This document shows, one piece after another, positions 1 to 64,000 of a stretch of DNA of 64,000 nt. The stretch comes from Paraburkholderia youngii (lineage in GTDB: Bacteria > Pseudomonadota > Gammaproteobacteria > Burkholderiales > Burkholderiaceae), in contig NZ_JAALDK010000003.1 of NCBI RefSeq assembly GCF_013366925.1, forward strand, positions 621,356 to 685,355, in the 5' to 3' direction. The translations under genes and the position numbers were made by a program. The notes below the pieces were generated by a model that was not told where the DNA came from, searched no databases, and was given only the letters and a program-made list of their open reading frames with translations. The first letter of the stretch is position 1. Each line of letters begins with the position of its first letter.

Positions 1-1159
1 TCAGATCAGCGAGCAATGGGGCCGAGCGCAGCTGACGCGCAGACAGGCGCACGTCCGGCGTCTGGCCTCGAACCTCGCGTTCAACGGCATACAGCGCCCC
101 AATTCGGCGCAGTGCTTCCTCGGCAATTGGTGAGCTGTCCAGCTTGTACAGGTCATAGAACTTGCGCCGCGCATGCGCCCAGCACCCGGCCTCGATGACC
201 GTGCCGTCACGATACAGCGCGTCGTACCCGCTGAAGGCATCTGCCTGCAGGATTCCCGTGTAGCCCGCCAGATGTTCCCGAGGTCGCTCACCTTTGCGGT
301 CGGGTGAGTACCTGTACCAGACGGCTGGTGGCGCGTGGCTTCCTGCCGGGCGGTCATCGCGCACATAGGTCCACAGGCGCGCCGTGCGTGTCTTGCCACG
401 CCCCGGCTCCAGCACCGGCACGGGCGTGTCGTCGGTATGGATCTTGTCTGCGGCGCGCACGTAACCACCGAGTGCGTCGGACAGGGGTTGCAGCAGGGCA
501 GCCGCTTCACGCACCCACGAAGCCAGTGTTGCCCGGTCCAGTTCGATGCCCGCACGGCGATAGATGCCGGCCTGCCGATATAGCGGCATATGGTCAGCGT
601 ACTTCGCGACGACGACCTGTGCGAGCAGCCCCGCACCCGCCATCGAGCGTGCTATCGGCCGCGAAGGTGCCGGCTCCTGTACTACTGCGGCACAGCGCGG
701 GCAGCTCAGCTTCGGACGTACGTGACGCAGTACCTTGAAGTAGCCGGGCACATAGTCGAGCACCTCCGAGACGTCTTCGCCCAGCGCACGCATCTGTTTG
801 CCGCATTCCGGGCATCCGCAGTTTGACGGCGCATGCACAACTGTTTCGCGAGGAAGATGGGCAGGGAAGTGCCGTGACTTGCGGCGCAGTGGGACAAGGT
901 TCGTAGTGGCCGACGTATCCGCAGTCGCGTCGGCATCAGGCGCCTTCGCCGGTGCGGCCATATCTGGTTCATGAACAGGCAGCTCACCGAGCGCGAGCTG
1001 CAGCTGGTCCATCAGTTCTGTCATGCGCTCAGATGAGCGGCCATACTGCCATCGCTTCAGTCGCGAGATCTCGGCCAGCAACTGCGCGATGGTCTCGTCG
1101 CGCGAGGCAACGATGCGCTTCAGAGCGGCGATGTCATCGGGCAGATGGCTGGCTGGCAT
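1..1159 (-). CDS. tnpC: IS66 transposase TnpC, partial (C-terminus beyond window)
   Basis: The minus-strand frame from an ATG at 1159 stays open for about 386 codons to the window edge. It begins MPASHLPDDIAALKRIVASR, has the N-terminal leucine-rich coiled coil (KRWQYGRSSERM), then a zinc-binding segment (CGCPECG, with LSCPRC further on), and enters the catalytic region (DDTPVPVLEPGRGKTRTARLW; FSGYDALY; GCWAHARRKFYDL). These are landmarks of the IS66 DDE transposase, usually about 510-530 residues, so the last quarter lies outside. It is the third gene of the IS66 unit. The visible part has no frameshift, so this gene may still be functional although tnpB next to it is disrupted. Confidence 0.9.
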   Translation of the reverse strand, partial: MPASHLPDDIAALKRIVASRDETIAQLLAEISRLKRWQYGRSSERMTELMDQLQLALGELPVHEPDMAAPAKAPDADATADTSATTNLVPLRRKSRHFPAHLPRETVVHAPSNCGCPECGKQMRALGEDVSEVLDYVPGYFKVLRHVRPKLSCPRCAAVVQEPAPSRPIARSMAGAGLLAQVVVAKYADHMPLYRQAGIYRRAGIELDRATLASWVREAAALLQPLSDALGGYVRAADKIHTDDTPVPVLEPGRGKTRTARLWTYVRDDRPAGSHAPPAVWYRYSPDRKGERPREHLAGYTGILQADAFSGYDALYRDGTVIEAGCWAHARRKFYDLYKLDSSPIAEEALRRIGALYAVEREVRGQTPDVRLSARQLRSAPLLADL

Positions 1160-1210
1160 GCATGACAGTGTAAATGAAGGCCACGCGCCTGTGGGCTCCC
1201 GCACCCTGCC

Positions 1211-1406
1211 TTATGCCGCGTGCGTCGGCTGCCACGTCCGCTCGGGATGCCGCCAGTCAATCCCTTCGAGCAGCATCGACAGTTGGGCGACTGACAGATG
1301 GACTGTTCCCGAGTCCGCCTGCGGCCACACGAAGCGTCCACGCTCGAGTCGTTTCGCGTACAGGTTCATGCCGTCGCCGCTCCACCATAAAATCTTGATG
1401 AGGTCA
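1211..1406 (-). pseudogene. tnpB: IS66 accessory protein TnpB, C-terminal part (split gene)
   Basis: C-terminal 64 codons of TnpB, starting at RGDLIKILWWSGDGMNLYAK and ending at TWQPTHAA. The N-terminal part is at 4027-4178. Joining the two parts across the five bases CCACG shared by both junctions restores an uninterrupted 115-residue frame, the usual TnpB length. The gene was therefore split by clean insertion of the 1407-4026 element and not by decay. Confidence 0.9.
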
Positions 1407-1443
1407 CCACGCCACACGACATTCAACATACCGATCGCAAATT

Positions 1444-1908
1444 GTGGTGATCGCATACCGCTGGCACCCCGCCTACGGCCAGGAATACAGGCTGGTCCGC
1501 CGCACTGGGCGCCGCGGGAATCAGATGGTTCACCTCGACGTCCCGCAACAGATCTCCCGCGAACTGCCAGCCTGGATGCTCGATGCGTCGATATGCTCGG
1601 CAATGTCGCTTGGCGAACCGCAAGTGAGCGCCGAAGCGCTGGCCTTCTTGTGCCGCGTCCTGTCTGATCGGAAGCGCCACTCCGCCGCAGGAGGATCATC
1701 GAAGCCTCTGTCAACGGAAGGCCATTCCGATGAGACGACTGCAAAGAGAACCCGGCGTACAGCTTCCGCTGGAACTGCACCTGGATCCCACCTTCGACGC
1801 AGCCATAGTGGGGAATCGACGGGAGGAAGTGATCGACGCGCTCGCGGCACTTCTGCTGGAAGCGCTGGGAAAGCCGGCGAACATAACCGACCGAGGAGAT
1901 CGCGATGA
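1444..1908 (+). CDS. DUF5372-like small protein upstream of recombinase
   Basis: The frame from GTG 1444 begins with a segment resembling the DUF5372 family often found next to recombinase genes: RWHPAYGQEYRLVRRTGRRG followed by QMVHLDVPQQ and a short helical tail ending near LCRVLSDRK. The recognisable domain covers only about 80 codons (to about 1720). The frame stays open to 1908 over the next ORF, where the composition is that of a shadow frame, so the native stop may have been lost or a frameshift may be present. Function is unknown; its constant placement suggests a role in recombination by the downstream enzyme. Confidence 0.5.
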   Translation: MVIAYRWHPAYGQEYRLVRRTGRRGNQMVHLDVPQQISRELPAWMLDASICSAMSLGEPQVSAEALAFLCRVLSDRKRHSAAGGSSKPLSTEGHSDETTAKRTRRTASAGTAPGSHLRRSHSGESTGGSDRRARGTSAGSAGKAGEHNRPRRSR

Positions 1909-1927
1909 GCCAGAAGATCTCTGCTGA
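1730..1927 (+). CDS. 65-aa hypothetical protein overlapping the recombinase gene
   Basis: Small ORF starting MRRLQREPGVQLPLEL, with an acidic, leucine/alanine-rich helix (EEVIDALAALLLEAL). It overlaps the recombinase start (1905) by 23 nt, which implies translational coupling. It has no recognisable catalytic motif. Its position between the DUF5372-like ORF and the recombinase suggests an accessory factor. It may be a recombination directionality or regulatory protein, but nothing in the sequence proves this. Confidence 0.6.
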   Translation: MRRLQREPGVQLPLELHLDPTFDAAIVGNRREEVIDALAALLLEALGKPANITDRGDRDEPEDLC

Positions 1928-3998
1928 TCATCTCTGCCGAGGCGCAGTGGTCTACGTCCGGCAGTCAACCATGAGCCAGGTGGTGGAGCACACGGAGAGC
2001 CAGAATCGTCAGTACGCGCTCGCCGAATCTGCACGAGCCATGGGCTTTGCTTCAGTGACGACGATCGACGATGACCTTGGACGTTCGGGTTCCGGCAGTA
2101 TCGAACGTCCCGGGTTCCAGAAGCTGGTCGCGTCAGTGTGTGCAGGATCCGTTGGCGCCGTGTTCTGTCTCGAGGCTTCACGACTTGCGCGCAACGGCCG
2201 CGATTGGCACCATCTCATTGATCTTTGCGCACTGGTCGGCACGGTCGTCGTTGATCACGACGGTATTTATGACCCCGTGCTGGTCAACGATCGGCTCCTG
2301 CTCGGACTCAAAGGCACGATGTCGGAGTACGAACTCAGTCTGCTGCGGCAGCGTGGCATTGCCGCGCGTGATTCGAAGGCACGGCGAGGCGAATTGCGCT
2401 TTGCACTACCTCCGGGCTACTGCTGGAATGAGCTTGGGCAGATCGAGATGGATCCAGACGAACGGGTTGCCGAGTCCATCCGGGTGCTCTTCCGTAAGTT
2501 CCGCGAACTCGGCAGTGCCCGTCAGGTGCTGCTATGGGCCATACAATCCAATGTCAAGCTGCCTGTAACGCGGCACGGCCCCGCTGGCATCCGGATCGAA
2601 TGGAGCCGGCCTGCATATCACACGGTCGTCCAGATGCTGGAACATCCGGTTTATGCTGGGGCGTATGTGTTTGGAAGGACGACGCAACGCACTGCCGTCG
2701 TCGACGGACGGGCTCGTAAGACTGAAGGCCACTCCAAGCCGATGAAGGAATGGAGCGTACTGTTGCATGACCATCACCCAGGCTATATCACGTGGGATCA
2801 GTTCGAGGAGCATCAAAGGATGATTGCCGAGAACACACATATGAAGAAGCGAGCTTCCCGCCGATCTGCTCGTGGCGGGCGGGCGTTGCTGACTGGTCTG
2901 GCGCGATGTGGCCGATGCGGTCGAATGATGCGAGTGAACTACGGAATGAGAGCCGGTCACGCGCATCGCTATTACTGCCGCGGCGACGAGGCACATGTCG
3001 GAGCGATTCTCTGTATCGGAATCGGTGGAGTACGTGTCGACAAAGCGGTGGCGGCGGCAATTCTCGAAGCGGTTTCGGAACATGCTGTGGAAGCGGCCAT
3101 CCGCGCTGCAGAGCAAACATCGCGCGCAGATGACGATGTGCGTCGCGCGTTGTCCTGTGAACTCGAGGAAGCACGCTACGATGCATCTCTTGCGGCGCGC
3201 CGGTATGAGGTCGTCGATCCGACGAAGCGGTTGGTTGCACGCGAGCTTGAAACACGCTGGAATGCGGCGCTTGAACGTGTCGCTCACCTCGAAGAGCGGG
3301 CAGCGCTTCTGGACCGCGAGGTCGCAAGCCGGCCGGCGATCGACCAGGCACAGCTGATGACGCTCGCGTACGACCTCCCAGCGGCGTGGAATGCGCCGGG
3401 CACCGACATGCGGACAAAGCAGCGGCTGACCCGTATTCTCATTCAGGAAGTCGTGATTGATCTGGACGACAGCACGAATGAAGCGATCGCCACAGTCCAT
3501 TGGACCGGTGGTCGGCATACGGAGCTACGCGTCGCACGCGTAAATGTTGGACGGTATCCATCCAGCCAACACTTCAGTGCTGTTGAGGTCATGCGCAAGC
3601 TTGGTGGGCAGTGGCCGGACAGGGAGCTTGCGGTGACCATGAACCGCATGCGATGCAAATCGCCAGACGGAAAGACCTGGACCACGGTTCGTGTTACCGA
3701 ACTGCGTGAACGGCTGGGCATTGCGCCATTCGATCCGATGCCATCACATGCGGAGACAATCTGCGTGGAAGAGGCCTCACGGCGACTGGGAATTTACGGG
3801 AGCTCGATTCACCGTCTGATACGTGAGGGAATACTGCCTGCGACCCAACTCATGCCCTCCGCGCCCTGGCAGGTCCCTGTTGCTGCGCTCGATTCCGAAG
3901 CCGTCAGGGAAGGTGTACGGGCTATCAAGGAACGGCGGCCGCCTCACTTCAAGGCTCAGCAGGAAGCAGAGAAGTCACTCAAGCTGCCGGGCTTCTAA
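1905..3998 (+). CDS. large serine recombinase (resolvase/invertase superfamily)
   Basis: A 697-residue protein. Residues 12-155 form a resolvase catalytic domain with nucleophile Ser21 in YVRQS, and SRLARNGRDWHHL and YELSLLRQRG as further conserved segments. Residues 165-290 match the 'Recombinase' domain. A zinc ribbon follows at about 325-365 (CGRCGRMM and later cysteines), then a coiled coil at about 390-470 rich in E, R and A. A C-terminal extension carries a helix-turn-helix-like segment (VEEASRRLGIYGSSIHRLI). It should catalyse insertion and excision of the 1407-4026 element. Start ATG AGC CAG overlaps the upstream small ORF. No disruption is visible. Confidence 0.93.
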   Translation: MSQKISADHLCRGAVVYVRQSTMSQVVEHTESQNRQYALAESARAMGFASVTTIDDDLGRSGSGSIERPGFQKLVASVCAGSVGAVFCLEASRLARNGRDWHHLIDLCALVGTVVVDHDGIYDPVLVNDRLLLGLKGTMSEYELSLLRQRGIAARDSKARRGELRFALPPGYCWNELGQIEMDPDERVAESIRVLFRKFRELGSARQVLLWAIQSNVKLPVTRHGPAGIRIEWSRPAYHTVVQMLEHPVYAGAYVFGRTTQRTAVVDGRARKTEGHSKPMKEWSVLLHDHHPGYITWDQFEEHQRMIAENTHMKKRASRRSARGGRALLTGLARCGRCGRMMRVNYGMRAGHAHRYYCRGDEAHVGAILCIGIGGVRVDKAVAAAILEAVSEHAVEAAIRAAEQTSRADDDVRRALSCELEEARYDASLAARRYEVVDPTKRLVARELETRWNAALERVAHLEERAALLDREVASRPAIDQAQLMTLAYDLPAAWNAPGTDMRTKQRLTRILIQEVVIDLDDSTNEAIATVHWTGGRHTELRVARVNVGRYPSSQHFSAVEVMRKLGGQWPDRELAVTMNRMRCKSPDGKTWTTVRVTELRERLGIAPFDPMPSHAETICVEEASRRLGIYGSSIHRLIREGILPATQLMPSAPWQVPVAALDSEAVREGVRAIKERRPPHFKAQQEAEKSLKLPGF

Positions 3999-4026
3999 CC
4001 AAAGGATGCACTATGTCACGAGACTC

Positions 4027-4178
4027 CCACGACGCCCGCGAAACAGGAAGATGTGCCCCGAGAACGGATCACGACCGAGTGCTGACTGCACCAGCGCGGC
4101 AAGTCCATCCATGCCACGGCGCATATCGGTAACGCCCGCTGCCAGCCATACGCGGGTACCGCCTGGCGGCGCAATCAT
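4027..4178 (-). pseudogene. tnpB: IS66 TnpB, N-terminal part (split gene)
   Basis: Starts at ATG 4178, overlapping the tnpA stop as ATGA, and reads MIAPPGGTRVWLAAGVTDMR and then HIFLFRGRRG before the junction. The continuation is at 1211-1406. It shows the typical TnpB N-terminus (VTDMRRGMDGL). Confidence 0.9.
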
Positions 4179-4609
4179 GCTGGCATCAGGCAGCGCAGCA
4201 CGAGGCGCAACTGCACGGGGTCGACCATGCCCGTGACGCGTACACGGGCACCGTTCAGTTCGATCTCGATGCCCGACGCCGCCGGTACGCTCTCGCGATG
4301 TGGCTCGACAGGCTCTAGAGCGAGCGACGCCGGTTCTGCGGTCTCGCCGGTCGGTGCATCGGGTAACGCTACGGGCAGCAACACCGCTGTGCTGGGCGCC
4401 ACCCCTTCAAACAGGCCCGCCCGCAGTTGCCGGCGCCACTTGAACACCATATTCGGATTCAGTCCGTGCGCCTGCGCGAGCTTGGCCACCGAAATACCCG
4501 GCTCGCACGCCGCGACGGCAACTTGCCGTCGGTACTCTGGTGTGTAATTCGGTCGGCCCTTGCGGTTCGATGATCGCGCATTCCGTGTGTCCAAAGTAGT
4601 CCCCATCAC
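4175..4609 (-). CDS. tnpA: IS66 accessory protein TnpA
   Basis: A 144-residue protein with an N-terminal helix-turn-helix of the IS3/IS911 type: YTPEYRRQVAVAACEPGISV, then LAQAHGLNPNMVFKWRR. The tail is IEIELNGARVRVTG and VDPVQLRLVLRCL, typical of IS66 TnpA. It is the first gene of the IS66 operon and its stop overlaps the tnpB start by ATGA. It is intact. Confidence 0.9.
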   Translation of the reverse strand: MMGTTLDTRNARSSNRKGRPNYTPEYRRQVAVAACEPGISVAKLAQAHGLNPNMVFKWRRQLRAGLFEGVAPSTAVLLPVALPDAPTGETAEPASLALEPVEPHRESVPAASGIEIELNGARVRVTGMVDPVQLRLVLRCLMPA

Positions 4610-4678
4610 TTGAAGTAACGGGCATCACTTTGGACACCGGCATCAGCTCTGTCCATGCGGCCACGGAATGACGCTTAC

Positions 4679-5414
4679 AGATAATGTTCCCTTGCGGTGT
4701 CCCCGCCTCGGTCGCGAATAGGGTTCCTTCGTCAATGAATCCGGCCTTCAGCCATCGTCGCAGGACAACCTTGTCCATCGGAATGTGTTGAAGAATCCAG
4801 TCGTGGCTAAAATTATCGAAGCAACCACGAATGTCTCCTTCCAGAATCCACTCCGACGACTTACGCTTGGCTAGAGTGGTAAAGCAGCATTCGATAGCAT
4901 CGGCAGTCGAACGTTCGGGCCGAAACCCGTCCGAGTTTGGATCCGCCAAGGTCTCCGCAATGGGCTCCAACGCGAACTTCCATAGTGCTTGCATTGCTCT
5001 GCATAGCATGCGGGGAATTCCGAGCGGACGCTTCTTGCCATTGCTCTTGGGGATGTAGATGCGTCGAAGCGGCAACGCACGGTAACCGTGATGTTGTATT
5101 GCTTCCATCCCTTTCCATCTGGCCGCCGGATTCGACCAGAGCTTGCCATCGATACCCGGCGTTCTCTTGCCACGATTCTCAGACACTCGTTTCACGGCTA
5201 GCATTTTGCCGCTGTACGAGCGGGTCAGCAGACGCCGCAAGGCACTGACCTTGCCCCCTCTGCCTTCCTTGGTTGCCTTGGCGATACGCGCCTGGAGTCG
5301 CTTCACCTCATCCTTGATGCGAGGCCAATCGGCCTGAAGCCACATGCGGGTGGGGCGCGAGGGCGCACCAGCCCCGACGGCCTCTGGTTGCGCAATGCCT
5401 CCGGTTGCCGTCAT
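4679..5414 (-). pseudogene. ltrA: group II intron reverse transcriptase/maturase, truncated
   Basis: From ATG 5414: a basic N-terminus with RT-0 features (LQARIAKATKEGRGGKVSAL), LLTRSYSGKMLAVKRV, and the LtrA hallmarks NRGKRTPGIDG, PLRRIYIPKSNGKKRPLGIP, then FRPERSTADAI, EGDIRGCFDNFSHDWIL and GTPQGNII. The frame ends exactly where the IS66 end begins, before the YADD catalytic box. The retained part is about 245 of the usual 420-570 residues, so the protein is inactive. What follows in frame (to 4407) is IS66 sequence. Confidence 0.88.
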
Positions 5415-5773
5415 CTGCTTTCCCTCGTGTAACGAATAATCAAGTGCCGTGAATGACCACGCGGAAGTCTGCCCGCTTTCGCGTCGGACGATGTTTCAGT
5501 CCGTATCTCGACCATTACAGCCGGGCGTTCGCTTTTTCCGCAATCCTCTATCCGCAGCACTAACAGCGTTTCTTGCGGTTCGCCTGCCGTTGCCGGCAGC
5601 GCTACGGACTTACCCTGTTCCGCATGAATTTCAGAGTGGGGCGGACCCCTCCTATCCGCCGGCGGCGTTCTGTCCACGATGGCCCAGCACACAGAGGCCA
5701 TACCTTGCCGCGCGCCATTTTGGCTCAAGCCTGTCAGCACATTTGGCTTGTACAATGATGACGACGTTTATTA

Positions 5774-6862
5774 TTGAGTTTTACTTAATTCATGACAACC
5801 GATTCTCTGCTGGTGCGTTATACGGTCATCGCGTTGAAGGGAGACTCGGTTGATGGCCAAAATGGACGATGCTACGCGCAAGCGGGTGCGTGCCGGTCGC
5901 TTGATGTTGGCGGGAAAGACGCCCGCCGAAGCGGCAAAGATGGTCGGAGTGGCGCGGCAGACCGCATACACGTGGAAGGCCCGACTCGAAGAAGGTGGCA
6001 TCGATGCGCTTCGCGTGATGGCCACGGGGCGACCGGCCCAACTGGATGCGGCCCAACTCGAAGGTTTGCGCGCAGCGCTGCTGCAGAGCCCGTTGATACA
6101 CGGATTCGGTACCGAACTGTGGACGCTCAAGCGCGTACGGGTGCTCATCGAGCGACTGTACGGCGTTACCTTCAGCGAGGTACATGTCTGGCGGTTGCTG
6201 GGCGCCTTGGGGTTCAGCTCGCAAAAGCCGGAGCGCCGGGCGATCGAGCGCAACGAGGACGCGGTACTGACCTGGAAGCGCAAGACCTGGCCCACGCCCA
6301 AAAAAAGTGTCCCGCCGAAGGACGACTGATCGTCTTCATTGACGAATCCGGCCTCTCGGAGCGCCCCACACGAGTGCGCACCTGGGCGCCCAAGGGCTGC
6401 ACGCCGATCATTCAGTACCACTTCAACTGGAAGCACGTTTCGGCCATCGCCGGTCTTAACCGTACCAACTTCGTGTTCCGCCTGCACGACGGCGCGATCA
6501 AAAGCGCGCAAATCATCGAATTCCTCAAAGCGCTGCGCGCGCAACTCAGACGCAAGCTGATGATCGTGTGGGACGGCGCAGCGCAGCACAAGAGCCGTGT
6601 CGTGCGCGAATACCTTGACAGCACGGATGGCGCAATCCAGATGGCGCTGCTGCCCGGCTACGCCCCGGACCTGAATCCAGTCGAATACCTTTGGGCCTGG
6701 CTCAAGCGGCACGCATTGGCGAACTTCTGCCCTGATAACCTGGCCGAGCTGAAGCACACCGCTCGAAGCAAGCTCAAGAGCGGCCAGAAGCGCAAATCGA
6801 TTATCGTTGCCTGCTGGAAGCAAGCCGAGCTTTGGTGATGTCATGATTCACGTAACTCTCAA
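5774..6862 (+). mobile_element. IS630-family element, copy 1
   Basis: A 1,089-bp element between TA dinucleotides (5772-5773 and 6863-6864), the usual IS630 target duplication. The imperfect terminal inverted repeats begin TTGAG. It is almost identical to 44715-45803. It sits in the 5' non-coding part of the group II intron and intron sequence continues on both sides, so this is a simple insertion. Confidence 0.9.
5853..6838 (+). CDS. IS630 transposase, two frames joined by probable -1 frameshifting
   Basis: The first frame (ATG 5853 to stop 6329) holds the helix-turn-helix half (MVGVARQTAYTWKARLEEGG and winged-helix segment). The second frame (to 6838) holds the DDE catalytic half: FIDESGLSERP, MIVWDGAAQHKS and NPVEYLWAWLK. 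They meet at a run of seven A's near 6300. Slipping back one base on AAAAAAA joins PTPKK to KCPAEGRLIVFIDESG. Copy 2 has the same arrangement, so this is programmed frameshifting and not decay. The fused product is about 328 residues. TTG 5850 is an alternative start. Confidence 0.88.
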
Positions 6863-7112
6863 TAGAGGTTCACATATGTTGGTCGTTGCCACTCGTCCCT
6901 AGTCCCTCACCACCTTTGTGCTGGCAGATTCCGCTTCTCCTCGCGGGTCGGCGTACCGAAAACTGTCGGCGGTTACATTGTCCCCAGAGCTTCATACCAC
7001 GCCGTTACCGGCGTCGCATGTCTGGGTAGGGAACGGTTGATGGAACAACCGGTTTAATCACGACGATCAGATCGTTGAGTTAGACAGAAATTCAAGCGAC
7101 TTTCAGGTCGCA

Positions 7113-7643
7113 CGTGCGCTTTCATCCCGAAGTACCATTGATTCCCTTTCTTCGTCTGATGCATCTCCGGATCCCGTTTGCCAGAGCCGTTCTTTGTCGA
7201 ACTTGGTGCGCTAATCAAGGTCGCATCGACCGCTGACCCTGCCTTCAACATCAAGCCTTTTTCACTCAGGATCTCATTGACCACCGTGAGCATCTGCGCG
7301 ACCAGTCCGTGCGTTTCGAGAAGGTGCGGAACCGAAGAATCGTGCTTTCGTCCGGCAAACGCGTCATACCTTCGTCCAGCCCCGCGAACTCACGGTACAG
7401 CGGCACGTCGTAAAGCGCCTCTTCCATCGCCGGGTCCGAAAGCCCAAACCACTGCTGCATGAAGTGAATCTGCAGCATCGTCGCAACCGGAAACGGCGAC
7501 CTTCCAGTCTTACCTTTCGGATAGTGCGGTTCGATCAGCGCAATCAACCTCGACCATGGCACAACGCGCCTCATCTCATCGAGGAATTCCCGCTTGCACG
7601 TGCGTTTCGTTGAAAGATCCAGGCCAAGACCGAGCTGTGTCAT
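7113..7643 (-). pseudogene. IS5-family transposase, N-terminal half, frameshifted and cut by intron
   Basis: Starts at ATG 7643 (MTQLGLGLDLSTKRTCKREF) and continues RRVVPWSRLIALIEPHYPKG and FPVATMLQIHFMQQWFGLSD, the conserved IS5 N-terminus. Around 7312-7318 one base is missing: reading TTC CTC GAA ACG in place of TTC TCG AAA CG restores [10 protein letters not shown] and the downstream frame [20 protein letters not shown], then [12 protein letters not shown]. The group II intron begins after GMKAH. The C-terminal half is absent from the window. The element also seems to have cut the VOC gene to its right. Confidence 0.85.
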
Positions 7644-8059
7644 CGAGGAACTCCTTTAGTTCGCGTTTTTCTAGGATAGGACAACCAGACTTCAACGCCA
7701 GGACTTTTGCAGACCTTCCCTAGCTGTCTATCGGCCGTCATCCGTGCAACCGGACCTTCAAGGATGTTGACGTTTTTTCCTTCGAGCAGGTCGAGCATTT
7801 CACTCACCGAGCCATTCCAGCGGAGGCATATGTCGGCCGCCCCTACAGTTGGGCGCTCGGCGACCAGATCGACCCCGTTGCCTTTTTGATGAATGCTCAG
7901 GACCGCGCCGCCGATTGCAAGTTGGCGCACGAGCACCCGGCCGCCTATGACATGCTCGGCGACGACTTCTGTCCCGAAAAGGTCATCGTAAAATGCACAG
8001 CTTCCCGCGAGGTCAGCTACGGTGATAGCAACATGATCGATTGCAAGGATTCGGGACAT
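7640..8059 (-). CDS. VOC-superfamily (glyoxalase/bleomycin-resistance fold) protein, probably 3'-truncated
   Basis: From ATG 8059: MSRILAIDHVAITVADLAGS, then CAFYDDLFGTEVVAEHV, a classic VOC opening with His9 as a probable metal ligand. A second beta-alpha-beta unit follows (GAADICLRWNGSVSEMLDLL). The family normally closes with a DPDGN-E motif, but here the tail is VCKSPGVEVWLSYPRKTRTK and the stop overlaps the IS5 start codon, so the IS5 insertion probably replaced the end. The substrate cannot be assigned. An upstream in-frame start at 8083 is possible. Confidence 0.7.
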   Translation of the reverse strand: MSRILAIDHVAITVADLAGSCAFYDDLFGTEVVAEHVIGGRVLVRQLAIGGAVLSIHQKGNGVDLVAERPTVGAADICLRWNGSVSEMLDLLEGKNVNILEGPVARMTADRQLGKVCKSPGVEVWLSYPRKTRTKGVPR

Positions 8060-8098
8060 ACGGACCTCCAAGAAAGGAACCATCCTATGCGCGAATAG

Positions 8099-8341
8099 TG
8101 AGCTGTGAATTAGAAGGCTACCATTTTGGCCAGCGTGATTCCGATTTGGAAAAGCTGCCGCTCATTATCTAGTTGCGACTGACCGAAGAGGGTCGTGTGC
8201 AGCCGACTGCTGGCGGGGTGGGTGTGGGCTCGGCGCCCGAATCCCATGAGTCAGGTGCCGGCCACAAGCTGACCGTCCGGTCGTCACACGCATACGCTCG
8301 GCGTCCTGAGACGGGACATGGGAGCATGTGTCCGCTAGCTG
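8099..8341. other. intergenic region, nothing recognised
   Basis: No convincing ORF or RNA gene is seen; open frames here have shadow-like composition. Confidence 0.5.
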
Positions 8342-8746
8342 TCATTGCCCCAACCTTGAGCGGATCTCGGCGACGGACAGATCATGTTTATGTGTGGCAA
8401 TTTGCCAGGTATTACCCCATTCATCTATCACCATGGCTCGCCGGTCGCCGTACGGCATGTCGGTTGGTTCCTCAATTGCGACCGCATTCGCCGCGATCGC
8501 GCGCCTGTAGGTTGAATCAGCGTCCTCGACATAGACGTAGAGAAATGCCGTGGCTGGGTCACGCAGGCCATCCCCACCGCTGACCATCAGCACGGAGTCG
8601 CCAATTCTGATCTCGGCAGGTAATCCGGCTCGAAATTCACCCCGTGCCTGAAAGACCTGCTTAAGGAACGCTACTAGGTTTTCGGGATCCCGTACGATGA
8701 TTCGGGGTGTGACGGTATGCCAGCCGTCAGGCTGGAAGTTAGTCAT
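8342..8746 (-). CDS. VOC-family protein, PhnB/glyoxalase-like
   Basis: From ATG 8746: MTNFQPDGWHTVTPRIIVRD, then PENLVAFLKQVFQARGEF, IRIGDSVLMVSGGDGLRD, FLYVYVEDADSTYRRAIAAN, EEPTDMPYGDRRAMVIDEWG and NTWQIATHK. This is the single-domain VOC layout of PhnB-like proteins (about 135 residues) with the 'P-YGDR-A-v-D-xGN-W-iAT' closing motif. The longer frame upstream (8824) adds residues unlike the family. It probably binds or converts a small metabolite; the substrate is unknown. It stands alone between mobile elements. Confidence 0.8.
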   Translation of the reverse strand: MTNFQPDGWHTVTPRIIVRDPENLVAFLKQVFQARGEFRAGLPAEIRIGDSVLMVSGGDGLRDPATAFLYVYVEDADSTYRRAIAANAVAIEEPTDMPYGDRRAMVIDEWGNTWQIATHKHDLSVAEIRSRLGQ

Positions 8747-8972
8747 AGCGTGCGCCTCGTAACAGATATCACCGAGAATTCTCCTTTGTGTGCCCCATGT
8801 CCGCAAAGGGGTCGCCTTCGGCACACGGCATCTGGCGCCAGCCGGCCATAAAAGCCACTAGAGAATGAAAGGGACTTCCCCGTCCCGAGGCTGCGGCGGA
8901 AGCCGCGAGTCGGCATCAATGTGCCAGGATGAAGTTGCGAACGTTCATCGACACCAGCGAGAGGGGAAGTCC

Positions 8973-9998
8973 ATGGCTATTATCACTGTCGGAATCGATC
9001 TTGCCAAGAATGTATTTGCCGTTCACGGTGTGGACGAGACCGGTAAGGCGATGCTGATCAAGCCGCGTGTTCCGCGCGATCAGCTGGCGACGTTGATCGC
9101 ACAGTTGCCTGCGTGCCTCATTGGCATGGAAGCGTGCTCCGGCGCGCATCACTGGGCCCGCATGTTCCAGCGGCACGGCCATACGGTCAAGCTCATGGCG
9201 CCCAATCTTGTCGCGCCTTATCGCATGTCGGGCAAGCGCGGCAAGAACGACGCGGCGGATGCTGCTGCAATCTGCGAAGCGGTGACGCGCCCGAGCATGC
9301 GTTTTGTGCCGCTGAAGGACGAACATCAGCAGGCAACGCTTTGCCTGCATCGGACACGACAAGGTTTCGTCGAAGAGAGGACAGCGACCTACAACCGGTT
9401 GCGAGGCCTGCTCTGGGAATTCGGCGTGGTGCTGCCACAGAGCCCGGACAAATTGCGCAGGTACATCACGGAACATCTGGACACATTGCCTGGCTGGGCA
9501 AAGCGCAGTATCAGCGATCTGCTTGAGCATGCCGGCCATATCGAGGATCGCCTGCTCGAATACGACCGTGCGATCGCTGAGATCGCGCGTGAGGACGCGC
9601 GTAGCAAGAGGCTGATGCAGTTGCGCGGCATCGGCCCAACCACGGCAAGTGCGCTGCTCGCCAGTATTGGTGCCGGGCACGACTTCAGAAACGGCCGACA
9701 GGTGGCAGCCTGGATCGGACTTACGCCCGGTCAATATAGCAGCGGCGGTAAGGCGCGGCTGGGCAGCATTACGAAAGCAGGTGACGCCTATCTGCGCGGC
9801 CTGCTGGTCAACGGTGCCCGCGCTGTCATTGCTAACCTCGGCGAGAAACAGGATCGCTTCAGCCGATGGGCCCGAACCCTAGTCGAGCGCCGGGGCTACT
9901 GGCGGGCAGCCATCGCGATAGCCGCAAAGAACGCGAGATTGGCGTGGGCTGTGCTGAAATATGGTGATGACTTCAAGCTCGAACCAGTGGCAGACTGA
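8973..9998 (+). CDS. IS1111-type transposase (DEDD)
   Basis: A 341-residue protein from ATG 8973 (GAGGGGAAGTCC upstream supplies a ribosome-binding site). The N-terminal RuvC-like DEDD domain shows VGIDLAKNVFAVHGVDE, IGMEACSGAHHWAR and RMSGKRGKNDAADAAAICEA. The C-terminal Transposase_20 domain shows LRGIGPTTASALLASIG and FRNGRQVAAWIGLTPGQYSS GGK with the catalytic-serine region. In this family an element-encoded guide RNA is now known to direct target choice (bridge RNA/seekRNA). The frame is intact. Confidence 0.93.
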   Translation: MAIITVGIDLAKNVFAVHGVDETGKAMLIKPRVPRDQLATLIAQLPACLIGMEACSGAHHWARMFQRHGHTVKLMAPNLVAPYRMSGKRGKNDAADAAAICEAVTRPSMRFVPLKDEHQQATLCLHRTRQGFVEERTATYNRLRGLLWEFGVVLPQSPDKLRRYITEHLDTLPGWAKRSISDLLEHAGHIEDRLLEYDRAIAEIAREDARSKRLMQLRGIGPTTASALLASIGAGHDFRNGRQVAAWIGLTPGQYSSGGKARLGSITKAGDAYLRGLLVNGARAVIANLGEKQDRFSRWARTLVERRGYWRAAIAIAAKNARLAWAVLKYGDDFKLEPVAD

Positions 9999-10310
9999 CT
10001 CCGATTCGAGGCTGTCGGCCAACCTGCAACGGGAAACGGGCGCAGACATCATGAGCACATAGAAACGATCACTTTGCACTGCCAGCGGTGATGTGAAGCG
10101 GGTTGGACCCGCGCGGAGCGTACCTGAATAACACGGCGGGGATATCCATTCCCGGCTAGAGAATGAGGCCTCTGCGCGCGTCTTTCATCAGGGTCCGGAC
10201 CATTGGTCCAACATGACCGGTTGTAGAACCGCAGTCCTTCACCTTCTCACACGCACCAGCGCGGCATTGCAGCATGTATCAACAGCGAACCTCGATTGAG
10301 CTTGTGCTCA
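9999..10310 (+). ncRNA. putative IS1111 guide RNA (seekRNA) region
   Basis: Non-coding 3' region of the element. It shares ordered short blocks with the equivalent region of the second, clearly different IS1111 (20362-20611): GGT-GGACC, CCTGAA-ACA, CATCAGGG followed by CCG, and a final CCGCAG. Conservation of blocks in non-coding DNA between diverged elements supports a structured RNA, as described for IS1111 seekRNAs. The exact ends and loops are not determined. Confidence 0.55.
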
Positions 10311-10326
10311 ACGGGGAAGCCCTTGT

Positions 10327-11189
10327 AGCGTGTTAGGAACTTTGAAGTACTGACACGGCGTGGACAAGCATGAGCATTGCGAAGACGACGAAATGAAGCC
10401 CAGCGAGAGTTTCGGGGAGCCGTTCATAGTCACGTGCGAGACGCCGGAAACGGTTGAGCCAGCCAAAGCTGCGCTCGACCACCCACCGGCGGGGGAGCAG
10501 AACGAAACCCTTTTTCGTTTCTTCGAGTTTGATCACCTGAAGGTCAATGCCCTCGTCGAACGCAGCCTGCGCTGGCTCTTTGCCCGTGTATCCCTGATCG
10601 GCAAATGCCACCTTGACCGTTCGTCCCGTTACCTGCTGGACCTGCCGCGCAAGCTCCGCTACCTGTGCGCGCTCCTGTTCATTGGCTGGGGTCACGTGCA
10701 CCGCCAGCAACTGTCCCAACGTGTCTACTGCAATATGTACCTTACTACCGCGCTTGCGCTTATAACCGTCATAACCCGCACGCGGGCCGCTCTCGCAGGT
10801 CGACTGTATCGTGCGGCCATCGAGGATGACCGCGCTGGGCTGTCCCCGACGGCCCTGTGCCACGCGTATCACCGAGCGCAGGTCACTCACCATGCTCTCA
10901 AAGCAGCCAGCCTGCAACCAGCGTTGAGTCTGCTGATACACCAACTCCCACGGCGGGAAATCATTGGGCAGCATCCTCCACGGCGCGCCGGCACGAGCCA
11001 TCCAGCGCAATGCATCAAACATGTCGCGCAGTTCGTATTTGCGCTGGGGCGCGTCAACGTCCATCAGCGTCAGATACGGCGCCGCGAAACTCCATTCCTC
11101 ATCCGACACATCAGTCGGATACCCTTTGCGGTCGGTTGTTTTCATCCCGCCAGGATACCAGGTCTCAATCGAAGTTCCTAACACGCTCT
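10327..11189 (-). mobile_element. IS5-family element (copy 1 of 2)
   Basis: Bounded by inverted repeats of the form GAGCGTGTTAGGAACTT (left end slightly altered). It carries one transposase. A nearly identical copy in the opposite orientation lies at 60847-61710. Confidence 0.88.
10333..11145 (-). CDS. IS5-family transposase, IS427-like
   Basis: From ATG 11145: MKTTDRKGYPTDVSDEEWSF, an N-terminal DUF4096-like segment (ALRWMARAGAPWRMLPNDFP PWE), then a DDE domain: SAVILDGRTIQST, KRKRGSKVHIAVDTLGQLLA, VKVAFADQGYTG and PRRWVVERSFGWLNRFRRLA with the catalytic Glu. The protein is 270 residues and intact. The second copy differs at DGRTRQST and LLVVHV. A GTG 39 bp upstream lies in the terminal repeat and is less likely as start. 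Confidence 0.92.
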   Translation of the reverse strand: MKTTDRKGYPTDVSDEEWSFAAPYLTLMDVDAPQRKYELRDMFDALRWMARAGAPWRMLPNDFPPWELVYQQTQRWLQAGCFESMVSDLRSVIRVAQGRRGQPSAVILDGRTIQSTCESGPRAGYDGYKRKRGSKVHIAVDTLGQLLAVHVTPANEQERAQVAELARQVQQVTGRTVKVAFADQGYTGKEPAQAAFDEGIDLQVIKLEETKKGFVLLPRRWVVERSFGWLNRFRRLARDYERLPETLAGLHFVVFAMLMLVHAVSVLQSS

Positions 11190-11308
11190 AACGTGGCGCT
11201 GTTCGCGCCATCCAGATGAGGGCTCAACACAACAGAACGGTCATAGAAGGACGTGGGCCGCAATTGAGAAGCGACCTTTCGCACTAGTACAACATCCCGT
11301 AAATAGCT

Positions 11309-11608
11309 TTAATAATTATCGGGCTGCAAATAAGGCTGTAGGAGCGTGACGACGACCTCGGCCATCTCGTCGAGTGAGCCTGTGCCCGGCAGAGGTTCCC
11401 ATCGGCCGGTGCGGCTCCGAAAGGCGGCACTATAACGATTGCGGGCGAGCTCGGTAAGGCGCGCCACAACAGTCGGTTCCTCATCATCGAGACGTTTGAT
11501 CAGCAGGTGCCGCCCATAGGCTTGTGTGACGATCTGCTCATGGCCGAGCAAGCTGCGCAGTTGACGCTGGAGTTCGGTCGCGTAATGTTTAGTGGGTATG
11601 GCTGGCAT
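11309..11608 (-). CDS. 99-aa hypothetical passenger protein inside an IS630
   Basis: From ATG 11608: MPAIPTKHYATELQRQLRSL, ending LLQPYLQPDNY. It has a basic, folded-looking sequence with YGRHLLIKRL, LTELARNRYSAAFRSRTGRW and EPLPGTGSLDEMAEVVV. It is not a known part of IS630 transposases. It is in the same frame as the truncated transposase upstream, so read-through would fuse the two (425 codons in all). No function is recognised; it could be a chromosomal gene captured between the repeats or an accessory gene of another element. Confidence 0.65.
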   Translation of the reverse strand: MPAIPTKHYATELQRQLRSLLGHEQIVTQAYGRHLLIKRLDDEEPTVVARLTELARNRYSAAFRSRTGRWEPLPGTGSLDEMAEVVVTLLQPYLQPDNY

Positions 11609-11689
11609 GTCTGTCTCTTGATTACGATGTGCCCGTTTGCAACGGGTAGCCCCGGAAAGTCCATTTGAAGGGGCGCGCTGCCTGATTAT

Positions 11690-12586
11690 GCTCGCGTGCA
11701 GCGGGGTGAAGTGGAAGTGAAACCGCTGATCATGCCGCTCGTTGAACGCTTGCCAGACGGCCTGGGCGCGATGCGTATTGAGGTTCTCCCAAATCACGTG
11801 CACCTGTTTGCCCGGGTGCGCAGCCGCCACGCGCTCCATGAAGGCGACCAGGTCGTCCTGGGTGCGCCGCTCGCGGCAGTGCCAGCACCTGACCGGATGC
11901 ACATCAAGCGCGGCAATCAGCGCCTGAGTGCCGTGCCGGATATATTCAAACTCCCGACGACGCAGCCGTCCCGGTGCCGGCGCGTGCCCCGGGTGCTTGC
12001 GCTCGATGGCTTGAATGCCCGTCTTCTCGTCGATGCTGAGCACCACCGCGTTTTTGGGCGCCTTGCGGTACAGCTTGCAAATCACATTGACCTTCTCGCG
12101 AAAGGCCGGGTCGGGACTGTGTAGCCATTGCTGGACCCGGTGCGGTCGAACGTCGCCAGCCTGCAGAATGCGCTGCACATGGCTGCAGCTGATCTGTTCG
12201 ACAATGCCACGCTCGATCGCGCGCGCCACTATCTCGTCCAGTGTCGGCGTAGCCCGTCCCTCGGGTTCGTGTGCTTCACATGCCAACGCAATCAACTGCA
12301 GTCGCGTTTCTTGCGTGATGCGTGGCGGACGGCCGCTACGCTCACCCTCGCGCAGGCCCTGCGCACCGTTCTGTGCGATGCGCTTGCGCCACGTGCAGAC
12401 CGTCTGCGCCGATACGCGCAGCTCTCGAGCAATCACCGTATTCGAGTGTCCTTCGTGCGCCCACAGCGCGATGCGTGCCCGCATCACATCTCGCTGAGTC
12501 GCGGTCTTCCGCTCGATCAGCGACAGGAGTTCTTCTCGTTCTTTCTTCGCCAACTTCACTGGCGTTGCATGACGACCTTGGCTCAT
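11690..12586 (-). pseudogene. IS630 transposase, C-terminally truncated
   Basis: Starts MSQGRHATPVKLAKKEREEL with helix-turn-helix segments (GHSNTVIARELRVSAQTV; TWRKRIAQNGAQGL). The first catalytic Asp is in LSIDEKTGIQA. The second acidic site reads IWENLNTHRA, where Asp is usual (Asp to Glu). The frame departs from the family at FTPLHAS, so the third catalytic Glu (normally NQIE) is gone. It is therefore inactive. It continues in frame into a linker and the 99-aa passenger ORF. Confidence 0.85.
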
Positions 12587-12676
12587 CCCGAAATGATAGC
12601 CAAGACAATTATTTAATCAAGCTATTTAGGGGATGTTGTACTAGTCGCGACGAAGCCATCGCTCCTTTTTGCCGGT

Positions 12677-13567
12677 TTACATCTGCCGGAACATGTGTGC
12701 GTATTGTTTGCTGACGGCGATCGCGCCATCGTGGCCGCGCAGCTTGATTGACGTTTTCCCTAGCGCGCTGACCGATGCACTCTCTACCTTATCGACGTTC
12801 ACCACGGTGCTTCGGTGCACCTGCCAGAAGCGAGCCGGGTCCAGTTGCGCAACTAACTCCTTCAGGCTCATCCGGATCAGCAGTTCGCCCGTTCGCGTCG
12901 CGACGACGACATACTTGTCGGCAGCCTCGAAGTACAGCACATCTTCCACCGGCACTATCCTGATGTCGCTGCCGCTGGATGCGCGCAGATAGCGAAGCGG
13001 CGGCCTCTGGTCGCTGGCCTGCGCGCGATTCTCCGGCGCGGTGCTGCGCGTGATCTGCTCCAGCTGGCAGAGCAGTCGTTGCAAATGAGCTTGCATCTGG
13101 GCGCCGGGCATCGCATCTGTTGGCGCGCGCGAAAGCCGAACGCACAACCTGTCGATCGTGCGCGCGAGCCGCGTGGCATCGACGGGCTTCAGAAGATAGT
13201 CGATCGCGGCGGCATCGAACGCGTCCAACGCGTATTGATCGTAGGCGGTCACGAACACGATCTGTGGCGGCGCCGCGAGCTTCGTGCACGCGCGCGCAAC
13301 GTCGAGCCCGGTCGATCCCGGCATTGAAATGTCGAGGAAGGCAACGTCCGGCTGCAAGGCGACGATGCGCTCGATGGCATGCTGGCCGTTACCGACCGTC
13401 GCGAGAATCTGCAAATCCGGCCAGGCCGCCGTCAGCTCCCGCTGAAGCGCGGCTGCGATGAGCGGTTCGTCCTCGGCGATCAGCGCGGTCGGCGCGCGAG
13501 ACACCTCCGGCGAAAAGGCCTTGCCGCTATCGTTCTGTGCCGCAGGGCGGGGCTGGCGGATCTTCAT
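12677..13567 (-). CDS. LytTR-family response regulator
   Basis: A 296-residue protein. The receiver domain spans about 27-145: ALIAEDEPLIAAALQREL, phospho-acceptor Asp in DVAFLDISMPGSTGLDVA, VFVTAYDQYALDAF and DYLLKPVDATRL (Lys). A linker with a coiled segment follows, then a C-terminal LytTR DNA-binding domain at about 195-295 (YLRASSGSDIRIVPVEDVLY, FEAADKYVVVATRTGELLIR, FWQVHRSTVVNVDKVES). The ATG at 13567 overlaps the kinase stop as ATGA, so the pair is translationally coupled. It probably binds direct repeats upstream of targets such as membrane or envelope genes; no target is visible here. An IS630 lies just past its stop. Confidence 0.93.
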   Translation of the reverse strand: MKIRQPRPAAQNDSGKAFSPEVSRAPTALIAEDEPLIAAALQRELTAAWPDLQILATVGNGQHAIERIVALQPDVAFLDISMPGSTGLDVARACTKLAAPPQIVFVTAYDQYALDAFDAAAIDYLLKPVDATRLARTIDRLCVRLSRAPTDAMPGAQMQAHLQRLLCQLEQITRSTAPENRAQASDQRPPLRYLRASSGSDIRIVPVEDVLYFEAADKYVVVATRTGELLIRMSLKELVAQLDPARFWQVHRSTVVNVDKVESASVSALGKTSIKLRGHDGAIAVSKQYAHMFRQM

Positions 13568-14694
13568 GGCCTCACACTCTCTTGCGGATGACGGGCATTG
13601 TCCACCGGAAGCAGGATTTTCGCGATGGTACCTTGCGGCACGTTCTCGACGAGCGTCAGTGAAGCGCGCTCGCCATAGAGTGCTGCAAGGCGCTCCCGCA
13701 CGTTCGCCAGTCCGATGCCCGTGCCCTGCGTCGCCGGCGTCGCACCGAAGCCTGACCCCGTGTCGGCGACAATGAGCTCGACGTGCTGTTCGCCGCGCTT
13801 TGCTCTCACCTCGATCCGCCCACCTGTCACCGTAACCTGAACACCATGCTTCAGTGCGTTTTCGACGAGCGGCTGAAGCAGCATCGGCGGCACCGCGAGG
13901 TTCCCGCAATCGGCAGGGAGATCGAGCGCATAGGCGAGTCTCGGGCCGAGGCGCATTGCGTGCACGGCAAGTATCGAATCCAGCACCGCAAACTGATCCG
14001 CGAGCGTCTCGCTTTCGGCCCGCGACGCTTCAAGCGTTGCCCGCAAAAAGCGGTTGAGGCTCCCGAGCAGTTCGCGTGCGCGCGGCGGATCGGACACGAT
14101 CAGGCTATCCAGGGTCGCCAGCGTGTTGAAGAGAAAGTGTGGTTCGATCTGCGCCTGCAATGCCTGCAAGCGAGCGCGCAACGCGGTTTTTTCGGCGGCC
14201 TCCTGCAGCCATGCAGTTCGGGCCACCTGTTCGCGCAGCCCGGCGATCCGGGCTCGCGACCAGCCATACCAGGTGACCAGCAGCGTCGCGACCAGCGCGA
14301 TCCAGCCCGTCGTGGCGAGGTCTTTGGAGGCGAACGTCTTGCCGATGTCGAGGCCCAGCAGCGCGCTCGCGATCACCCGTCCGATCGCGGCGCCAGCGAT
14401 GATTGCGCCAACCATCACGATGGCAAGCCTTGGCGCAGTGAGTGCGTTCTTCCGCTGAAGACGAAAGCGGCCGACGTGGAGCAGCAGCATGATCGACAGC
14501 CCTATCGCCTCGCTGAAGACGAGGTTTTCGCCAAGGCCTTTCCCCATGCCGACCACGGTCAGGCCCGCCGCAATCAATGCGTTGCCGATGACGACGAGTA
14601 CGGCCTCGCGCGCATATTCGTCCAGCAGTTGTTTTCCCGGGACGGGTAACCCGGCGGACGCATCGGAGAGTTTGGCGTTACTGCCACGAATCAT
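13564..14694 (-). CDS. LytS/YehU-type sensor histidine kinase
   Basis: About 376 residues from ATG 14694, which overlaps the stop of the upstream gene as ATGA (ATG 14703 is an alternative). The N-terminal half carries about four hydrophobic segments (VLVVIGNALIAAGLTVVG, EAIGLSIMLLLHV, LAIVMVGAIIAGAAIGRVI, WIALVATLLVTWYG). A His_kinase domain follows with QIEPHFLFNTLATLDSLI (phospho-acceptor His in PHFLFN) and an HATPase_c with PPMLLQPLVENALKHG and GTGIGLANVRERLAALYG. Signal unknown. It forms a two-component system with the downstream LytTR regulator. Confidence 0.92.
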   Translation of the reverse strand: MIRGSNAKLSDASAGLPVPGKQLLDEYAREAVLVVIGNALIAAGLTVVGMGKGLGENLVFSEAIGLSIMLLLHVGRFRLQRKNALTAPRLAIVMVGAIIAGAAIGRVIASALLGLDIGKTFASKDLATTGWIALVATLLVTWYGWSRARIAGLREQVARTAWLQEAAEKTALRARLQALQAQIEPHFLFNTLATLDSLIVSDPPRARELLGSLNRFLRATLEASRAESETLADQFAVLDSILAVHAMRLGPRLAYALDLPADCGNLAVPPMLLQPLVENALKHGVQVTVTGGRIEVRAKRGEQHVELIVADTGSGFGATPATQGTGIGLANVRERLAALYGERASLTLVENVPQGTIAKILLPVDNARHPQESVRP

Positions 14695-15068
14695 GCGATC
14701 CATCCCGTCACAATGAGATTCAGCAGGCGGTGCGGTGTAGCCACTGCTGCGATACCGGCCATGACGAGACCGATGAGCGACCCGCGCATCGCAAGCTGGT
14801 GACCGCGGATGTTGCCTTGCCGAATCGCCCAGGTCGCCCGCCCTAAGCTGACGATTGTGAGCAACGACAGCCCGTGCACCCAGGAAAAATGTCCCGGGCT
14901 CAGTTCCCGAATGTCGAACGAACTGAGGGCAGTAGCGAGCATAGCCACGGCCCAGAATCGACCGAGCCACTTGTGGCGCGGCGTTCCCTTTTTGGCCAGG
15001 AGAACAGCGGTTCCGAGTATGACAGAAAAGATGGCAGTGGCGATATGCGCGGCGATAATGGCAGGCAT
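14691..15068 (-). CDS. DUF2306-type small membrane protein
   Basis: A 125-residue, strongly hydrophobic protein with about four membrane helices (AAHIATAIFSVILGTAVLLA; WLGRFWAVAMLATALSSF; WVHGLSLLTIVSLGRATWAI; GSLIGLVMAGIAAVATPHRL). The pattern KKGTPRHKWLGRFW is typical of DUF2306. GGGAGAG lies before ATG 15068. It is the first gene of a three-gene operon with the kinase and regulator, coupled by ATGA. It may be the membrane partner or the regulated target; this is inference. Confidence 0.82.
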   Translation of the reverse strand: MPAIIAAHIATAIFSVILGTAVLLAKKGTPRHKWLGRFWAVAMLATALSSFDIRELSPGHFSWVHGLSLLTIVSLGRATWAIRQGNIRGHQLAMRGSLIGLVMAGIAAVATPHRLLNLIVTGWIA

Positions 15069-15612
15069 GCTAGCTCTCCCGGCAGGATGCGCGGACTGGA
15101 TGCCTGCAGTTTGTGCGGCACATCGACCGTCTTCCAGGAGCATGCGACGAACTGTACGGATTGCGTCGCGAGCGGCACTTTTTGAAGCGCGAGACGAAGA
15201 TCGGCCGGGCAACGCTTGCTGGGTGTTCGGGTGCGCTTGCGATAGATTGAGGGCGGGAGTGGCGAAGCAGTGTGGATAGGGCCGTCTTCCACATTAGATG
15301 TTCGAGGTGGATTGGGCAGCGCCCGTCCATAAGTCAGTCGGGGGTGGCGTGCGGATCGTCAACAATCGCGCGCTGTAGAACGGCAATACAGTGCTGGGAC
15401 ACCACGGCTCATCTAAAATCATTTTCAGTTTTAAACCACCCAACTGACGGTACAGTGACTGAAGAATGTCGGCATCTGCGCTCTGCGCTGTTCGAATACA
15501 ACTGGTTGCGGGTTTTCTGATGTGCGTAAATTTGTCTGCATGCCGCATGGGGACTGACTTTTAAGGTCCGCATGGTCAGATCGGTTAAAGTCCGGATTTG
15601 CGGATGTAGCGG
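15069..15612. other. upstream region of the two-component operon, no gene recognised
   Basis: Should contain the promoter for the 15068 to 12677 operon, but no convincing -35/-10 pair was singled out. The last part (about 15545-15612) is the left end of an IS5-family element. Confidence 0.4.
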
Positions 15613-16371
15613 ATGACCGGAAGTCAATACAGGCAAGCGATTCCCACGAATTTGAGTCTTGAGCAATTTGTCTTGCCGTATCTGAGCCGGGGCCGACGTG
15701 GGCCGGCTCCAACGTTGGCGTTGCATACAATCTTCAATTACGTCCTGCAACTGCTTTACACCGGGTGCCAGTGGAAAGCGCTGCCGATCAGGATGAACGG
15801 CAAAGGCCGCCCCGAGATTCATTACACGCGTATTTATTGGGCACTGCGGCGCTGGGAGGCCGATGGCTGCATCGACCGGATTTTTGCCGGCTCGGTGCAC
15901 AAGCTTCTTCAGGACGGGCGGCTGGATCTCACGGTCATTCACGGCGACGGCACCACCACGGCGGCGAAGAAAGGCGGCGACAACCTCGGGTATAGCGGCC
16001 ACAAGCATCTCAAGGGCTGCAAGATCGTCGCCTTCTGCGATCGCGAGTGCAACATCATCGCGCCGTTCGTGACGGCCCCGGGCAACCGCAATGAATCGCC
16101 GCTGTTGCGCGAGGCGCTGCTCGGACTCACCGCAATGGCCCGCGCCATTGGCATGGACCTGCACGGCTCAACCGTCAGTCTGGACGGCGTCTACGACTGC
16201 CGGGCCAACCGCAAGGCGATCTTCAATCGCGGCATGATCCCGAACATCCCGGAGAACCCGCGTGGGCGCAAAACACCGAAGCGCGGCCGCAAGCAGCGCT
16301 TTGATCCGGCCGTCTTCGAGGAGCGCTTCCGGACCATCGAGCGGCTCTTCGCGTGGGAAGACACCCATTAG
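15613..16371 (+). pseudogene. IS5-family transposase, C-terminally truncated
   Basis: From ATG 15613: MTGSQYRQAIPTNLSLEQFV, LYTGCQWKALPIRMNGKGRP, then DDE landmarks LTVIHGDGTTTAAKKGGDNL, VSLDGVYDCRANRKAIFNRG and ERLFAWEDT. The usual ending after WEDT (FKRLLLRFE-type and a C-terminal helix) is missing: the frame runs into H-stop at once. At the breakpoint GACACC and GGTGTC form a short inverted repeat. About 250 residues remain. The element probably lost its right end to an adjacent rearrangement. Confidence 0.8.
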
Positions 16372-16794
16372 CGGGCCGGTGTCAAGCGAGTAAGCAACGC
16401 CGTGGCCGCATAAGCGGCCGGTTTGGATTTCCTATGTGTTGTGCCCGCTCGCAGTGGCTGAGCGCGCCCGGTTCTTCAAGTTGTGGCTGCGACGGATCGC
16501 GCCAGACACCCATGTGGATCAGGCGAGCGGCGAGAAGCAGCCGGTCGCCCTGGCGGCCATGCCGCCCCGGAAGAACGTTGGTACCGCAATGCGTCCAAGG
16601 GGCTTGTGCAAATTCGAGGGCTGCCTGTATTCTGGCGCCAATCCATCGGTGGCTCGCATGGCGAGCGGTCCGCTTTAACTGCGCATCGGCGACGACGGCA
16701 CGGCATCCCATTCAAATTTGCAAGGCTGGAGCCCAATCTTCCCACGGGGCTTGCCGGTCGCCGTCGAAAGCTTCACATGAAGCAGCGTGTCACA
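16372..16794. other. 423-bp stretch, mostly unassigned, containing the 3' flank of IS110 copy 1
   Basis: No supported gene. The short open frames on both strands (such as 16436-16678) show no family features. The part next to 16794 is the 3' end of the IS110 element, whose exact terminus cannot be set because the second copy is truncated before this region. Confidence 0.4.
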
Positions 16795-17787
16795 TCAAAC
16801 GGTTTGTGCTCCTTCAGAATATGAAAGCACCGCTCGCGCCAGTTTGTGCGCGAGCGCCTTACGTGCGACGATCGGGTTCGTCCGGGCTTTCTTGCGTTCA
16901 TAGAAACGCCTGGCTTCCGCGCAATAGCGCTGGGCGAAGTTGGCGGCTTCGATGAAGGCCCACGACAGATACTTGTTGCCGTTGCGGGCGTTGCCTTCGC
17001 CCTTTTTCTTTCCGTTGCTGATGCGCTGGCTGTCGACACAGCGCGCATAGGAGGCAAAGTTCCCGGCACTGGCGAAACGCTCGATCGGCCCGGTCTCAAG
17101 CAGAATGGTTGTCGCGAGTATCCGGCCGATTCCAGGCACACTGGTGAGGAGGGCATACTCCGCTTGTGCAGTCACCTTTTCCTGAAGACGCTTTTCAAGA
17201 ATTTCGATCTGTGCAGAAAGGGTGGCAATGACCGCCGCGTTCGCCCTGATCGCCAGCGCCACGCCCTCTTGCAGCCGCATCTGGTCGATGGTTTCGGCGC
17301 TCAGGCCCATGGCCTGATTGCTGGTGATGCGAGTGCCATGCTGACGGGCCGTGATGTTTTCGACCGCGAGGATATGCTGGCAGCGACTTCGCACCAGTTG
17401 CATCCGCTTCCTCGCCAGATCCCGGACGGCACGTTGTTCCGGCGGCAGGATGGCTCCCGTAGGCAGGATCCCGAGCCGCATCAGGTGTGCAAGGTAGCGA
17501 ACATCAGTTTCGTCGCCCCTGTGCTTGAGCCCCTCGTATTTTTTAATCGCAGCGGTATGCGCCAGATCCACGGTGAAACCGGCAGCCTGAAGGCCATCAA
17601 CAAGCCAGTACCAGTTGAACGTTGATTCGACGACGACTCCCGCCAGCTCGTCGCGCCATGGCGTGAGTATTCCGAGAATCTTCGCCAGATCGTTGGGGAG
17701 GCGCTTTTCGGCCACCACCCGATCATTTTCATCGGTCACCGTTACGACGCTGTTGTTCGAATGCAGGTCGATTCCGCTATATTTCAT
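16795..17787 (-). CDS. IS110-family transposase (DEDD)
   Basis: A 330-residue intact protein: MKYSGIDLHSNNSVVTVTDE (first Asp), GVVVESTFNWYWLVDGL (Glu), KHRGDETDVRYLAHLMRLG (DxxD region), then a helical linker and a C-terminal Transposase_20 domain: LTSVPGIGRILATTILLE, FASAGNFASYARCVDSQRIS NGKKKG and NKYLSWAFIEAANFAQ. It recombines the circular element into targets with an element-encoded RNA guide. Copy 2 shares the first 211 codons. Confidence 0.92.
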   Translation of the reverse strand: MKYSGIDLHSNNSVVTVTDENDRVVAEKRLPNDLAKILGILTPWRDELAGVVVESTFNWYWLVDGLQAAGFTVDLAHTAAIKKYEGLKHRGDETDVRYLAHLMRLGILPTGAILPPEQRAVRDLARKRMQLVRSRCQHILAVENITARQHGTRITSNQAMGLSAETIDQMRLQEGVALAIRANAAVIATLSAQIEILEKRLQEKVTAQAEYALLTSVPGIGRILATTILLETGPIERFASAGNFASYARCVDSQRISNGKKKGEGNARNGNKYLSWAFIEAANFAQRYCAEARRFYERKKARTNPIVARKALAHKLARAVLSYSEGAQTV

Positions 17788-18032
17788 CTCAGCCTCCCTC
17801 TGGTTAAAGCTGTTCGCAAACTCACTTTAACCCCGCCGCCTCCACGACGACGGTGGGAGGCCCGCTGATATGACTCCCGGTGTCAATCGGGATCGGTTTT
17901 TCAGTTTGTCGAATTCATATTGTCGGAATTTCCTGAGGGCGACGTAGCAGTACATCTCGACGGTGGATCATGCTGATATCCGCGGGTTGGCTACCGCATT
18001 ACAGAAGTCCGTCCGATGAGCCTGCCGCTATC
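17788..18032 (-). ncRNA. putative IS110 bridge RNA region
   Basis: Non-coding region between the element's 5' end and the transposase ATG. It is essentially identical to 45806-46050 next to copy 2, and contains strong pairing potential (GGGCCTCCCACCGTCGTCGT with GGAGGCGGCGG on the minus strand). In IS110 proper the guide RNA is encoded 5' of the transposase, so this is the expected place. Loops and target-binding bases were not assigned. Confidence 0.5.
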
Positions 18033-18185
18033 TAGAGCCGCAAGTCGGATGCAATCCGTTGCATAGCGGGCTCGCGGGTTACTCATGTGCCGGGCTACGC
18101 CGCCTTCAGGAAACTCATTTTCCAATCATGGGGTGAGTATGGCTTGCCGCTCGTGAGTTGTGTCAAGCCGTATGGTATTCGCGCC

Positions 18186-18474
18186 GTAAGCACCCGGGGA
18201 AGGCATCTTGACTGGGGCGATCGCTCAAACGATCAAACGATCAAGCAGCGGTCGGCGTCCAGCGATGAGGAAGCAGTTGCGCTATGTCGGCGGCACGGTG
18301 TGTCGGCAAGCGCGTCAACACGTCCTTCAGGTAAGCCAACGGATCGTGTCCGTTCAGTTGTGCAGAGCGGATCAATGTCATGATCGCGGCCGCGCGTTTT
18401 CCAGCACGCAGAGATCCTGCGAACAACCAGTTCGACCTCCCCAGGGCCCACGGCCGTATTTGATTCTCGACCCA
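18186..18474 (-). pseudogene. IS66 tnpC 3' remnant abutting the left RIT end
   Basis: The minus strand reads NWVENQIRPWALGRSNWLFA, then GSLRAGKRAAAIMTLIRSAQ and ends LLPHRWTPTAA at 18241, the C-terminus of an IS66 transposase. Its terminus GTAAGCACCCGGGG lies at 18186. It is cut precisely where the RIT terminal repeat begins (18475). 18033-18185, between this and the IS110, holds nothing recognisable. Confidence 0.85.
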
Positions 18475-18507
18475 GTTATGCCGACTCCCCGATTATGCCG
18501 CGTCATG
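18475..18507 (+). repeat. left terminal inverted repeat of the RIT element
   Basis: 33 bp, starts GTTATGCCGACT and ends CGCGTCATG. Its complement is at 23255-23287 with one mismatch. Confidence 0.93.
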
Positions 18508-18604
18508 CACCTGTATGACGGCGGGTATGGTCTTTCATGAATGCTGTGTCGGCATAAACGTATGATTTCTCAGGCTGGCTATCGCGCCGGCCAGGAGAGA
18601 TCAG

Positions 18605-19209
18605 ATGAATGCGAAACGCACAGTCAGTGAATCCGGCGGGCTGCCGGTCCATCACATCGATGCATTTCTTGATCGTCTGCGGACGGCACACTACTCCGAG
18701 GTATCGCTTCGCAAGAAACGAAGAGTCCTGTGTGCGTTCTCTGGGTGGATGGAGAACAGGGGCATCGACCTGATTGATCTTGATGAGTCTGTCACGGCTC
18801 GTTTTATGAAGCGCATGATCGGCGCATCACGAGACCGTGTCCAGCGTGCACGTCCCACATTACGGCAGTTTCTCGCCTATCTGCGCGCTGAAGCTATTGT
18901 GTGCCCGCCGACGTTGGGCCGCCAATCCGCGATCGCGCACATTTACGACCGATACGTGGACTATCTGAGGCAGGATCGTGGACTCGCGAGGAACTCTCTG
19001 CTCGTCTATGGCCCGTTCATTCGCGATTTTCTCGACAGCCACGCGGCCGGCGACGGAAGTTTATTGCCAGATGCATTTGACGCGGTAACGATCCGGAATC
19101 ATCTTCTTGCCCGCAGCAAAGGCCGATCGGCAGAGTACACGCGGCTGATGGCAGTTGCGCTTCGCTCGTTCTGCCATTTCCTCTTTCTGCGCGGCGATAC
19201 GGCACGAGA
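18605..19209 (+). pseudogene. RIT tyrosine recombinase A, N-terminal part (split by IS1111)
   Basis: MNAKRTVSESGGLPVHHIDA, with the SAM-like core-binding domain (LRTAHYSEVSLRKKRRVLCA; LARNSLLVYGPFIRDFLDSH; RSAEYTRLMAVALRSFCHF). The frame is cut after RGDTARD, where the IS1111 begins. Joining base 19209 to 20631 restores GAC CTG TAT GAG and a 410-residue protein, with no bases lost or duplicated. Confidence 0.9.
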
Positions 19210-19338
19210 TGGAATGGACACCGCCCTCCCTTCGGGGACGCAGGGTCCGGCAGAAACGCGGGGGCCCTCCAGAACCGGACGGCATCCATGTGCCAGAGTG
19301 GAGTTTCGACACGTCCACTTAAGGAACGGAGGGCCCAA

Positions 19339-20361
19339 ATGAATGCTACGACATACGGTCTGGATGTTGCGAAGCGGATTTTCCAGATGTACTGGGTCGA
19401 CTCGCAAACCGGCGAGATAGCCAATCGGCGCTTCCGACGCGACGAGCTCATCGCGTTTCTGGCGCGGCGGCCTGCTGGCCGTGTGGCGATTGAAGCATGC
19501 GGCAGTGCGCACTGGTGGGCTCGCAAGATCAAGGCACTCGGGCACGAGGTGGTGTTGTTGCATGCGAAGTTCATCCGACCGTTTGTGCAAACGAACAAGA
19601 CCGACGCGGCCGATGCGCGGGCGATCTGGACGGCAGTCCAGCAGCCCGGAATGCGAACGGTCGCGGCAAAGACAGAAGACCAGCAGGCCATGCTCGGTCT
19701 TCACCGTATGCGCTCACTGCTGATCAAGTTTCGCACCATGCAGGTGAACCAGTTGCGAGGCCTTCTCTATGAGTTCGGCGTGTCATTTCGAGCAGGACGC
19801 GCTGCTGGTCTCGCTGAGATCCGGGCACGCATGGCGGAACTCGAGGAGGTCCTGCCTGGATCGATAATCCGCGCCCTGCAGGACCAGTTGAGACGCATTG
19901 ATGGAATTGAGCAGGATATCAATCAGCTTGAGAAGCAAATAGGGGGCTGCCACAAGCAGGAAGCGGCATGTCGGGCAATTGCGGAAGTACCCGGTATTGG
20001 CAGGCTTACCGCCACTGCGCTGGTCGCTGCGATCGGAGATGCAAGAACGTTCAGGTCCGGGCGCGAGTTTGCCTCGTTCCTCGGGTTGGTGCCCCGGCAA
20101 TCCGGCACCGGCGGAAAGATCCGGTTGGGAGCGATCTCCCGCCGAGGTGATCCGTACCTGCGCACGCTATTGATCCACGGCGCACGCTCGGTGATGTGCC
20201 ACACGAAGGTGCCAACTCCATGGCAGAAGGCGATCCAGGACCGACGACCGGCAAATGTCGCGACCGTCGCCCTTGCCAACAAGATGGCACGCACCGCATG
20301 GGCCATTCTGGCCCACGGCAGCACGTATGAGAGGAATCACGTCAGCGTAAGACCCGCTTAG
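19339..20361 (+). CDS. IS1111-type transposase (DEDD)
   Basis: A 340-residue intact protein from ATG 19339 (ribosome-binding GGAACGGAGG upstream). It has YGLDVAKRIFQMYWVDSQTG, AIEACGSAHWWARKIKALGH, TNKTDAADARAIWTAVQQPG, and the C-terminal VPGIGRLTATALVAAIGDAR and REFASFLGLVPRQSGTGGKI. It is only distantly similar to the first IS1111 transposase (8973-9998) but has the same domain plan and the same 3' non-coding region. Confidence 0.93.
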   Translation: MNATTYGLDVAKRIFQMYWVDSQTGEIANRRFRRDELIAFLARRPAGRVAIEACGSAHWWARKIKALGHEVVLLHAKFIRPFVQTNKTDAADARAIWTAVQQPGMRTVAAKTEDQQAMLGLHRMRSLLIKFRTMQVNQLRGLLYEFGVSFRAGRAAGLAEIRARMAELEEVLPGSIIRALQDQLRRIDGIEQDINQLEKQIGGCHKQEAACRAIAEVPGIGRLTATALVAAIGDARTFRSGREFASFLGLVPRQSGTGGKIRLGAISRRGDPYLRTLLIHGARSVMCHTKVPTPWQKAIQDRRPANVATVALANKMARTAWAILAHGSTYERNHVSVRPA

Positions 20362-20611
20362 CAGGTGAGCAACGAAGGACGAGGCGAAGTACCGGTAGGT
20401 TGCTGAGGTTGATTAACATGTGATGGCGAAACAGGTCGGACCGCTGGAACATAAACCTGAACACAGGCTTGCGCTTCAAAGTGCGTGGCCGAGATGAGGA
20501 TGTTCCCGGCGAATTCCATCAGGGCCCGCGGGCTTCGGCTTGCACAGGCCGGATATAAGACCGCAGCCGATACCTCGCTTCAACATCACACGAAGGTCAA
20601 TCTGGCAAACC
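20362..20611 (+). ncRNA. putative IS1111 guide RNA (seekRNA) region
   Basis: 3' non-coding region of the second IS1111. It shares the block order GGTCGGACC, CCTGAACACA, CATCAGGGCCCG and CCGCAG with 9999-10310. See the paired finding. Confidence 0.55.
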
Positions 20612-20630
20612 GGGCGGTGTCCATATAAGA

Positions 20631-21258
20631 CCTGTATGAGTCAGTGCCTTCGGTTCGTAAATGGCGACAGTCAACTGTGCCAACGTTCCTCACGCCTGAG
20701 CAGCAAGAAGCTCTCATTGCATCGGCAGACCAGTCGACCACGACTGGGCTTCGTGACTACGCAATCCTGCTGTTGTTGGCGCGGCTTGGCTTACGTGCCG
20801 GAGAAATCGTCGCAATCGAGCTCGACGACATTCACTGGCGTTCGGGGGAACTCGTCGTTCATGGAAAGGGGCAGATGGTCGAGCACGTCCCGCTGCCATC
20901 GGAGGTCGGAGAAGCAATCGCAACATATCTCCGCGATGGTCGCGAAGCGAGTGCATCGCGGCGCGTCTTCCTTCGCAGATTGGCACCTCGGGTTGGTTTG
21001 GCGGGGCCGGGGGCGATTGGCAAGATTGTTGGTCAGGCCTTCGCACGTGCCGGTTTCCGCCCCGCGTGCCGTGGCGCCGCACATCTGTTCCGTCACGGTC
21101 TGGCGACGACGATGATTCGTCATGGGGCCTCGATGGCAGAAATAGCCGAGGTCTTGCGACACCGCTCACCGGACAGTACCGCGATCTATGCAACGGTGGC
21201 GTTTGAGGACCTGCGCGAGGTCGCGCGCTCGTGGCCCACGGCTGGAGGTTCAATATGA
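20631..21258 (+). pseudogene. RIT tyrosine recombinase A, C-terminal part
   Basis: The catalytic domain of the split recombinase: RDYAILLLLARLGLRAGEIV (first Arg), GKGQMVEHVPLPSEV, GAAHLFRHGLATTMIRHG (His-x-x-Arg) and LRHRSPDSTAIYAT (His and nucleophile Tyr). All residues of the R-H-R-H-Y set are present, so only the IS1111 makes the gene inactive. The stop TGA overlaps the next start (ATGA, 21255). Confidence 0.9.
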
Positions 21259-22202
21259 CTGCGATCCGCGATTCTCTCGCTCGGTACGTGGCGGTCCGCC
21301 GGGCTCTCGGGGCGTCATTCTACGAACCTGCATTGGCACTCGGCCATTTCGTTGATCTTCTCGAACATGAAGATGCTGAGTTCATTACTACCGATCTGGC
21401 TCTGCGCTGGGCAATGACGCCCACACTCGTCGAACGTGCCACCTGGGGGCGACGCCTCTCTCAAGTAAGAGGATTCGCCAGATGGATGAACCTCATTGAC
21501 GGTCGAAACCAGATTCCCCCCGCGGGGCTCCTGAGTGCCCGCAGACGGCGCAATGCCCCGCATATTTACACTGAGCACGAAATTGATCTGCTTATGGCCC
21601 GAGCCGCTCAACTGCGATCCCGAACCGGCTTGCGAGCACTGACCTATTCGACGCTCATTGGGCTTCTTGTGGCGACGGGTCTCAGGCCAGGCGAAGCGTT
21701 TCGGCTCGACCGGTCCGACGTTGACCTCGTCAGCGGAATACTCTCCATCCGGGAATCGAAGTTCGGCAAATCGCGCTGTGTTCCTGTAACAGAGTCGACC
21801 CGGTTGGCACTCGAACACTACGTCCAGAAACGCGATCAAATCTGTCCTTTACGGTTGAGCGAGGCGTTCCTGGTTAGTGAGCGCGGCAAGCGACTGAAGC
21901 CCGGCACTGCACGCAGCATGTTCGTCAGAATGTCGCGCGCTGTCGGTCTGCGACCGGCGACAGAGGATGGGCGCGATGGTTACGGTCCACGCCTCCAGGA
22001 CTTCCGGCATAGCTTCGCGACTGGACGGCTGGTCGAGTGGTATCGTGCCGGTCTCGACGTAAGTAGGGAATTGCCGAAACTTACCGCCTACCTCGGGCAT
22101 GTCAACGTCGGTCTTACGTACTGGTACATCGAAGCGGTTCCTGAATTGCTTGAACTTGCGGCAGCCTATCTCGACAAGAACTGTCCAGGAGAACAGTCGT
22201 GA
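21255..22202 (+). CDS. RIT tyrosine recombinase B
   Basis: A 315-residue intact protein. An N-terminal core-binding domain (ALGASFYEPALALGHFVDLL; WGRRLSQVRGFARWMNLID) is followed by a catalytic domain: LVATGLRPGEAFRLDRSDV, ESKFGKSRCVPV (Lys), LQDFRHSFATGRLVEW (His/Arg) and YLGHVNVGLTYWYIEA (His, Tyr). It is the second gene of the RIT trio, coupled on both sides by ATGA and GTGA overlaps. The three proteins are thought to act together in RIT movement. Confidence 0.92.
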   Translation: MTAIRDSLARYVAVRRALGASFYEPALALGHFVDLLEHEDAEFITTDLALRWAMTPTLVERATWGRRLSQVRGFARWMNLIDGRNQIPPAGLLSARRRRNAPHIYTEHEIDLLMARAAQLRSRTGLRALTYSTLIGLLVATGLRPGEAFRLDRSDVDLVSGILSIRESKFGKSRCVPVTESTRLALEHYVQKRDQICPLRLSEAFLVSERGKRLKPGTARSMFVRMSRAVGLRPATEDGRDGYGPRLQDFRHSFATGRLVEWYRAGLDVSRELPKLTAYLGHVNVGLTYWYIEAVPELLELAAAYLDKNCPGEQS

Positions 22203-23194
22203 GCGCCGCCGATCTTCCATCACTCGTTCAGCGCTTCTTTACCCAGCGCCTGCTCGAGCAGCAAGGTCTAAGTTCGCATACGGTGGCAAGTTACCGTGAT
22301 ACGTTCCGGCTGCTGCTAGCGTTTGCCACGAACCATATCGGACGCGCGCCGTCAAAGCTGCGCATCGAGGACTTCGATGTGTCGTTGATCGAGGAATTCC
22401 TGCGGCACCTCGAACACAGCAGAGGGAATTCGGTGCGGACACGCAACACGCGGCTTGCTGCCGTGCATGCCTTCTTCCGGTTCGTCGCGGTCAGCGAGCC
22501 TGCGCTGTTTCTGCAGTGTCAGCGCGTTCTTGCAATTCCATCTAAACGCTGCGAGCACGGCCCTGTTGAGTTTCTGACAGAGAGCGAGGCCGCCGCTCTG
22601 GTAGGGGCGCCTGACGTACGAACGTGGACCGGCACCCGAGACCGAGCGCTGCTTCTTGTAGCGGTTCAAACGGGTCTGCGCAACAGCGAATTGACCACTC
22701 TCCGGCGCCAGGATGTGATGCTCGGTACAGGCGCCCACGTCCGTTGCCTCGGCAAAGGCAGAAAGACGAGATGCACTCCTCTGCGACCGGATGTTGTTGC
22801 AGTCCTGAAGCAGTGGCTGCTGTATCAACCAGGCGAACCAGGCGATCCGGTCTTCCCCAGTTCGCGCGGTGGTCATCTCAGTGCCGATGCTCTTCAGCAA
22901 CTCGTGTCGCGTAACGCCGAAATCGCGCGCCTCTCGTGCCCCTCGCTGAAGAAGAAATCAATAACGCCTCATACGCTTCGGCACACGGCCGCGATGAGCC
23001 TGATGCATCACGGCGTCGACCTGACCGTGATCGCGCTCTGGCTCGGTCACGAGTCCTCCGAGACTACTCAGATCTATTTGCACGCCGACATGCCACTCAA
23101 GGAACGCGCGCTCGCGCACGCGACGGCGAGTGGTGTTGCACCGACACGCTACAAACCTCCAGATCCGTTGCTCGCCTTCCTGGAGGCTCTCTGA
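22199..23194 (+). CDS. RIT tyrosine recombinase C
   Basis: A 331-residue intact protein with GTG start overlapping the previous stop. The core-binding domain reads LLEQQGLSSHTVASYRDTFR and RNTRLAAVHAFFRF. The catalytic domain shows VAVQTGLRNSELTTLRRQDV, CLGKGRKTRCTPL, TPHTLRHTAAMSLMHHG and WLGHESSETTQIYLHADM. The complete R-K-H-R-H-Y set is visible. It ends 60 bp before the right terminal repeat. Confidence 0.93.
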   Translation: MSAADLPSLVQRFFTQRLLEQQGLSSHTVASYRDTFRLLLAFATNHIGRAPSKLRIEDFDVSLIEEFLRHLEHSRGNSVRTRNTRLAAVHAFFRFVAVSEPALFLQCQRVLAIPSKRCEHGPVEFLTESEAAALVGAPDVRTWTGTRDRALLLVAVQTGLRNSELTTLRRQDVMLGTGAHVRCLGKGRKTRCTPLRPDVVAVLKQWLLYQPGEPGDPVFPSSRGGHLSADALQQLVSRNAEIARLSCPSLKKKSITPHTLRHTAAMSLMHHGVDLTVIALWLGHESSETTQIYLHADMPLKERALAHATASGVAPTRYKPPDPLLAFLEAL

Positions 23195-23254
23195 TAATGC
23201 CGACAACCGGAGCGACCGGGAATAGAGATCCGCCAACCGTTGTGTCCGTGGATT

Positions 23255-23287
23255 CATGACGCGGCATAATCGGGAAGTCGGCATAAC
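23255..23287 (+). repeat. right terminal inverted repeat of the RIT element
   Basis: 33 bp, starts CATGACGCGG and ends GGCATAAC, the complement of 18475-18507 apart from one base. Confidence 0.93.
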
Positions 23288-23599
23288 GACTGTGAGAATT
23301 CGATCCGCCCGTTTGTAATTGGGCGCCGCGGCTGGCTGTTCTCGGACACGGTTGATGGCGCGACTGCGAGCGCCAATCTTTACTCTCTGGTCGAAACCTG
23401 CAAAGCCTGTCGAATCGATCCGTACCGCTACCTCCACTGGCTGTTCAGGCACATCCCTCTGGCGACCAGTGTCGACGACTACGACGCGCTTCTGCCCTGG
23501 AAAATGCCTGCTTCCCTGCGCTGAGCACACGCCACGCCGCTCTGCGATTCAGGGCCTCCAACTCCACTCGCAGAGGGACGTCGATAATGGATCGCTTAC
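23288..23599 (+). pseudogene. IS66 tnpC 3' remnant abutting the right RIT end
   Basis: The plus strand reads in frame DCENSIRPFVIGRRGWLFSD, TVDGATASANLYSLVETCKA, LFRHIPLATSVDDY and ends at TGA 23522-23524. It is the C-terminus of an IS66 transposase from a different subgroup than the left remnant and in the opposite orientation. CGCTTAC at 23593-23599 is the IS66 end. Confidence 0.85.
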
Positions 23600-23968
23600 T
23601 GCCAACCCACAAGGCCAGCGATATCTCAACATTGCTGCCTCATCGCTGGCAGCCGGCGGATCCTATCCGCTAGTTCAATTCGTCAAGACGGGTTTGCCGG
23701 CCGCTTACAATTTTGGGAGCTTACCTGTTCTGCAATCGAAGACTGTCCGGTTGCGGGACCCGCGGCACCTGCGGTACCATCCCTTGTCAGCCCGCAACCG
23801 CTCGGCCTCAGTGATCGCGGATTCTCCAAGTCTGCCAGCTGCGCGGCGGCTTCCTCCGAGAAGGCCCCTGAGAGTTTTACCACGTCGCCAACTCACTGGT
23901 GTTCAAAGCGTGGGCCTGCTCCACATCCCAGATCATGGCCGCCGCTCCCAATCGATGCCCGAACAAGG
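23600..23968. other. 369-bp stretch downstream of the NRPS, nothing recognised
   Basis: No supported gene. Minus-strand frames (23683-23896) have no family features. No clear terminator for the NRPS operon was found. Confidence 0.4.
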
Positions 23969-26900
23969 TTAGCTCGGCGGCACCTGCGATTGCCGCCGAC
24001 GGTCTGGTGAATTGTTCAAGGCTATCAAAAGGCATCGAGCCAGAACTCGGCGGTTTTCTGGGGTGTTCATCATCGTCGTGTGGTCACCCGGAACGGACAC
24101 GGCGTGAATGGCTTCAGCACGCAAAACCCTGTCCCACCCCCGCAACGGCGAACTTGCTTCCTGACCTATTGAACCTCGTGCACGACGGCTGCGGACAGGT
24201 CCGTTGACATAAAACTGGTTGATCTCGATTCCAAGAGATGGAGCTTCATACAAGTCCAGTGCCCTTTGGAACTGCGCGGCCTTTTCATACGTCAGAAGAA
24301 GGCTTTCTAGATCACGGTCCTGGGGTATCGCCCCAATTTGCTGTGCCTTTTGAATCAGTTGGCCAATCGAGCTGTTTGCAGCAAATCGTTCTAAGACCTG
24401 GAAGCTGTCATCTTCCAAGAATTCCATAGAATCCAGCAGCACTTCCCGTGCCATTTGGGTCGGCGATAAGCTTCGTCGATTTGCAGGTAACGCAGCATCC
24501 ATGAAGGCCATGAATGACACAGCTTCATTCAGATTCACTAAGTGCTGCGCAATCGCGTAAGCCAAGATTGCCCCTGATGAGTATCCAGCAAAGCGATACG
24601 GTCCATGTGGCTGGATCTCTCTAACTGCTAGCATTACTTCCGCCGCTATTGCCTCAAGAGTTAGTGGACGTTCGTCGTCGAAATGCGGCCATGGCAAAGC
24701 ATAGACCGGACAGTCGACGTCCATTTCCTTCACAAGGGCGGGGACATAGGAACAATCGCCCAATCCTGTGGGAACAAAGAAGAGAGGTGGCTGTGATCCC
24801 GTTTCCAGAACGGAAATCACTTGCGGACTGCTGGGCTGTCGCTTCAAATGAATCTTCGATGCGAGCTCCCTCAGAACAGGGGCTTGGAAGAGGTCGGCAG
24901 CGCTAAACGTCAGCCCTGCTTTTTGTGCTCGACTGATCAGCTGCACCGCCAAGAGCGAGTGCCCGCCGAGCGCAAAGAAGTGGTCGTGGCGTCCGACCCG
25001 CTCCACACCGAGAAGCTCGGCCCAGATCTGTGCCAGCGTGATCTCGACCTCGCCTTGCGGCGCCTCATAGGCGCGATGCGCATACGCCTCATCGTCCGGC
25101 GCCGGCAGCGCCTTGCGATCGAGCTTGCCATTCACCGTCAGCGGCAGCGCCGCCAGCCGCACAAACGCCGCCGGCACCATGTAGTCCGGCAGGTGCGCAC
25201 TTATCTGGGCGCGCAAGGCGCCGGCAAGTTCGCTTCCATCCAGCCCGTTCGAAGCTGCTTCAGGCGCACATACCACATAGGCCACCAGTCGCTTCTCGCC
25301 GGCACCGTCCTGCTGCGCCACCACCACCGCATCGCGCACCCAGGCATGCTCGATGAGCCGCGCCGCAATCTCCCCCGGCTCGATGCGGAAGCCGCGGATC
25401 TTCACCTGGTCATCGTTGCGGCCCAAAAACTCAAGATTGCCGTCCGGCAGATACCGCGCCAGATCGCCAGTGCGGTACAGCCGGTCGCCCTCGACAAAGG
25501 GACTGCCGATGAACCGCTCCGCGGTCAGCTCGGGCCGGTTCAGATAACCGCGCGCCACCCCCGCCCCGCCGACGTAGAGCTCCCCGACCGCGCCAAACGG
25601 AACCGGCGCACCGTGTCCGTCAAGCAGATACACCCGCGTGTTCGCAATCGGATGGCCGATCGGGACAATGGCGCCATCAAACTCATCCGGACAACTCCAC
25701 GCTGTCACGTCGATCGCAGCTTCGGTCGGACCGTACAGATTGTGCAGGCCTGTCCAAGGCAAGAGGCGCCGAACCTTATGCACACTGGCGGCAGGAAGCG
25801 CCTCGCCGCTGCATAAAACACGCCGCAGCGACGTGCAGCGGTCAACACTCTTCGCATCCATAAAACTGACCAGCATGGATGGCACGAAGTGAACCGTCGT
25901 GATGCGCTGGCTAACGATCAAGTCAACCAATGCAGCGGGATCTCTGTGCGCATCCGGAGGCGCCAGCACCAGGGTCGCCCCTTCAAGCAACGTCCAGAAG
26001 AACTCCCAGGCCGAGACATCGAAGCCAAATGGCGTCTTCTGCAACACGACATCAGTTGCCTTGAGACCATAGGCGTTTTGCATCCAGATCAGGCGATTAA
26101 CGATAGCCCGATGCTCATTCTGTGCCCCCTTGGGGGTGCCGGTGGATCCGGAGGTGTAGATCACATAGGCGAGATGGCGCGAGGTCAGGCCGAGCGCACG
26201 CGGGTCCGGATCGGAGACCGGCAGGTTCGCCCACTCCGGCGTCGCCGTCTCTAGATCGACCACCGTCAGATCGAGCAGCGCATCGGCCCCCAGCGCCGAT
26301 CGGCCCGCCGCATCGGCCAGCAGCAGCGGCGGCGCCGCATCCTCGAGCACCTGGTGCAACCGCGCCGACGGATAGACCGGATCCAGCGGCAGATAGGCGC
26401 CACCCGCCTTGAGGATCGCCAACAGCCCGACCACCATCGCCACGCTGCGCGCAACGCAGATCGCCACCGGCTGGTCCGGCGTCACCCCAAGCCCGATCAG
26501 ATGATGCGCCAGCTGGTTGGCCCGCGCATTGAGCTCGCCATAGCTTACGCGCTGGTCCTGATAGACCACCGCCACCGCATCCGGCGCCTGGCGCACCTGG
26601 GCCTCAAACAGCTCATGGATGCACTGCTGCTCAGGATACGTCACCGCCGTCCGGTTCAGCTCCTCCAGCAGATACGTGCGCTCGTCGGCCGCCAGCAGCT
26701 CAATCCGCCCGACCGCTTGCCGCGCATCGGCAGCCATCGCCTGCAGCAGCGCCAGCAGATAGCCTCGTTGCCGCTCGATGGTCGCCTGATCAAACAGCGC
26801 CGTGGCATAACCCAACGTTCCGGCGATCTCCTCACCATGCTCGCCAAGGTTCAGCTCCAGATCGAACTTGACCTGATCGAAGCCGTCTGCCGCCGCCTCC

Positions 26901-29900
26901 ACACGCAGCCCAGGAAGGTCGAACGTCCCAGCGGCGTTGTTCTGCCAGGCCAGCATCACCTGGAACAGCGGCGTGTGATCAAGACGCCGGGGCGGCTGCA
27001 CGATCTCCACCACCTGCTCAAACGGCAGGTCCTGATGCTCCTGCGCTCCCAAGGCCGAGCGCCGCGTCCGCGTCAACAGCTCCGCCACGCTCGGCTCGCC
27101 CGACAGGTCAAGCCGCAGCGCCAGGGTGTTGACGAAGCAGCCGATCAGCTCTTCAACCTCGCGGCGACTGCGATTGGCGCTCGGCACGCCGATCACTAGG
27201 TCGTCCTGCCCTGACAGACGCGACAGCAGCGCCGCCCAGGCCGCCAGCACCGTCATGAACAAGGTCGTGTCATGCTGCCGGCTCAGCCGCTTCAGATCCC
27301 GCGTCAGATCCGCATCGATCACGACCGTCACACTGGCCCCGGCAAACGACTGCTCTGCCGGCCGAGGCCGATCTGTCGGCAAGGCCAGACGGGCCGGTGC
27401 GCCAGATAGATTGTTGCGCCAATAGTGCGCCTGGCTCTGCAGCCGCTCGCCCGACAGCCACTGCCGTTGCCAGGCGGCATAGTCCGGATACTGGATTGCA
27501 AGCGGCGGCAGCGGATCGCCTTCACCGGCCACGAAGGCCCGGTACAGCTGACTGAGTTCACGCACCAACACGCCCAGCGACCAGCCATCCGAGACAATGT
27601 GGTGCTGCGTTAGCAGCAAGACGTGCTCCTCATCCGAGATCCGGATCAGCCGGCCGCGGATCAGCGGGCCACGCGCCAGATCGAACGGCGTGCGCGCCTC
27701 TTCCCTGCACAGACCCAATAGCGCCTCGTCCGCATCCGGCCTGTCCCGCACATCGTGCTCCACAACCGGCAGCCCCGCATCCTCCGGCAGCAGCTCCACC
27801 CAGGGCTTGCCCTCCGGCGCGACAAACACGCTGCGCAGCGCCTCATGACGCGCCAACACACGGTCAAGGCTGCGCTGCCAGGCGCTGCGGTCGAGCCCGC
27901 CCTTGAGCCGCCACCCGAGCGGAATGTGATAGTTCGTACTGCTCTGATCCAGCTGCGCCAAAAACCACAGCCGCTGCTGCGCAAACGACAGCACAAGCGG
28001 CGCTTCACGCGATACCGCCACAATGGCTGGCAGGTCTTGCGCGCCGGAGCGGCTCAACTCATCCATGATACTCGCGGCCAGATCGGCCAGCACCGGTTTG
28101 GCAAACAGCGTGGTCAGCGGCAGTGTGAAGCCAATGGCCAGCGAGACCCGGCTCAACAGCTGCACCGCCAAGAGCGAGTGCCCGCCGAGCGCAAAGAAGT
28201 GGTCGTGGCGTCCGACCCGCTCCACACCGAGAAGCTCGGCCCAGATCTGTGCCAGCGTGATCTCGACCTCGCCTTGCGGCGCCTCATAGGCGCGATGCGC
28301 ATACGCCTCATCGTCCGGCGCCGGCAGCGCCTTGCGATCGAGCTTGCCATTCACCGTCAGCGGCAGCGCCGCCAGCCGCACAAACGCCGCCGGCACCATG
28401 TAGTCCGGCAGGTGCGCACTTATCTGGGCGCGCAAGGCGCCGGCAAGTTCGCTTCCATCCAGCCCGTTCGAAGCTGCTTCAGGCGCACATACCACATAGG
28501 CCACCAGCCGCTTCTCGCCGGCACCGTCCTGCTGCGCCACCACCACCGCATCGCGCACCCAGGCATGCTCGATGAGCCGCGCCGCAATCTCCCCCGGCTC
28601 GATGCGGAAGCCGCGGATCTTCACCTGGTCATCGTTGCGGCCCAAAAACTCAAGATTGCCGTCCGGCAGATACCGCGCCAGATCGCCAGTGCGGTACAGC
28701 CGGTCGCCCTCGACAAAGGGACTGCCGATGAACCGCTCCGCGGTCAGCTCGGGCCGGTTCAGATAACCGCGCGCCACCCCCGCCCCGCCGACGTAGAGCT
28801 CCCCGACCGCGCCAAACGGAACCGGCGCACCGTGTCCGTCAAGCAGATACACCCGCGTGTTCGCAATCGGATGGCCGATCGGGACAATGGCGCCATCAAA
28901 CTCATCCGGACAACTCCACGCTGTCACGTCGATCGCAGCTTCGGTCGGACCGTACAGATTGTGCAGGCCTGTCCAAGGCAAGAGGCGCCGAACCTTATGC
29001 ACACTGGCGGCAGGAAGCGCCTCGCCGCTGCATAAAACACGCCGCAGCGACGTGCAGCGGTCAACACTCTTCGCATCCATAAAACTGACCAGCATGGATG
29101 GCACGAAGTGAGCCGTCGTGATGCGCTGGCTAACGATCAAGTCAACCAATGCAGCGGGATCTCTGTGCGCATCCGGAGGCGCCAGCACCAGGGTCGCCCC
29201 TTCAAGCAACGTCCAGAAGAACTCCCAGGCCGAGACATCGAAGCCAAATGGCGTCTTCTGCAACACGACATCAGTTGCCTTGAGACCATAGGCGTTTTGC
29301 ATCCAGATCAGGCGATTAACGATAGCCCGATGCTCATTCTGTGCCCCCTTGGGGGTGCCGGTGGATCCGGAGGTGTAGATCACATAGGCGAGATGGCGCG
29401 AGGTCAGGCCGAGCGCACGCGGGTCCGGATCGGAGACCGGCAGGTTCGCCCACTCCGGCGTCGCCGTCTCTAGATCGACCACCGTCAGATCGAGCAGCGC
29501 ATCGGCCCCCAGCGCCGATCGGCCCGCCGCATCGGCCAGCAGCAGCGGCGGCGCCGCATCCTCGAGCACCTGGTGCAGCCGCGCCGACGGATAGGCCGGA
29601 TCCAGCGGCAGATACGCGCCCCCCGCCTTGAGGATCGCCAACAGCCCGACCACCATCGCCACGCTGCGCGCAACGCAGATCGCCACCGGCTGGTCCGGCG
29701 TCACCCCGAGCCCGATCAGATGATGCGCCAGCTGGTTGGCCCGCGCATTGAGCTCGCCATAGCTTACGCGCTGGTCCTGATAGACCACCGCCACCGCATC
29801 CGGCGCCTGGCGCACCTGGGCCTCAAACAGCTCATGGATGCACTGCTGCTCAGGATACGTCACCGCCGTCCGGTTCAGCTCCTCCAGCAGATACGCCCGC

Positions 29901-32900
29901 TCGTCAGGTGGCAGGATGTCCAGCTCCCGCACCGGCGTGTTCGGCGCCCGCTCCAGCGCCTCCGCCAGCTGCGCGAGCGTGTGCTGCATGTAGCCGCAGA
30001 CCCGATCCGCTGAGACGCCCTCCGCCACCTGCGCCGTCAGCCCGAGCGCCTCGCCAAAATCCTCCACCGACAGGGTCAGCGGATAGTTGGTGCGCTCCTC
30101 CCCGCCCAGCCATTCCATGCCGGGCAGCACATCATCGGCTGCAGAGGCGGAGACCGCCGCCGGCGTATTGTGGCGGTAGTTCAACAGCGCGCTGAACAGT
30201 GGCGCCGGCGCCGCAACGCCGCTGCAGCGTTGCGCCAGCGCCAGCGAGGCATGCTCATGTACGAGCAGCTCGGCCAGCCGCGCGTGGGTGGTCCGCACGC
30301 TCGCCTCGACCCCGGTCCCGTCCAGGTCAAGCCGCAGCGGCAGCGTGTTGATGAACAGACCCATCGCGCGGTCGCCACCCGCCCCGCCATGCATGCGGCC
30401 GAACAGCACCGTGCCGAACACCACCTGCTCGCGGTCGCTGCTGCGCGCCACCACCTGGCCCCAGGCCAGATGGCACAGGCTCGCCAGGCTCACCCCCAGC
30501 CGCCGCGCCTGCACCCGCAGCCGCACGCTGAGCGCCTGCGGCAGCATCCGCTGCGCCTCACGGGTCCCGCGGCCGTCGCCCTGGACCTCGCACAAGCCAA
30601 AGGGCGTGCACGGCTCATCGATGTTCCCCAGCAGTCCCCGGAAGAACTCTTCATGCGCGTCTGCACCCACGCCAAGCCGTGCCGCCGCCACCAGGTTGCG
30701 GAACGGCTGCGGGGCTGCCAGCTCATGCTCGCGTCCCTCCAGCACGGCCCGGACCTCGGCATGCATCAGCTCCAGCGTGGTGTGATCCCCGATCAGATGA
30801 TGCTGCAGCTCCAGCAGCAGCCAGCGCGCGCTGCCGGGCTCGCGCGCAATCACAAACCGCAACAAGGGCGCCCGGCCAAGCTCGATGCGGTGCTGGCGCG
30901 GATCAAACCGATGCTTCAGCTGCGCGTCGCCCGGACCACAAGCCCCGTCCAGCTCGACCTCGCTCACCTCCAGCAGCGTGTTCCGCCACACCACCTGGGC
31001 CGGGCGCGACAGCCCTTCCCAGACAAACGACGTCCGCAGGATATCGTGCCGATCCACCACCCGCTGAACCGCGGCAAGATAGCGCTCGAGCAGGTCACGG
31101 TCCGCAAACGCCATCTGCGAGACCAGCAGGTACGGATCGCCCTTTGTCGCCAACAGATGATGGAACAGGATGCCGTCCTGCAGTGGCGACAAGCCATAAA
31201 TGTCCTGGATGTTGCCGACGCCCCCGGGCACTGTGGCGACGATCCGGTCGATCTCGCCCTGCGTCAGCTCAATCAGCGGCAGCATCTCTGGCGTGATCGC
31301 CGGACTCTGTTCGCCGATCAGGTTGGCCGGGACCGCCATCTCGTGATGGCTACTGAGGCTTGCAGCCAGGTCCGCCAGCACCGGCTTGACGAACAAGGTG
31401 CGCACCTCGATGCGCAGTGACCGCCGCCGCAGCCGCTCCATCAGTTGCACCGCCAAGAGCGAGTGCCCGCCGAGCGCAAAGAAGTGGTCGTGGCGTCCGA
31501 CCCGCTCCACACCGAGAAGCTCGGCCCAGATCTGTGCCAGCGTGATCTCGACCTCGCCTTGCGGCGCCTCATAGGCGCGATGCGCATACGCCTCATCGTC
31601 CGGCGCCGGCAGCGCCTTGCGATCGAGCTTGCCATTCACCGTCAGCGGCAGCGCCGCCAGCCGCACAAACGCCGCCGGCACCATGTAGTCCGGCAGGTGC
31701 GCACTTATCTGGGCGCGCAAGGCGCCGGCAAGTTCGCTTCCATCCAGCCCGTTCGAAGCTGCTTCAGGCGCACATACCACATAGGCCACCAGCCGCTTCT
31801 CGCCGGCACCGTCCTGCTGCGCCACCACCACCGCATCGCGCACCCAGGCATGCTCGATGAGCCGCGCCGCAATCTCCCCCGGCTCGATGCGGAAGCCGCG
31901 GATCTTCACCTGGTCATCGTTGCGGCCCAAAAACTCAAGATTGCCGTCCGGCAGATACCGCGCCAGATCGCCAGTGCGGTACAGCCGGTCGCCCTCGACA
32001 AAGGGACTGCCGATGAACCGCTCCGCGGTCAGCTCGGGCCGGTTCAGATAACCGCGCGCCACCCCCGCCCCGCCGACGTAGAGCTCCCCGACCGCGCCAA
32101 ACGGAACCGGCGCACCGTGTCCGTCAAGCAGATACACCCGCGTGTTCGCAATCGGACGGCCGATGGGGAGTCGTCGGACTGTCTGATCAATGGCGGTGAT
32201 CTCGCAGACCGTCGCAAAGGTCGACGTCTCAGTTGAACCGTAGCAGTGCAAGAGATGTTGCGGTCGGCTTTGGCTCAAAACCCGGGCCACCGCCGCCGCA
32301 TCAACCGCGCCACCACCAACTAGTAGAAATCGCAAACTCGTCAGCACCGGGCCTAACTCATCAACGCTCCGGCTGAACAACCCGGCAGTCAAATGCAGCA
32401 CGGTGATGCGGTGCCGCCGAACCAGAATGCGCAGCACCTCGGGCTGCAGTACAGCTGTGTGTGGAATCACAATTAGGCTGGAACCGTGCAGCAGTGGTGC
32501 CCAAACTTCCAGCGTACTGATGCTAAAGGCGGGATTGCCTACCCAGGCCACGCGATCACTCGAGGTGAACTCCGCATAGCCGTTGTTGATGACGAGACGG
32601 TTGACAGCACGATGAGGAACAACCACGGCCTTCGGAAGGCCGGTCGACCCGGAGGTGTACATCACGTAGGCCGGAGCCTCGGCGGTCAATGCTAGGCCAG
32701 GATCGGTACTACACCCTGTTCCAGCCATGATCGGATCAATGGCCAGAATAGGAATCGGAATCTCAAGCCCGCCCTCATTCTCGTCACCTACAAGGATGAG
32801 GCGCACAGCACAGTCGGTCATAATCCAGCTTCGTCGCCCAACTGGACCGCCCCGATCAATCGGTACATAGACCCCGCCCGCCTTCAGAACTGCCAGTTGT

Positions 32901-33955
32901 GCGACAACAAGAGCAATGCCTCGATCAAGCACTATCGCAACGCGCTCGCCCGGCTTCACCCCAAGCGCGATGAGATGATATGCGAGCCGGTTCGCCCGAG
33001 TATTGAGCTCGCCATATTTTAAGCGCGCGTCAGCATGGACCACGGCTACCGCATCCGGCGTCTTACGCACCTGCGCCTCGAACAGCTCATGGATACACCG
33101 GTCCGAAGGATAAGGCGTCGCCGTCCGGTTCAGATCCTCCAAGAGGCAAGTGCGCTCATCGGACGACAGCAGCCCGATGCACCCCAACGACTGCTGCGCA
33201 TCGGTCATCACAGCACACAACAAATTCTGCAAATGCTGTGTCATACGCTCGATCTGATTGGGCTCGAGGCGACTTGCATCAAAGTGCCATCGGAAGCTCC
33301 CATCCAGAGCGCAAATCTCGAGCGTTACCAACTCACCGGAGCGAGCTATCTCAGAACTGGAGCTCGAAACCGACTCTTCAGCAGCAGAACAGCTCTCTCC
33401 CGTAACCGTAACGCCAACCGGCCAGGGACGGCGCAATCGTAGCGCCTCCACACCGCTCAACGTCGGGCATCGCGCAATAAGATCCCGCGCAAAGGTATCC
33501 TGCGCGTTCAGCTGAGCGAATTCGGCCGCGACCGCCGTGCGCGCCTCTGCGAAATTGTTATCGAGGTCGATGGTAATTGCCATCGGCACGACAGACGCGA
33601 CAAGCACCTCGAGCGCATTCACGCCGGCTCGCGATCCATTCGGCACGGGAGTCCATCCCAGTTGAAGCTCTGCTTCCCCGGTGATGCGGGCGAGATAGAC
33701 CACCCAAGCAGTTAGCAAGAATTCCGCGCGATCACTGGGAGATAGCTCAGCCAACGCACCCGGCATGAGCCAAGCGGTCGATTGCCATGTCGCCAGAGCG
33801 TTGCCTTCTAACGACGAAAACGGAAGCTGAACTATCTTGAACTGCTCTAGTCGCTGTCGCCAGAACTCTTCACGAGATGCCAACAATTCATGGGCAACTG
33901 TTGTGCCCCGCGCCCCAGCTTCGCTTAAGATCGGTAAGCGGTTGCCTATATCCAT
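23969..33955 (-). CDS. trimodular nonribosomal peptide synthetase with terminal thioesterase
   Basis: About 3,328 residues. Domains with rough residues: condensation-like N-terminus without HHxxxDG (20-285); A1 (290-790); T1 with LGGHSLLAVQ (about 830); E/C-type condensation with HHLIGDHTTLE (875-1340); A2 (1350-1905); T2 (1925); C with HHIVSDGWS (1980-2420); A3 (2425-2980); T3 (2998); type I TE with GYSSG (3040-3320) and a likely His in PGDHTTM. By alignment to GrsA, A2 and A3 both read D-V-W-H-L-S-L-I-D-K, a serine code. A1 reads S-I-L-H-L-G-C-T-F-K, lacking Asp235. The predicted product is X-Ser-Ser, released or cyclised by the TE. Start 33955 has GAGGAA upstream; 33988 is an alternative. 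Confidence 0.93.
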   Translation of the reverse strand: MDIGNRLPILSEAGARGTTVAHELLASREEFWRQRLEQFKIVQLPFSSLEGNALATWQSTAWLMPGALAELSPSDRAEFLLTAWVVYLARITGEAELQLGWTPVPNGSRAGVNALEVLVASVVPMAITIDLDNNFAEARTAVAAEFAQLNAQDTFARDLIARCPTLSGVEALRLRRPWPVGVTVTGESCSAAEESVSSSSSEIARSGELVTLEICALDGSFRWHFDASRLEPNQIERMTQHLQNLLCAVMTDAQQSLGCIGLLSSDERTCLLEDLNRTATPYPSDRCIHELFEAQVRKTPDAVAVVHADARLKYGELNTRANRLAYHLIALGVKPGERVAIVLDRGIALVVAQLAVLKAGGVYVPIDRGGPVGRRSWIMTDCAVRLILVGDENEGGLEIPIPILAIDPIMAGTGCSTDPGLALTAEAPAYVMYTSGSTGLPKAVVVPHRAVNRLVINNGYAEFTSSDRVAWVGNPAFSISTLEVWAPLLHGSSLIVIPHTAVLQPEVLRILVRRHRITVLHLTAGLFSRSVDELGPVLTSLRFLLVGGGAVDAAAVARVLSQSRPQHLLHCYGSTETSTFATVCEITAIDQTVRRLPIGRPIANTRVYLLDGHGAPVPFGAVGELYVGGAGVARGYLNRPELTAERFIGSPFVEGDRLYRTGDLARYLPDGNLEFLGRNDDQVKIRGFRIEPGEIAARLIEHAWVRDAVVVAQQDGAGEKRLVAYVVCAPEAASNGLDGSELAGALRAQISAHLPDYMVPAAFVRLAALPLTVNGKLDRKALPAPDDEAYAHRAYEAPQGEVEITLAQIWAELLGVERVGRHDHFFALGGHSLLAVQLMERLRRRSLRIEVRTLFVKPVLADLAASLSSHHEMAVPANLIGEQSPAITPEMLPLIELTQGEIDRIVATVPGGVGNIQDIYGLSPLQDGILFHHLLATKGDPYLLVSQMAFADRDLLERYLAAVQRVVDRHDILRTSFVWEGLSRPAQVVWRNTLLEVSEVELDGACGPGDAQLKHRFDPRQHRIELGRAPLLRFVIAREPGSARWLLLELQHHLIGDHTTLELMHAEVRAVLEGREHELAAPQPFRNLVAAARLGVGADAHEEFFRGLLGNIDEPCTPFGLCEVQGDGRGTREAQRMLPQALSVRLRVQARRLGVSLASLCHLAWGQVVARSSDREQVVFGTVLFGRMHGGAGGDRAMGLFINTLPLRLDLDGTGVEASVRTTHARLAELLVHEHASLALAQRCSGVAAPAPLFSALLNYRHNTPAAVSASAADDVLPGMEWLGGEERTNYPLTLSVEDFGEALGLTAQVAEGVSADRVCGYMQHTLAQLAEALERAPNTPVRELDILPPDERAYLLEELNRTAVTYPEQQCIHELFEAQVRQAPDAVAVVYQDQRVSYGELNARANQLAHHLIGLGVTPDQPVAICVARSVAMVVGLLAILKAGGAYLPLDPAYPSARLHQVLEDAAPPLLLADAAGRSALGADALLDLTVVDLETATPEWANLPVSDPDPRALGLTSRHLAYVIYTSGSTGTPKGAQNEHRAIVNRLIWMQNAYGLKATDVVLQKTPFGFDVSAWEFFWTLLEGATLVLAPPDAHRDPAALVDLIVSQRITTAHFVPSMLVSFMDAKSVDRCTSLRRVLCSGEALPAASVHKVRRLLPWTGLHNLYGPTEAAIDVTAWSCPDEFDGAIVPIGHPIANTRVYLLDGHGAPVPFGAVGELYVGGAGVARGYLNRPELTAERFIGSPFVEGDRLYRTGDLARYLPDGNLEFLGRNDDQVKIRGFRIEPGEIAARLIEHAWVRDAVVVAQQDGAGEKRLVAYVVCAPEAASNGLDGSELAGALRAQISAHLPDYMVPAAFVRLAALPLTVNGKLDRKALPAPDDEAYAHRAYEAPQGEVEITLAQIWAELLGVERVGRHDHFFALGGHSLLAVQLLSRVSLAIGFTLPLTTLFAKPVLADLAASIMDELSRSGAQDLPAIVAVSREAPLVLSFAQQRLWFLAQLDQSSTNYHIPLGWRLKGGLDRSAWQRSLDRVLARHEALRSVFVAPEGKPWVELLPEDAGLPVVEHDVRDRPDADEALLGLCREEARTPFDLARGPLIRGRLIRISDEEHVLLLTQHHIVSDGWSLGVLVRELSQLYRAFVAGEGDPLPPLAIQYPDYAAWQRQWLSGERLQSQAHYWRNNLSGAPARLALPTDRPRPAEQSFAGASVTVVIDADLTRDLKRLSRQHDTTLFMTVLAAWAALLSRLSGQDDLVIGVPSANRSRREVEELIGCFVNTLALRLDLSGEPSVAELLTRTRRSALGAQEHQDLPFEQVVEIVQPPRRLDHTPLFQVMLAWQNNAAGTFDLPGLRVEAAADGFDQVKFDLELNLGEHGEEIAGTLGYATALFDQATIERQRGYLLALLQAMAADARQAVGRIELLAADERTYLLEELNRTAVTYPEQQCIHELFEAQVRQAPDAVAVVYQDQRVSYGELNARANQLAHHLIGLGVTPDQPVAICVARSVAMVVGLLAILKAGGAYLPLDPVYPSARLHQVLEDAAPPLLLADAAGRSALGADALLDLTVVDLETATPEWANLPVSDPDPRALGLTSRHLAYVIYTSGSTGTPKGAQNEHRAIVNRLIWMQNAYGLKATDVVLQKTPFGFDVSAWEFFWTLLEGATLVLAPPDAHRDPAALVDLIVSQRITTVHFVPSMLVSFMDAKSVDRCTSLRRVLCSGEALPAASVHKVRRLLPWTGLHNLYGPTEAAIDVTAWSCPDEFDGAIVPIGHPIANTRVYLLDGHGAPVPFGAVGELYVGGAGVARGYLNRPELTAERFIGSPFVEGDRLYRTGDLARYLPDGNLEFLGRNDDQVKIRGFRIEPGEIAARLIEHAWVRDAVVVAQQDGAGEKRLVAYVVCAPEAASNGLDGSELAGALRAQISAHLPDYMVPAAFVRLAALPLTVNGKLDRKALPAPDDEAYAHRAYEAPQGEVEITLAQIWAELLGVERVGRHDHFFALGGHSLLAVQLISRAQKAGLTFSAADLFQAPVLRELASKIHLKRQPSSPQVISVLETGSQPPLFFVPTGLGDCSYVPALVKEMDVDCPVYALPWPHFDDERPLTLEAIAAEVMLAVREIQPHGPYRFAGYSSGAILAYAIAQHLVNLNEAVSFMAFMDAALPANRRSLSPTQMAREVLLDSMEFLEDDSFQVLERFAANSSIGQLIQKAQQIGAIPQDRDLESLLLTYEKAAQFQRALDLYEAPSLGIEINQFYVNGPVRSRRARGSIGQEASSPLRGWDRVLRAEAIHAVSVPGDHTTMMNTPENRRVLARCLLIALNNSPDRRRQSQVPPS
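24941..26676. repeat. NRPS module repeat, copy R1 (A3-T3)
   Basis: Nearly identical to 28160-29895 over about 1.74 kb, with scattered single-base differences (for example in the codons for ITTVH versus ITTAH). It covers most of the adenylation and carrier domains of module 3. Confidence 0.9.
28160..29895. repeat. NRPS module repeat, copy R2 (A2-T2)
   Basis: Partner of 24941-26676. The similarity stops abruptly at both ends, inside the linkers, consistent with duplication or gene conversion of a whole A-T unit. Confidence 0.9.
31445..32163. repeat. NRPS module repeat, partial copy R3 (A1 C-terminal subdomain and T1)
   Basis: Matches the first about 0.72 kb of R1 and R2 but diverges in the substrate-binding half of A1. 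Module 1 thus shares its A-subdomain and carrier with the others while its selectivity region is distinct. Confidence 0.88.
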
Positions 33956-34286
33956 GCCGGAATTCCTCGCCAGTGGCCGCGCATCCACTGGCCGACCATC
34001 TTAGCCGTCGAACCAAGCATCAACATCCTCGTACCTGTCGCCACATGCCAATTGCCGGGTGATTTTAAGGAGAGAGAGCCCGCCGATAAGTCCGAGCGGT
34101 TAGACGACACCTCCAAGCACCTGATTGCGACAACAGCCTTCACACATAGAACGATTGGAATGATACGACCTAAAGTCCAGGCGGTCGTTGTCCCCGAGAG
34201 ATCTGGCGCGGGTCGATCCCATCGCAGTGCAGGCCGCCACATCCGGACGTCGACGTTCGGGAAACTCGCGTCGGCGTATCTAGCGC
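33956..34286. other. 331-bp gap between NRPS and formyltransferase-like gene
   Basis: No ORF in the operon direction. It contains GCGCGGCCACTGG-type short palindromic sequence at 33970-33992 and the NRPS ribosome-binding site (GAGGAA at about 33963-33968). It could hold an internal promoter; none was identified. Confidence 0.4.
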
Positions 34287-34871
34287 CTACGGACAGGCAC
34301 TGAGCTCCTCTCCACTCGCCAAAACGGTCAGACGTTCGCGGAATACCTTGACTCCAGCCTCGCAGCATTTGAGGTCAAGAGTTGACGCCGTATCGGTTGG
34401 CGTGATCAACACGTGGGATTGAACAACCCGGTGACCGGTGTCCGCACCACCATAGATGCGATGCCACCTGACGGCACATTCGGCATCTTGGACCAACAGC
34501 ACCGAAGAAGTTGCCGCAGTTCCCGCACACCGCGCTAACGGACCTTCGCGACACTTGGAAGCGCCTTGACGAACTCGCCCCAACACATCCGCTGCCAATG
34601 CGAATGGATTACAACCCGAAAATATCCAGTCCACCACTTGAGCATTCAGCAAGGTCGATAGCTCTTCAACACTTGCGACACGCCGGATCTTACCGCGACG
34701 AGCCCAATCCCCCAAAATGGGATCTGCACACAAGGCCGCGCGAATAACGTCGCCCATATCGCTCGCTACCTGGGCGCACCTTGCGGCTAGCCTCCCACCG
34801 GCAACAAGCGCGGCTGGGCGATGAAGATGTTGGAGCACGCGCACAACTGGAGGTCCCACCTCTTCCGTCAA
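34287..34871 (-). CDS. formyltransferase-like protein with lost catalytic residues
   Basis: About 194 residues that follow the formyltransferase (Met-tRNA/sugar formyltransferase) layout: VDWIFSGCNPFALAADVLGR, then where the family has the Asn-x-His motif of 'INFHDGPLPRYAG' this protein reads SKCREGPLARCAG, and later AVRWHRIYGGADTGHRVV retains the DTG aspartate. The catalytic Asn and His are therefore replaced by Lys and Arg. Formyltransferase domains open some NRPS lines (as in LgrA), so this may once have formylated the starter. Its ATG overlaps the upstream VOC stop (ATGA), which implies one operon with the NRPS. It may be a decaying gene. Confidence 0.6.
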   Translation of the reverse strand: MTEEVGPPVVRVLQHLHRPAALVAGGRLAARCAQVASDMGDVIRAALCADPILGDWARRGKIRRVASVEELSTLLNAQVVDWIFSGCNPFALAADVLGRVRQGASKCREGPLARCAGTAATSSVLLVQDAECAVRWHRIYGGADTGHRVVQSHVLITPTDTASTLDLKCCEAGVKVFRERLTVLASGEELSACP

Positions 34872-35416
34872 TATTTGCCCGACTGTTCAAGCTGACCAAA
34901 GAGCTGCTGAACGTTCGATTCGAGGAGGCCACTCTCTCCATCTCGGTGAATGAATTCGAAGCTAAGGCCCGTTTCAATGGAGCGACTCGAGAAGGCCTGC
35001 GCTAGTCCAGGACAACGAACGACGGTCGTATCAAATCCCAGACCACGAGACTTTAGGGTCTGCACGGCAGCATCTACATTGTCGACCTCAAGAGCAATGT
35101 GAGCAACTCCGACACCATTACGCCCCACCAGCTCTGAGACCTGAGAGGTTGGCTCAGTACCCTGACACAGAACAAACCTGATGCCGCCGCTCTCGAGGTT
35201 AGCATAAAGCATCCCTGTCGACCGTCCCTTAACGTGAGAACGGCCCTTCAATTCAAAGCCCAGCACGTCCTGAAAGAACAGAATTGACGCCTCAAGATCG
35301 AGTACTGCAATGGCAATATGATCTATCCCGCGGAACTTCAAAAACGAACTCTCGGCTTTCCGATTGTCGCCCGAAGTAGCATCTAGTCCGATCTTGCTGT
35401 CGACGGCCTCCTGCAT
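34868..35416 (-). CDS. VOC-superfamily protein, HPPD/epimerase-like, first gene of NRPS operon
   Basis: 182 residues: FRGIDHIAIAVLDLEASILF (metal-ligand His), FQDVLGFELKGRSHVKGRST, GIRFVLCQGTEPTSQVSELV, GVGVAHIALEVDNVDAAVQT (second His) and SIETGLSFEFIHRDGESGLL (Glu). The repeated beta-alpha-beta-beta-beta units and the GVAHIALEVDNV segment resemble 4-hydroxyphenylpyruvate dioxygenase-type or methylmalonyl-CoA-epimerase-type VOC proteins, but it is far shorter than HPPD. It may act on an NRPS precursor. Start 35416; the 5' 15-20 codons are unlike the family and a later start is possible. Confidence 0.7.
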   Translation of the reverse strand: MQEAVDSKIGLDATSGDNRKAESSFLKFRGIDHIAIAVLDLEASILFFQDVLGFELKGRSHVKGRSTGMLYANLESGGIRFVLCQGTEPTSQVSELVGRNGVGVAHIALEVDNVDAAVQTLKSRGLGFDTTVVRCPGLAQAFSSRSIETGLSFEFIHRDGESGLLESNVQQLFGQLEQSGKY

Positions 35417-35911
35417 AGCACCCTCTTCACAATGGATAACCAGACCAAATCAACGTCGCCCCGCGAGCGGCAGATACACCTTCAGCAGTTTAGTCCGTAG
35501 CAGCGACCAGGTTCTTCGGAATCATCTACTCCAACAAGTCAGCGTTATTCCTGGGCCACATCCGCTTAAGCACGGAAGAGCTCTGTTTTGCGCTCTTCGC
35601 ATTTTTTCTGAAATCGCCAACGGTGGTGGATCGGCTATTTTCCCATCGCGATGCAAACATAGGCCCCTCAAGTTCTGATGGCGTTCGCTCCGCATCCGAT
35701 GCTACATTTGGACCGGTGGAGAACGTCTAATCCGAACTCTTTGGCAGCGCCTCGCGAAGCGAGATGATCATCACAGAGTTCTACGCATCTTAAGCAACCG
35801 ACGTGCCAACGATATTGCGCGAGAGTTCCTCAAAGAACAACGCGCCTATAGCCGCCATTGATGAGTTTTACTGTTCGACTTGAGACATCGATGTCCTGAA
35901 CCAGACACAGC
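35417..35911. other. upstream region of the NRPS operon, no gene recognised
   Basis: 495 bp that should include the operon promoter. No convincing ORF or promoter was identified. Confidence 0.4.
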
Positions 35912-35998
35912 TCAAACAATAACACCCCGGACAAGGCGACGAATCTGCGTTCCTTCAGCAATCGCGTCAATTAGCTGGTTCTTTGTCATTTTGACCAT
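35912..35998 (-). pseudogene. HU-family DNA-binding protein, 5' fragment
   Basis: From ATG 35998 the minus strand reads MVKMTKNQLIDAIAEGTQ, the typical start of betaproteobacterial HU-like proteins, then departs from the family and stops after 28 codons. An IS6 end lies 29 bp upstream. It is a broken remnant. Confidence 0.5.
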
Positions 35999-36027
35999 AA
36001 TAGATTCTTTTGAGAGGCGCAGAACAG

Positions 36028-36247
36028 GGCATTGTCAACTTGTCGGCAGTGGCACGGACTACTGCGAAGAGTGTCAATCGCTCAGGAGACAGTCGACGGA
36101 TTTTGAGCGATGCCGGTGAATTCGCGCCACGCAGCGAATCGGGATGCGAGTTGTTTGCGATAGCGTGAAGCCCGTAGCAGGTGTCGCTTGAGCGCGAAGT
36201 GCTGCCGGATCAGGCCGAAGCTGGAGAGAAAAGCCTGCGTGCGCTTC
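36028..36247 (-). mobile_element. IS6-family copy D, 3' fragment
   Basis: Starts with the IS6 end GGCATTGTCAACTTGTCGGC and contains the last about 45 codons of the transposase seen whole in copy B, with a 2-bp insertion (GTGTCAATCGC) past the stop. It breaks off at GCGCTTC and is fused head-on to an unrelated IS6 transposase. Confidence 0.85.
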
Positions 36248-36780
36248 CCGAGTTCGTCAAACGCTGGAACCGCTTTGCTACACCTGCGGGTCGCTCGTGG
36301 CGAGTCGATGAGACCTGCCTGAAGATTCGCGGCAGGTGGGTCTACCTGTACCGGGCAGTGGATCGGGCTGGCCAGACGGTGGACTTCATGCTCAGAGCCC
36401 GACGCGACATGGTTGCGGCCAAAGCTTTTTTCAGCAAGACCATCAAGCGTCAAGGCCAGCCGCCGGAGACCATCACGCTCGACGGCTATGCCGCCTCGCA
36501 CCGCGCGGTGCGCGAAATGAAGACCGATGGTCTGCTGCCTGAAGAGACGAAGGTCCGGTCCTCAAATTATCTGAACAACGTGATCGAGCAAGACCATCGC
36601 CACATCAAGTCCAGAACGAACGTGATGCCTGGGTTCAAGCGATTCGGGAGCGCCGCGACCACGATTTCAGCAGTCGAGTTGACGCATCGCATTCACAAGG
36701 GACCGTTCGATCTCGCAAATCTCGGCCTCAAGGAGGCCGCTGCACCCGCCGTATGGAATGCGGTCCTGTTTGATCGATAA
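36248..36780 (+). pseudogene. IS6-family transposase (second type), C-terminal part
   Basis: Reads [96 protein letters not shown] and ends [10 protein letters not shown]. It has the DDE residues ([16 protein letters not shown]) but no N-terminal helix-turn-helix. The missing N-terminus matches the fragment at 61711-61937. The ORF opens artificially inside copy D at 36181. Confidence 0.82.
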
Positions 36781-37089
36781 GCTTTCCTACCTATATAAAC
36801 TTTCTCAACCCGCTTACCTATTTGCACCAGAACCCTCAGGATCTGGAGGATTGAACGCTTCAGCGGAATCGGCCTTGCCTTCCTTGTCGAGAGGAAGAGT
36901 GTGTCCTGTTTGGGACGTGCGCGACGTCAGCTTTCCGACAAATTTTGGGAATTTTGTTGCAACAGCACCGCAGCCGCGCTGGCCCGCACGACTTATTTGT
37001 AACCTCAGTTAGCCAAGAGTTTAAGTAAAGTACTTCATCGCTAGCATAGTCATTGCTTATAGAACACATCAGGTGAATGCAATGGAAAA
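36781..37089. other. 309-bp gap, nothing recognised
   Basis: AT-richer than the surroundings, with no supported ORF. It ends exactly at the TA where IS6 copy A begins. Confidence 0.4.
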
Positions 37090-37774
37090 TAGTCTCGCGG
37101 TTCGGTGGTATTTCCGGTTCCAACTTGGCCTGCGTGATATTGAAGAACTGCTGTTCGAGCGCGGTGTCGTTGTCAGTTACGAGACGATCCGCCGCTGGTG
37201 CGACAAATTCGGCGCGGGCTTCGCACATCGCGTCAAAGCTGCTCGCCGCAAGCCTGGGCGCACATGGCATCTGGACGAAGTCTTCGTTATGTTGCGCGGT
37301 GAGCCTTATCTGCTCTGGCGGGCAGTCGACCAGCACGGCGCCGAACTCGACATCCTGCTGCAGAAACATCGCGATAAGGCCGCAGCAAAGCGCTTCTTCA
37401 ACCGCGTGCTGGCCGCCTGTGCCGACGCGCCACGAAGGGTTGTCACCGATCAGCTTCGCAGCTACCCGGCAGCCAAGGCCGACATCCCCGAACTGGCAAA
37501 CATCAAACACGTCTTCGTCAAGGCTGTGGCCCGGGTGAACAACCGGGCAGAGAACAGTCATCAGCCTACGCGTGAACGTGAGCGGCGCATGCGCGGATTT
37601 CGTGACCCGAAGCGCACGCAGGCTTTTCTCTCCAGCTTCGGCCTGATCCGGCAGCACTTCGCGCTCAAGCGACACCTGCTACGGGCTTCACGCTATCGCA
37701 AACAACTCGCATCCCGATTCGCTGCGTGGCGCGAATTCACCGGCATCGCTCAAAATCCGTCGACTGTCTCCTGA
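37090..37774 (+). pseudogene. IS6-family transposase, copy A, N-terminally altered
   Basis: An open frame from 37073 supplies six foreign residues (MNAMEN) in front of SLAVRWYFRFQLGLRDIEEL. Everything after that equals copy B, including catalytic TWHLDEVFVMLRGEP, DQLRSYPAAK and the C-terminal NNRAENSHQPTRERER. Loss of the first about 18 residues and of the left terminal repeat makes the element immobile. The protein might still fold. Confidence 0.82.
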
Positions 37775-37826
37775 GCGATTGACTCTTCGCAGTAGTCCGT
37801 GCCACTGCCGACAAGTTGACAATGCC
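37090..37826 (+). mobile_element. IS6-family copy A, 5'-truncated
   Basis: Identical to copy B from TAGTCTCGCG onward, ending with the IS6 repeat TTGACAATGCC at 37826. The left repeat and first codons are missing, and the break falls on the same TA where IS630 interrupts copy C. Confidence 0.88.
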
Positions 37827-38157
37827 CCGATAACTATCCTTCTCAGGCGTGGCCGCTTGCTCGCGGGTTCGCGCCGCACCTGCAAAGCCATCCGGAAGTG
37901 CATCGACGGCCGCCGGTACTGTCGCAATAAGGAGGCTGACCGGCGAGTACACCGAAATATATAGGACTGCGAGTAGAATTGCTGGAAGGGAGAGAGTATC
38001 CTACCGCCATCGTTCATCTGGGCTTTGCAAATCAAAACCCGTTGGCCTCCACCAATTCCGTCCGACCTCAGAGTCCTTAGGGCCTCGAATCGGACAGGCC
38101 ACGCGCGCCGCTGCGCTTGCCGTACCTCGTCGACCAACCAACCCGACACTGAACACG
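37827..38157. other. 331-bp leader of the M16 peptidase gene
   Basis: No supported ORF on the plus strand. A minus-strand frame (about 37829-37952: LLIATVPAAVDALPDGFAGA, then ARTREQAATPEK) looks like the tail of a membrane transporter but is too short to assign. A promoter for the peptidase is expected here. Confidence 0.35.
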
Positions 38158-41028
38158 ATGACCTCCTTCGAACACATCTCCAGTCACCCCATCCTGGATC
38201 TGCGCGCGCAGCTCGAGCAATACGTAGACCCCGCGTCCGGAGCACGTCATGTGCACTTGGCCAGCGACCAGGACGAATTCGCTTTCCTGGTTGGCTTTCC
38301 GACGGTTCCGCGAGCTAGCGACGGGCGTGCCCATATCCTCGAGCATCTTGCACTGTGCGGCTCCGAGCGTTTCCCGGTGGCGGCCCCGTTCTTCGCAATG
38401 CTGCGGCGCTCAACGGCGACTTTCATGAATGCGATGACGTACCCCGACCGCACGGTCTATCCGTTCGCGAGTACCGATCGCACCGACTTCTTCAATCTGC
38501 TCGACGTCTATCTTGACGCGACCTTTTTCCCCAAGCTGGATTACCTTAGCTTCCGTCAGGAGGGCTGGCGCCATTCCTTCAAGGACAATCGCCTAGTCCG
38601 TCAAGGCGTAGTGCTCAACGAGATGAAGGGCGCGTTTGGCAATCCACTGCGCGTCCTGTACTCCGCCCTCAACAAGGCTCTGTTCCCCGGAACGACCTAC
38701 GCCGAGAACTCCGGCGGCGACCCGCTAGTCATCCCGGAGCTTTCGCACGAAATGCTGCTGGAGTTCCACGCCAGCCACTACCACCCTTCGCAGGCGATGT
38801 TCATGAGCGCTGGTCGAATCGAGGCAAAGGAGATTCAGGCCAAGCTCGTTGAGCGCGTGCTCTCGCGCCGCACGGCACGGTGCCCAGCGCGCCGGCCAGA
38901 GCTGGCTGATGACTGGATAGCACCGCGCCGCGCTCAGGTCAGAGTACCGTCGGCTCAAGGGCGCCCTGACGAACATGGCCTGCAGCTCAGTTGGCGCTTC
39001 GGTGAATCCAGCGACCCGCTAGCCACTGCACGACTTCGGCTACTGACCCACGGCTTGCTTGGCGACGCCTCCGCGCCGGTGATGAAGGCCATGCAGTCGG
39101 CCGGCTTCGGTCGACCAAGCCAGATGAATTTCGTCGACAGCGGCCTCCGCCAGCTTGTGCTGCATATTGGCATGGAAGGATTGACCGAGGCACAGGTGGA
39201 GCGAGCTAACAGCTGTATCGAGCAAGCCCTCGAGGACGCCGCAACTGTCGGTGTTCCGGTGGATGTCCTCAAGACCGCACTGCGCGACATGCGCTTTGCA
39301 CAGCGCGAGATTCGGGGCGGCACCATCCCGGACGCACTACGCCGGTTGCTTGACGCAGTACCCTTGCTGATGAACGGAGGCGACGTCGCAGCGGCATTCG
39401 ATATCGAACCCGTGCTTCAGCACCTCGAGAAAGAGATTGCGGACCCAGCCTTCTTCAAGCGTGCCGTCCGTGAGCTGATCAATCACCCGAATCTTCTGGC
39501 CACACACGTGATTGCAGATGCCGACTTCGCGACTCTGCGCGAGGTGCAGGAAGCCAAGGCGCTAGCGCTGAGGGATCGCGAGTTGAGCGACGACGAGCGT
39601 CGCCAGATCGGCGCCGAGGAGGCCGCTCTGGCCGAACACCGCAAGGCTCGAAGCAACACCGATGTACTGCCTTGCTTCCAGGCGAGCGAACTCAGGCGTG
39701 AGCCCATCGCGTTCCCAGAGATTCAACATCAGCACAGCTCGATTAGCGTCGTCGGTGCCGCCACCAACGGCATCACCTATGCGACCACGCTTTTCGATCT
39801 GAGCACGGCCCAGAATGACGATTGGCCCTGGCTATCCCTGTACGCCGACATCGTGCCGAAGCTCGGGACTGGTAGTTTGGGATTTGAAGAAGCGGGCCGT
39901 TGGCGCCAGCGTCAGGTGTCCTCGTTATCAATGACGCTGGACACCGTGGTGGAGGCCGGTCGCACGAGCCTGACGCCGCAACTGAACGTTCATGCCTCCG
40001 CGCTGACTGAGGACGAAGCCGGAATCCCCTCCGCCATCGCGGCGTGGACCTTGGTGCCGCGATTCGATGAACTCGACCGCATCTCGTTTTTGACCAAAGC
40101 GCGCGTCGCCCGTAAAGTCAATGGCTTGGCAGCGGCGGCCGACCGGTACGCTTCGCTGGCCGCGGCCGCGCCCTACTCGATTCGTCGGCAATTTGCCCAC
40201 AGCGTGCACGGCTTAGCCTCTCTGCCATTCGTCGCCGCGCTAGGCAAGATGCTGGAGTCGCCGGAGGGCGTTCAAGCTATCGCCGACCACCTGAAGCGCA
40301 TTCACCAACTGTTGCTGGAGGTGCCTAATCGCGTCATTTGGGTTGGCCTAAACGGATCGCCGCTCGAGGCCTCGAAGGCATTGGACCTGCGCCCCTCTCG
40401 GGCGGGAAGGCTCGGTGCATCTGACGCGATCTCACGTTCTCATGAAGTCGCCAACGTGGCCTTGCGTGTGGCAAGCCAGGTGAACCATTGCCACATTGCA
40501 TGGGCCGCGCCTAGTTTCGAGCATCCCGATACTGCGCCTCTCGCCGTGGCCGCCAAGCTCCTGACCCATCTTGCGCTGCACCGCAAGCTACGCGAAGAGG
40601 GTGGAGCCTACGGCGGCTGGGCCAGATATAGCGCGGCGGATGGCCTTTTTACGATGAGTTCGTTTCGCGATCCCCGGCTGGCGGGCACCTACGCGGATTT
40701 CACGGGCTCGGTGCGTGAAATCCAAGACGCAAGCTTGAGCCAACAGACCCTCGACGAGGCCATCGTCTCAGTCATCAAGCAACTCGACAAACCCCGGGCA
40801 CCATATGCCCTCGCCAGTGCAGCCGATCGTTCGGAGCGTCGCGGTGTGACGCAGGAGATGCGCCGAGCCTTCCGCCAACAAGTGCTCGCTTGCACTGTGA
40901 TGCAAGTCAAGGAGGCGCTCGCTCGCTGGCTATCCCCGCAAGCGGCTAGCCGTGCCGCCGCTGTGGGAAATGCAAACCAGGATCTCTGCGGAATGGCTGT
41001 GATCGAGGTAGCTGACCTTGTGAATTGA
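38158..41028 (+). CDS. M16-family zinc metallopeptidase, presequence protease/insulinase type
   Basis: 956 residues from ATG 38158 (the frame is open from 37849, but family similarity begins at TSFEHISSHPILDLRAQLEQ). The inverted zinc motif HILEHLALCGS (HxxEH) lies at about residue 60, NEMKGAFGNPLRVLYSALNK carries the distal Glu region, and REEGGAYGGWARY near residue 825 supplies the R/Y substrate residues of the C-terminal half. The PreP group degrades targeting peptides and other short unstructured peptides. No signal peptide is visible, so it should act in the cytoplasm. It lies between two IS6 copies in direct orientation (A and B). Confidence 0.9.
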   Translation: MTSFEHISSHPILDLRAQLEQYVDPASGARHVHLASDQDEFAFLVGFPTVPRASDGRAHILEHLALCGSERFPVAAPFFAMLRRSTATFMNAMTYPDRTVYPFASTDRTDFFNLLDVYLDATFFPKLDYLSFRQEGWRHSFKDNRLVRQGVVLNEMKGAFGNPLRVLYSALNKALFPGTTYAENSGGDPLVIPELSHEMLLEFHASHYHPSQAMFMSAGRIEAKEIQAKLVERVLSRRTARCPARRPELADDWIAPRRAQVRVPSAQGRPDEHGLQLSWRFGESSDPLATARLRLLTHGLLGDASAPVMKAMQSAGFGRPSQMNFVDSGLRQLVLHIGMEGLTEAQVERANSCIEQALEDAATVGVPVDVLKTALRDMRFAQREIRGGTIPDALRRLLDAVPLLMNGGDVAAAFDIEPVLQHLEKEIADPAFFKRAVRELINHPNLLATHVIADADFATLREVQEAKALALRDRELSDDERRQIGAEEAALAEHRKARSNTDVLPCFQASELRREPIAFPEIQHQHSSISVVGAATNGITYATTLFDLSTAQNDDWPWLSLYADIVPKLGTGSLGFEEAGRWRQRQVSSLSMTLDTVVEAGRTSLTPQLNVHASALTEDEAGIPSAIAAWTLVPRFDELDRISFLTKARVARKVNGLAAAADRYASLAAAAPYSIRRQFAHSVHGLASLPFVAALGKMLESPEGVQAIADHLKRIHQLLLEVPNRVIWVGLNGSPLEASKALDLRPSRAGRLGASDAISRSHEVANVALRVASQVNHCHIAWAAPSFEHPDTAPLAVAAKLLTHLALHRKLREEGGAYGGWARYSAADGLFTMSSFRDPRLAGTYADFTGSVREIQDASLSQQTLDEAIVSVIKQLDKPRAPYALASAADRSERRGVTQEMRRAFRQQVLACTVMQVKEALARWLSPQAASRAAAVGNANQDLCGMAVIEVADLVN

Positions 41029-41122
41029 TTCAAGTGATTGCGGGTTTTCCGAAGGGGCGGAATTTGTGCGTGCACGGAAATCTCTTATAGTTATCCATGA
41101 ACCGCAGCTGCCTGAACCGGCC

Positions 41123-41149
41123 GCAAAGCCTTGCCCGGCAAGGCTTTGC
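41123..41149. terminator. perfect 13-bp palindromic hairpin
   Basis: GCAAAGCCTTGCC followed after one base by GGCAAGGCTTTGC. There is no U-run on either side, so it may be a bidirectional hairpin between the convergent M16 gene and the minus-strand small gene, and not a classic intrinsic terminator. Confidence 0.45.
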
Positions 41150-41166
41150 ATTATCAATGAATGGGT

Positions 41167-41379
41167 TCAGAAAACGAACTGCTCATGCCCGTTGTGCAGC
41201 CGGTCCAGCAGTGCGAGGTTCAGCAGCCGCAAAGCACTGAGCATGCGCTGGCAGTCGGCCGGCTCGATGCGGTCCTTCAGGTCCAGCCAGAACGACATCG
41301 ACTCGGCCATCTCCATCACGTCGAACATCCAGTCCTCCAGTGCGCCCGGATCTACCGGCAAGGTTGTCGGCTTATCCAT
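41167..41379 (-). CDS. 70-aa hypothetical protein
   Basis: From ATG 41379: MDKPTTLPVDPGALEDWMFD, then VMEMAESMSFWLDLKDRIEP, ADCQRMLSALRLLNLALLD. It is acidic and largely helical. No family is recognised. The upstream 41380-41600 carries a related-looking ORF broken across frames (DYWLTELETVCDALGFVAH in one frame, LHAYLRIQLGTAPEEARGEV in another), suggesting a two-gene accessory cassette in which the first gene has decayed. Confidence 0.5.
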   Translation of the reverse strand: MDKPTTLPVDPGALEDWMFDVMEMAESMSFWLDLKDRIEPADCQRMLSALRLLNLALLDRLHNGHEQFVF

Positions 41380-41600
41380 GGCGGACCTCCCCGCGGGCTT
41401 CTTCGGGCGCGGTGCCCAGCTGGATGCGCAGGTAGGCATGCAGCACGTGCAACGTTCACAAGATGCCCCGGATGGCCTTGCTGTGCGCAGACCTGATGGG
41501 CCACGAAGCCCAGCGCATCGCACACGGTTTCGAGTTCCGTCAGCCAGTAGTCGCCCACGGGGTGGGCGGCCTGTAAAATTGCTTTCGGCCATGATTTCAC
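41380..41600 (-). pseudogene. frameshifted small ORF upstream of the 70-aa gene
   Basis: Minus strand from about 41592 (MAESNFTG) shows sensible segments in two frames, DYWLTELETVCDALGFVAHQ and MLHAYLRIQLGTAPEEARGE, ending just before the next ATG. At least one frameshift is needed to join them. No family is recognised. Confidence 0.4.
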
Positions 41601-41646
41601 CTGTCGGATAGGTGGGTTGCGGTCAGGCTCGCCTTGGTGTCTCACC

Positions 41647-42448
41647 GGCACTGTCACGATGAAGAAAAGAAAATCGCTTTATCACGGCCACCGGTTCCCG
41701 GCGGCAATCATTAGTCTCGCGGTTCGGTGGTATTTCCGGTTCCAACTTGGCCTGCGTGATATTGAAGAACTGCTGTTCGAGCGCGGTGTCGTTGTCAGTT
41801 ACGAGACGATCCGCCGCTGGTGCGACAAATTCGGCGCGGGCTTCGCACATCGCGTCAAAGCTGCTCGCCGCAAGCCTGGGCGCACATGGCATCTGGACGA
41901 AGTCTTCGTTATGTTGCGCGGTGAGCCTTATCTGCTCTGGCGGGCAGTCGACCAGCACGGCGCCGAACTCGACATCCTGCTGCAGAAACATCGCGATAAG
42001 GCCGCAGCAAAGCGCTTCTTCAACCGCGTGCTGGCCGCCTGTGCCGACGCGCCACGAAGGGTTGTCACCGATCAGCTTCGCAGCTACCCGGCAGCCAAGG
42101 CCGACATCCCCGAACTGGCAAACATCAAACACGTCTTCGTCAAGGCTGTGGCCCGGGTGAACAACCGGGCAGAGAACAGTCATCAGCCTACGCGTGAACG
42201 TGAGCGGCGCATGCGCGGATTTCGTGACCCGAAGCGCACGCAGGCTTTTCTCTCCAGCTTCGGCCTGATCCGGCAGCACTTCGCGCTCAAGCGACACCTG
42301 CTACGGGCTTCACGCTATCGCAAACAACTCGCATCCCGATTCGCTGCGTGGCGCGAATTCACCGGCATCGCTCAAAATCCGTCGACTGTCTCCTGAGCGA
42401 TTGACTCTTCGCAGTAGTCCGTGCCACTGCCGACAAGTTGACAATGCC
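41647..42448 (+). mobile_element. IS6-family copy B, complete
   Basis: 802 bp between GGCACTGTCA (41647-41656) and TGACAATGCC (42439-42448). The 8 bp on either side do not match, so no target duplication is left. This is usual for IS6 after cointegrate resolution or recombination. Confidence 0.9.
41659..42396 (+). CDS. IS6-family transposase, full length
   Basis: 245 residues from ATG 41659: MKKRKSLYHGHRFPAAIISL, helix-turn-helix (GVVVSYETIRRWCDKFGAGF), and the DDE domain with TWHLDEVFVML, VVTDQLRSYPAAK and NNRAENSHQPTR (Glu). The [20 protein letters not shown] segment and the C-terminal [14 protein letters not shown] match the IS6 group common in Burkholderia and Alphaproteobacteria. It is the only intact copy here and could mobilise or fuse replicons. 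Confidence 0.92.
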   Translation: MKKRKSLYHGHRFPAAIISLAVRWYFRFQLGLRDIEELLFERGVVVSYETIRRWCDKFGAGFAHRVKAARRKPGRTWHLDEVFVMLRGEPYLLWRAVDQHGAELDILLQKHRDKAAAKRFFNRVLAACADAPRRVVTDQLRSYPAAKADIPELANIKHVFVKAVARVNNRAENSHQPTRERERRMRGFRDPKRTQAFLSSFGLIRQHFALKRHLLRASRYRKQLASRFAAWREFTGIAQNPSTVS

Positions 42449-42453
42449 CCGAT

Positions 42454-42732
42454 CTGGCCTTCGACCCTGAGAAAGGCAAGCCGGACGAGCGTCCTGCGGC
42501 TATTTTTCTCTTCGACGACGTGCTCACGCGTGGCGCCCACTTCGCTGCAGCAGCCCGAAAACTTCGCGAAGTATTCGGCGACGTGCCGGTGATTGGCTGC
42601 TTCATCGCGCGCACCGTCATTCCGAACCCGTTTGACGATATCGACATCGACGACCTTCTTTTACGTCTTCCCGGCCCTTCGGGAGGCGCGCAATCTCATG
42701 AAAAAGGGCACCGAGGTGCCCTTTTTTGCTGA
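42454..42732 (+). pseudogene. phosphoribosyltransferase-like protein, C-terminal fragment
   Basis: Directly after IS6 copy B: LAFDPEKGKPDERPAAIFLF, DDVLTRGAHFAAAARKLREV and GDVPVIGCFIARTVIPNPFD. DDVLTRGAHF is a type I PRTase PRPP-binding loop. The N-terminus was removed by the IS6. The domain ends near 42660; the remaining frame runs through the terminator. A ComF-like or mobile-element PRTase is likely. Confidence 0.7.
42701..42727 (+). terminator. rho-independent terminator
   Basis: AAAAAGGGCACC-GA-GGTGCCC followed by TTTTTT: an 8-bp GC-rich stem with A-run before and T-run after. It terminates the phosphoribosyltransferase-like gene and separates it from the downstream toxin-antitoxin cassette. 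Confidence 0.88.
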
Positions 42733-42891
42733 TGCGGTTGATTGCCGCTCTCACGTAGACAGGTGTTATGTCCAACCGCCGCGACGCTCAAAAATACCCC
42801 GACCCCCACTTTACAGTAAAATGGGTTGGCGTACAATAATTGTAGGTGCCCCAATACCGTTGCCGGCGCAAGCCGGCCCTATGGAGTGACG

Positions 42892-43191
42892 ATGCAACCC
42901 GTACAGATGACCCCAGCCGAACGCGCGGCGCTCGAGCGCCTGGTCGAGCACGCACGCGGCGACACCGGCCAGAGCCGGCGCGTGGCCGACTTCCTGCTGG
43001 CCTGGTGGAACGCCGGCCAGTGCGGCAGCTACGACCTCACGACCGCATGGGGCGTGGACGACACCATTATGGACGATATGTGCGTGGTGTTCCGCCTCGC
43101 CTCGCGGGCGAACAGCTATCCCGAGACGCTGGGCTGCGGCCCGCAGTTCGAGGCCATCGTGCGCGCATGGCGTCCCAAACTCGTTGAGTGA
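42892..43191 (+). CDS. DUF7673-like small protein
   Basis: 99 residues from ATG 42892 (TGGAGTG upstream): MQPVQMTPAERAALERLVEH, ARGDTGQSRRVADFLLAWWN, AGQCGSYDLTTAWGVDDTIM, YPETLGCGPQFEAIVRAWRP. Such proteins are found on plasmids and integrative elements in proteobacteria; the role is unknown. It lies 7 bp before the antitoxin gene in an operon-like arrangement. Confidence 0.72.
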   Translation: MQPVQMTPAERAALERLVEHARGDTGQSRRVADFLLAWWNAGQCGSYDLTTAWGVDDTIMDDMCVVFRLASRANSYPETLGCGPQFEAIVRAWRPKLVE

Positions 43192-43198
43192 GATCCAC

Positions 43199-43654
43199 AT
43201 GGCAACCGAAACCATCGACCAGAAGACCCTTACGCAGCTCGTGGAAGCCGGCGCCGTGCGCGCGGCGCATGTCGTCGGCCACGGCAACGGCTGGACGCTT
43301 GCGGCCAAGTACGGCCTGACCGAGCGTTTCCTGTCGGCCAAGCGCGGCGACGTGCGCGTGTTCCGCAAGCTCGAAACGCTCGTGAGTTTCCTGCGCGACA
43401 TGGGTATCAGCCGCTTCGACGTGGACGCGGCCGGCTTCGATCCTGACTCGATCGAGCGCACCACGCGGCCCGACCGATCGGCCGCGCTGAAGGAGGCGCA
43501 CGCCGCACGCGCCTATGACAAGTGGTTCCGCGAGCAGGTGCAGGAGTCGATGGACGACCCGCGCCCGAACGTGCCGCACGCGCAGGTGCAGCAGGAGATG
43601 GCAGAGAAGAAGGCGGCATTGCGCAGGCGGCTCGCACGCGGGGCTAAATCTTGA
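43199..43654 (+). CDS. antitoxin of a RelE/ParE-type module, two-domain
   Basis: 151 residues. The N-terminal part (about 1-75: LTQLVEAGAVRAAHVVGHGN, LAAKYGLTERFLSAKRGDVR, FRKLETLVSFLRDMGISRF) looks like a DNA-binding or regulatory domain known from plasmid-borne proteins. The C-terminal part (YDKWFREQVQESMDDPRPNV PHAQVQQEM) is the StbD/PaaA2-like antitoxin segment that wraps around ParE/RelE toxins. Its TGA overlaps the toxin start (TTGA), so the pair is translationally coupled. It should neutralise the toxin and autoregulate the operon. Confidence 0.8.
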   Translation: MATETIDQKTLTQLVEAGAVRAAHVVGHGNGWTLAAKYGLTERFLSAKRGDVRVFRKLETLVSFLRDMGISRFDVDAAGFDPDSIERTTRPDRSAALKEAHAARAYDKWFREQVQESMDDPRPNVPHAQVQQEMAEKKAALRRRLARGAKS

Positions 43655-43944
43655 TCGTGGAGTGGCGCGCGAAGGCGCGCGAGAAACGGCACAGAATCTT
43701 TGATTACATTGCGGCCGACAACCCGGTTGCCGCGCTTGAGCTGGACGATGAAATCGAGCGGAAAACCGACGTCTTGCCCGAGCATCCCGAACTGTACCGT
43801 GCCGGCCGTGTGCGCGGCACGCGCGAAATGGTGCTGGGGCCGAACTACATTCTGGTCTACCGGGTATTGAAGCAGGCCGGCATCATCGAAATCGTGCAGA
43901 TCGTCGGCGCACGGCAGGACTACCAAAAGGGGAAGCGAAAATGA
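43651..43944 (+). CDS. RelE/ParE-family toxin
   Basis: 97 residues: MIVEWRAKAREKRHRIFDYI, ADNPVAALELDDEIERKTDV, LPEHPELYRAGRVRGTREMV, NYILVYRVLKQAGIIEIVQI, VGARQDY. The fold signature (basic N-terminal helices, RxGRVRGTRE, yILVYRv, I-rVlHaRQ-like ending) marks the ParE/RelE superfamily. It is likely a gyrase poison or a ribosome-dependent RNase. TTG start inside the antitoxin stop. Confidence 0.88.
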   Translation: MIVEWRAKAREKRHRIFDYIAADNPVAALELDDEIERKTDVLPEHPELYRAGRVRGTREMVLGPNYILVYRVLKQAGIIEIVQIVGARQDYQKGKRK

Positions 43945-43977
43945 TGCTGATTGGCGGGTTGCTGTATGTTTTCGGGC

Positions 43978-44712
43978 GGCATTGTCAACTTGTCGGCAGT
44001 GGCACGGACTACCGCGAAGAGTCAATCGCTCAGGAGACAGTCGACGGATTTTGAGCGATGCCGGTGAATTCGCGCCACGCAGCGAATCGGGATGCGAGTT
44101 GTTTGCGATAGCGTGAAGCCCGTAGCAGGTGTCGCTTGAGCGCGAAGTGCTGCCGGATCAGGCCGAAGCTGGAGAGAAAAGCCTGCGTGCGCTTCGGGTC
44201 ATGAAATCCGCGCATGCGCCGCTCACGTTCACGCGTAGGCTGATGACTGTTCTCTGCCCGGTTGTTCACCCGGGCCACAGCCTTGACGAAGACGTGTTTG
44301 ATGTTTGCCAGTTCGGGGATGTCGGCCTTGGCTGCCGGGTAGCTGCGAAGCTGATCGGTGACAACCCTTCGTGGCGCGTCGGCACAGGCGGCCAGCACGC
44401 GGTTGAAGAAGCGCTTTGCTGCGGCCTTATCGCGATGTTTCTGCAGCAGGATGTCGAGTTCGGCGCCGTGCTGGTCGACTGCCCGCCAGAGCAGATAAGG
44501 CTCACCGCGCAACATAACGAAGACTTCGTCCAGATGCCATGTGCGCCCAGGCTTGCGGCGAGCAGCTTTGACGCGATGTGCGAAGCCCGCGCCGAATTTG
44601 TCGCACCAGCGGCGGATCGTCTCGTAACTGACAACGACACCGCGCTCGAACAGCAGTTCTTCAATATCACGCAGGCCAAGTTGGAACCGGAAATACCACC
44701 GAACCGCGAGAC
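43978..44712 (-). mobile_element. IS6-family copy C, cut by IS630
   Basis: Minus-strand copy with end GGCATTGTCAACTTGTCGGC at 43978. Sequence equals copy B up to the TA at 44713-44714 where IS630 copy 2 begins. The 5' rest of the IS6 is not on the other side of the IS630. Confidence 0.88.
44030..44712 (-). pseudogene. IS6-family transposase, copy C, missing its start
   Basis: Frame from SLAVRWYFRFQLGLRDIEEL to TGIAQNPSTVS, identical to copy B apart from single changes (GFHDPKRTQ for GFRDPKRTQ). The N-terminal about 18 codons are absent because of IS630 and a later rearrangement. Confidence 0.85.
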
Positions 44713-44714
44713 TA

Positions 44715-45803
44715 TTGAGTTTTACTTAATTCATGACAACCGATTCTCTGCTGGTGCGTTATACGGTCATCGCGTTGAAGGGAGACTCGGTTGATGGCCA
44801 AAATGGACGATGCTACGCGCAAGCGGGTGCGTGCCGGTCGCTTGATGTTGGCGGGAAAGACGCCCGCCGAAGCGGCAAAGATGGTCGGAGTGGCGCGGCA
44901 GACCGCATACACGTGGAAGGCCCGACTCGAAGAAGGTGGCATCGATGCGCTTCGCGTGATGGCCACGGGGCGACCGGCCCAACTGGATGCGGCCCAACTC
45001 GAAGGTTTGCGCGCAGCGCTGCTGCAGAGCCCGTTGATACACGGATTCGGTACCGAACTGTGGACGCTCAAGCGCGTACGGGTGCTCATCGAGCGACTGT
45101 ACGGCGTTACCTTCAGCGAGGTACATGTCTGGCGGTTGCTGGGCGCCTTGGGGTTCAGCTCGCAAAAGCCGGAGCGCCGGGCGATCGAGCGCAACGAGGA
45201 CGCGGTACTGACCTGGAAGCGCAAGACCTGGCCCACGCTCAAAAAAAGTGTCCCGCCGAAGGACGACTGATCGTCTTCATTGACGAATCCGGCCTCTCGG
45301 AGCGCCCCACACGAGTGCGCACCTGGGCGCCCAAGGGCTGCACGCCGATCATTCAGTACCACTTCAACTGGAAGCACGTTTCGGCCATCGCCGGTCTTAA
45401 CCGTACCAACTTCGTGTTCCGCCTGCACGACGGCGCGATCAAAAGCGCGCAAATCATCGAATTCCTCAAAGCGCTGCGCGCGCAACTCAGACGCAAGCTG
45501 ATGATCGTGTGGGACGGCGCAGCGCAGCACAAGAGCCGTGTCGTGCGCGAATACCTTGACAGCACGGATGGCGCAATCCAGATGGCGCTGCTGCCCGGCT
45601 ACGCCCCGGACCTGAATCCAGTCGAATACCTTTGGGCCTGGCTCAAGCGGCACGCATTGGCGAACTTCTGCCCTGATAACCTGGCCGAGCTGAAGCACAC
45701 CGCTCGAAGCAAGCTCAAGAGCGGCCAGAAGCGCAAATCGATTATCATTGCCTGCTGGAAGCAAGCCGAGCTTTGGTGATGTCATGATTTACGTAACTCT
45801 CAA
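44715..45803 (+). mobile_element. IS630-family element, copy 2
   Basis: 1,089 bp, flanked by TA at 44713-44714 and 45804-45805. It differs from copy 1 by very few bases. It is flanked by IS6 on the left and IS110 on the right, that is, by two different elements. Confidence 0.9.
44794..45779 (+). CDS. IS630 transposase, two frames joined by probable -1 frameshifting (copy 2)
   Basis: Same two-frame structure as 5853-6838: first frame 44794-45270, second frame to 45779, with the run of seven A's near 45241-45247 preceded by CTC here and CCC in copy 1. The catalytic FIDESG, VWDGAAQH and NPVEYLW motifs are intact. Retention of the frameshift site in both copies supports its function. Confidence 0.88.
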
Positions 45804-45805
45804 TA

Positions 45806-46050
45806 GATAGCGGCAGGCTCATCGGACGGACTTCTGTAATGCGGTAGCCAACCCGCGGATATCAGCATGATCCACCGTCGAGATGTACTGCTACGTCGCC
45901 CTCAGGAAATTCCGACAATATGAATTCGACAAACTGAAAAACCGATCCCGATTGACACCGGGAGTCATATCAGCGGGCCTCCCACCGTCGTCGTGGAGGC
46001 GGCGGGGTTAAAGTGAGTTTGCGAACAGCTTTAACCAGAGGGAGGCTGAG
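45806..46050 (+). ncRNA. putative IS110 bridge RNA region, copy 2
   Basis: Same sequence as 17788-18032 (reverse orientation). See that entry. Confidence 0.5.
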
Positions 46051-46683
46051 ATGAAATATAGCGGAATCGACCTGCATTCGAACAACAGCGTCGTAACGGT
46101 GACCGATGAAAATGATCGGGTGGTGGCCGAAAAGCGCCTCCCCAACGATCTGGCGAAGATTCTCGGAATACTCACGCCATGGCGCGACGAGCTGGCGGGA
46201 GTCGTCGTCGAATCAACGTTCAACTGGTACTGGCTTGTTGATGGCCTTCAGGCTGCCGGTTTCACCGTGGATCTGGCGCATACCGCTGCGATTAAAAAAT
46301 ACGAGGGGCTCAAGCACAGGGGCGACGAAACTGATGTTCGCTACCTTGCACACCTGATGCGGCTCGGGATCCTGCCTACGGGAGCCATCCTGCCGCCGGA
46401 ACAACGTGCCGTCCGGGATCTGGCGAGGAAGCGGATGCAACTGGTGCGAAGTCGCTGCCAGCATATCCTCGCGGTCGAAAACATCACGGCCCGTCAGCAT
46501 GGCACTCGCATCACCAGCAATCAGGCCATGGGCCTGAGCGCCGAAACCATCGACCAGATGCGGCTGCAAGAGGACGTGGCGCTGGCGATCAGGGCGAACG
46601 CGGCGGTCATTGCCACCCTTTCTGCACAGATCGAAATTCTTGAAAAGCGTCTTCAGGAAAAGGTGACTGCACAAGCGGAGTAT
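46051..46683 (+). pseudogene. IS110-family transposase, C-terminally truncated
   Basis: Identical to the copy 1 transposase for 211 codons, with one visible difference (LQEDVALA for LQEGVALA). It breaks at AQAEY and continues in frame for 36 foreign codons. It keeps the DEDD domain but lacks the Transposase_20 domain, so it is inactive. Confidence 0.88.
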
Positions 46684-46690
46684 TGGGGCT

Positions 46691-47406
46691 GTGCTACGCA
46701 AGGCCGGCAAGCCTGCAGTCCTCGCGCTTGCGATTGCCGCTTTAGCTGCAGGCGGTGGAGTAAGCGCCGCGCGTATCTGGCGCGCGATGCATGATACGGT
46801 CGTGGCGCCGAAAGTGCCGGTCGCACCCAACCCGGCGAAGCCGTCTCCGGTTCCTGCTGGCAGCTCCGACGGTACGATGCCGATCAACGCCGCGCCCGCA
46901 CGTCCGCTTGTGTCGAGTGACCTCGACACGCACAGACCGGTGGCTCAGTCCGCACTCGCGGACGTCGATGCCCGCACTCTCGCTTCTCAGTCGGTTCTAC
47001 CGGCTGCTCCAGTCGCCCAGGCTCCGCATGCTTCTGCCGTAAATGCAGCAGCAGCATCCCCCATTCGGATGCAGCGATCTTCGCCGTCCGCTACTTCTGT
47101 CAGTGGGATTTCGTCGCCGTCGCCTGCAACAGAGCCCTCCAAACTTGCGCCGAAGGTGACCGATGCCCCGAATAACAACCAGCCCGCGGCACGCCCCCAG
47201 TTGTGCCCGCCACAACCCAGGCGAAAGCGGTTCCCGGCGGGTCGGCGCAGGATGCTCCTAGGCTCGAGTCGCGCCCTGCCTTGCGTCCTCTGCATCGCCT
47301 TACCCACCACGCGGCGGCCACTGCAAACAGCGATATCGCCGAGCCGGCCGCTCCAGCGCAACCCAAAGCACAGCCCTCAAAGTCGGGCGATGTGCAGCTA
47401 TTCTGA
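46691..47406 (+). pseudogene. membrane-anchored Ala/Pro-rich protein, frameshifted, 5' end lost
   Basis: Begins (GTG 46691) with a single membrane segment, AGKPAVLALAIAALAAGGGV, followed by a long Ala/Pro/Ser-rich exported region. At 47194-47198 a run of five C's shifts the frame: adding one C joins NNNQPAARP to PVVPATTQAKAVPGGSAQ, and the frame ends GDVQLF at 47404-47406, overlapping the bactofilin ATG (TGATG). The IS110 remnant lies 7 bp upstream, so the original N-terminus was probably longer. It is likely a periplasmic partner of the bactofilin. Confidence 0.65.
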
Positions 47407-47810
47407 TGAGGCGACCGATGAAGCAACAGCCGCTTAATGTCACGCTCCTGTCCGCGGGGCTATCGATCCACGGTGACGTCATCCTCGATCACGGTATGAG
47501 TAACTTCGGCATCGTGGACGGGAATGTCGTTTCAAGTTCCGGCCTCGTCCACATCGGCCCGGGAGGCATGGTGAAGGGTCAGGTCGAAGGCGAGCATGTC
47601 AGGGTGGACGGAACCGTCGAAGGCGACGTCCATGCCCGCGGCGCTCTGGAGATCAATGGCCGCGTGATAGGCAACGTCTACTACTACGGGACGATCCGTC
47701 TCGGCCCGCGTGCGTCACTTGAAGGGCAGGTCAAGCGCAGGAGCGATCTGACGATAGAGAACGCTGCAAGCAACGTTCAGCAGTTGTCACGCGCCGCATC
47801 GGACTCCTGA
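47406..47810 (+). CDS. bactofilin (polymer-forming cytoskeletal protein)
   Basis: 134 residues: LLSAGLSIHGDVILDHGMSN, FGIVDGNVVSSSGLVHIGPG, GMVKGQVEGEHVRVDGTVEG, DVHARGALEINGRVIGNVYY, GTIRLGPRASLEGQVKRRSD. These are regular hydrophobic-glycine repeats of the DUF583 right-handed beta helix. Bactofilins self-assemble into filaments without nucleotide and position cell-wall or secretion machinery. It is coupled to the upstream anchored protein by TGATG overlap. ATG 47418 (MKQQPLN) is a second possible start. Confidence 0.9.
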   Translation: MRRPMKQQPLNVTLLSAGLSIHGDVILDHGMSNFGIVDGNVVSSSGLVHIGPGGMVKGQVEGEHVRVDGTVEGDVHARGALEINGRVIGNVYYYGTIRLGPRASLEGQVKRRSDLTIENAASNVQQLSRAASDS

Positions 47811-47915
47811 TGATGGGGCCAGCCGACTGTCGTTCCGAGGTCGTGAATACGAAGGGTTTGGTCGAAAAACGCAACGTGGTGGTCGCAGACGGCCAGACAA
47901 TCAACGAGCCCCTAG
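47811..47915. other. short gap before IS701
   Basis: Nothing recognised. CTAG at 47912-47915 is the probable IS701 target duplication. Confidence 0.4.
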
Positions 47916-49415
47916 TCTTACTGTGTCACATAATCAGTTATGCAGCCTATTACCATACAGGAAGAATGTCATCGTTGCATGAGCCGTAGTCCAAGCAGGA
48001 TACGCAACGTGGTAATGGAATCAGGAACGTGGCGTTGAGCGCGCTGGACTGCCCCGGGGGATGTAATCGGAGGGAAGGGCAGGCAGCGCGCGTTCGGGGA
48101 AGTTTTTTTTATCGCGCTCATCCGAGCGCATCCTGAGTCGCTGAGCCATCAGAAACCCATATGCAGCGATACTCAGCGTGGCGTGGTGGTGGAAGCCACG
48201 CCAGCCTCGCCCTTCGTAATGGCCGAGCCCGAACTCCTGTTTCGGGTCCTGATAGTCGCGCTCGATGCGCCAGCGCATCTTGGTCACGAACACGAGCTGC
48301 TCGAGGGTCGCCTCTTCGGGGGCGGTAGTGAGAAAGTATTTGAGCGGCTCCGTATCGCCATCAGGCCATTCAATGAGCAGCCATTCTTCGTCGCGAACGG
48401 TACTTCGCCAATAGTCGCGATGTGCGGGACGAACCCGCACGGCGGCAAAGCGAGAGGAAAGTGCTGCGTTGCTGCCTTCCCGCCAGGTGACGGTTTGCCA
48501 GGCGTTCACGGGCAATTGGATGGCCAGTTCCTTTACCGCGATCGGTTCGTGGCCGGGCCCACGGCGCAACAATGTCGGTGGCTTGCCGCGCCCGCTCCAT
48601 TGCCTGGGTGGAAGTGGCGCCGTACCGTGCGCCCACACAGAGGTGCCAGGCCGTATCCCTACCGCGTACAACAAACCCAGTTCAGTTACCCCATCCCGGA
48701 AAGCGGTTTCGTCGCCGTACCCGGCATCGGCCAGCACGATGCCCGGGGCAACGCCGGATGCTATAGCCTCACGAAGTTAGGTCAACGCAATCTGGGGCTT
48801 GGTCTCGAAAGCCAGATCGTCGGGAATGCCCGCACGACGGGCACGTTCCCGGTCTTCAATCCATTCCTTGGGGACATACAGCTGCCAGGCAATCGGCAGG
48901 CTGCCACGTTGCGTCGCGATCGACAGGCTCACGGCGACCTGACAGTTGTCCTGTTGCCAAGTTGCCCACAGTACTGACGTGCCACCCCGACCGAATGACG
49001 CCCCTTCTTTGGAAAACCGGTGTCGTCAATAATCCAGAAGTAACCGGTTTCTTCAGCTGCGTGCGCGTCTAACGCGGGCATCACCCATTCGCGTACCCGC
49101 TGCAGGACCGCCCGGTCAGACCATTCTGCCTTGGCCACAAAATGGCGGAGTGACTGGTGCTTCGCACTCGCGTGAAGTGGGTCAATATGCGCGGCCATCG
49201 GCTCGACGCTCTTGCGTGACAACGGCAATACCAGGCCCGAACAGTAACCCTTAAGGCCGGCATGGCGATCGGCGTGCCCTAACGCCTGCGCCAGATGGTT
49301 CAGATACGCGTCAAATTCGTCGATATCTTCTCTCATCGCGATCGCCCGAAGTCTGTATTATTCAATACTACCAGGTATCGCTTCGCTGCAAATAAGTTTT
49401 TGTGACACAGTAAGA
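47916..49415 (-). mobile_element. IS701-family element, complete length, inactive
   Basis: 1,500 bp with inverted ends TCTTACTGTGTCACA and CTAG on both sides (47912-47915, 49416-49419). A 4-bp YTAR duplication is the IS701 norm. Confidence 0.88.
48021..49336 (-). pseudogene. IS701-family transposase with frameshift and nonsense codon
   Basis: N-part (49336-48929): [70 protein letters not shown]. Near 48960 the frame slips: the correct continuation ([11 protein letters not shown]) is one frame away. The middle part (IAWQLYVPKEWIEDRERARR AGIPDDLAF) runs to a TAA near 48778 where the family has a sense codon, and the C-part (48737-48021: VLADAGYGDETAFRDGVTEL; MRWRIERDYQDPKQEFGLGH) carries the remaining DDE residues. 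There are two lesions, so it is inactive. Confidence 0.88.
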
Positions 49416-49419
49416 CTAG

Positions 49420-49670
49420 ACGTCCGCTGATTTGTAATATCCAGATTGAACGCGTCTGGATCGAACCTACCCCGCAACACCGCTGCGGAAAGTGATCCCG
49501 CTTAGGCACTGTCGACCTTAAAGCGATGGTGCGAGTTATAGCCGTAGTCGTAGATGCCTGTAAATGATCTAACGTGCAAAGCGCGCTTTTTGATCAGCGT
49601 GACCTCGGCATCGGCGGATCCTTCGGGAAGCCGGGACCCGACTTACCGTAGCCAGTATCACACAACAGCA
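49420..49670. other. gap downstream of livF, nothing recognised
   Basis: 251 bp. No supported ORF or clear intrinsic terminator for the liv operon. Confidence 0.4.
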
Positions 49671-50393
49671 TTATTCTCCCAGGTAAGCGGCCCGAACCTT
49701 CGGATCGTCGAGCATCTGTTTCGCGTCGCCCGACATCGTGATCAGACCGGAGTCCATCACATAGCCGCGATTGGCCGCCTGCAGCGCGAGACGCGCGTTC
49801 TGCTCGACGAGCAGCACCGTCATACCTTCAGCGGAAATCGAGCGCACCACTTCGAAGATCTTCTCGACCATGATCGGCGACAGACCCATCGACGGTTCGT
49901 CGAGCAGCAGCAGTTTCGGGCGCGAGATGATCGCGCGCGCCATCGCGAGCATCTGCTGCTCACCGCCCGACAGCGTGCCCGCGTATTGCGAGGCGCGCTC
50001 CTTCAGACGCGGGAAGAAGCCGAACATGCGCTCGACGTCCGACTTGATACCGTCGGCATCGTTGCGCAGATACGCGCCCATCTGCATGTTCTCGACGATC
50101 GACATACGCGCGAAGATGCCGCGACCTTCCGGCACCATCGCGAGACCGCGCTTGAGCAACTCGTGCGCGGGCAGGCCTTTGATCGACTGGCCCATGTACT
50201 CGATGTCGCCGGCCGCGTACGCCTTCAGGCCGGTGATCGCCTTCATCGTCGTGGTCTTGCCCGCGCCGTTCGCGCCGATCAGCGTGACGAGTTCGCCCTG
50301 CCCGACTTCGAGGTCAACACCCTTTACCGCCTGGATGCCGCCGTAGTTGACCTGCAGGCCCTTGATTTTCAACATTGCTTGCGTCGTGGACAT
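49671..50393 (-). CDS. livF: branched-chain amino acid ABC transporter ATPase LivF
   Basis: About 240 residues from ATG 50393, which overlaps the livG stop (ATGA-type). Walker A GANGAGKTTTMKAI, Q-loop region, the long LivF insert (MVPEGRGIFARMSIVENMQM), signature LSGGEQQMLAMARA, Walker B LLLLDEPSMGLSPIM, and H-loop replaced by the LivF-typical LLVEQN. With LivG it energises uptake of branched-chain amino acids or similar substrates through LivHM. Confidence 0.95.
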   Translation of the reverse strand: MSTTQAMLKIKGLQVNYGGIQAVKGVDLEVGQGELVTLIGANGAGKTTTMKAITGLKAYAAGDIEYMGQSIKGLPAHELLKRGLAMVPEGRGIFARMSIVENMQMGAYLRNDADGIKSDVERMFGFFPRLKERASQYAGTLSGGEQQMLAMARAIISRPKLLLLDEPSMGLSPIMVEKIFEVVRSISAEGMTVLLVEQNARLALQAANRGYVMDSGLITMSGDAKQMLDDPKVRAAYLGE

Positions 50394-51184
50394 CAGTGGA
50401 CCCCCGCACCCAGATAAGCTTCGATCACCTTCGCATCCTTCTGCACGTCCTGCGGCAGACCCTGTGCGATCACCTTGCCATAGTCGAGCACCGTCATCTG
50501 GTTGCACAGGCCCATCACGAGCTTCACGTCGTGTTCGATCAGCAGAATCGTCTTGCCGTCCGCGCGGATCTTGTCGAGCAGCTTGGTCAGCTCGACTTTC
50601 TCGGTGGCGTTCATGCCGGCCGCCGGTTCGTCGAGCGCGAGCAGCTTCGGATCCGTCGCCAGCGCACGCGCGATCTCCAGACGACGCTGGTGGCCATACG
50701 ACAGGTTGCGCGACGTGTAGTCCGCGTATTGCGTGATGCCGACGTAGTCGAGCAGTTCGAGCGCGCGCTCCTTGATCTCGCGCTCTTCCTGGCGTTCGGC
50801 CGGGGTCTGGAACACCGCGCCGAGCAGACCGTGTTTGGTGCGCACATGACGGCCGACCATCACGTTTTCGAGCGCGGTCATGCCGCCGAACAGGCGAATG
50901 TTCTGGAACGTGCGCGCAATGCCCGCCTTCGCGACCTGATAGACCGCGGTCGGCGTGTAGTTCTCGCCGTCGAGCTTGAACTCGCCCGAATCCGGCGTGT
51001 ACAGACCCGTGATCACGTTGAAGAAGGTCGTCTTGCCGGCGCCGTTCGGGCCGATCAGACCGTAGATTTCGCCCGCGCGGATCTGCAGGCCGACCTCGGA
51101 AAGCGCCTGCAAACCGCCGAAGCGCTTGTTGACGCCCTTCACCGACAGACGGATCGCCGCGTTGTTGCTTACGTTATCGCTCAT
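50393..51184 (-). CDS. livG: branched-chain amino acid ABC transporter ATPase LivG
   Basis: 263 residues. Walker A GPNGAGKTTFFNVI, IARTFQNIRLFGGMTALENV (LivG hallmark), signature LSYGHQRRLEIARALA, Walker B LLALDEPAAGMNATE, switch LLIEHDVKLVM. Between livM (20-bp gap) and livF (overlap). Intact. Confidence 0.95.
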   Translation of the reverse strand: MSDNVSNNAAIRLSVKGVNKRFGGLQALSEVGLQIRAGEIYGLIGPNGAGKTTFFNVITGLYTPDSGEFKLDGENYTPTAVYQVAKAGIARTFQNIRLFGGMTALENVMVGRHVRTKHGLLGAVFQTPAERQEEREIKERALELLDYVGITQYADYTSRNLSYGHQRRLEIARALATDPKLLALDEPAAGMNATEKVELTKLLDKIRADGKTILLIEHDVKLVMGLCNQMTVLDYGKVIAQGLPQDVQKDAKVIEAYLGAGVH

Positions 51185-51204
51185 GTCTTTTTCTCCACCG
51201 GACC

Positions 51205-52374
51205 TTATGCGCGCACCGGCTTCTTGCCGCTACGCTTCGCCAGCTTCGCAATCTTGTCTTCGTGCTTCGGCGCGGGCCACAGGCCTTCCGAGCGATACAG
51301 CATGATCACGACCATCGCCAGACCGTACAGCAGCTGACGGATCACTTCGGTATCGACGACTTCATGGCCGAAGATCATGTTCTGCAGCGGACCCATCGTG
51401 GAGCGCAGGAACTCGGGGAACACCGCGAGCAGCACCGCGCCGAGAATCACGCCGGGGATGTGGCCCATGCCGCCGAGCACCACACAGGCGAGCACCACGA
51501 CCGATTCCCAGAACGTGAACGATTCCGGCGACACGAAGCCCTGGAACGCACCGAACATCGCGCCCGACAAGCCGCCGAACGACGCGCCCATCGCGAACGC
51601 GAGCAGCTTCACGTTGCGGGTGTTGATGCCCATCGCCTTGGCGGCAATTTCATCTTCGCGGATCGCGGCCCACGCGCGGCCGATACGCGAATGCTGCAGA
51701 CGCGTACACGTCCAGATCACGAACAGCGCGCACAGCACGAACAGGTAGTAGTACAGGTACACCGCCGGGAACTGCATGCCGAACAGCGAGTGCGACTGCG
51801 CGAAGCTGAAGCCGCCGATCTGCACCGGCGCGATCCCGGTGATCCCCTTCGGACCATTGGTGATGTTCACCGGACGGTCGAGGTTGTTCATGAAGATCCG
51901 CACGATTTCCCCGAAGCCGAGGGTCACGATCGCCAGGTAGTCGCCGCGCAGACGCAGCGTCGGCGCGCCGAGCAGGATCCCGAACATCGCGGCCAGCGAC
52001 ATCGCGATCGGCACGATGATCCAGATCGGCACGTTCAAACCGTGCGGCGCGAGCGCCGCGATCCATTCGAATTGCGTCGACAGGTGCGGCGAACTCAGCA
52101 GCGCAGCCGTGTAGGCACCGATCGCGTAGAACGCGATGTAGCCCAAGTCGAGCAGGCCGGCAAAGCCCACCACCACGTTCAGGCCCAACGCGAGCATCAC
52201 GTACAGCATCGCGAAGTCGAGCACGCGGACCCAGTAGTTGCCGCCCGCCGCGCCGATGATCATCGGCGCGGCGATCACGAAGATCGTCGTAAGGATGCCG
52301 ATGGTCAGCGTCTTCGTGCGGTTCTTTTCGGGGATGAGCGTTGTGGACGGCTCGATCGGTTGAATTGAGGTCAT
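51205..52374 (-). CDS. livM: branched-chain amino acid ABC transporter permease LivM
   Basis: 389 residues with about ten membrane segments, beginning TLTIGILTTIFVIAAPMIIG. The permease loop EDEIAAKAMGINTRNVKLLA FAMGASFGGLSG is typical of LivM, and the AIREDEIAA segment matches the EAA-like coupling helix. The basic C-terminus is KHEDKIAKLAKRSGKKPVRA. It lies 26 bp after livH. Confidence 0.94.
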   Translation of the reverse strand: MTSIQPIEPSTTLIPEKNRTKTLTIGILTTIFVIAAPMIIGAAGGNYWVRVLDFAMLYVMLALGLNVVVGFAGLLDLGYIAFYAIGAYTAALLSSPHLSTQFEWIAALAPHGLNVPIWIIVPIAMSLAAMFGILLGAPTLRLRGDYLAIVTLGFGEIVRIFMNNLDRPVNITNGPKGITGIAPVQIGGFSFAQSHSLFGMQFPAVYLYYYLFVLCALFVIWTCTRLQHSRIGRAWAAIREDEIAAKAMGINTRNVKLLAFAMGASFGGLSGAMFGAFQGFVSPESFTFWESVVVLACVVLGGMGHIPGVILGAVLLAVFPEFLRSTMGPLQNMIFGHEVVDTEVIRQLLYGLAMVVIMLYRSEGLWPAPKHEDKIAKLAKRSGKKPVRA

Positions 52375-52400
52375 GATTGTTGACTCCTTGTGGCCCGGGA

Positions 52401-53351
52401 TCAGGCGCGATCCGCGACACGTTCGCCGAGCAGACCCGACGGACGGAACACGAGCACGACGATCAGCACGATGAACGCGAACACGTCCTGGTAGTTGCTA
52501 CCGAACACGCCGCCCGTGAGGTTACCGATATAGCCGGCGCCCAACTGCTCGATCAGGCCAAGCAGCACGCCGCCGACCATCGCGCCGCCGAGATTGCCGA
52601 TACCGCCGAGCACCGCCGCGGTGAAGGCCTTCAGGCCAGGGATGAAGCCCATGTAGAAGTGCGCGTTGCCGTATTCGGACGCGATCATCACGCCGGCGAG
52701 CGCCGCGAGCGCCGAGCCGATCATGAAGGTCGCCGAAATCACGAAGTTCGGGCTCACACCCATCAGGCTCGCGACGTTCGGATTCTCGGCGATCGCGCGC
52801 ATCGCACGGCCGAGCCTGGTCTTATGCACGAGCAGCAGCAGGCCGCCCATCACGATGAACGCCACCACGATGATCACGATTTCGGTCATCGAGATCACGG
52901 CGCCGGGCGTCGTGTCGGTGGCCTTGATCACGTTGATCGGGTCAGTGGGCAACAGTTGCGGGAACGGCAGCGGATTGCGCGACCAGATCATCATCGCGAG
53001 CGTCTGCAGCAGAATCGACACACCGATCGCGGTGATCAGCGGCGCGAGACGCGGTGCGCGGCGCAACGGCCGGTAGGCCACGCGTTCGATCGTGTAGCCG
53101 ACCACCGCGCAGACCGCCGCCGCGATGAGCAGCGCGATGACCAGCGTCAGCACGTTGCCGAGGCCGGGGAAGTGGTTCTGCAGCACACCTATGGCGGAGA
53201 GCGCAACCATCGCGCCCACCATCAACACATCGCCGTGAGCGAAGTTGATGATGCCCAGAATGCCGTAAACCATCGTGTAGCCCAGTGCGATGATGGCGTA
53301 GACACTGCCAAGCACCAGTCCATTCATGATTTGTTGGACCAGAATGTCCAT
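52401..53351 (-). CDS. livH: branched-chain amino acid ABC transporter permease LivH
   Basis: 316 residues with about eight membrane helices: MDILVQQIMNGLVLGSVYAI, IALGYTMVYGILGIINFAHG (family signature NFAHGD), GRAMRAIAENPNVASLMGVS (EAA-like loop), GFIPGLKAFTAAVLGGIGNL. First gene of livHMGF on the minus strand. No livK lies directly upstream, only a degraded fragment. Confidence 0.95.
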   Translation of the reverse strand: MDILVQQIMNGLVLGSVYAIIALGYTMVYGILGIINFAHGDVLMVGAMVALSAIGVLQNHFPGLGNVLTLVIALLIAAAVCAVVGYTIERVAYRPLRRAPRLAPLITAIGVSILLQTLAMMIWSRNPLPFPQLLPTDPINVIKATDTTPGAVISMTEIVIIVVAFIVMGGLLLLVHKTRLGRAMRAIAENPNVASLMGVSPNFVISATFMIGSALAALAGVMIASEYGNAHFYMGFIPGLKAFTAAVLGGIGNLGGAMVGGVLLGLIEQLGAGYIGNLTGGVFGSNYQDVFAFIVLIVVLVFRPSGLLGERVADRA

Positions 53352-53391
53352 TCCTCTCTTACTCCAGTTGACCGCCTACGGGTTGATACGG

Positions 53392-53422
53392 GGTAACGGA
53401 CAGTCCGATGATGTCCGTTACC
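53392..53422 (-). promoter_or_regulatory. 11-bp hairpin in the livHMGF leader
   Basis: GGTAACGGACA and TGTCCGTTACC separated by 9 nt, about 40 bp upstream of the livH start. The perfect stem without a U-run suggests an operator or a leader RNA structure more than a terminator. Confidence 0.5.
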
Positions 53423-53559
53423 TGTCAAAAAATAATCGAGTGCGATCGCGGCTATCGCCGCAAATCGCACAGACCGTCACATGCGCGTCGATCCAGTCGC
53501 CTGTCCGATCGAATGCGACTTCCCGATCATGGTTGAGAATTGCATCTGCTTGTACACTG

Positions 53560-53892
53560 TCACGAAATCACGCCAGAAATACTGCGACCGATCGCCGTCG
53601 TGTCTCCCGAATAGACGAGTTTCTGAACGGAGTACGCGCCCGGTTCCCGACCCACTGCGTCATCCTCCGATAGCACTTCGACCGCAACCGAGCGACGATT
53701 TGCCGCTGCTGATGCTTTGTTCACATCTTCAACCGCGATTCGAACACCGCTTTCGTCGTTCTTTCCAAAGGTCAACTGCCCGCCTGTCAGCGGTTCAGCA
53801 ACTATCTCCGTTGCGAATTTAGGCTGTCCAGCCACGCGGACACCGGACGGCAGTGCCGCGACCGAAGTGGACGACTGATTGATGCCATTCAT
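53560..53892 (-). pseudogene. LivK-like substrate-binding protein, degraded N-terminal fragment
   Basis: From about ATG 53892: IVAEPLTGGQLTFGKNDESG, VRIAVEDVNKASAAANRRSV, AVEVLSEDDAVGREPGAYSV, QKLVYSGDTTAIGRSISGVI. This follows the LivK/leucine-binding pattern (PLTGGQ, G-ri AveD-N, ED-A-dP, A-KLV, viG). It has no export signal, key positions are altered (GRSISG for GHFNSG) and it stops at about 110 residues out of the usual 370. It is probably the former first gene of the liv operon. Confidence 0.55.
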
Positions 53893-54239
53893 GGATGTCC
53901 CTCTCTTTGTATTGCTCAACTGATAACGGGCTCCCATCCGTTTTGCCCGATATGCACGCAAGCTTCAGCCAAATCCACATATTCCAAAAGTCCGCGCGTT
54001 CTTTTTTTCGCCGAGTGTCGACGCGACATTTGACAGCATTCATCGTGTTCTCGACCAAGCGTTACTGACGGATCAATACATTTTCTCGGAGCCGCACGGA
54101 TCACGTCAGCAGCCGCATCGCATCCCGCTAAGGCTAGCGTCAAAAGCGATCACACAGAACCAGAAATTTCTGTTGCGTGGCCCCGGAATAGCACTATTCG
54201 ACTGGGACTCTTGAATTGCAAGCGTCGCATACTTACCCT
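53893..54239. other. gap, nothing recognised
   Basis: 347 bp with no supported feature. Confidence 0.4.
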
Positions 54240-54530
54240 TTTCGACTCATGTGCATGATCTCTATGTGCCCGACAGAATGACGCATCAGATCCAAAAATT
54301 CCTGAAGCGAACATCAGCTTGATGATGCCTTTGATGGCGCAGCGATCTCACGTGACGCTATGTTGTTCAGGTACCTCTCCTGGACAATTTTTGAGCGGTG
54401 TCGCCTACCCGTCGTTGCGCGCGTCAAGCGGCGATCAGATCGCCACCCTTTTGTCAACGGCCGCCTTTTTGTGGACCGCCAATGCTGATCAATCGCCATC
54501 CCGAAATAACGATGTGCATTAGCCATTGCA
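54240..54530 (-). pseudogene. decayed IS6-family transposase, C-terminal part
   Basis: The minus strand shows, across two frames, AHRYFGMAIDQHW, RSKIVQERYLNNI, CAIKGIIKLMFASGIFG and GHIEIMHM. These correspond in order to AYFEKAIDQNG, IKVRQKMYLNN, RAIKRRTRPMLGFKKF and GGIEVMHM of the IS6 at 60117-60817. Old, multiply mutated copy. Confidence 0.65.
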
Positions 54531-55154
54531 GGAGGGGGCGCAGCAGCGCATCGACCGTCTACGCCTCGTCACGCCAACCGCCGGCTTGTCTACAAAACCG
54601 CGCTTTCAAATAGCACCAACAGCCTGATGGCCTAATGATCAGCTTCGGGGCTCGGGCGGCCAACACCCTTTCGACGCTACGTTGCCTCCTTCAGAAGGAC
54701 CAAGGTACCCCGGCACCGGCACAATACTGCGGTGGACCGAGGCAGGGCCCTATTCTATTTTGCGCGACTAGGAATATGAAATAAATTCGGCTTATATCCA
54801 AGCAGCTCACTTTTCCTTGCCACATAAATTCTACTTATGCCGACTTAAGCGAGTTATGCTTGTATCAGGGATGAACTGCCGTTAGGATTGCCCGATCACA
54901 CCTTCAACGATCCGAGTGGACGCCGTTTCGGTGAGTGTTTTCAGGGCTACGAAGCTCATCCAGTGATGAAGTTCGATCCGATCGATGAGCCATCAGAATG
55001 AAGTGATCAAGCAGTTAAAGTGGTTGGTAGTTGGGGTCGTCGCGGAGCATGGTGAACGTGCATGGGCATCGGCGTCCGACTAAAGAAATGACCAAGGCTT
55101 TCTCCCAATAAGGGACCTGCCATGTTGAGGCCCCGAAGACGGACGATCTGGCCG
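54531..55154. other. gap with a possible RIT-type terminal repeat
   Basis: No gene recognised. At 54834-54867 the sequence CTTATGCCGACTT...GAGTTATGC resembles the RIT terminal repeat of 18475-18507 (GTTATGCCGACT...GATTATGC). See findings. Confidence 0.35.
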
Positions 55155-55460
55155 ATGAAGCAGAACCTGAATCGCGCGGTGGCGAAGGTGCTCAAGAGCC
55201 TACATTATCCGCTTGACGTAATCCTTCTCTGCGTGTGCCGGTACGCTGCGTATCCGCTGAGTCTACGTCACCTCGAGCAGTCGAATGGCGAACGAGGAAT
55301 TTCGGTTCGCCATTCGACTGTGCATCGCTGGACACTCAAACTGTTGCCGGTTTTAGAGAAGCCGTTTCGGCGCTACAAGCGCTCACCGCCGAACGCGAGA
55401 CGCCGATCAAGGTCTGCCAGAACACATACCCGAACAATTCAACGATCTGCTACTTAGCAA
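55155..55460 (+). pseudogene. IS6-family transposase remnant with internal deletion
   Basis: From ATG 55155: NLNRAVAKVLKSLHYPLDVI, then CRYAAYPLSLRHLEQSNGER, STVHRWTLKLLPVLEKPFRR, then, in another frame, ALTAERETPIKVCQNTYPNN. The N-terminal domain is followed directly by the YLNN region; the DDE centre is deleted. It is the same IS6 type as 60117-60817. Confidence 0.75.
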
Positions 55461-55534
55461 GTCTACTCGCTGGCGAAATAAGCAATCCTATGATATCGCG
55501 CTTTGCTATGACTGTTTCCTTTTCGCGACCAAAT

Positions 55535-55868
55535 CCTGTTGGGACCGACAAGGCTTACGACATGTGCGACTCTGTTCGTGATTGCCGGACGCGCAACGTG
55601 ACTCCCCATGTGGCGCGCAACGTTGCTCATCAAGACGGAAGCGCGATTGATGGGCGCGCTTCGCGGCACGCCGGTTATGGCATCAACCAGGTGAAACTTA
55701 AACGCATCGAAGAGTACTCCGGTTGGGGCAAGACCATTGGCAGAATTCGGCAGACCAACTATCGAGGCATCAAGCGGGTCACCAGCACTTCAGACTGACG
55801 ATGCTGGCGAGCAACCTGACCGGAATGGCCCGAATACTGATGGCCGTGCCGCGAGGAGCAGCGCAATG
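55535..55868 (+). pseudogene. IS5-family transposase, C-terminal fragment
   Basis: GTDKAYDMCDSVRDCRTRNV, TPHVARNVAHQDGSAIDGRA, SRHAGYGINQVKLKRIEEYS, GWGKTIGRIRQTNYRGIKRV, then after a frameshift near 55785 LTMLASNLTGMARILMAVPR to TGA 55868. It contains the catalytic Glu segment of IS5 transposases (RIEE-GWGKT). The N-terminal half of a similar type is at 56192. Confidence 0.78.
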
Positions 55869-56191
55869 AGTCGCCGGGACGCGGCCACCGGGCGAAAACG
55901 CGCCGGCTGGCTCACTCGCCTGTGGTGTGCCCCGGACGATCCATGTGCAACTCAGCGACGAATTGCATACGAAATCCCTTTAAACATTGCCGCGGTTGTC
56001 AAAACGAGGCGATTTTCGACAGCCTGTTAGGTCCTCGACCTCGCATCAAACTTGGGAAAGTCTGATCAATCGGCTACGCGGTCGTCGGTGATGAGGACGA
56101 AGACGTTGTAGCAGGAGGCTCACGAATCGGTCCCACGATCATGAAGCGGTAGCTCGGTCTTGCAGAAGTAGGAAGTCTGGACAAGAAGCAA
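55869..56191. other. gap between IS5 fragments, nothing recognised
   Basis: 323 bp with no supported feature. Confidence 0.4.
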
Positions 56192-56650
56192 GTGATCAGG
56201 CGTCAGCGTTTCCTTGCAGAGATGGAGAAAGTGGTACCGTGGGAGCGCTTGCTGTTGGCGAACTGGCCGTACTACCCGAAAGGCGAAGGGGGCCGCCCGC
56301 CGATAGGACCTGAGCGGATGCTGCGGATCTACTTTCTTGAACAGTGGTACGGCCTGACGGATGAAGGCCTTGAAGACGCGCTGAACGACAGTTTCGCGAT
56401 GCGCGCGTTCCCGGACATCGGCTTGGCGCGCGAGAACCTACCGAATGCCGCCACGCTGTGAAGTTTCAGCGCCTGTTGGTCGCAGCATGAGTTGACGCGA
56501 AAGCTGTTCGATGAGATCGGCATCGCGCTATGCGAGCGCGGGGATGAAAGAAGGCACGCCGGTGGATGCCACGATCTTCGCGACACCGCCGTCGACGAAG
56601 AATGCCGAAAAGAGCCGTGCCCCGGAAATACACCCGCGCGGATGCTTAGC
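56192..56650 (+). pseudogene. IS5-family transposase, N-terminal fragment
   Basis: MEKVVPWERLLLANWPYYPK, GEGGRPPIGPERMLRIYFLE, QWYGLTDEGLEDALNDSFAM, then a stop and frame changes, with KLFDEIGIALCERGDE and GTPVDATIFATPPSTKNAEK recognisable to about 56650. Matches the IS5 N-terminus up to the first catalytic Asp region. Several lesions. Confidence 0.82.
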
Positions 56651-56705
56651 ATCAGCCGTCGACGACCGTCCTTTTTTTAAAAGCCGCGAGTCGCACCGCC
56701 AAGCC

Positions 56706-56753
<48 letters not shown>

Positions 56754-56785
56754 TCATTGATCAGCGTTTCGCAAGGAAGCAGTTC

Positions 56786-57913
56786 ATGGACAGCAATGTA
56801 GTACCGACGTTCCTACGCGCTCAACTTAAGCGGGGACTGCTCGAGGTCAAAGTCGACGCCGCCGCCTTGCCCGCAGCTACCCTGTTCGGTTTCGCAGAGC
56901 GCCGGAATCCAAAGCGGGCATTCCTCTTCGTGTCAAAAGTTCTGGGACGACTCGTGCCGACGCGGCCATCGATCATGGCTGCCAGTTTCGAGAGCCTCGT
57001 CAGCGAGATCCCAGCGGACCTGCCCGGCCCAGTGCTGGTAATAGGCGTGGCCGAAGCCGCAGTTGGCCTCGGTGCCGGCGTGCACCGTGCTTACAGTGCC
57101 ACGCGTTCCGACAGCGTGTACCTCACCAGTACCCGTCATCCTTTGGGTACCGACCTCTTTTCTCGATTCGAGGAAGAGCACAGTCATGCCAGCACCCATT
57201 TAATCCACCTGCCAGTCGATCCCGAGGTTCGTGATTTGATGCTCCAGGCCCGATCTTTAATCTTGGTGGATGATGAGGCTTCGACCGGCAAGACCTTTCT
57301 CAACCTGCACCGCGCACTAATCGAAGCCGGCCTGAACAAGATCGAGCGAGTGGTCACGTGCGTCCTGACGGACTGGTCTGGGGGTGCTGTGCGTAAGGCC
57401 ATCGGAGAGTCGACCACCGCCGTATCCTTGCTGAGCGGCTCGTATCAGTTCCACGAAGATCAGTCCGCGCCCCCGCCGGATATGCTAGGTGTCGGCGCCG
57501 TTTCTATAGGCGGATGGCCTCTCTCACCCCGCAATGACTGGGGGCGCTTGGGCGTTCGCCACGTGGACGACACGCTCGCACCGAACATTCAGATCCAGCC
57601 CGGCGAGAAAGTCGTCGTAGTGGGTACCGGTGAGTTCGTCTGGCGTCCCTTCCTGCTGGCGGAGCGCGCGGAGCGAGCCGGGGCAGACGTCTACTTCAGC
57701 GCTACCACCAGGTCCCCTATAGCCATAGGCCACGCCATCGAGCACGCGCTGTCGTTTCCTGACAACTATGGCCTCGGTATTCCGAACTTCCTCTACAACG
57801 TGAAGCCCGGTCAATTCGACCGAGTTCTTGTCTGCACCGAAACCCCGGCGCAAGCGCTCCCTGCAGAACTGGTTGATGTCCTGAATGCGGAGATAATTCT
57901 CGATGAGCAGTAA
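56786..57913 (+). CDS. phosphoribosyltransferase with C-terminal TRSP domain
   Basis: 375 residues from ATG 56786 (AAGGAAG 7 bp upstream). The N-terminal PRTase_2 domain spans about 20-230, with VLVIGVAEAAVGLGAGVHRA (PPi loop), PVDPEVRDLMLQARSLILVD and DEASTGKTFLNLHRAL (PRPP-binding loop). The C-terminal TRSP domain carries VVVGTGEFVWRPFLLAERAE and the name-giving segment YFSATTRSPIAIGHAIEH. Such proteins occur in biosynthetic modules linked to Ter (tellurite-resistance) stress systems, where a nucleotide-like product has been proposed. First gene of a four-gene operon; it overlaps the next gene by 11 bp. Confidence 0.87.
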   Translation: MDSNVVPTFLRAQLKRGLLEVKVDAAALPAATLFGFAERRNPKRAFLFVSKVLGRLVPTRPSIMAASFESLVSEIPADLPGPVLVIGVAEAAVGLGAGVHRAYSATRSDSVYLTSTRHPLGTDLFSRFEEEHSHASTHLIHLPVDPEVRDLMLQARSLILVDDEASTGKTFLNLHRALIEAGLNKIERVVTCVLTDWSGGAVRKAIGESTTAVSLLSGSYQFHEDQSAPPPDMLGVGAVSIGGWPLSPRNDWGRLGVRHVDDTLAPNIQIQPGEKVVVVGTGEFVWRPFLLAERAERAGADVYFSATTRSPIAIGHAIEHALSFPDNYGLGIPNFLYNVKPGQFDRVLVCTETPAQALPAELVDVLNAEIILDEQ

Positions 57914-58661
57914 TCGCCCGCTGATATTCGTCGACCTCGACGACACCCTGTTCCAGACCGCAAGTAAGATGGCGGACGCCACCCCACGAATCATCGCCAC
58001 CCTGGACGTGCATGGGCAGCCCAACGGGTACATGAACCCGGTCCAGAACTTCTTCCTGAACTGGCTGCTGGCCTCGGCCGACGTCGTTCCGGTTACCGCA
58101 CGTAGCGTGGAGGCCTACAACCGCGTCAAGCTTCCTTTCACCGAAGGTGCAATCTGCTCCCATGGTGGCGTGATGCTCCGCCCTGACGGATCGCTTGACC
58201 AGCCCTGGCACGCACAGATGGCCGAGTCGCTCCGGACCTTTCAAGACCGGCTGTCGACACTGAGGGAGGCCACCCTGCAAATCGGCAAAGAACTGGGCTA
58301 CTCCCTGCGCAGTTGGGTAGTTGAAGAGAAAGGTCTGCGCCACTACGTGCTGACCAAACACAACGAGTCCGACGACTCGGTGCTCACCGAGTTGCTGACC
58401 GAAGTTCAATCTCGAAGCATGTTGGAATGCATGCACACCCACGTTAATGGAAACAACCTCGCCCTCCTGCCTGCGGGTTTGGAAAAACGCTTCGCCGTTC
58501 AAGAATGGTTGCGCCGCGATCGTGAAGTCCACGGCGAGCGGCCGGTCCTGGGCTTCGGTGACAGCATCTCCGACCTGGGGTTCATGGACCTCTGTCACAT
58601 GTGGTCAACGCCGGCGCGCAGTCAACTGGCAACAGTAGTGAAGGAGCTCATCAATGAGTAA
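57903..58661 (+). CDS. HAD-superfamily hydrolase of the Ter-linked module
   Basis: 252 residues. Motif I FVDLDDTLFQTASK (nucleophile and acid/base Asp), motif II VVPVTARSVEAYNRV (Thr), cap region, motif IV LGFGDSISDLGFMDL (Asp pair). It is a Cof-type HAD with a C2 cap, a likely phosphatase acting on the product of the neighbouring phosphoribosyltransferases. Overlaps its neighbours on both sides (11 bp upstream, 8 bp downstream), so it is translationally coupled. Confidence 0.88.
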   Translation: MSSNRPLIFVDLDDTLFQTASKMADATPRIIATLDVHGQPNGYMNPVQNFFLNWLLASADVVPVTARSVEAYNRVKLPFTEGAICSHGGVMLRPDGSLDQPWHAQMAESLRTFQDRLSTLREATLQIGKELGYSLRSWVVEEKGLRHYVLTKHNESDDSVLTELLTEVQSRSMLECMHTHVNGNNLALLPAGLEKRFAVQEWLRRDREVHGERPVLGFGDSISDLGFMDLCHMWSTPARSQLATVVKELINE

Positions 58662-59748
58662 TCCTCTCGCCACCCTGCGCACCGTCGGCAGCGGCAGCTA
58701 CGCCCCTGAAGATGTGCATTTCCTTTTGCAACGCGTGCAGATGAGCTTCACTACCGTTGAGGAAAAGGAGCTTCTGATTCAGACGAACCGGAAGCACTAC
58801 TCCGAGATGATAAGCTTCGAGCAGGCTCCTACCGACGTGCACAAGGGTCTCTACACCCATGCCCTGGCGCGGAACGGCACTCGTATGGCTTCCAATGTTC
58901 AGGCATTGGCATTGGCATTGAGTGCCGCTTACACCGGGCCGAGCATCGCCCTGGTTTCATTTGTTCGCGCAGGCGTCCCCCTCGGTGTCCTGCTGCGCCG
59001 GGCACTCGTCGAAATGGGCCGCGATACTCACCACTACGGTGTCAGCATCATTCGCGATCGCGGGATCGACATGGTGGCTCTGGAAGCCATCATCCAGCTG
59101 CATGGGGCCGAAAAGATCGCCTTCGTGGATGGTTGGACCGGCAAAGGCGCAATCTCCGATGAGCTCAAGCGGACCTTGGACGACGACAAGCGCTTCCCAG
59201 CGGAGCCTCGCCTCGTTGTTCTAGCAGACCCCTGCGGCCGCGCTTGGCTGGCTGGCTCTGCAGAGGACTGGGTAATTCCGTCCGGCATCCTCGGTGCAAC
59301 CGTGTCGGGCCTCATATCCCGCACCATCTGGCCGACTCAAGGTGGGCTTCATGGTTGCGTGACATACGACCACCTGCCTAAGCATGACGTAACCCGAGAG
59401 TTCATCGATAAGATCGAGGCCGAACGTGGGGCGCTGGGCGAAGTTTATCCCGCAATTCCATGGACCAACGAACAGCGATTGGACCTCCAAGCGTCCGCTG
59501 ATCACGTGGTGTCCTCACTGGCAGCGCGTTTTGGCACCTTCAACTTGAATCGCGTGAAGCCGGGTATCGCTGAAGCAACCAGAGCGGTTCTGCGTCGTGT
59601 GCCTGATCACGTTCTGGTACGTGATAGCAACGACAGCGACGTGCAATTGTTAATGCATCTCACTGACCGCGCGGGCGTGACCGTAGAGGAAGCTGGCGCG
59701 GACCTGGGTCCGTATCGTGCCGCGACAATCACACGAAGTCCCAGCTGA
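58654..59748 (+). CDS. StiP-type PRTase-like protein with C-terminal PELOTA RNA-binding domain
   Basis: 364 residues. The main domain (about 15-290) has the features of the family annotated as 'cysteine protease StiP' but considered PRTase-like: YAPEDVHFLLQRVQMSFTTV, YSEMISFEQAPTDVHKGLYT, ALVSFVRAGVPLGVLLRRAL, HHYGVSIIRDRGIDMVALEA, KIAFVDGWTGKGAISDELKR (PRPP-loop-like), ADPCGRAWLAGSAEDWVIPS GILGATVSGLISRT. The C-terminal about 60 residues (IAEATRAVLRRVPDHVLVRD, VQLLMHLTDRAGVTVEEAGA) form a PELOTA-like RNA-binding domain. Third gene of the operon. Confidence 0.85.
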   Translation: MSNPLATLRTVGSGSYAPEDVHFLLQRVQMSFTTVEEKELLIQTNRKHYSEMISFEQAPTDVHKGLYTHALARNGTRMASNVQALALALSAAYTGPSIALVSFVRAGVPLGVLLRRALVEMGRDTHHYGVSIIRDRGIDMVALEAIIQLHGAEKIAFVDGWTGKGAISDELKRTLDDDKRFPAEPRLVVLADPCGRAWLAGSAEDWVIPSGILGATVSGLISRTIWPTQGGLHGCVTYDHLPKHDVTREFIDKIEAERGALGEVYPAIPWTNEQRLDLQASADHVVSSLAARFGTFNLNRVKPGIAEATRAVLRRVPDHVLVRDSNDSDVQLLMHLTDRAGVTVEEAGADLGPYRAATITRSPS

Positions 59749-60101
59749 GGGGCGACATTTCCGCGTTCGCCCTCGGGGCGACTCTGTACATGCCGGCTAC
59801 CCGCGGTGACATGCTGGACGTGGTTTTCGGCACCAAGATCTCGGAATTGCGCTCACTTGTGGTGTGCCTGGAAGACGCGGTGGCGGCGATCGACGTCGAA
59901 AGCGCGCTCGCGAACCTGCGGGCGCTCCTCATGGATGTTGAGGCTTGGGGCGGCCGCCCTGAACATGGTCTCCTGCTGTTCCTCCGGCCGCGCGATGCTG
60001 CGATGGCAGCAGTGCTGAGTGACTGGCCGCTGATGAAGCACGTCGACAGGTTCGTCGGGATCTGTCGCAATAAGGCAGTCTGGTATGCTGACGGGCCTTA
60101 A
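59745..60101 (+). pseudogene. HpcH/HpaI aldolase/citrate-lyase-like protein, truncated by IS6
   Basis: Reads LGATLYMPATRGDMLDVVFG, SLVVCLEDAVAAIDVESALA, NLRALLMDVEAWGGRPEHGL, FLRPRDAAMAAVLSDWPLMK HVDRFVG, the N-terminal part of the CitE-like protein of Ter-linked modules. The family normally continues for another about 200 residues. Here foreign codons follow from about 60066 to a stop at 60101, just before an IS6. No ATG precedes the domain: a CTG (59745) overlapping the StiP stop as CTGA is the best-placed start, ATG 59790 the first canonical one. Confidence 0.8.
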
Positions 60102-60116
60102 TGGGTGACTTGATCG

Positions 60117-60817
60117 ATGACCGAGAAGCTGAGTCCGGGTGTGGGAAAAGTACTCAAACGCTTGCATTACCCGCTGGACGTGATGTTGCTGTCGTTCGGT
60201 GGTACGTGGCCTATCCGCTGAGCCTGCGTCATCTCGAACAGATGATGGCCGAGCGCGGGATTGCGGTCGATCATTCGACCGTTCATCGTTGGGCACTCAA
60301 ACTGTTGCCGGTCCTGGGGAAGGCGTTTCGACGGCGCAAACGGACGGTCGGCAAGAGCTGGAGGATGGACGAGACCTACATTCGAATCAGGGGTGAGTGG
60401 CGGTATCTCTATCGGGCTGTCGACAAGGCAGGCAACACCGTTGATTTTCTGTTGCGAGCCCGACGGGACAAGGCTGCAGCCCGGGCCTATTTCGAAAAGG
60501 CAATCGACCAGAATGGCGAACCCGAGACCGTGACGATCGACAGGAGCGGATCGAATCTGGCTGCCTTGCAAGCGATCAACGCCCCGCGGGATGTGCCGAT
60601 CAAGGTCCGCCAGAAAATGTATCTGAATAACACCATCGAACAGGATCATCGGGCGATCAAGCGCCGGACCCGACCGATGCTTGGATTCAAGAAATTTCGT
60701 TGTGCCCGCATCCTGTTGGGCGGCATCGAAGTTATGCACATGATCGTCAAGGGGCAGATGGACGATGGTGGTGTCGATCAGAATCCCGCACAGCAATTCT
60801 ATTCACTGGCTGGATAA
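60117..60817 (+). pseudogene. IS6-family transposase (third type), frameshifted
   Basis: From ATG 60117: MTEKLSPGVGKVLKRLHYPL DVMLL, then one base is missing near 60192 (CTGTCGTT for CTGTGCGTT), and the rest continues in the other frame: VRWYVAYPLSLRHLEQMMAE, helix-turn-helix, SWRMDETYIRIRGEWRYLYR, VTIDRSGSNLAALQ, MYLNNTIEQDHRAIKRRTRP, ILLGGIEVMHMIVKGQ. The DDE residues are present. A single lesion, so recent inactivation. It cuts the CitE-like gene. Confidence 0.87.
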
Positions 60818-60846
60818 GTAGTCCGTATCGTATCGGGTCTTTACTA

Positions 60847-61710
60847 GAGCGTGTTAGGAACTTCGATTGAGACCTGGTATCCTGGCGGGATGAAAACAAC
60901 CGACCGCAAAGGGTATCCGACTGATGTGTCGGATGAGGAATGGAGTTTCGCGGCGCCGTATCTGACGCTGATGGACGTTGACGCGCCCCAGCGCAAATAC
61001 GAACTGCGCGACATGTTTGATGCATTGCGCTGGATGGCTCGTGCCGGCGCGCCGTGGAGGATGCTGCCCAATGATTTCCCGCCGTGGGAGCTGGTGTATC
61101 AGCAGACTCAACGCTGGTTGCAGGCTGGCTGCTTTGAGAGCATGGTGAGTGACCTGCGCTCGGTGATACGCGTGGCACAGGGCCGTCGGGGACAGCCCAG
61201 CGCGGTCATCCTCGATGGCCGCACGAGACAGTCGACCTGCGAGAGCGGCCCGCGTGCGGGTTATGACGGTTATAAGCGCAAGCGCGGTAGTAAGGTACAT
61301 ATTGCAGTAGACACGTTGGGACAGTTGCTGGTGGTACACGTGACCCCAGCCAATGAACAGGAGCGCGCACAGGTAGCGGAGCTTGCGCGGCAGGTCCAGC
61401 AGGTAACGGGACGAACGGTCAAGGTGGCATTTGCCGATCAGGGATACACGGGCAAAGAGCCAGCGCAGGCTGCGTTCGACGAGGGCATTGACCTTCAGGT
61501 GATCAAACTCGAAGAAACGAAAAAGGGTTTCGTTCTGCTCCCCCGCCGGTGGGTGGTCGAGCGCAGCTTTGGCTGGCTCAACCGTTTCCGGCGTCTCGCA
61601 CGTGACTATGAACGGCTCCCCGAAACTCTCGCTGGGCTTCATTTCGTCGTCTTCGCAATGCTCATGCTTGTCCACGCCGTGTCAGTACTTCAAAGTTCCT
61701 AACACGCTCT
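60847..61710 (+). mobile_element. IS5-family element (copy 2)
   Basis: Bounded by GAGCGTGTTAGGAACTT and its complement. Nearly identical to 10327-11189 in the opposite orientation. Inserted between the IS6 at 60117 and the IS6 fragment at 61711. Confidence 0.92.
60890..61702 (+). CDS. IS5-family transposase, IS427-like (copy 2)
   Basis: 270 residues, intact, same as 10333-11145 except DGRTRQST (Ile to Arg) and LLVVHV (Ala to Val). The Ile-to-Arg change lies two residues after the conserved DGRT motif and could affect activity. Recombination between this inverted pair would invert the intervening 50 kb. Confidence 0.92.
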   Translation: MKTTDRKGYPTDVSDEEWSFAAPYLTLMDVDAPQRKYELRDMFDALRWMARAGAPWRMLPNDFPPWELVYQQTQRWLQAGCFESMVSDLRSVIRVAQGRRGQPSAVILDGRTRQSTCESGPRAGYDGYKRKRGSKVHIAVDTLGQLLVVHVTPANEQERAQVAELARQVQQVTGRTVKVAFADQGYTGKEPAQAAFDEGIDLQVIKLEETKKGFVLLPRRWVVERSFGWLNRFRRLARDYERLPETLAGLHFVVFAMLMLVHAVSVLQSS

Positions 61711-61937
61711 AAACTCTCATTCTTACCGCGACAGAACCTATAGCGGCGCACCCAACGCAGAATCGTCGTGTGAGCCAGCGACAACCCTCGCTCAGCCATC
61801 ATCTCGACGAGATCGCGCAGACTGAGTTTGTAGCGCAGATACCAGCGCACACAAAGAATGATCACCTCACGGTCAAAATGACGGCCAGCGAATAGCCCGT
61901 CCAGACTCTTCAGCGCTTGTTCATCGCGGCTTCTCAA
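61711..61937 (-). pseudogene. IS6-family transposase (second type), N-terminal part
   Basis: From ATG 61937: DEQALKSLDGLFAGRHFDRE, VIILCVRWYLRYKLSLRDLV EMMAERGLSLAHTTILRWVR RYRF. It ends where the IS5 begins. The missing continuation (PEF-RWNRF) is exactly what opens the fragment at 36248-36780. Confidence 0.82.
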
Positions 61938-62591
61938 ATCGGTCAGGGCGACACTCTAACCGATCCTTGAGCGCTATTTGCACCACAACCAACCGACAAG
62001 TGTTCACTGCAAATGAACCATCCCCGAATCCTCTTTCCGTCGACCAATTTGATCCGCAGGTTCACTCTCTCGATGGCGTGAAAGCTCTCTTCACGGGTCA
62101 CACGGCCAACGGATTGGAGCGCATCCTGATCGATCTGTTTTGAGAGCAGGCGCCTTATCGCCTTTTCATGAAATCTCCTATGTGCATAATCGCACTCGGC
62201 TTTCTATCAAAGAAACTTCCAAAACGTATCAAAACAATTTGATTCCACAAAGTTACGTTTTTTGCATAAGATCGCGTCAAATTTAAGGCGCGCACGCTCT
62301 TTCGCTGGTCTGTCGTGGCCACAGGTCAGATCCATCTTCGATGTTTGACCTAGGACAAAGCGCGTCCGTGATTGGCGTACAGTTGCTCACGGCGATGCCA
62401 ACCTTTATGCGATCCGGAGCGGGATGGCACTGTAAGGGCGACGACGTTTGCGTTCTATTAACAAATGACATTCCCTCACTCAGGCAGTAATCGAGGTGCT
62501 CGTGTCATCTCCCCTAGGCATAATCCATCACCCTTGCCGAACGGCGGCAGCCAGTCTGGGCAACTCAATCGGTGGGAACACATCACATTCC
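61938..62591. other. 654-bp region upstream of gspD, no gene recognised
   Basis: AT-rich in part (62200-62285). Likely promoter region for the secretion gene or genes. No convincing gspC-like ORF or promoter motif was singled out. Confidence 0.45.
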
Positions 62592-64000
62592 ATGAGAAGA
62601 GATCGTAAGGTTTTGGGAGTTGTCGCGATGGCACTTCTAGCGGTTGGGTTGATCACCACGCACATCGTGTATGCGCAGGTAACGCTAAATTTCGTCAATG
62701 CAGACATCGATCAGGTGGCGAAGGCTATCGGAGCTGCGACCGGCAAAACTATCGTTGTTGACCCCCGTGTGAACGGACAACTGAATCTTGTGTCGGAAAA
62801 TCCGGTGCCCGAGGACTTGGCTCTCAAGACGCTACAGTCATCGTTGCGTATGCAAGGGTTCTCTCTGGTTCAAGACCATGGTCTTCTGAAGGTGGTGCCC
62901 GAAGCCGATGCAAAGCTGCAGGGTGTCCCGACATATGTGGGCAACGTTGCACCTGCACGCGGCGATCAAGTTGTCACGCAGATATTTCATCTAAGAAACG
63001 CGTCGGCCAACAACGTTTTGCCTGTTGTGCGCTCGTTGATTTCACCAAACAACACGGTATCCGCCTATCCGTCGAATAACACAATCGTTGTCACCGATTA
63101 CGCGGATAATGTACAGCGAATTGGACAAATCATCGCAGGCATTGACACACCGGGTCAGCACTCAGCAGTCGTCTTAATGAAAAACGCGAATGCGCTTGAT
63201 GCGGCACCGCAACTCGCAAAGATGCTTGATCCTGGAGCAATTGGGAACACCGATGCCACGATGAAGGTTTTGGTTACCGCGGACGCACGCACCAATTCGA
63301 TATTGGTGCGTGCGTCGAACGACGCAAGGCTATTAGAAGCGAAAAAACTGGCACAGCAGCTGGATGCGCCGACTGCGCAACTTGGTAATATGCACGTTGT
63401 GCCGCTGCGTAACGCTAATGCGGTGAAGCTTGCAGAGACTCTGCGGGGAATGCTCGGCAAAGGCGGTGATACCGGTTCGAGCTCAAGCGAGGGCACAAAT
63501 ACAGGCAATCAGAATGCCGGTTCATCCTCGTCCTTCGGCAGCAATTCAACTGGCACATCAGGGATGCCGCCGTTACCCTCTGGCTCATCTTCATCGCCTC
63601 CCTTTGGTAGTTCACAGTCTGGTTCAAGTGGGACGAACAGTGCGGTTGGTCTACTTGGAAACAATAAAGATAAAAGCGATGATAATCAGCAAGGCGGGAT
63701 GATCCAAGCGGATGCTGCGTCTAATTCATTAATTATCACGGCATCCGAGCCGGTATACCGTAATCTGCGTGCAGTTATCGACGAACTGGACTCCCGGCGC
63801 GCGCAGGTCTATATCGAAGCGCTTATTGTCGAACTGAATTCGGATACCAGCGCAAATCTTGGAATCCAGTGGCAGATCGGAAACAACACTGTCGTAGGCG
63901 GTACGAATCTATCGACCGGAAGCGGAAACAGCATCGTAAATTTGAGCGGTGCACTTGCGAATGGCGCAACTGGTCTCGCGACTGCAGGGCTATCGCAAGG
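62592..64000 (+). CDS. gspD: type II secretion system secretin GspD, partial (runs off right edge)
   Basis: From ATG 62592 the frame is open for about 470 codons to the window end. Signal peptide: MRRDRKVLGVVAMALLAVGL ITTHIVYA before QVTLNFVNADIDQVAKAIGA. N0 domain (FVNADIDQVAKAIGAATGKT, DPRVNGQLNLVSENPV), N1-N3 ring domains (FHLRNASANNVLPVVRSLIS; VVLMKNANALDAAPQLAKML; HVVPLRNANAVKLAETLRGM LG), a long Gly/Ser-rich insert inside N3 (63460-63700), ADAASNSLIITASEPVYRNL and the start of the secretin domain (QVYIEALIVELNS). Forms the outer-membrane pore for folded exoproteins. In endofungal Mycetohabitans the T2SS is needed for entry into the host. Confidence 0.93.
   Translation, partial: MRRDRKVLGVVAMALLAVGLITTHIVYAQVTLNFVNADIDQVAKAIGAATGKTIVVDPRVNGQLNLVSENPVPEDLALKTLQSSLRMQGFSLVQDHGLLKVVPEADAKLQGVPTYVGNVAPARGDQVVTQIFHLRNASANNVLPVVRSLISPNNTVSAYPSNNTIVVTDYADNVQRIGQIIAGIDTPGQHSAVVLMKNANALDAAPQLAKMLDPGAIGNTDATMKVLVTADARTNSILVRASNDARLLEAKKLAQQLDAPTAQLGNMHVVPLRNANAVKLAETLRGMLGKGGDTGSSSSEGTNTGNQNAGSSSSFGSNSTGTSGMPPLPSGSSSSPPFGSSQSGSSGTNSAVGLLGNNKDKSDDNQQGGMIQADAASNSLIITASEPVYRNLRAVIDELDSRRAQVYIEALIVELNSDTSANLGIQWQIGNNTVVGGTNLSTGSGNSIVNLSGALANGATGLATAGLSQ

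What the first reader, a model, noticed from the sequence alone, without database searches (positions are those of the whole stretch)
18475..23287. RIT element whose two ends each abut an IS66 transposase cut at the same codon
Left of the 33-bp repeat the minus strand reads NWVENQIRPW; right of it the plus strand reads DCENSIRPF. These are the same conserved position of two different IS66 TnpC proteins, in opposite orientation. Chance is unlikely. It suggests that the RIT recombinases recognise the conserved (V/C)EN-IRP coding sequence of IS66, and that this copy arose by recombination between two occupied or targeted IS66 elements.
Basis: partly seen in the sequence, partly recalled or inferred. 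Interest (0 to 1): 0.75.

Follow-up and report, generated by a model that had tools for sequence, protein, structure and literature searches.

The report
RIT element targeting IS66 transposase codons
A small mobile element built of three recombinase genes sits, at both ends, exactly at one conserved codon of another mobile element's transposase gene; relatives elsewhere do the same, which reveals where such elements insert, and this copy seems to mark a place where two occupied targets recombined.

Summary
Both flanks of the RIT element (18476-23286) are C-terminal halves of two different IS66 tnpC genes, opened at the same codon (both start at PF03050 position 259). Relatives show that this is the RIT's target: 10 of 10 readable RIT ends in this genome, and 25 of 27 in a family survey, abut IS66 tnpC at D-N-N^x-x-E-N. 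A normal insertion has the C-half at one end; the N-half lies at the other, behind a short palindrome ('cap', ATGCCG-CTAG-CGGCAT) with two mirror-image sites. The cap is on the N-half side in 21 of 21 cases, for either RIT orientation. The window copy is abnormal: C-half/RIT/C-half, no cap. Its complement, N-half/cap/N-half without RIT, lies 375 kb away with the matching IS66 types, and this RIT is a sharp mosaic of two RIT lineages (switch at 22,810/22,811). Best reading: two IS66::RIT insertions recombined inside ritC; the other junction later lost its RIT. More distant RITs use other transposase/recombinase codons. The 8-bp flanks of the split IS66 do not match, so the history is not closed.

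The parts
18186..18477 (-). C-terminal part of IS66 tnpC, type E (...N|WVENQIRPW...), from the crossover codon AAC (18475-18477) to the IS end at 18186
   Evidence: 99.7% to positions 2162-2453 of the intact IS66 at C3:26527-28979; PF03050 from position 259 and PF13817
18178..18185 (.). 8-bp flank outside the IS66-E end (TTCGCGCC); does not match the flank of the N-half after C3:266036 (TCTCAAAG)
18476..18507 (+). left terminal inverted repeat of the RIT
18605..19209 (+). ritA, 5' part (interrupted)
   Evidence: ORF from 18605; aligned to uninterrupted copy L021
19210..20627 (+). 1418-bp insertion inside ritA carrying a transposase-like ORF 19288-20361 (IS110-like by my reading, not tested)
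20628..21258 (+). ritA, 3' part
21255..22202 (+). ritB, tyrosine recombinase (PF00589)
22199..23194 (+). ritC, tyrosine recombinase (PF00589)
22810..22811 (.). recombination breakpoint: sibling-lineage RIT to the left, P. graminis-like RIT lineage to the right
   Evidence: 263 of 264 informative sites from 18510 to 22810 are sibling type, 32 of 35 from 22811 on are graminis type
23255..23286 (-). right terminal inverted repeat of the RIT
23285..23599 (+). C-terminal part of IS66 tnpC, type B (...N|DCENSIRPF...), crossover codon AAC 23285-23287, stop 23522-23524, IS end 23599
23599..23670 (+). remnant of another IS66 (type A) tnpC C-terminus next to the IS66-B end
   Evidence: tblastn, 95.8%

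Best explanation
RIT elements of this subfamily insert site-specifically into IS66 tnpC at the last Asn codon of D-N-N (shown by comparison). The inferred circular form has a palindromic attachment region, CGGCAT-AACnnnnnTC-ATGCCG-CTAG-CGGCAT-GAn'n'n'n'n'GTT-ATGCCG, with two mirror-image crossover sites of 10-bp spacer; either can be used, so the RIT enters in either orientation, leaves the cap on the N-half side, and carries spacer letters from earlier targets (anatomy shown, reaction inferred). The window copy is not a simple insertion. Two such insertions, one in an IS66-E and one in an IS66-B gene, recombined inside ritC at about 22,810, giving C(E)-RIT-C(B) here and N(B)-cap-RIT-cap-N(E) at C3:264 kb; the second RIT then excised by the normal reaction, leaving N(B)-cap-N(E). 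The orientation of the four halves fits the joining of two DNA circles, or insertion of a circular segment, at this point (inferred).
For: Same-codon flanks. Cap between a RIT end and an IS66 N-half in 21 of 21 unique caps with a RIT end and an assigned other side; RIT end ritA in 6, ritC in 12, undetermined in 3. Eight different cap spacers (TGGGT, CCCTG, GACTG, GTCAT, CCGTG, CCTTG, CCGGT, TGGCT) also occur as the first bases after the Asn codon of IS66 C-halves seen. Complement: one N-cap-N at C3:264308-264325 with types B and E; in the own-genome search the E type has two intact copies, one N-half and one C-half, cut at the same place (element positions 2162-2164) (40 of 107 candidates scored). 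Mosaic: 99.9% to siblings up to about 22,810, then 93% to siblings and 98.6% to the P. graminis RIT; 4 differences in the first 2920 alignment columns against 34 in the last 489, Fisher p = 3e-25; sharp switch.
Against: The 8-bp sequences outside the two IS66-E halves differ (TTCGCGCC and TCTCAAAG), although an intact copy has a perfect 8-bp repeat, so they may not be one original copy, or one flank changed later. A second B-type C-half at C3:409 kb (95% identical) could be the partner of the N(B) half. A RIT with two caps was not seen. C3 gave one clear plasmid ParA and both its ends lie in or near IS66 sequence, so fusion of two replicons is not shown. At the outermost left end two of three informative sites, and one site at 21256, are not sibling type. 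No cap was found in the two other genomes that have C-RIT-C.
Confidence: 0.75

Rival explanations
1. One-step site-specific exchange: the RIT-proximal crossover site of the cap in one IS66::RIT recombined directly with an unoccupied IS66-B target, giving C-RIT-C and N-cap-N in a single event, with no homologous recombination.
For: Predicts the pair found; the N-cap-N turned up in a search made on this prediction. The solo cap spacer GACTG equals the B-type target letters.
Against: Does not explain why the window RIT is a sharp mosaic of two RIT lineages; a later gene conversion would be needed.
Confidence: 0.2
2. Inversion model: the N-cap-N at 264 kb is the reciprocal of the RIT with a B-type C-half at 409 kb, by inversion of the 145 kb between, and the window copy comes from a separate event.
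For: The 409-kb C-half is on the minus strand and of type B.
Against: It leaves the only E-type C-half found (window) without the only E-type N-half found; what once lay at the other end of the 409-kb RIT was not determined.
Confidence: 0.1
3. The RIT inserted between two IS66 fragments already lying head to head, and the coincidence of position is accidental.
For: IS66 copies and fragments are common on this contig.
Against: Nearly all other RIT ends of the subfamily are at the same codon; the complementary N-halves are joined by the RIT's own cap.
Confidence: 0.02

Closest known systems
RIT (recombinase in trio) elements
   Same: Three adjacent overlapping tyrosine recombinase genes, about 3.4 kb, terminal inverted repeats of about 33 bp; one copy in Cupriavidus metallidurans CH34 was reported to inactivate an IS66 tnpA gene (passage of PMC2864759); an inverted repeat and overlapping palindrome were noted (passages of PMC3414803).
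   Different: In the papers I could read, target specificity, empty site and mode of movement are listed as not tested (PMC10214605, discussion section). The codon-level IS66 target, the two-site cap, the spacer carry-over and the C-RIT-C / N-cap-N pair are not in the passages I saw. Ricker et al. 2013 and Van Houdt et al. 2009 were not read, so I cannot say what they contain.
Tn554, SE and GInt elements
   Same: Site-specific elements with several tyrosine recombinases; in SEs and Tn554 about 6 bp of donor flank are carried to the new site (PMC10214605), as the spacer letters seem to be here.
   Different: No palindromic two-site junction is described in the section read; RIT has no fourth protein as in SE/GInt.
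Tn916-type coupling sequences (recalled, no call)
   Same: Short non-homologous spacer exchanged between donor and target.
   Different: Targets are AT-rich, not a codon of a transposase; no mirror-image double site.

Membership tests
RIT element | three adjacent, overlapping tyrosine recombinase genes in one orientation | tested here: met
   ritB 21255-22202 and ritC 22199-23194 overlap and match PF00589; ritA precedes but is interrupted at 19210-20627; uninterrupted trios are annotated in plasmid relatives
RIT element | terminal inverted repeats of about 33 bp | tested here: met
   32 bases at 18476 and their complement at 23255 with one mismatch
RIT element | mobility | tested here: inconclusive
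   three near-identical sibling copies in different IS66 genes of one genome imply movement; no experiment
IS66 family (flanks) | TnpC with DDE_Tnp_IS66 domain and IS66 C-terminal element | tested here: met
   PF03050 and PF13817 on both flanks
IS66 family (flanks) | 8-bp target duplication (recalled for IS66; seen for the intact E copy) | tested here: not met
   TGTCCTGC on both sides of the intact E copy; the split E copy has two different 8-mers
Tn554/SE-like transposition | donor flank letters carried to the new site | tested here: inconclusive
   spacers in the cap differ from the spacer at the C-half in several two-ended copies, e.g. L023, L236, L237; the reaction itself was not tested

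The most novel reading that the evidence does not exclude
RIT elements are a general class of site-specific parasites of other mobile elements: each subfamily has settled on a different, highly conserved codon stretch of transposase or recombinase genes (IS66 DNN^xxEN; IS66 after GR; tyrosine recombinase LRH^H; IS21 IstA at PDNL; ISAzo13-type at SVD), uses a palindromic two-site junction that lets it enter in either orientation, and by recombination between occupied sites joins and rearranges megaplasmids.
Probability: 0.6. Interest if true: 0.8.

Novelty: new variant of a known kind. Interest (0 to 1): 0.72.

Why it matters
RIT elements were described in 2009, yet a 2023 comparison lists their target specificity, empty site and mode of movement as not tested (PMC10214605). 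The anatomy found here makes all three directly testable: a defined target codon, a defined crossover spacer, a predicted palindromic junction and a predicted empty site. It also suggests how RITs take part in rearranging IS-rich replicons, and gives a diagnostic pair of scars (C-RIT-C and N-cap-N).

Tried and rejected
Replicon fusion by mapping: I mapped the whole contig C3 on two P. sabiae plasmids (G095 C3 and C4); they are not colinear with C3, and the DNA next to both joints has matches on the larger plasmid, so this test said nothing. The PF13614 search gave on C3 one clear plasmid ParA (233.9 kb) and a NifH-like hit, so two replication systems are not shown.

Target duplication test for the split IS66-E: negative.

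Reciprocal N-cap-N in G931 and G1197: no cap at up to 2 mismatches. Both are in many contigs (about 120 and 160). G931's C-RIT-C lies on a 3.6-kb contig whose right flank turns into another IS66 fragment after 36 bases, so I count it only as possible.

Limits of the counts. The family survey scored only 2 candidates per genome, so it under-samples copies; ends at contig edges (L239, L242, L244 both ends, L243 one end) were unreadable; L253 has no end. In L234 and L251 one end is not IS66. L260 has a shortened cap before the N-half and is counted as IS66. In a separate genus pattern search (10 of 97 genomes, own included) the 13 non-own ends read are: 8 C-half (one, L051, badly decayed), 4 cap (one, L054, without a recognised N-half) and one IS91-like (L047, P. 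sabiae, where an IS91-like sequence lies between cap and RIT). Of the 32 stretches of the genome contigs cap scan, 12 are unrelated and were dropped (7 of them one Pseudomonas sequence) and one (L191) is unclear; rows identical in sequence were dropped before the count of 21; L112 (RIT end, other side not recognised) and L192, L199, L207 (no RIT end) are outside it. My end pattern did not recognise the ends of the C. necator pHG1 and C. oxalaticus copies as fetched; they are not in the plasmid count. The class-level RitC search matched 8 of 369 genomes. The order-level cap search gave 2 of 399 genomes, one of them the own and the other unrelated.

Literature: my six library searches found few RIT papers. 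Ricker 2013 and Van Houdt 2009 were not looked up; a third RIT paper was looked up and is not held. The statement that the target rule is not in print is limited to these searches.
Full report
Observation. The RIT element spans 18476-23286 and both its flanks are C-terminal halves of IS66 tnpC in opposite, outward orientation. Both peptides begin at position 259 of PF03050 and contain PF13817, so the two genes are opened at the same codon. They are different IS66 types: the left half is 99.7% identical to positions 2162-2453 of an intact element at C3:26527-28979 (type E), the right half belongs to a type (B) whose nearest intact relative on the contig is at C3:516 kb. The window lies at C3:621356-685355 of a four-contig genome of 9.49 Mb; for two stretches beside the joints the best plasmid matches are from Paraburkholderia sabiae.

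Sibling copies. The genome holds three further RITs with ritC 99% identical and one at 89%. Their flanks, read outward, are again IS66 tnpC at the same codon. Three siblings are normal insertions: one end runs into the C-half, the other into AACTGGGTTC-ATGCCG-CTAG-CGGCAT-GAACCCAGTT and then the N-half. The N-half carries this palindrome ('cap') whether it lies next to the ritA end (L022, L023) or the ritC end (L021). All 10 readable own ends are at IS66 (window 2, L021 2, L022 2, L023 2, L024 1, L042 1).

Other genomes. A search with the whole RIT DNA matched 21 of 398 genomes of the family, own included, with only 2 candidates scored per genome. Of 27 non-own ends with readable flank, 25 abut IS66 tnpC at the site (one of them, L260, behind a shortened cap; one, L235, for 36 bases only) and two do not (one end each in L234 and L251). 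In four closed plasmids (Caballeronia sp. SBC2, P. graminis, C. zhejiangensis, C. grimmiae) 8 of 8 ends are at the site, each copy with one C-half and one cap plus N-half. A genus pattern search gave 10 of 97 genomes, own included, with the RIT end (its ends are told in Tried and rejected).

The cap. A scan of the genome-contig collection for the 18-bp cap core gave 32 stretches; 12 are unrelated. Together with the other loci there are 21 unique caps that have a RIT end on one side and an assigned other side; in 21 of 21 the other side is an IS66 N-half (3 own, 18 others), with a ritA end in 6, a ritC end in 12 and undetermined in 3; among those examined none lies between a RIT and a C-half. 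The spacers in the arms vary. Eight of them (TGGGT, CCCTG, GACTG, GTCAT, CCGTG, CCTTG, CCGGT, TGGCT) also occur directly after the Asn codon in IS66 C-halves seen here; others (such as GTGCT, CAGGC, CAAGC, GCGGT) would read as a codon plus two bases at that place. The two arms are the same in many caps and differ in others. This fits a circular junction with two mirror-image 6-10-6 sites, of which either may be used, with exchange of the spacer. An example that fits: in P. terricola, L185 has N-arm CCGTG next to a ritA end and L208 has RIT-arm CCGTG next to a ritC end, as expected if the second site was used next; L202 of the same strain is not in that series. That the circle exists is inferred.

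The abnormal copy. The window copy has two C-halves and no cap. If two IS66 sites exchanged partners, two N-halves joined by a cap should exist. A search of the own genome for the palindrome, up to 3 mismatches, gave three caps next to siblings and one alone, at C3:264308-264325; it is flanked by two inward-facing N-halves, of type B and type E. In the own-genome search with the E element (40 of 107 candidates scored) there are two intact copies, one N-half (C3:264332-266036, with an internal deletion) and one C-half (the window's); the halves end at element positions 2164 and 2162. The B-type N-half was the only one found (40 of 109 candidates scored), but there are two B-type C-halves on C3, in the window and at 409 kb, 95% identical. 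Among copies with both ends seen, 12 are normal (3 own; G1109, G1136, G1112, G110, G1149, the last two with interrupted RITs; 4 plasmids), one more has two C-halves clearly (G1197, L240) and one possibly (G931, L235, short contig).

Mosaic. Compared with sibling L022, the window RIT (apart from its inserted IS) has 4 differences in the first 2920 alignment columns and 34 in the last 489 (Fisher p = 3e-25). The last part is 98.6% identical to the P. graminis RIT, which is 90-92% identical over the two long segments before it. Of 302 informative sites, 263 of 264 from 18510 to 22810 are sibling type and 32 of 35 from 22811 onward are graminis type; at the extreme left end two of three sites are graminis type. 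So a crossover took place within ritC between RITs of two lineages. With the left lineage in IS66-E and the right one in IS66-B this gives C(E)-RIT-C(B), and the other product N(B)-cap-RIT-cap-N(E) becomes N(B)-cap-N(E) when its RIT leaves by the normal reaction. The order of the four halves on C3 fits joining of two circles or insertion of a circular segment. I rate this above a one-step site-specific exchange because it explains the mosaic directly.

Against. The 8-bp flanks of the two E halves differ. Replicon fusion is not shown: C3 gave one clear plasmid ParA, its ends do not overlap, and the P. sabiae plasmids are not colinear with it. No cap was found in the two other C-RIT-C genomes.

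Other subfamilies. RITs with RitC 39-61% identical have other targets. In genome G785 (five copies, 61%), two flanks are tyrosine recombinase genes (PF00589) both ending at profile position 134, reading ...DLRHH (L230, L231); a third copy (L229) has a cap of the same build, ATGCCG-CGCG-CGGCAT, followed by HHFAISTVVRW..., which I read as the other half of such a gene. L227 and L228 abut a frame reading PDNL... with PF22483 downstream (the name IS21 IstA is recalled). L225 ends a PF07592 (ISAzo13-type) transposase at VISVD. A 47% RIT on contig C4 lies between two IS66 fragments both cut after ...GR or one codon later, in opposite orientation. That these stretches carry catalytic residues is recalled knowledge, not tested. 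These are few copies each, so one target per subfamily is a hypothesis.

Literature. PMC2864759 (passage) reports one RIT inactivating an IS66 tnpA in C. metallidurans; PMC3414803 (passages) reports an inverted repeat and overlapping palindrome and an insertion of another RIT in a transposase gene; PMC10214605 (passages; discussion section) lists RIT target specificity, empty site and movement as not tested. PMC5385486 was searched by terms only and showed a reference. Ricker 2013 and Van Houdt 2009 were not read.

Noticed in passing
L024, about 6397-9836 (C4 of the same genome): A RIT with 47% identical RitC lies between two different IS66 tnpC fragments in opposite orientation, both cut near ...IRPxxxGR: again two same-side halves, at a second IS66 site.
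   Followed up: partly
L222, L229-L232 (genome G785): Five copies of a 61% RIT subfamily; flanks of L230 and L231 are tyrosine recombinase genes by Pfam, those of L222, L229 and L232 read as LRHH or CRHH stretches by eye; L229 shows a cap with centre CGCG.
   Followed up: partly
L226, after RitC: RIT end with half-site TATACATA followed by a palindrome TTATGTATAGCTATACATAA, the same build as the cap with other letters.
   Followed up: no
window 19210-20627: 1418-bp insertion with a transposase-like ORF inside ritA; the sibling copy L021 lacks it.
   Followed up: partly
window 23969-33988: Open frame of 3339 codons on the minus strand, in a stretch similar to non-ribosomal peptide synthetase genes on rhizobial plasmids.
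   Followed up: no
C3:409555 (L042): RIT whose left end abuts a second B-type IS66 C-half; its other end was not found.
   Followed up: partly
NZ_CP125297.1 15.45-18.10 kb; L192, L199: An IS91-like sequence (by my reading) lies inside the cap arm; in P. sabiae it separates cap and RIT.
   Followed up: partly
NC_005241.1:137742-139190 and NZ_CP084287.1:378394-380097: Annotated IS66 transposase genes run through the cap, so interrupted tnpC genes are recorded as if whole.
   Followed up: no
C3:769.2 kb: NifH-like P-loop ATPase hit, suggesting that this contig is a symbiosis plasmid.
   Followed up: no
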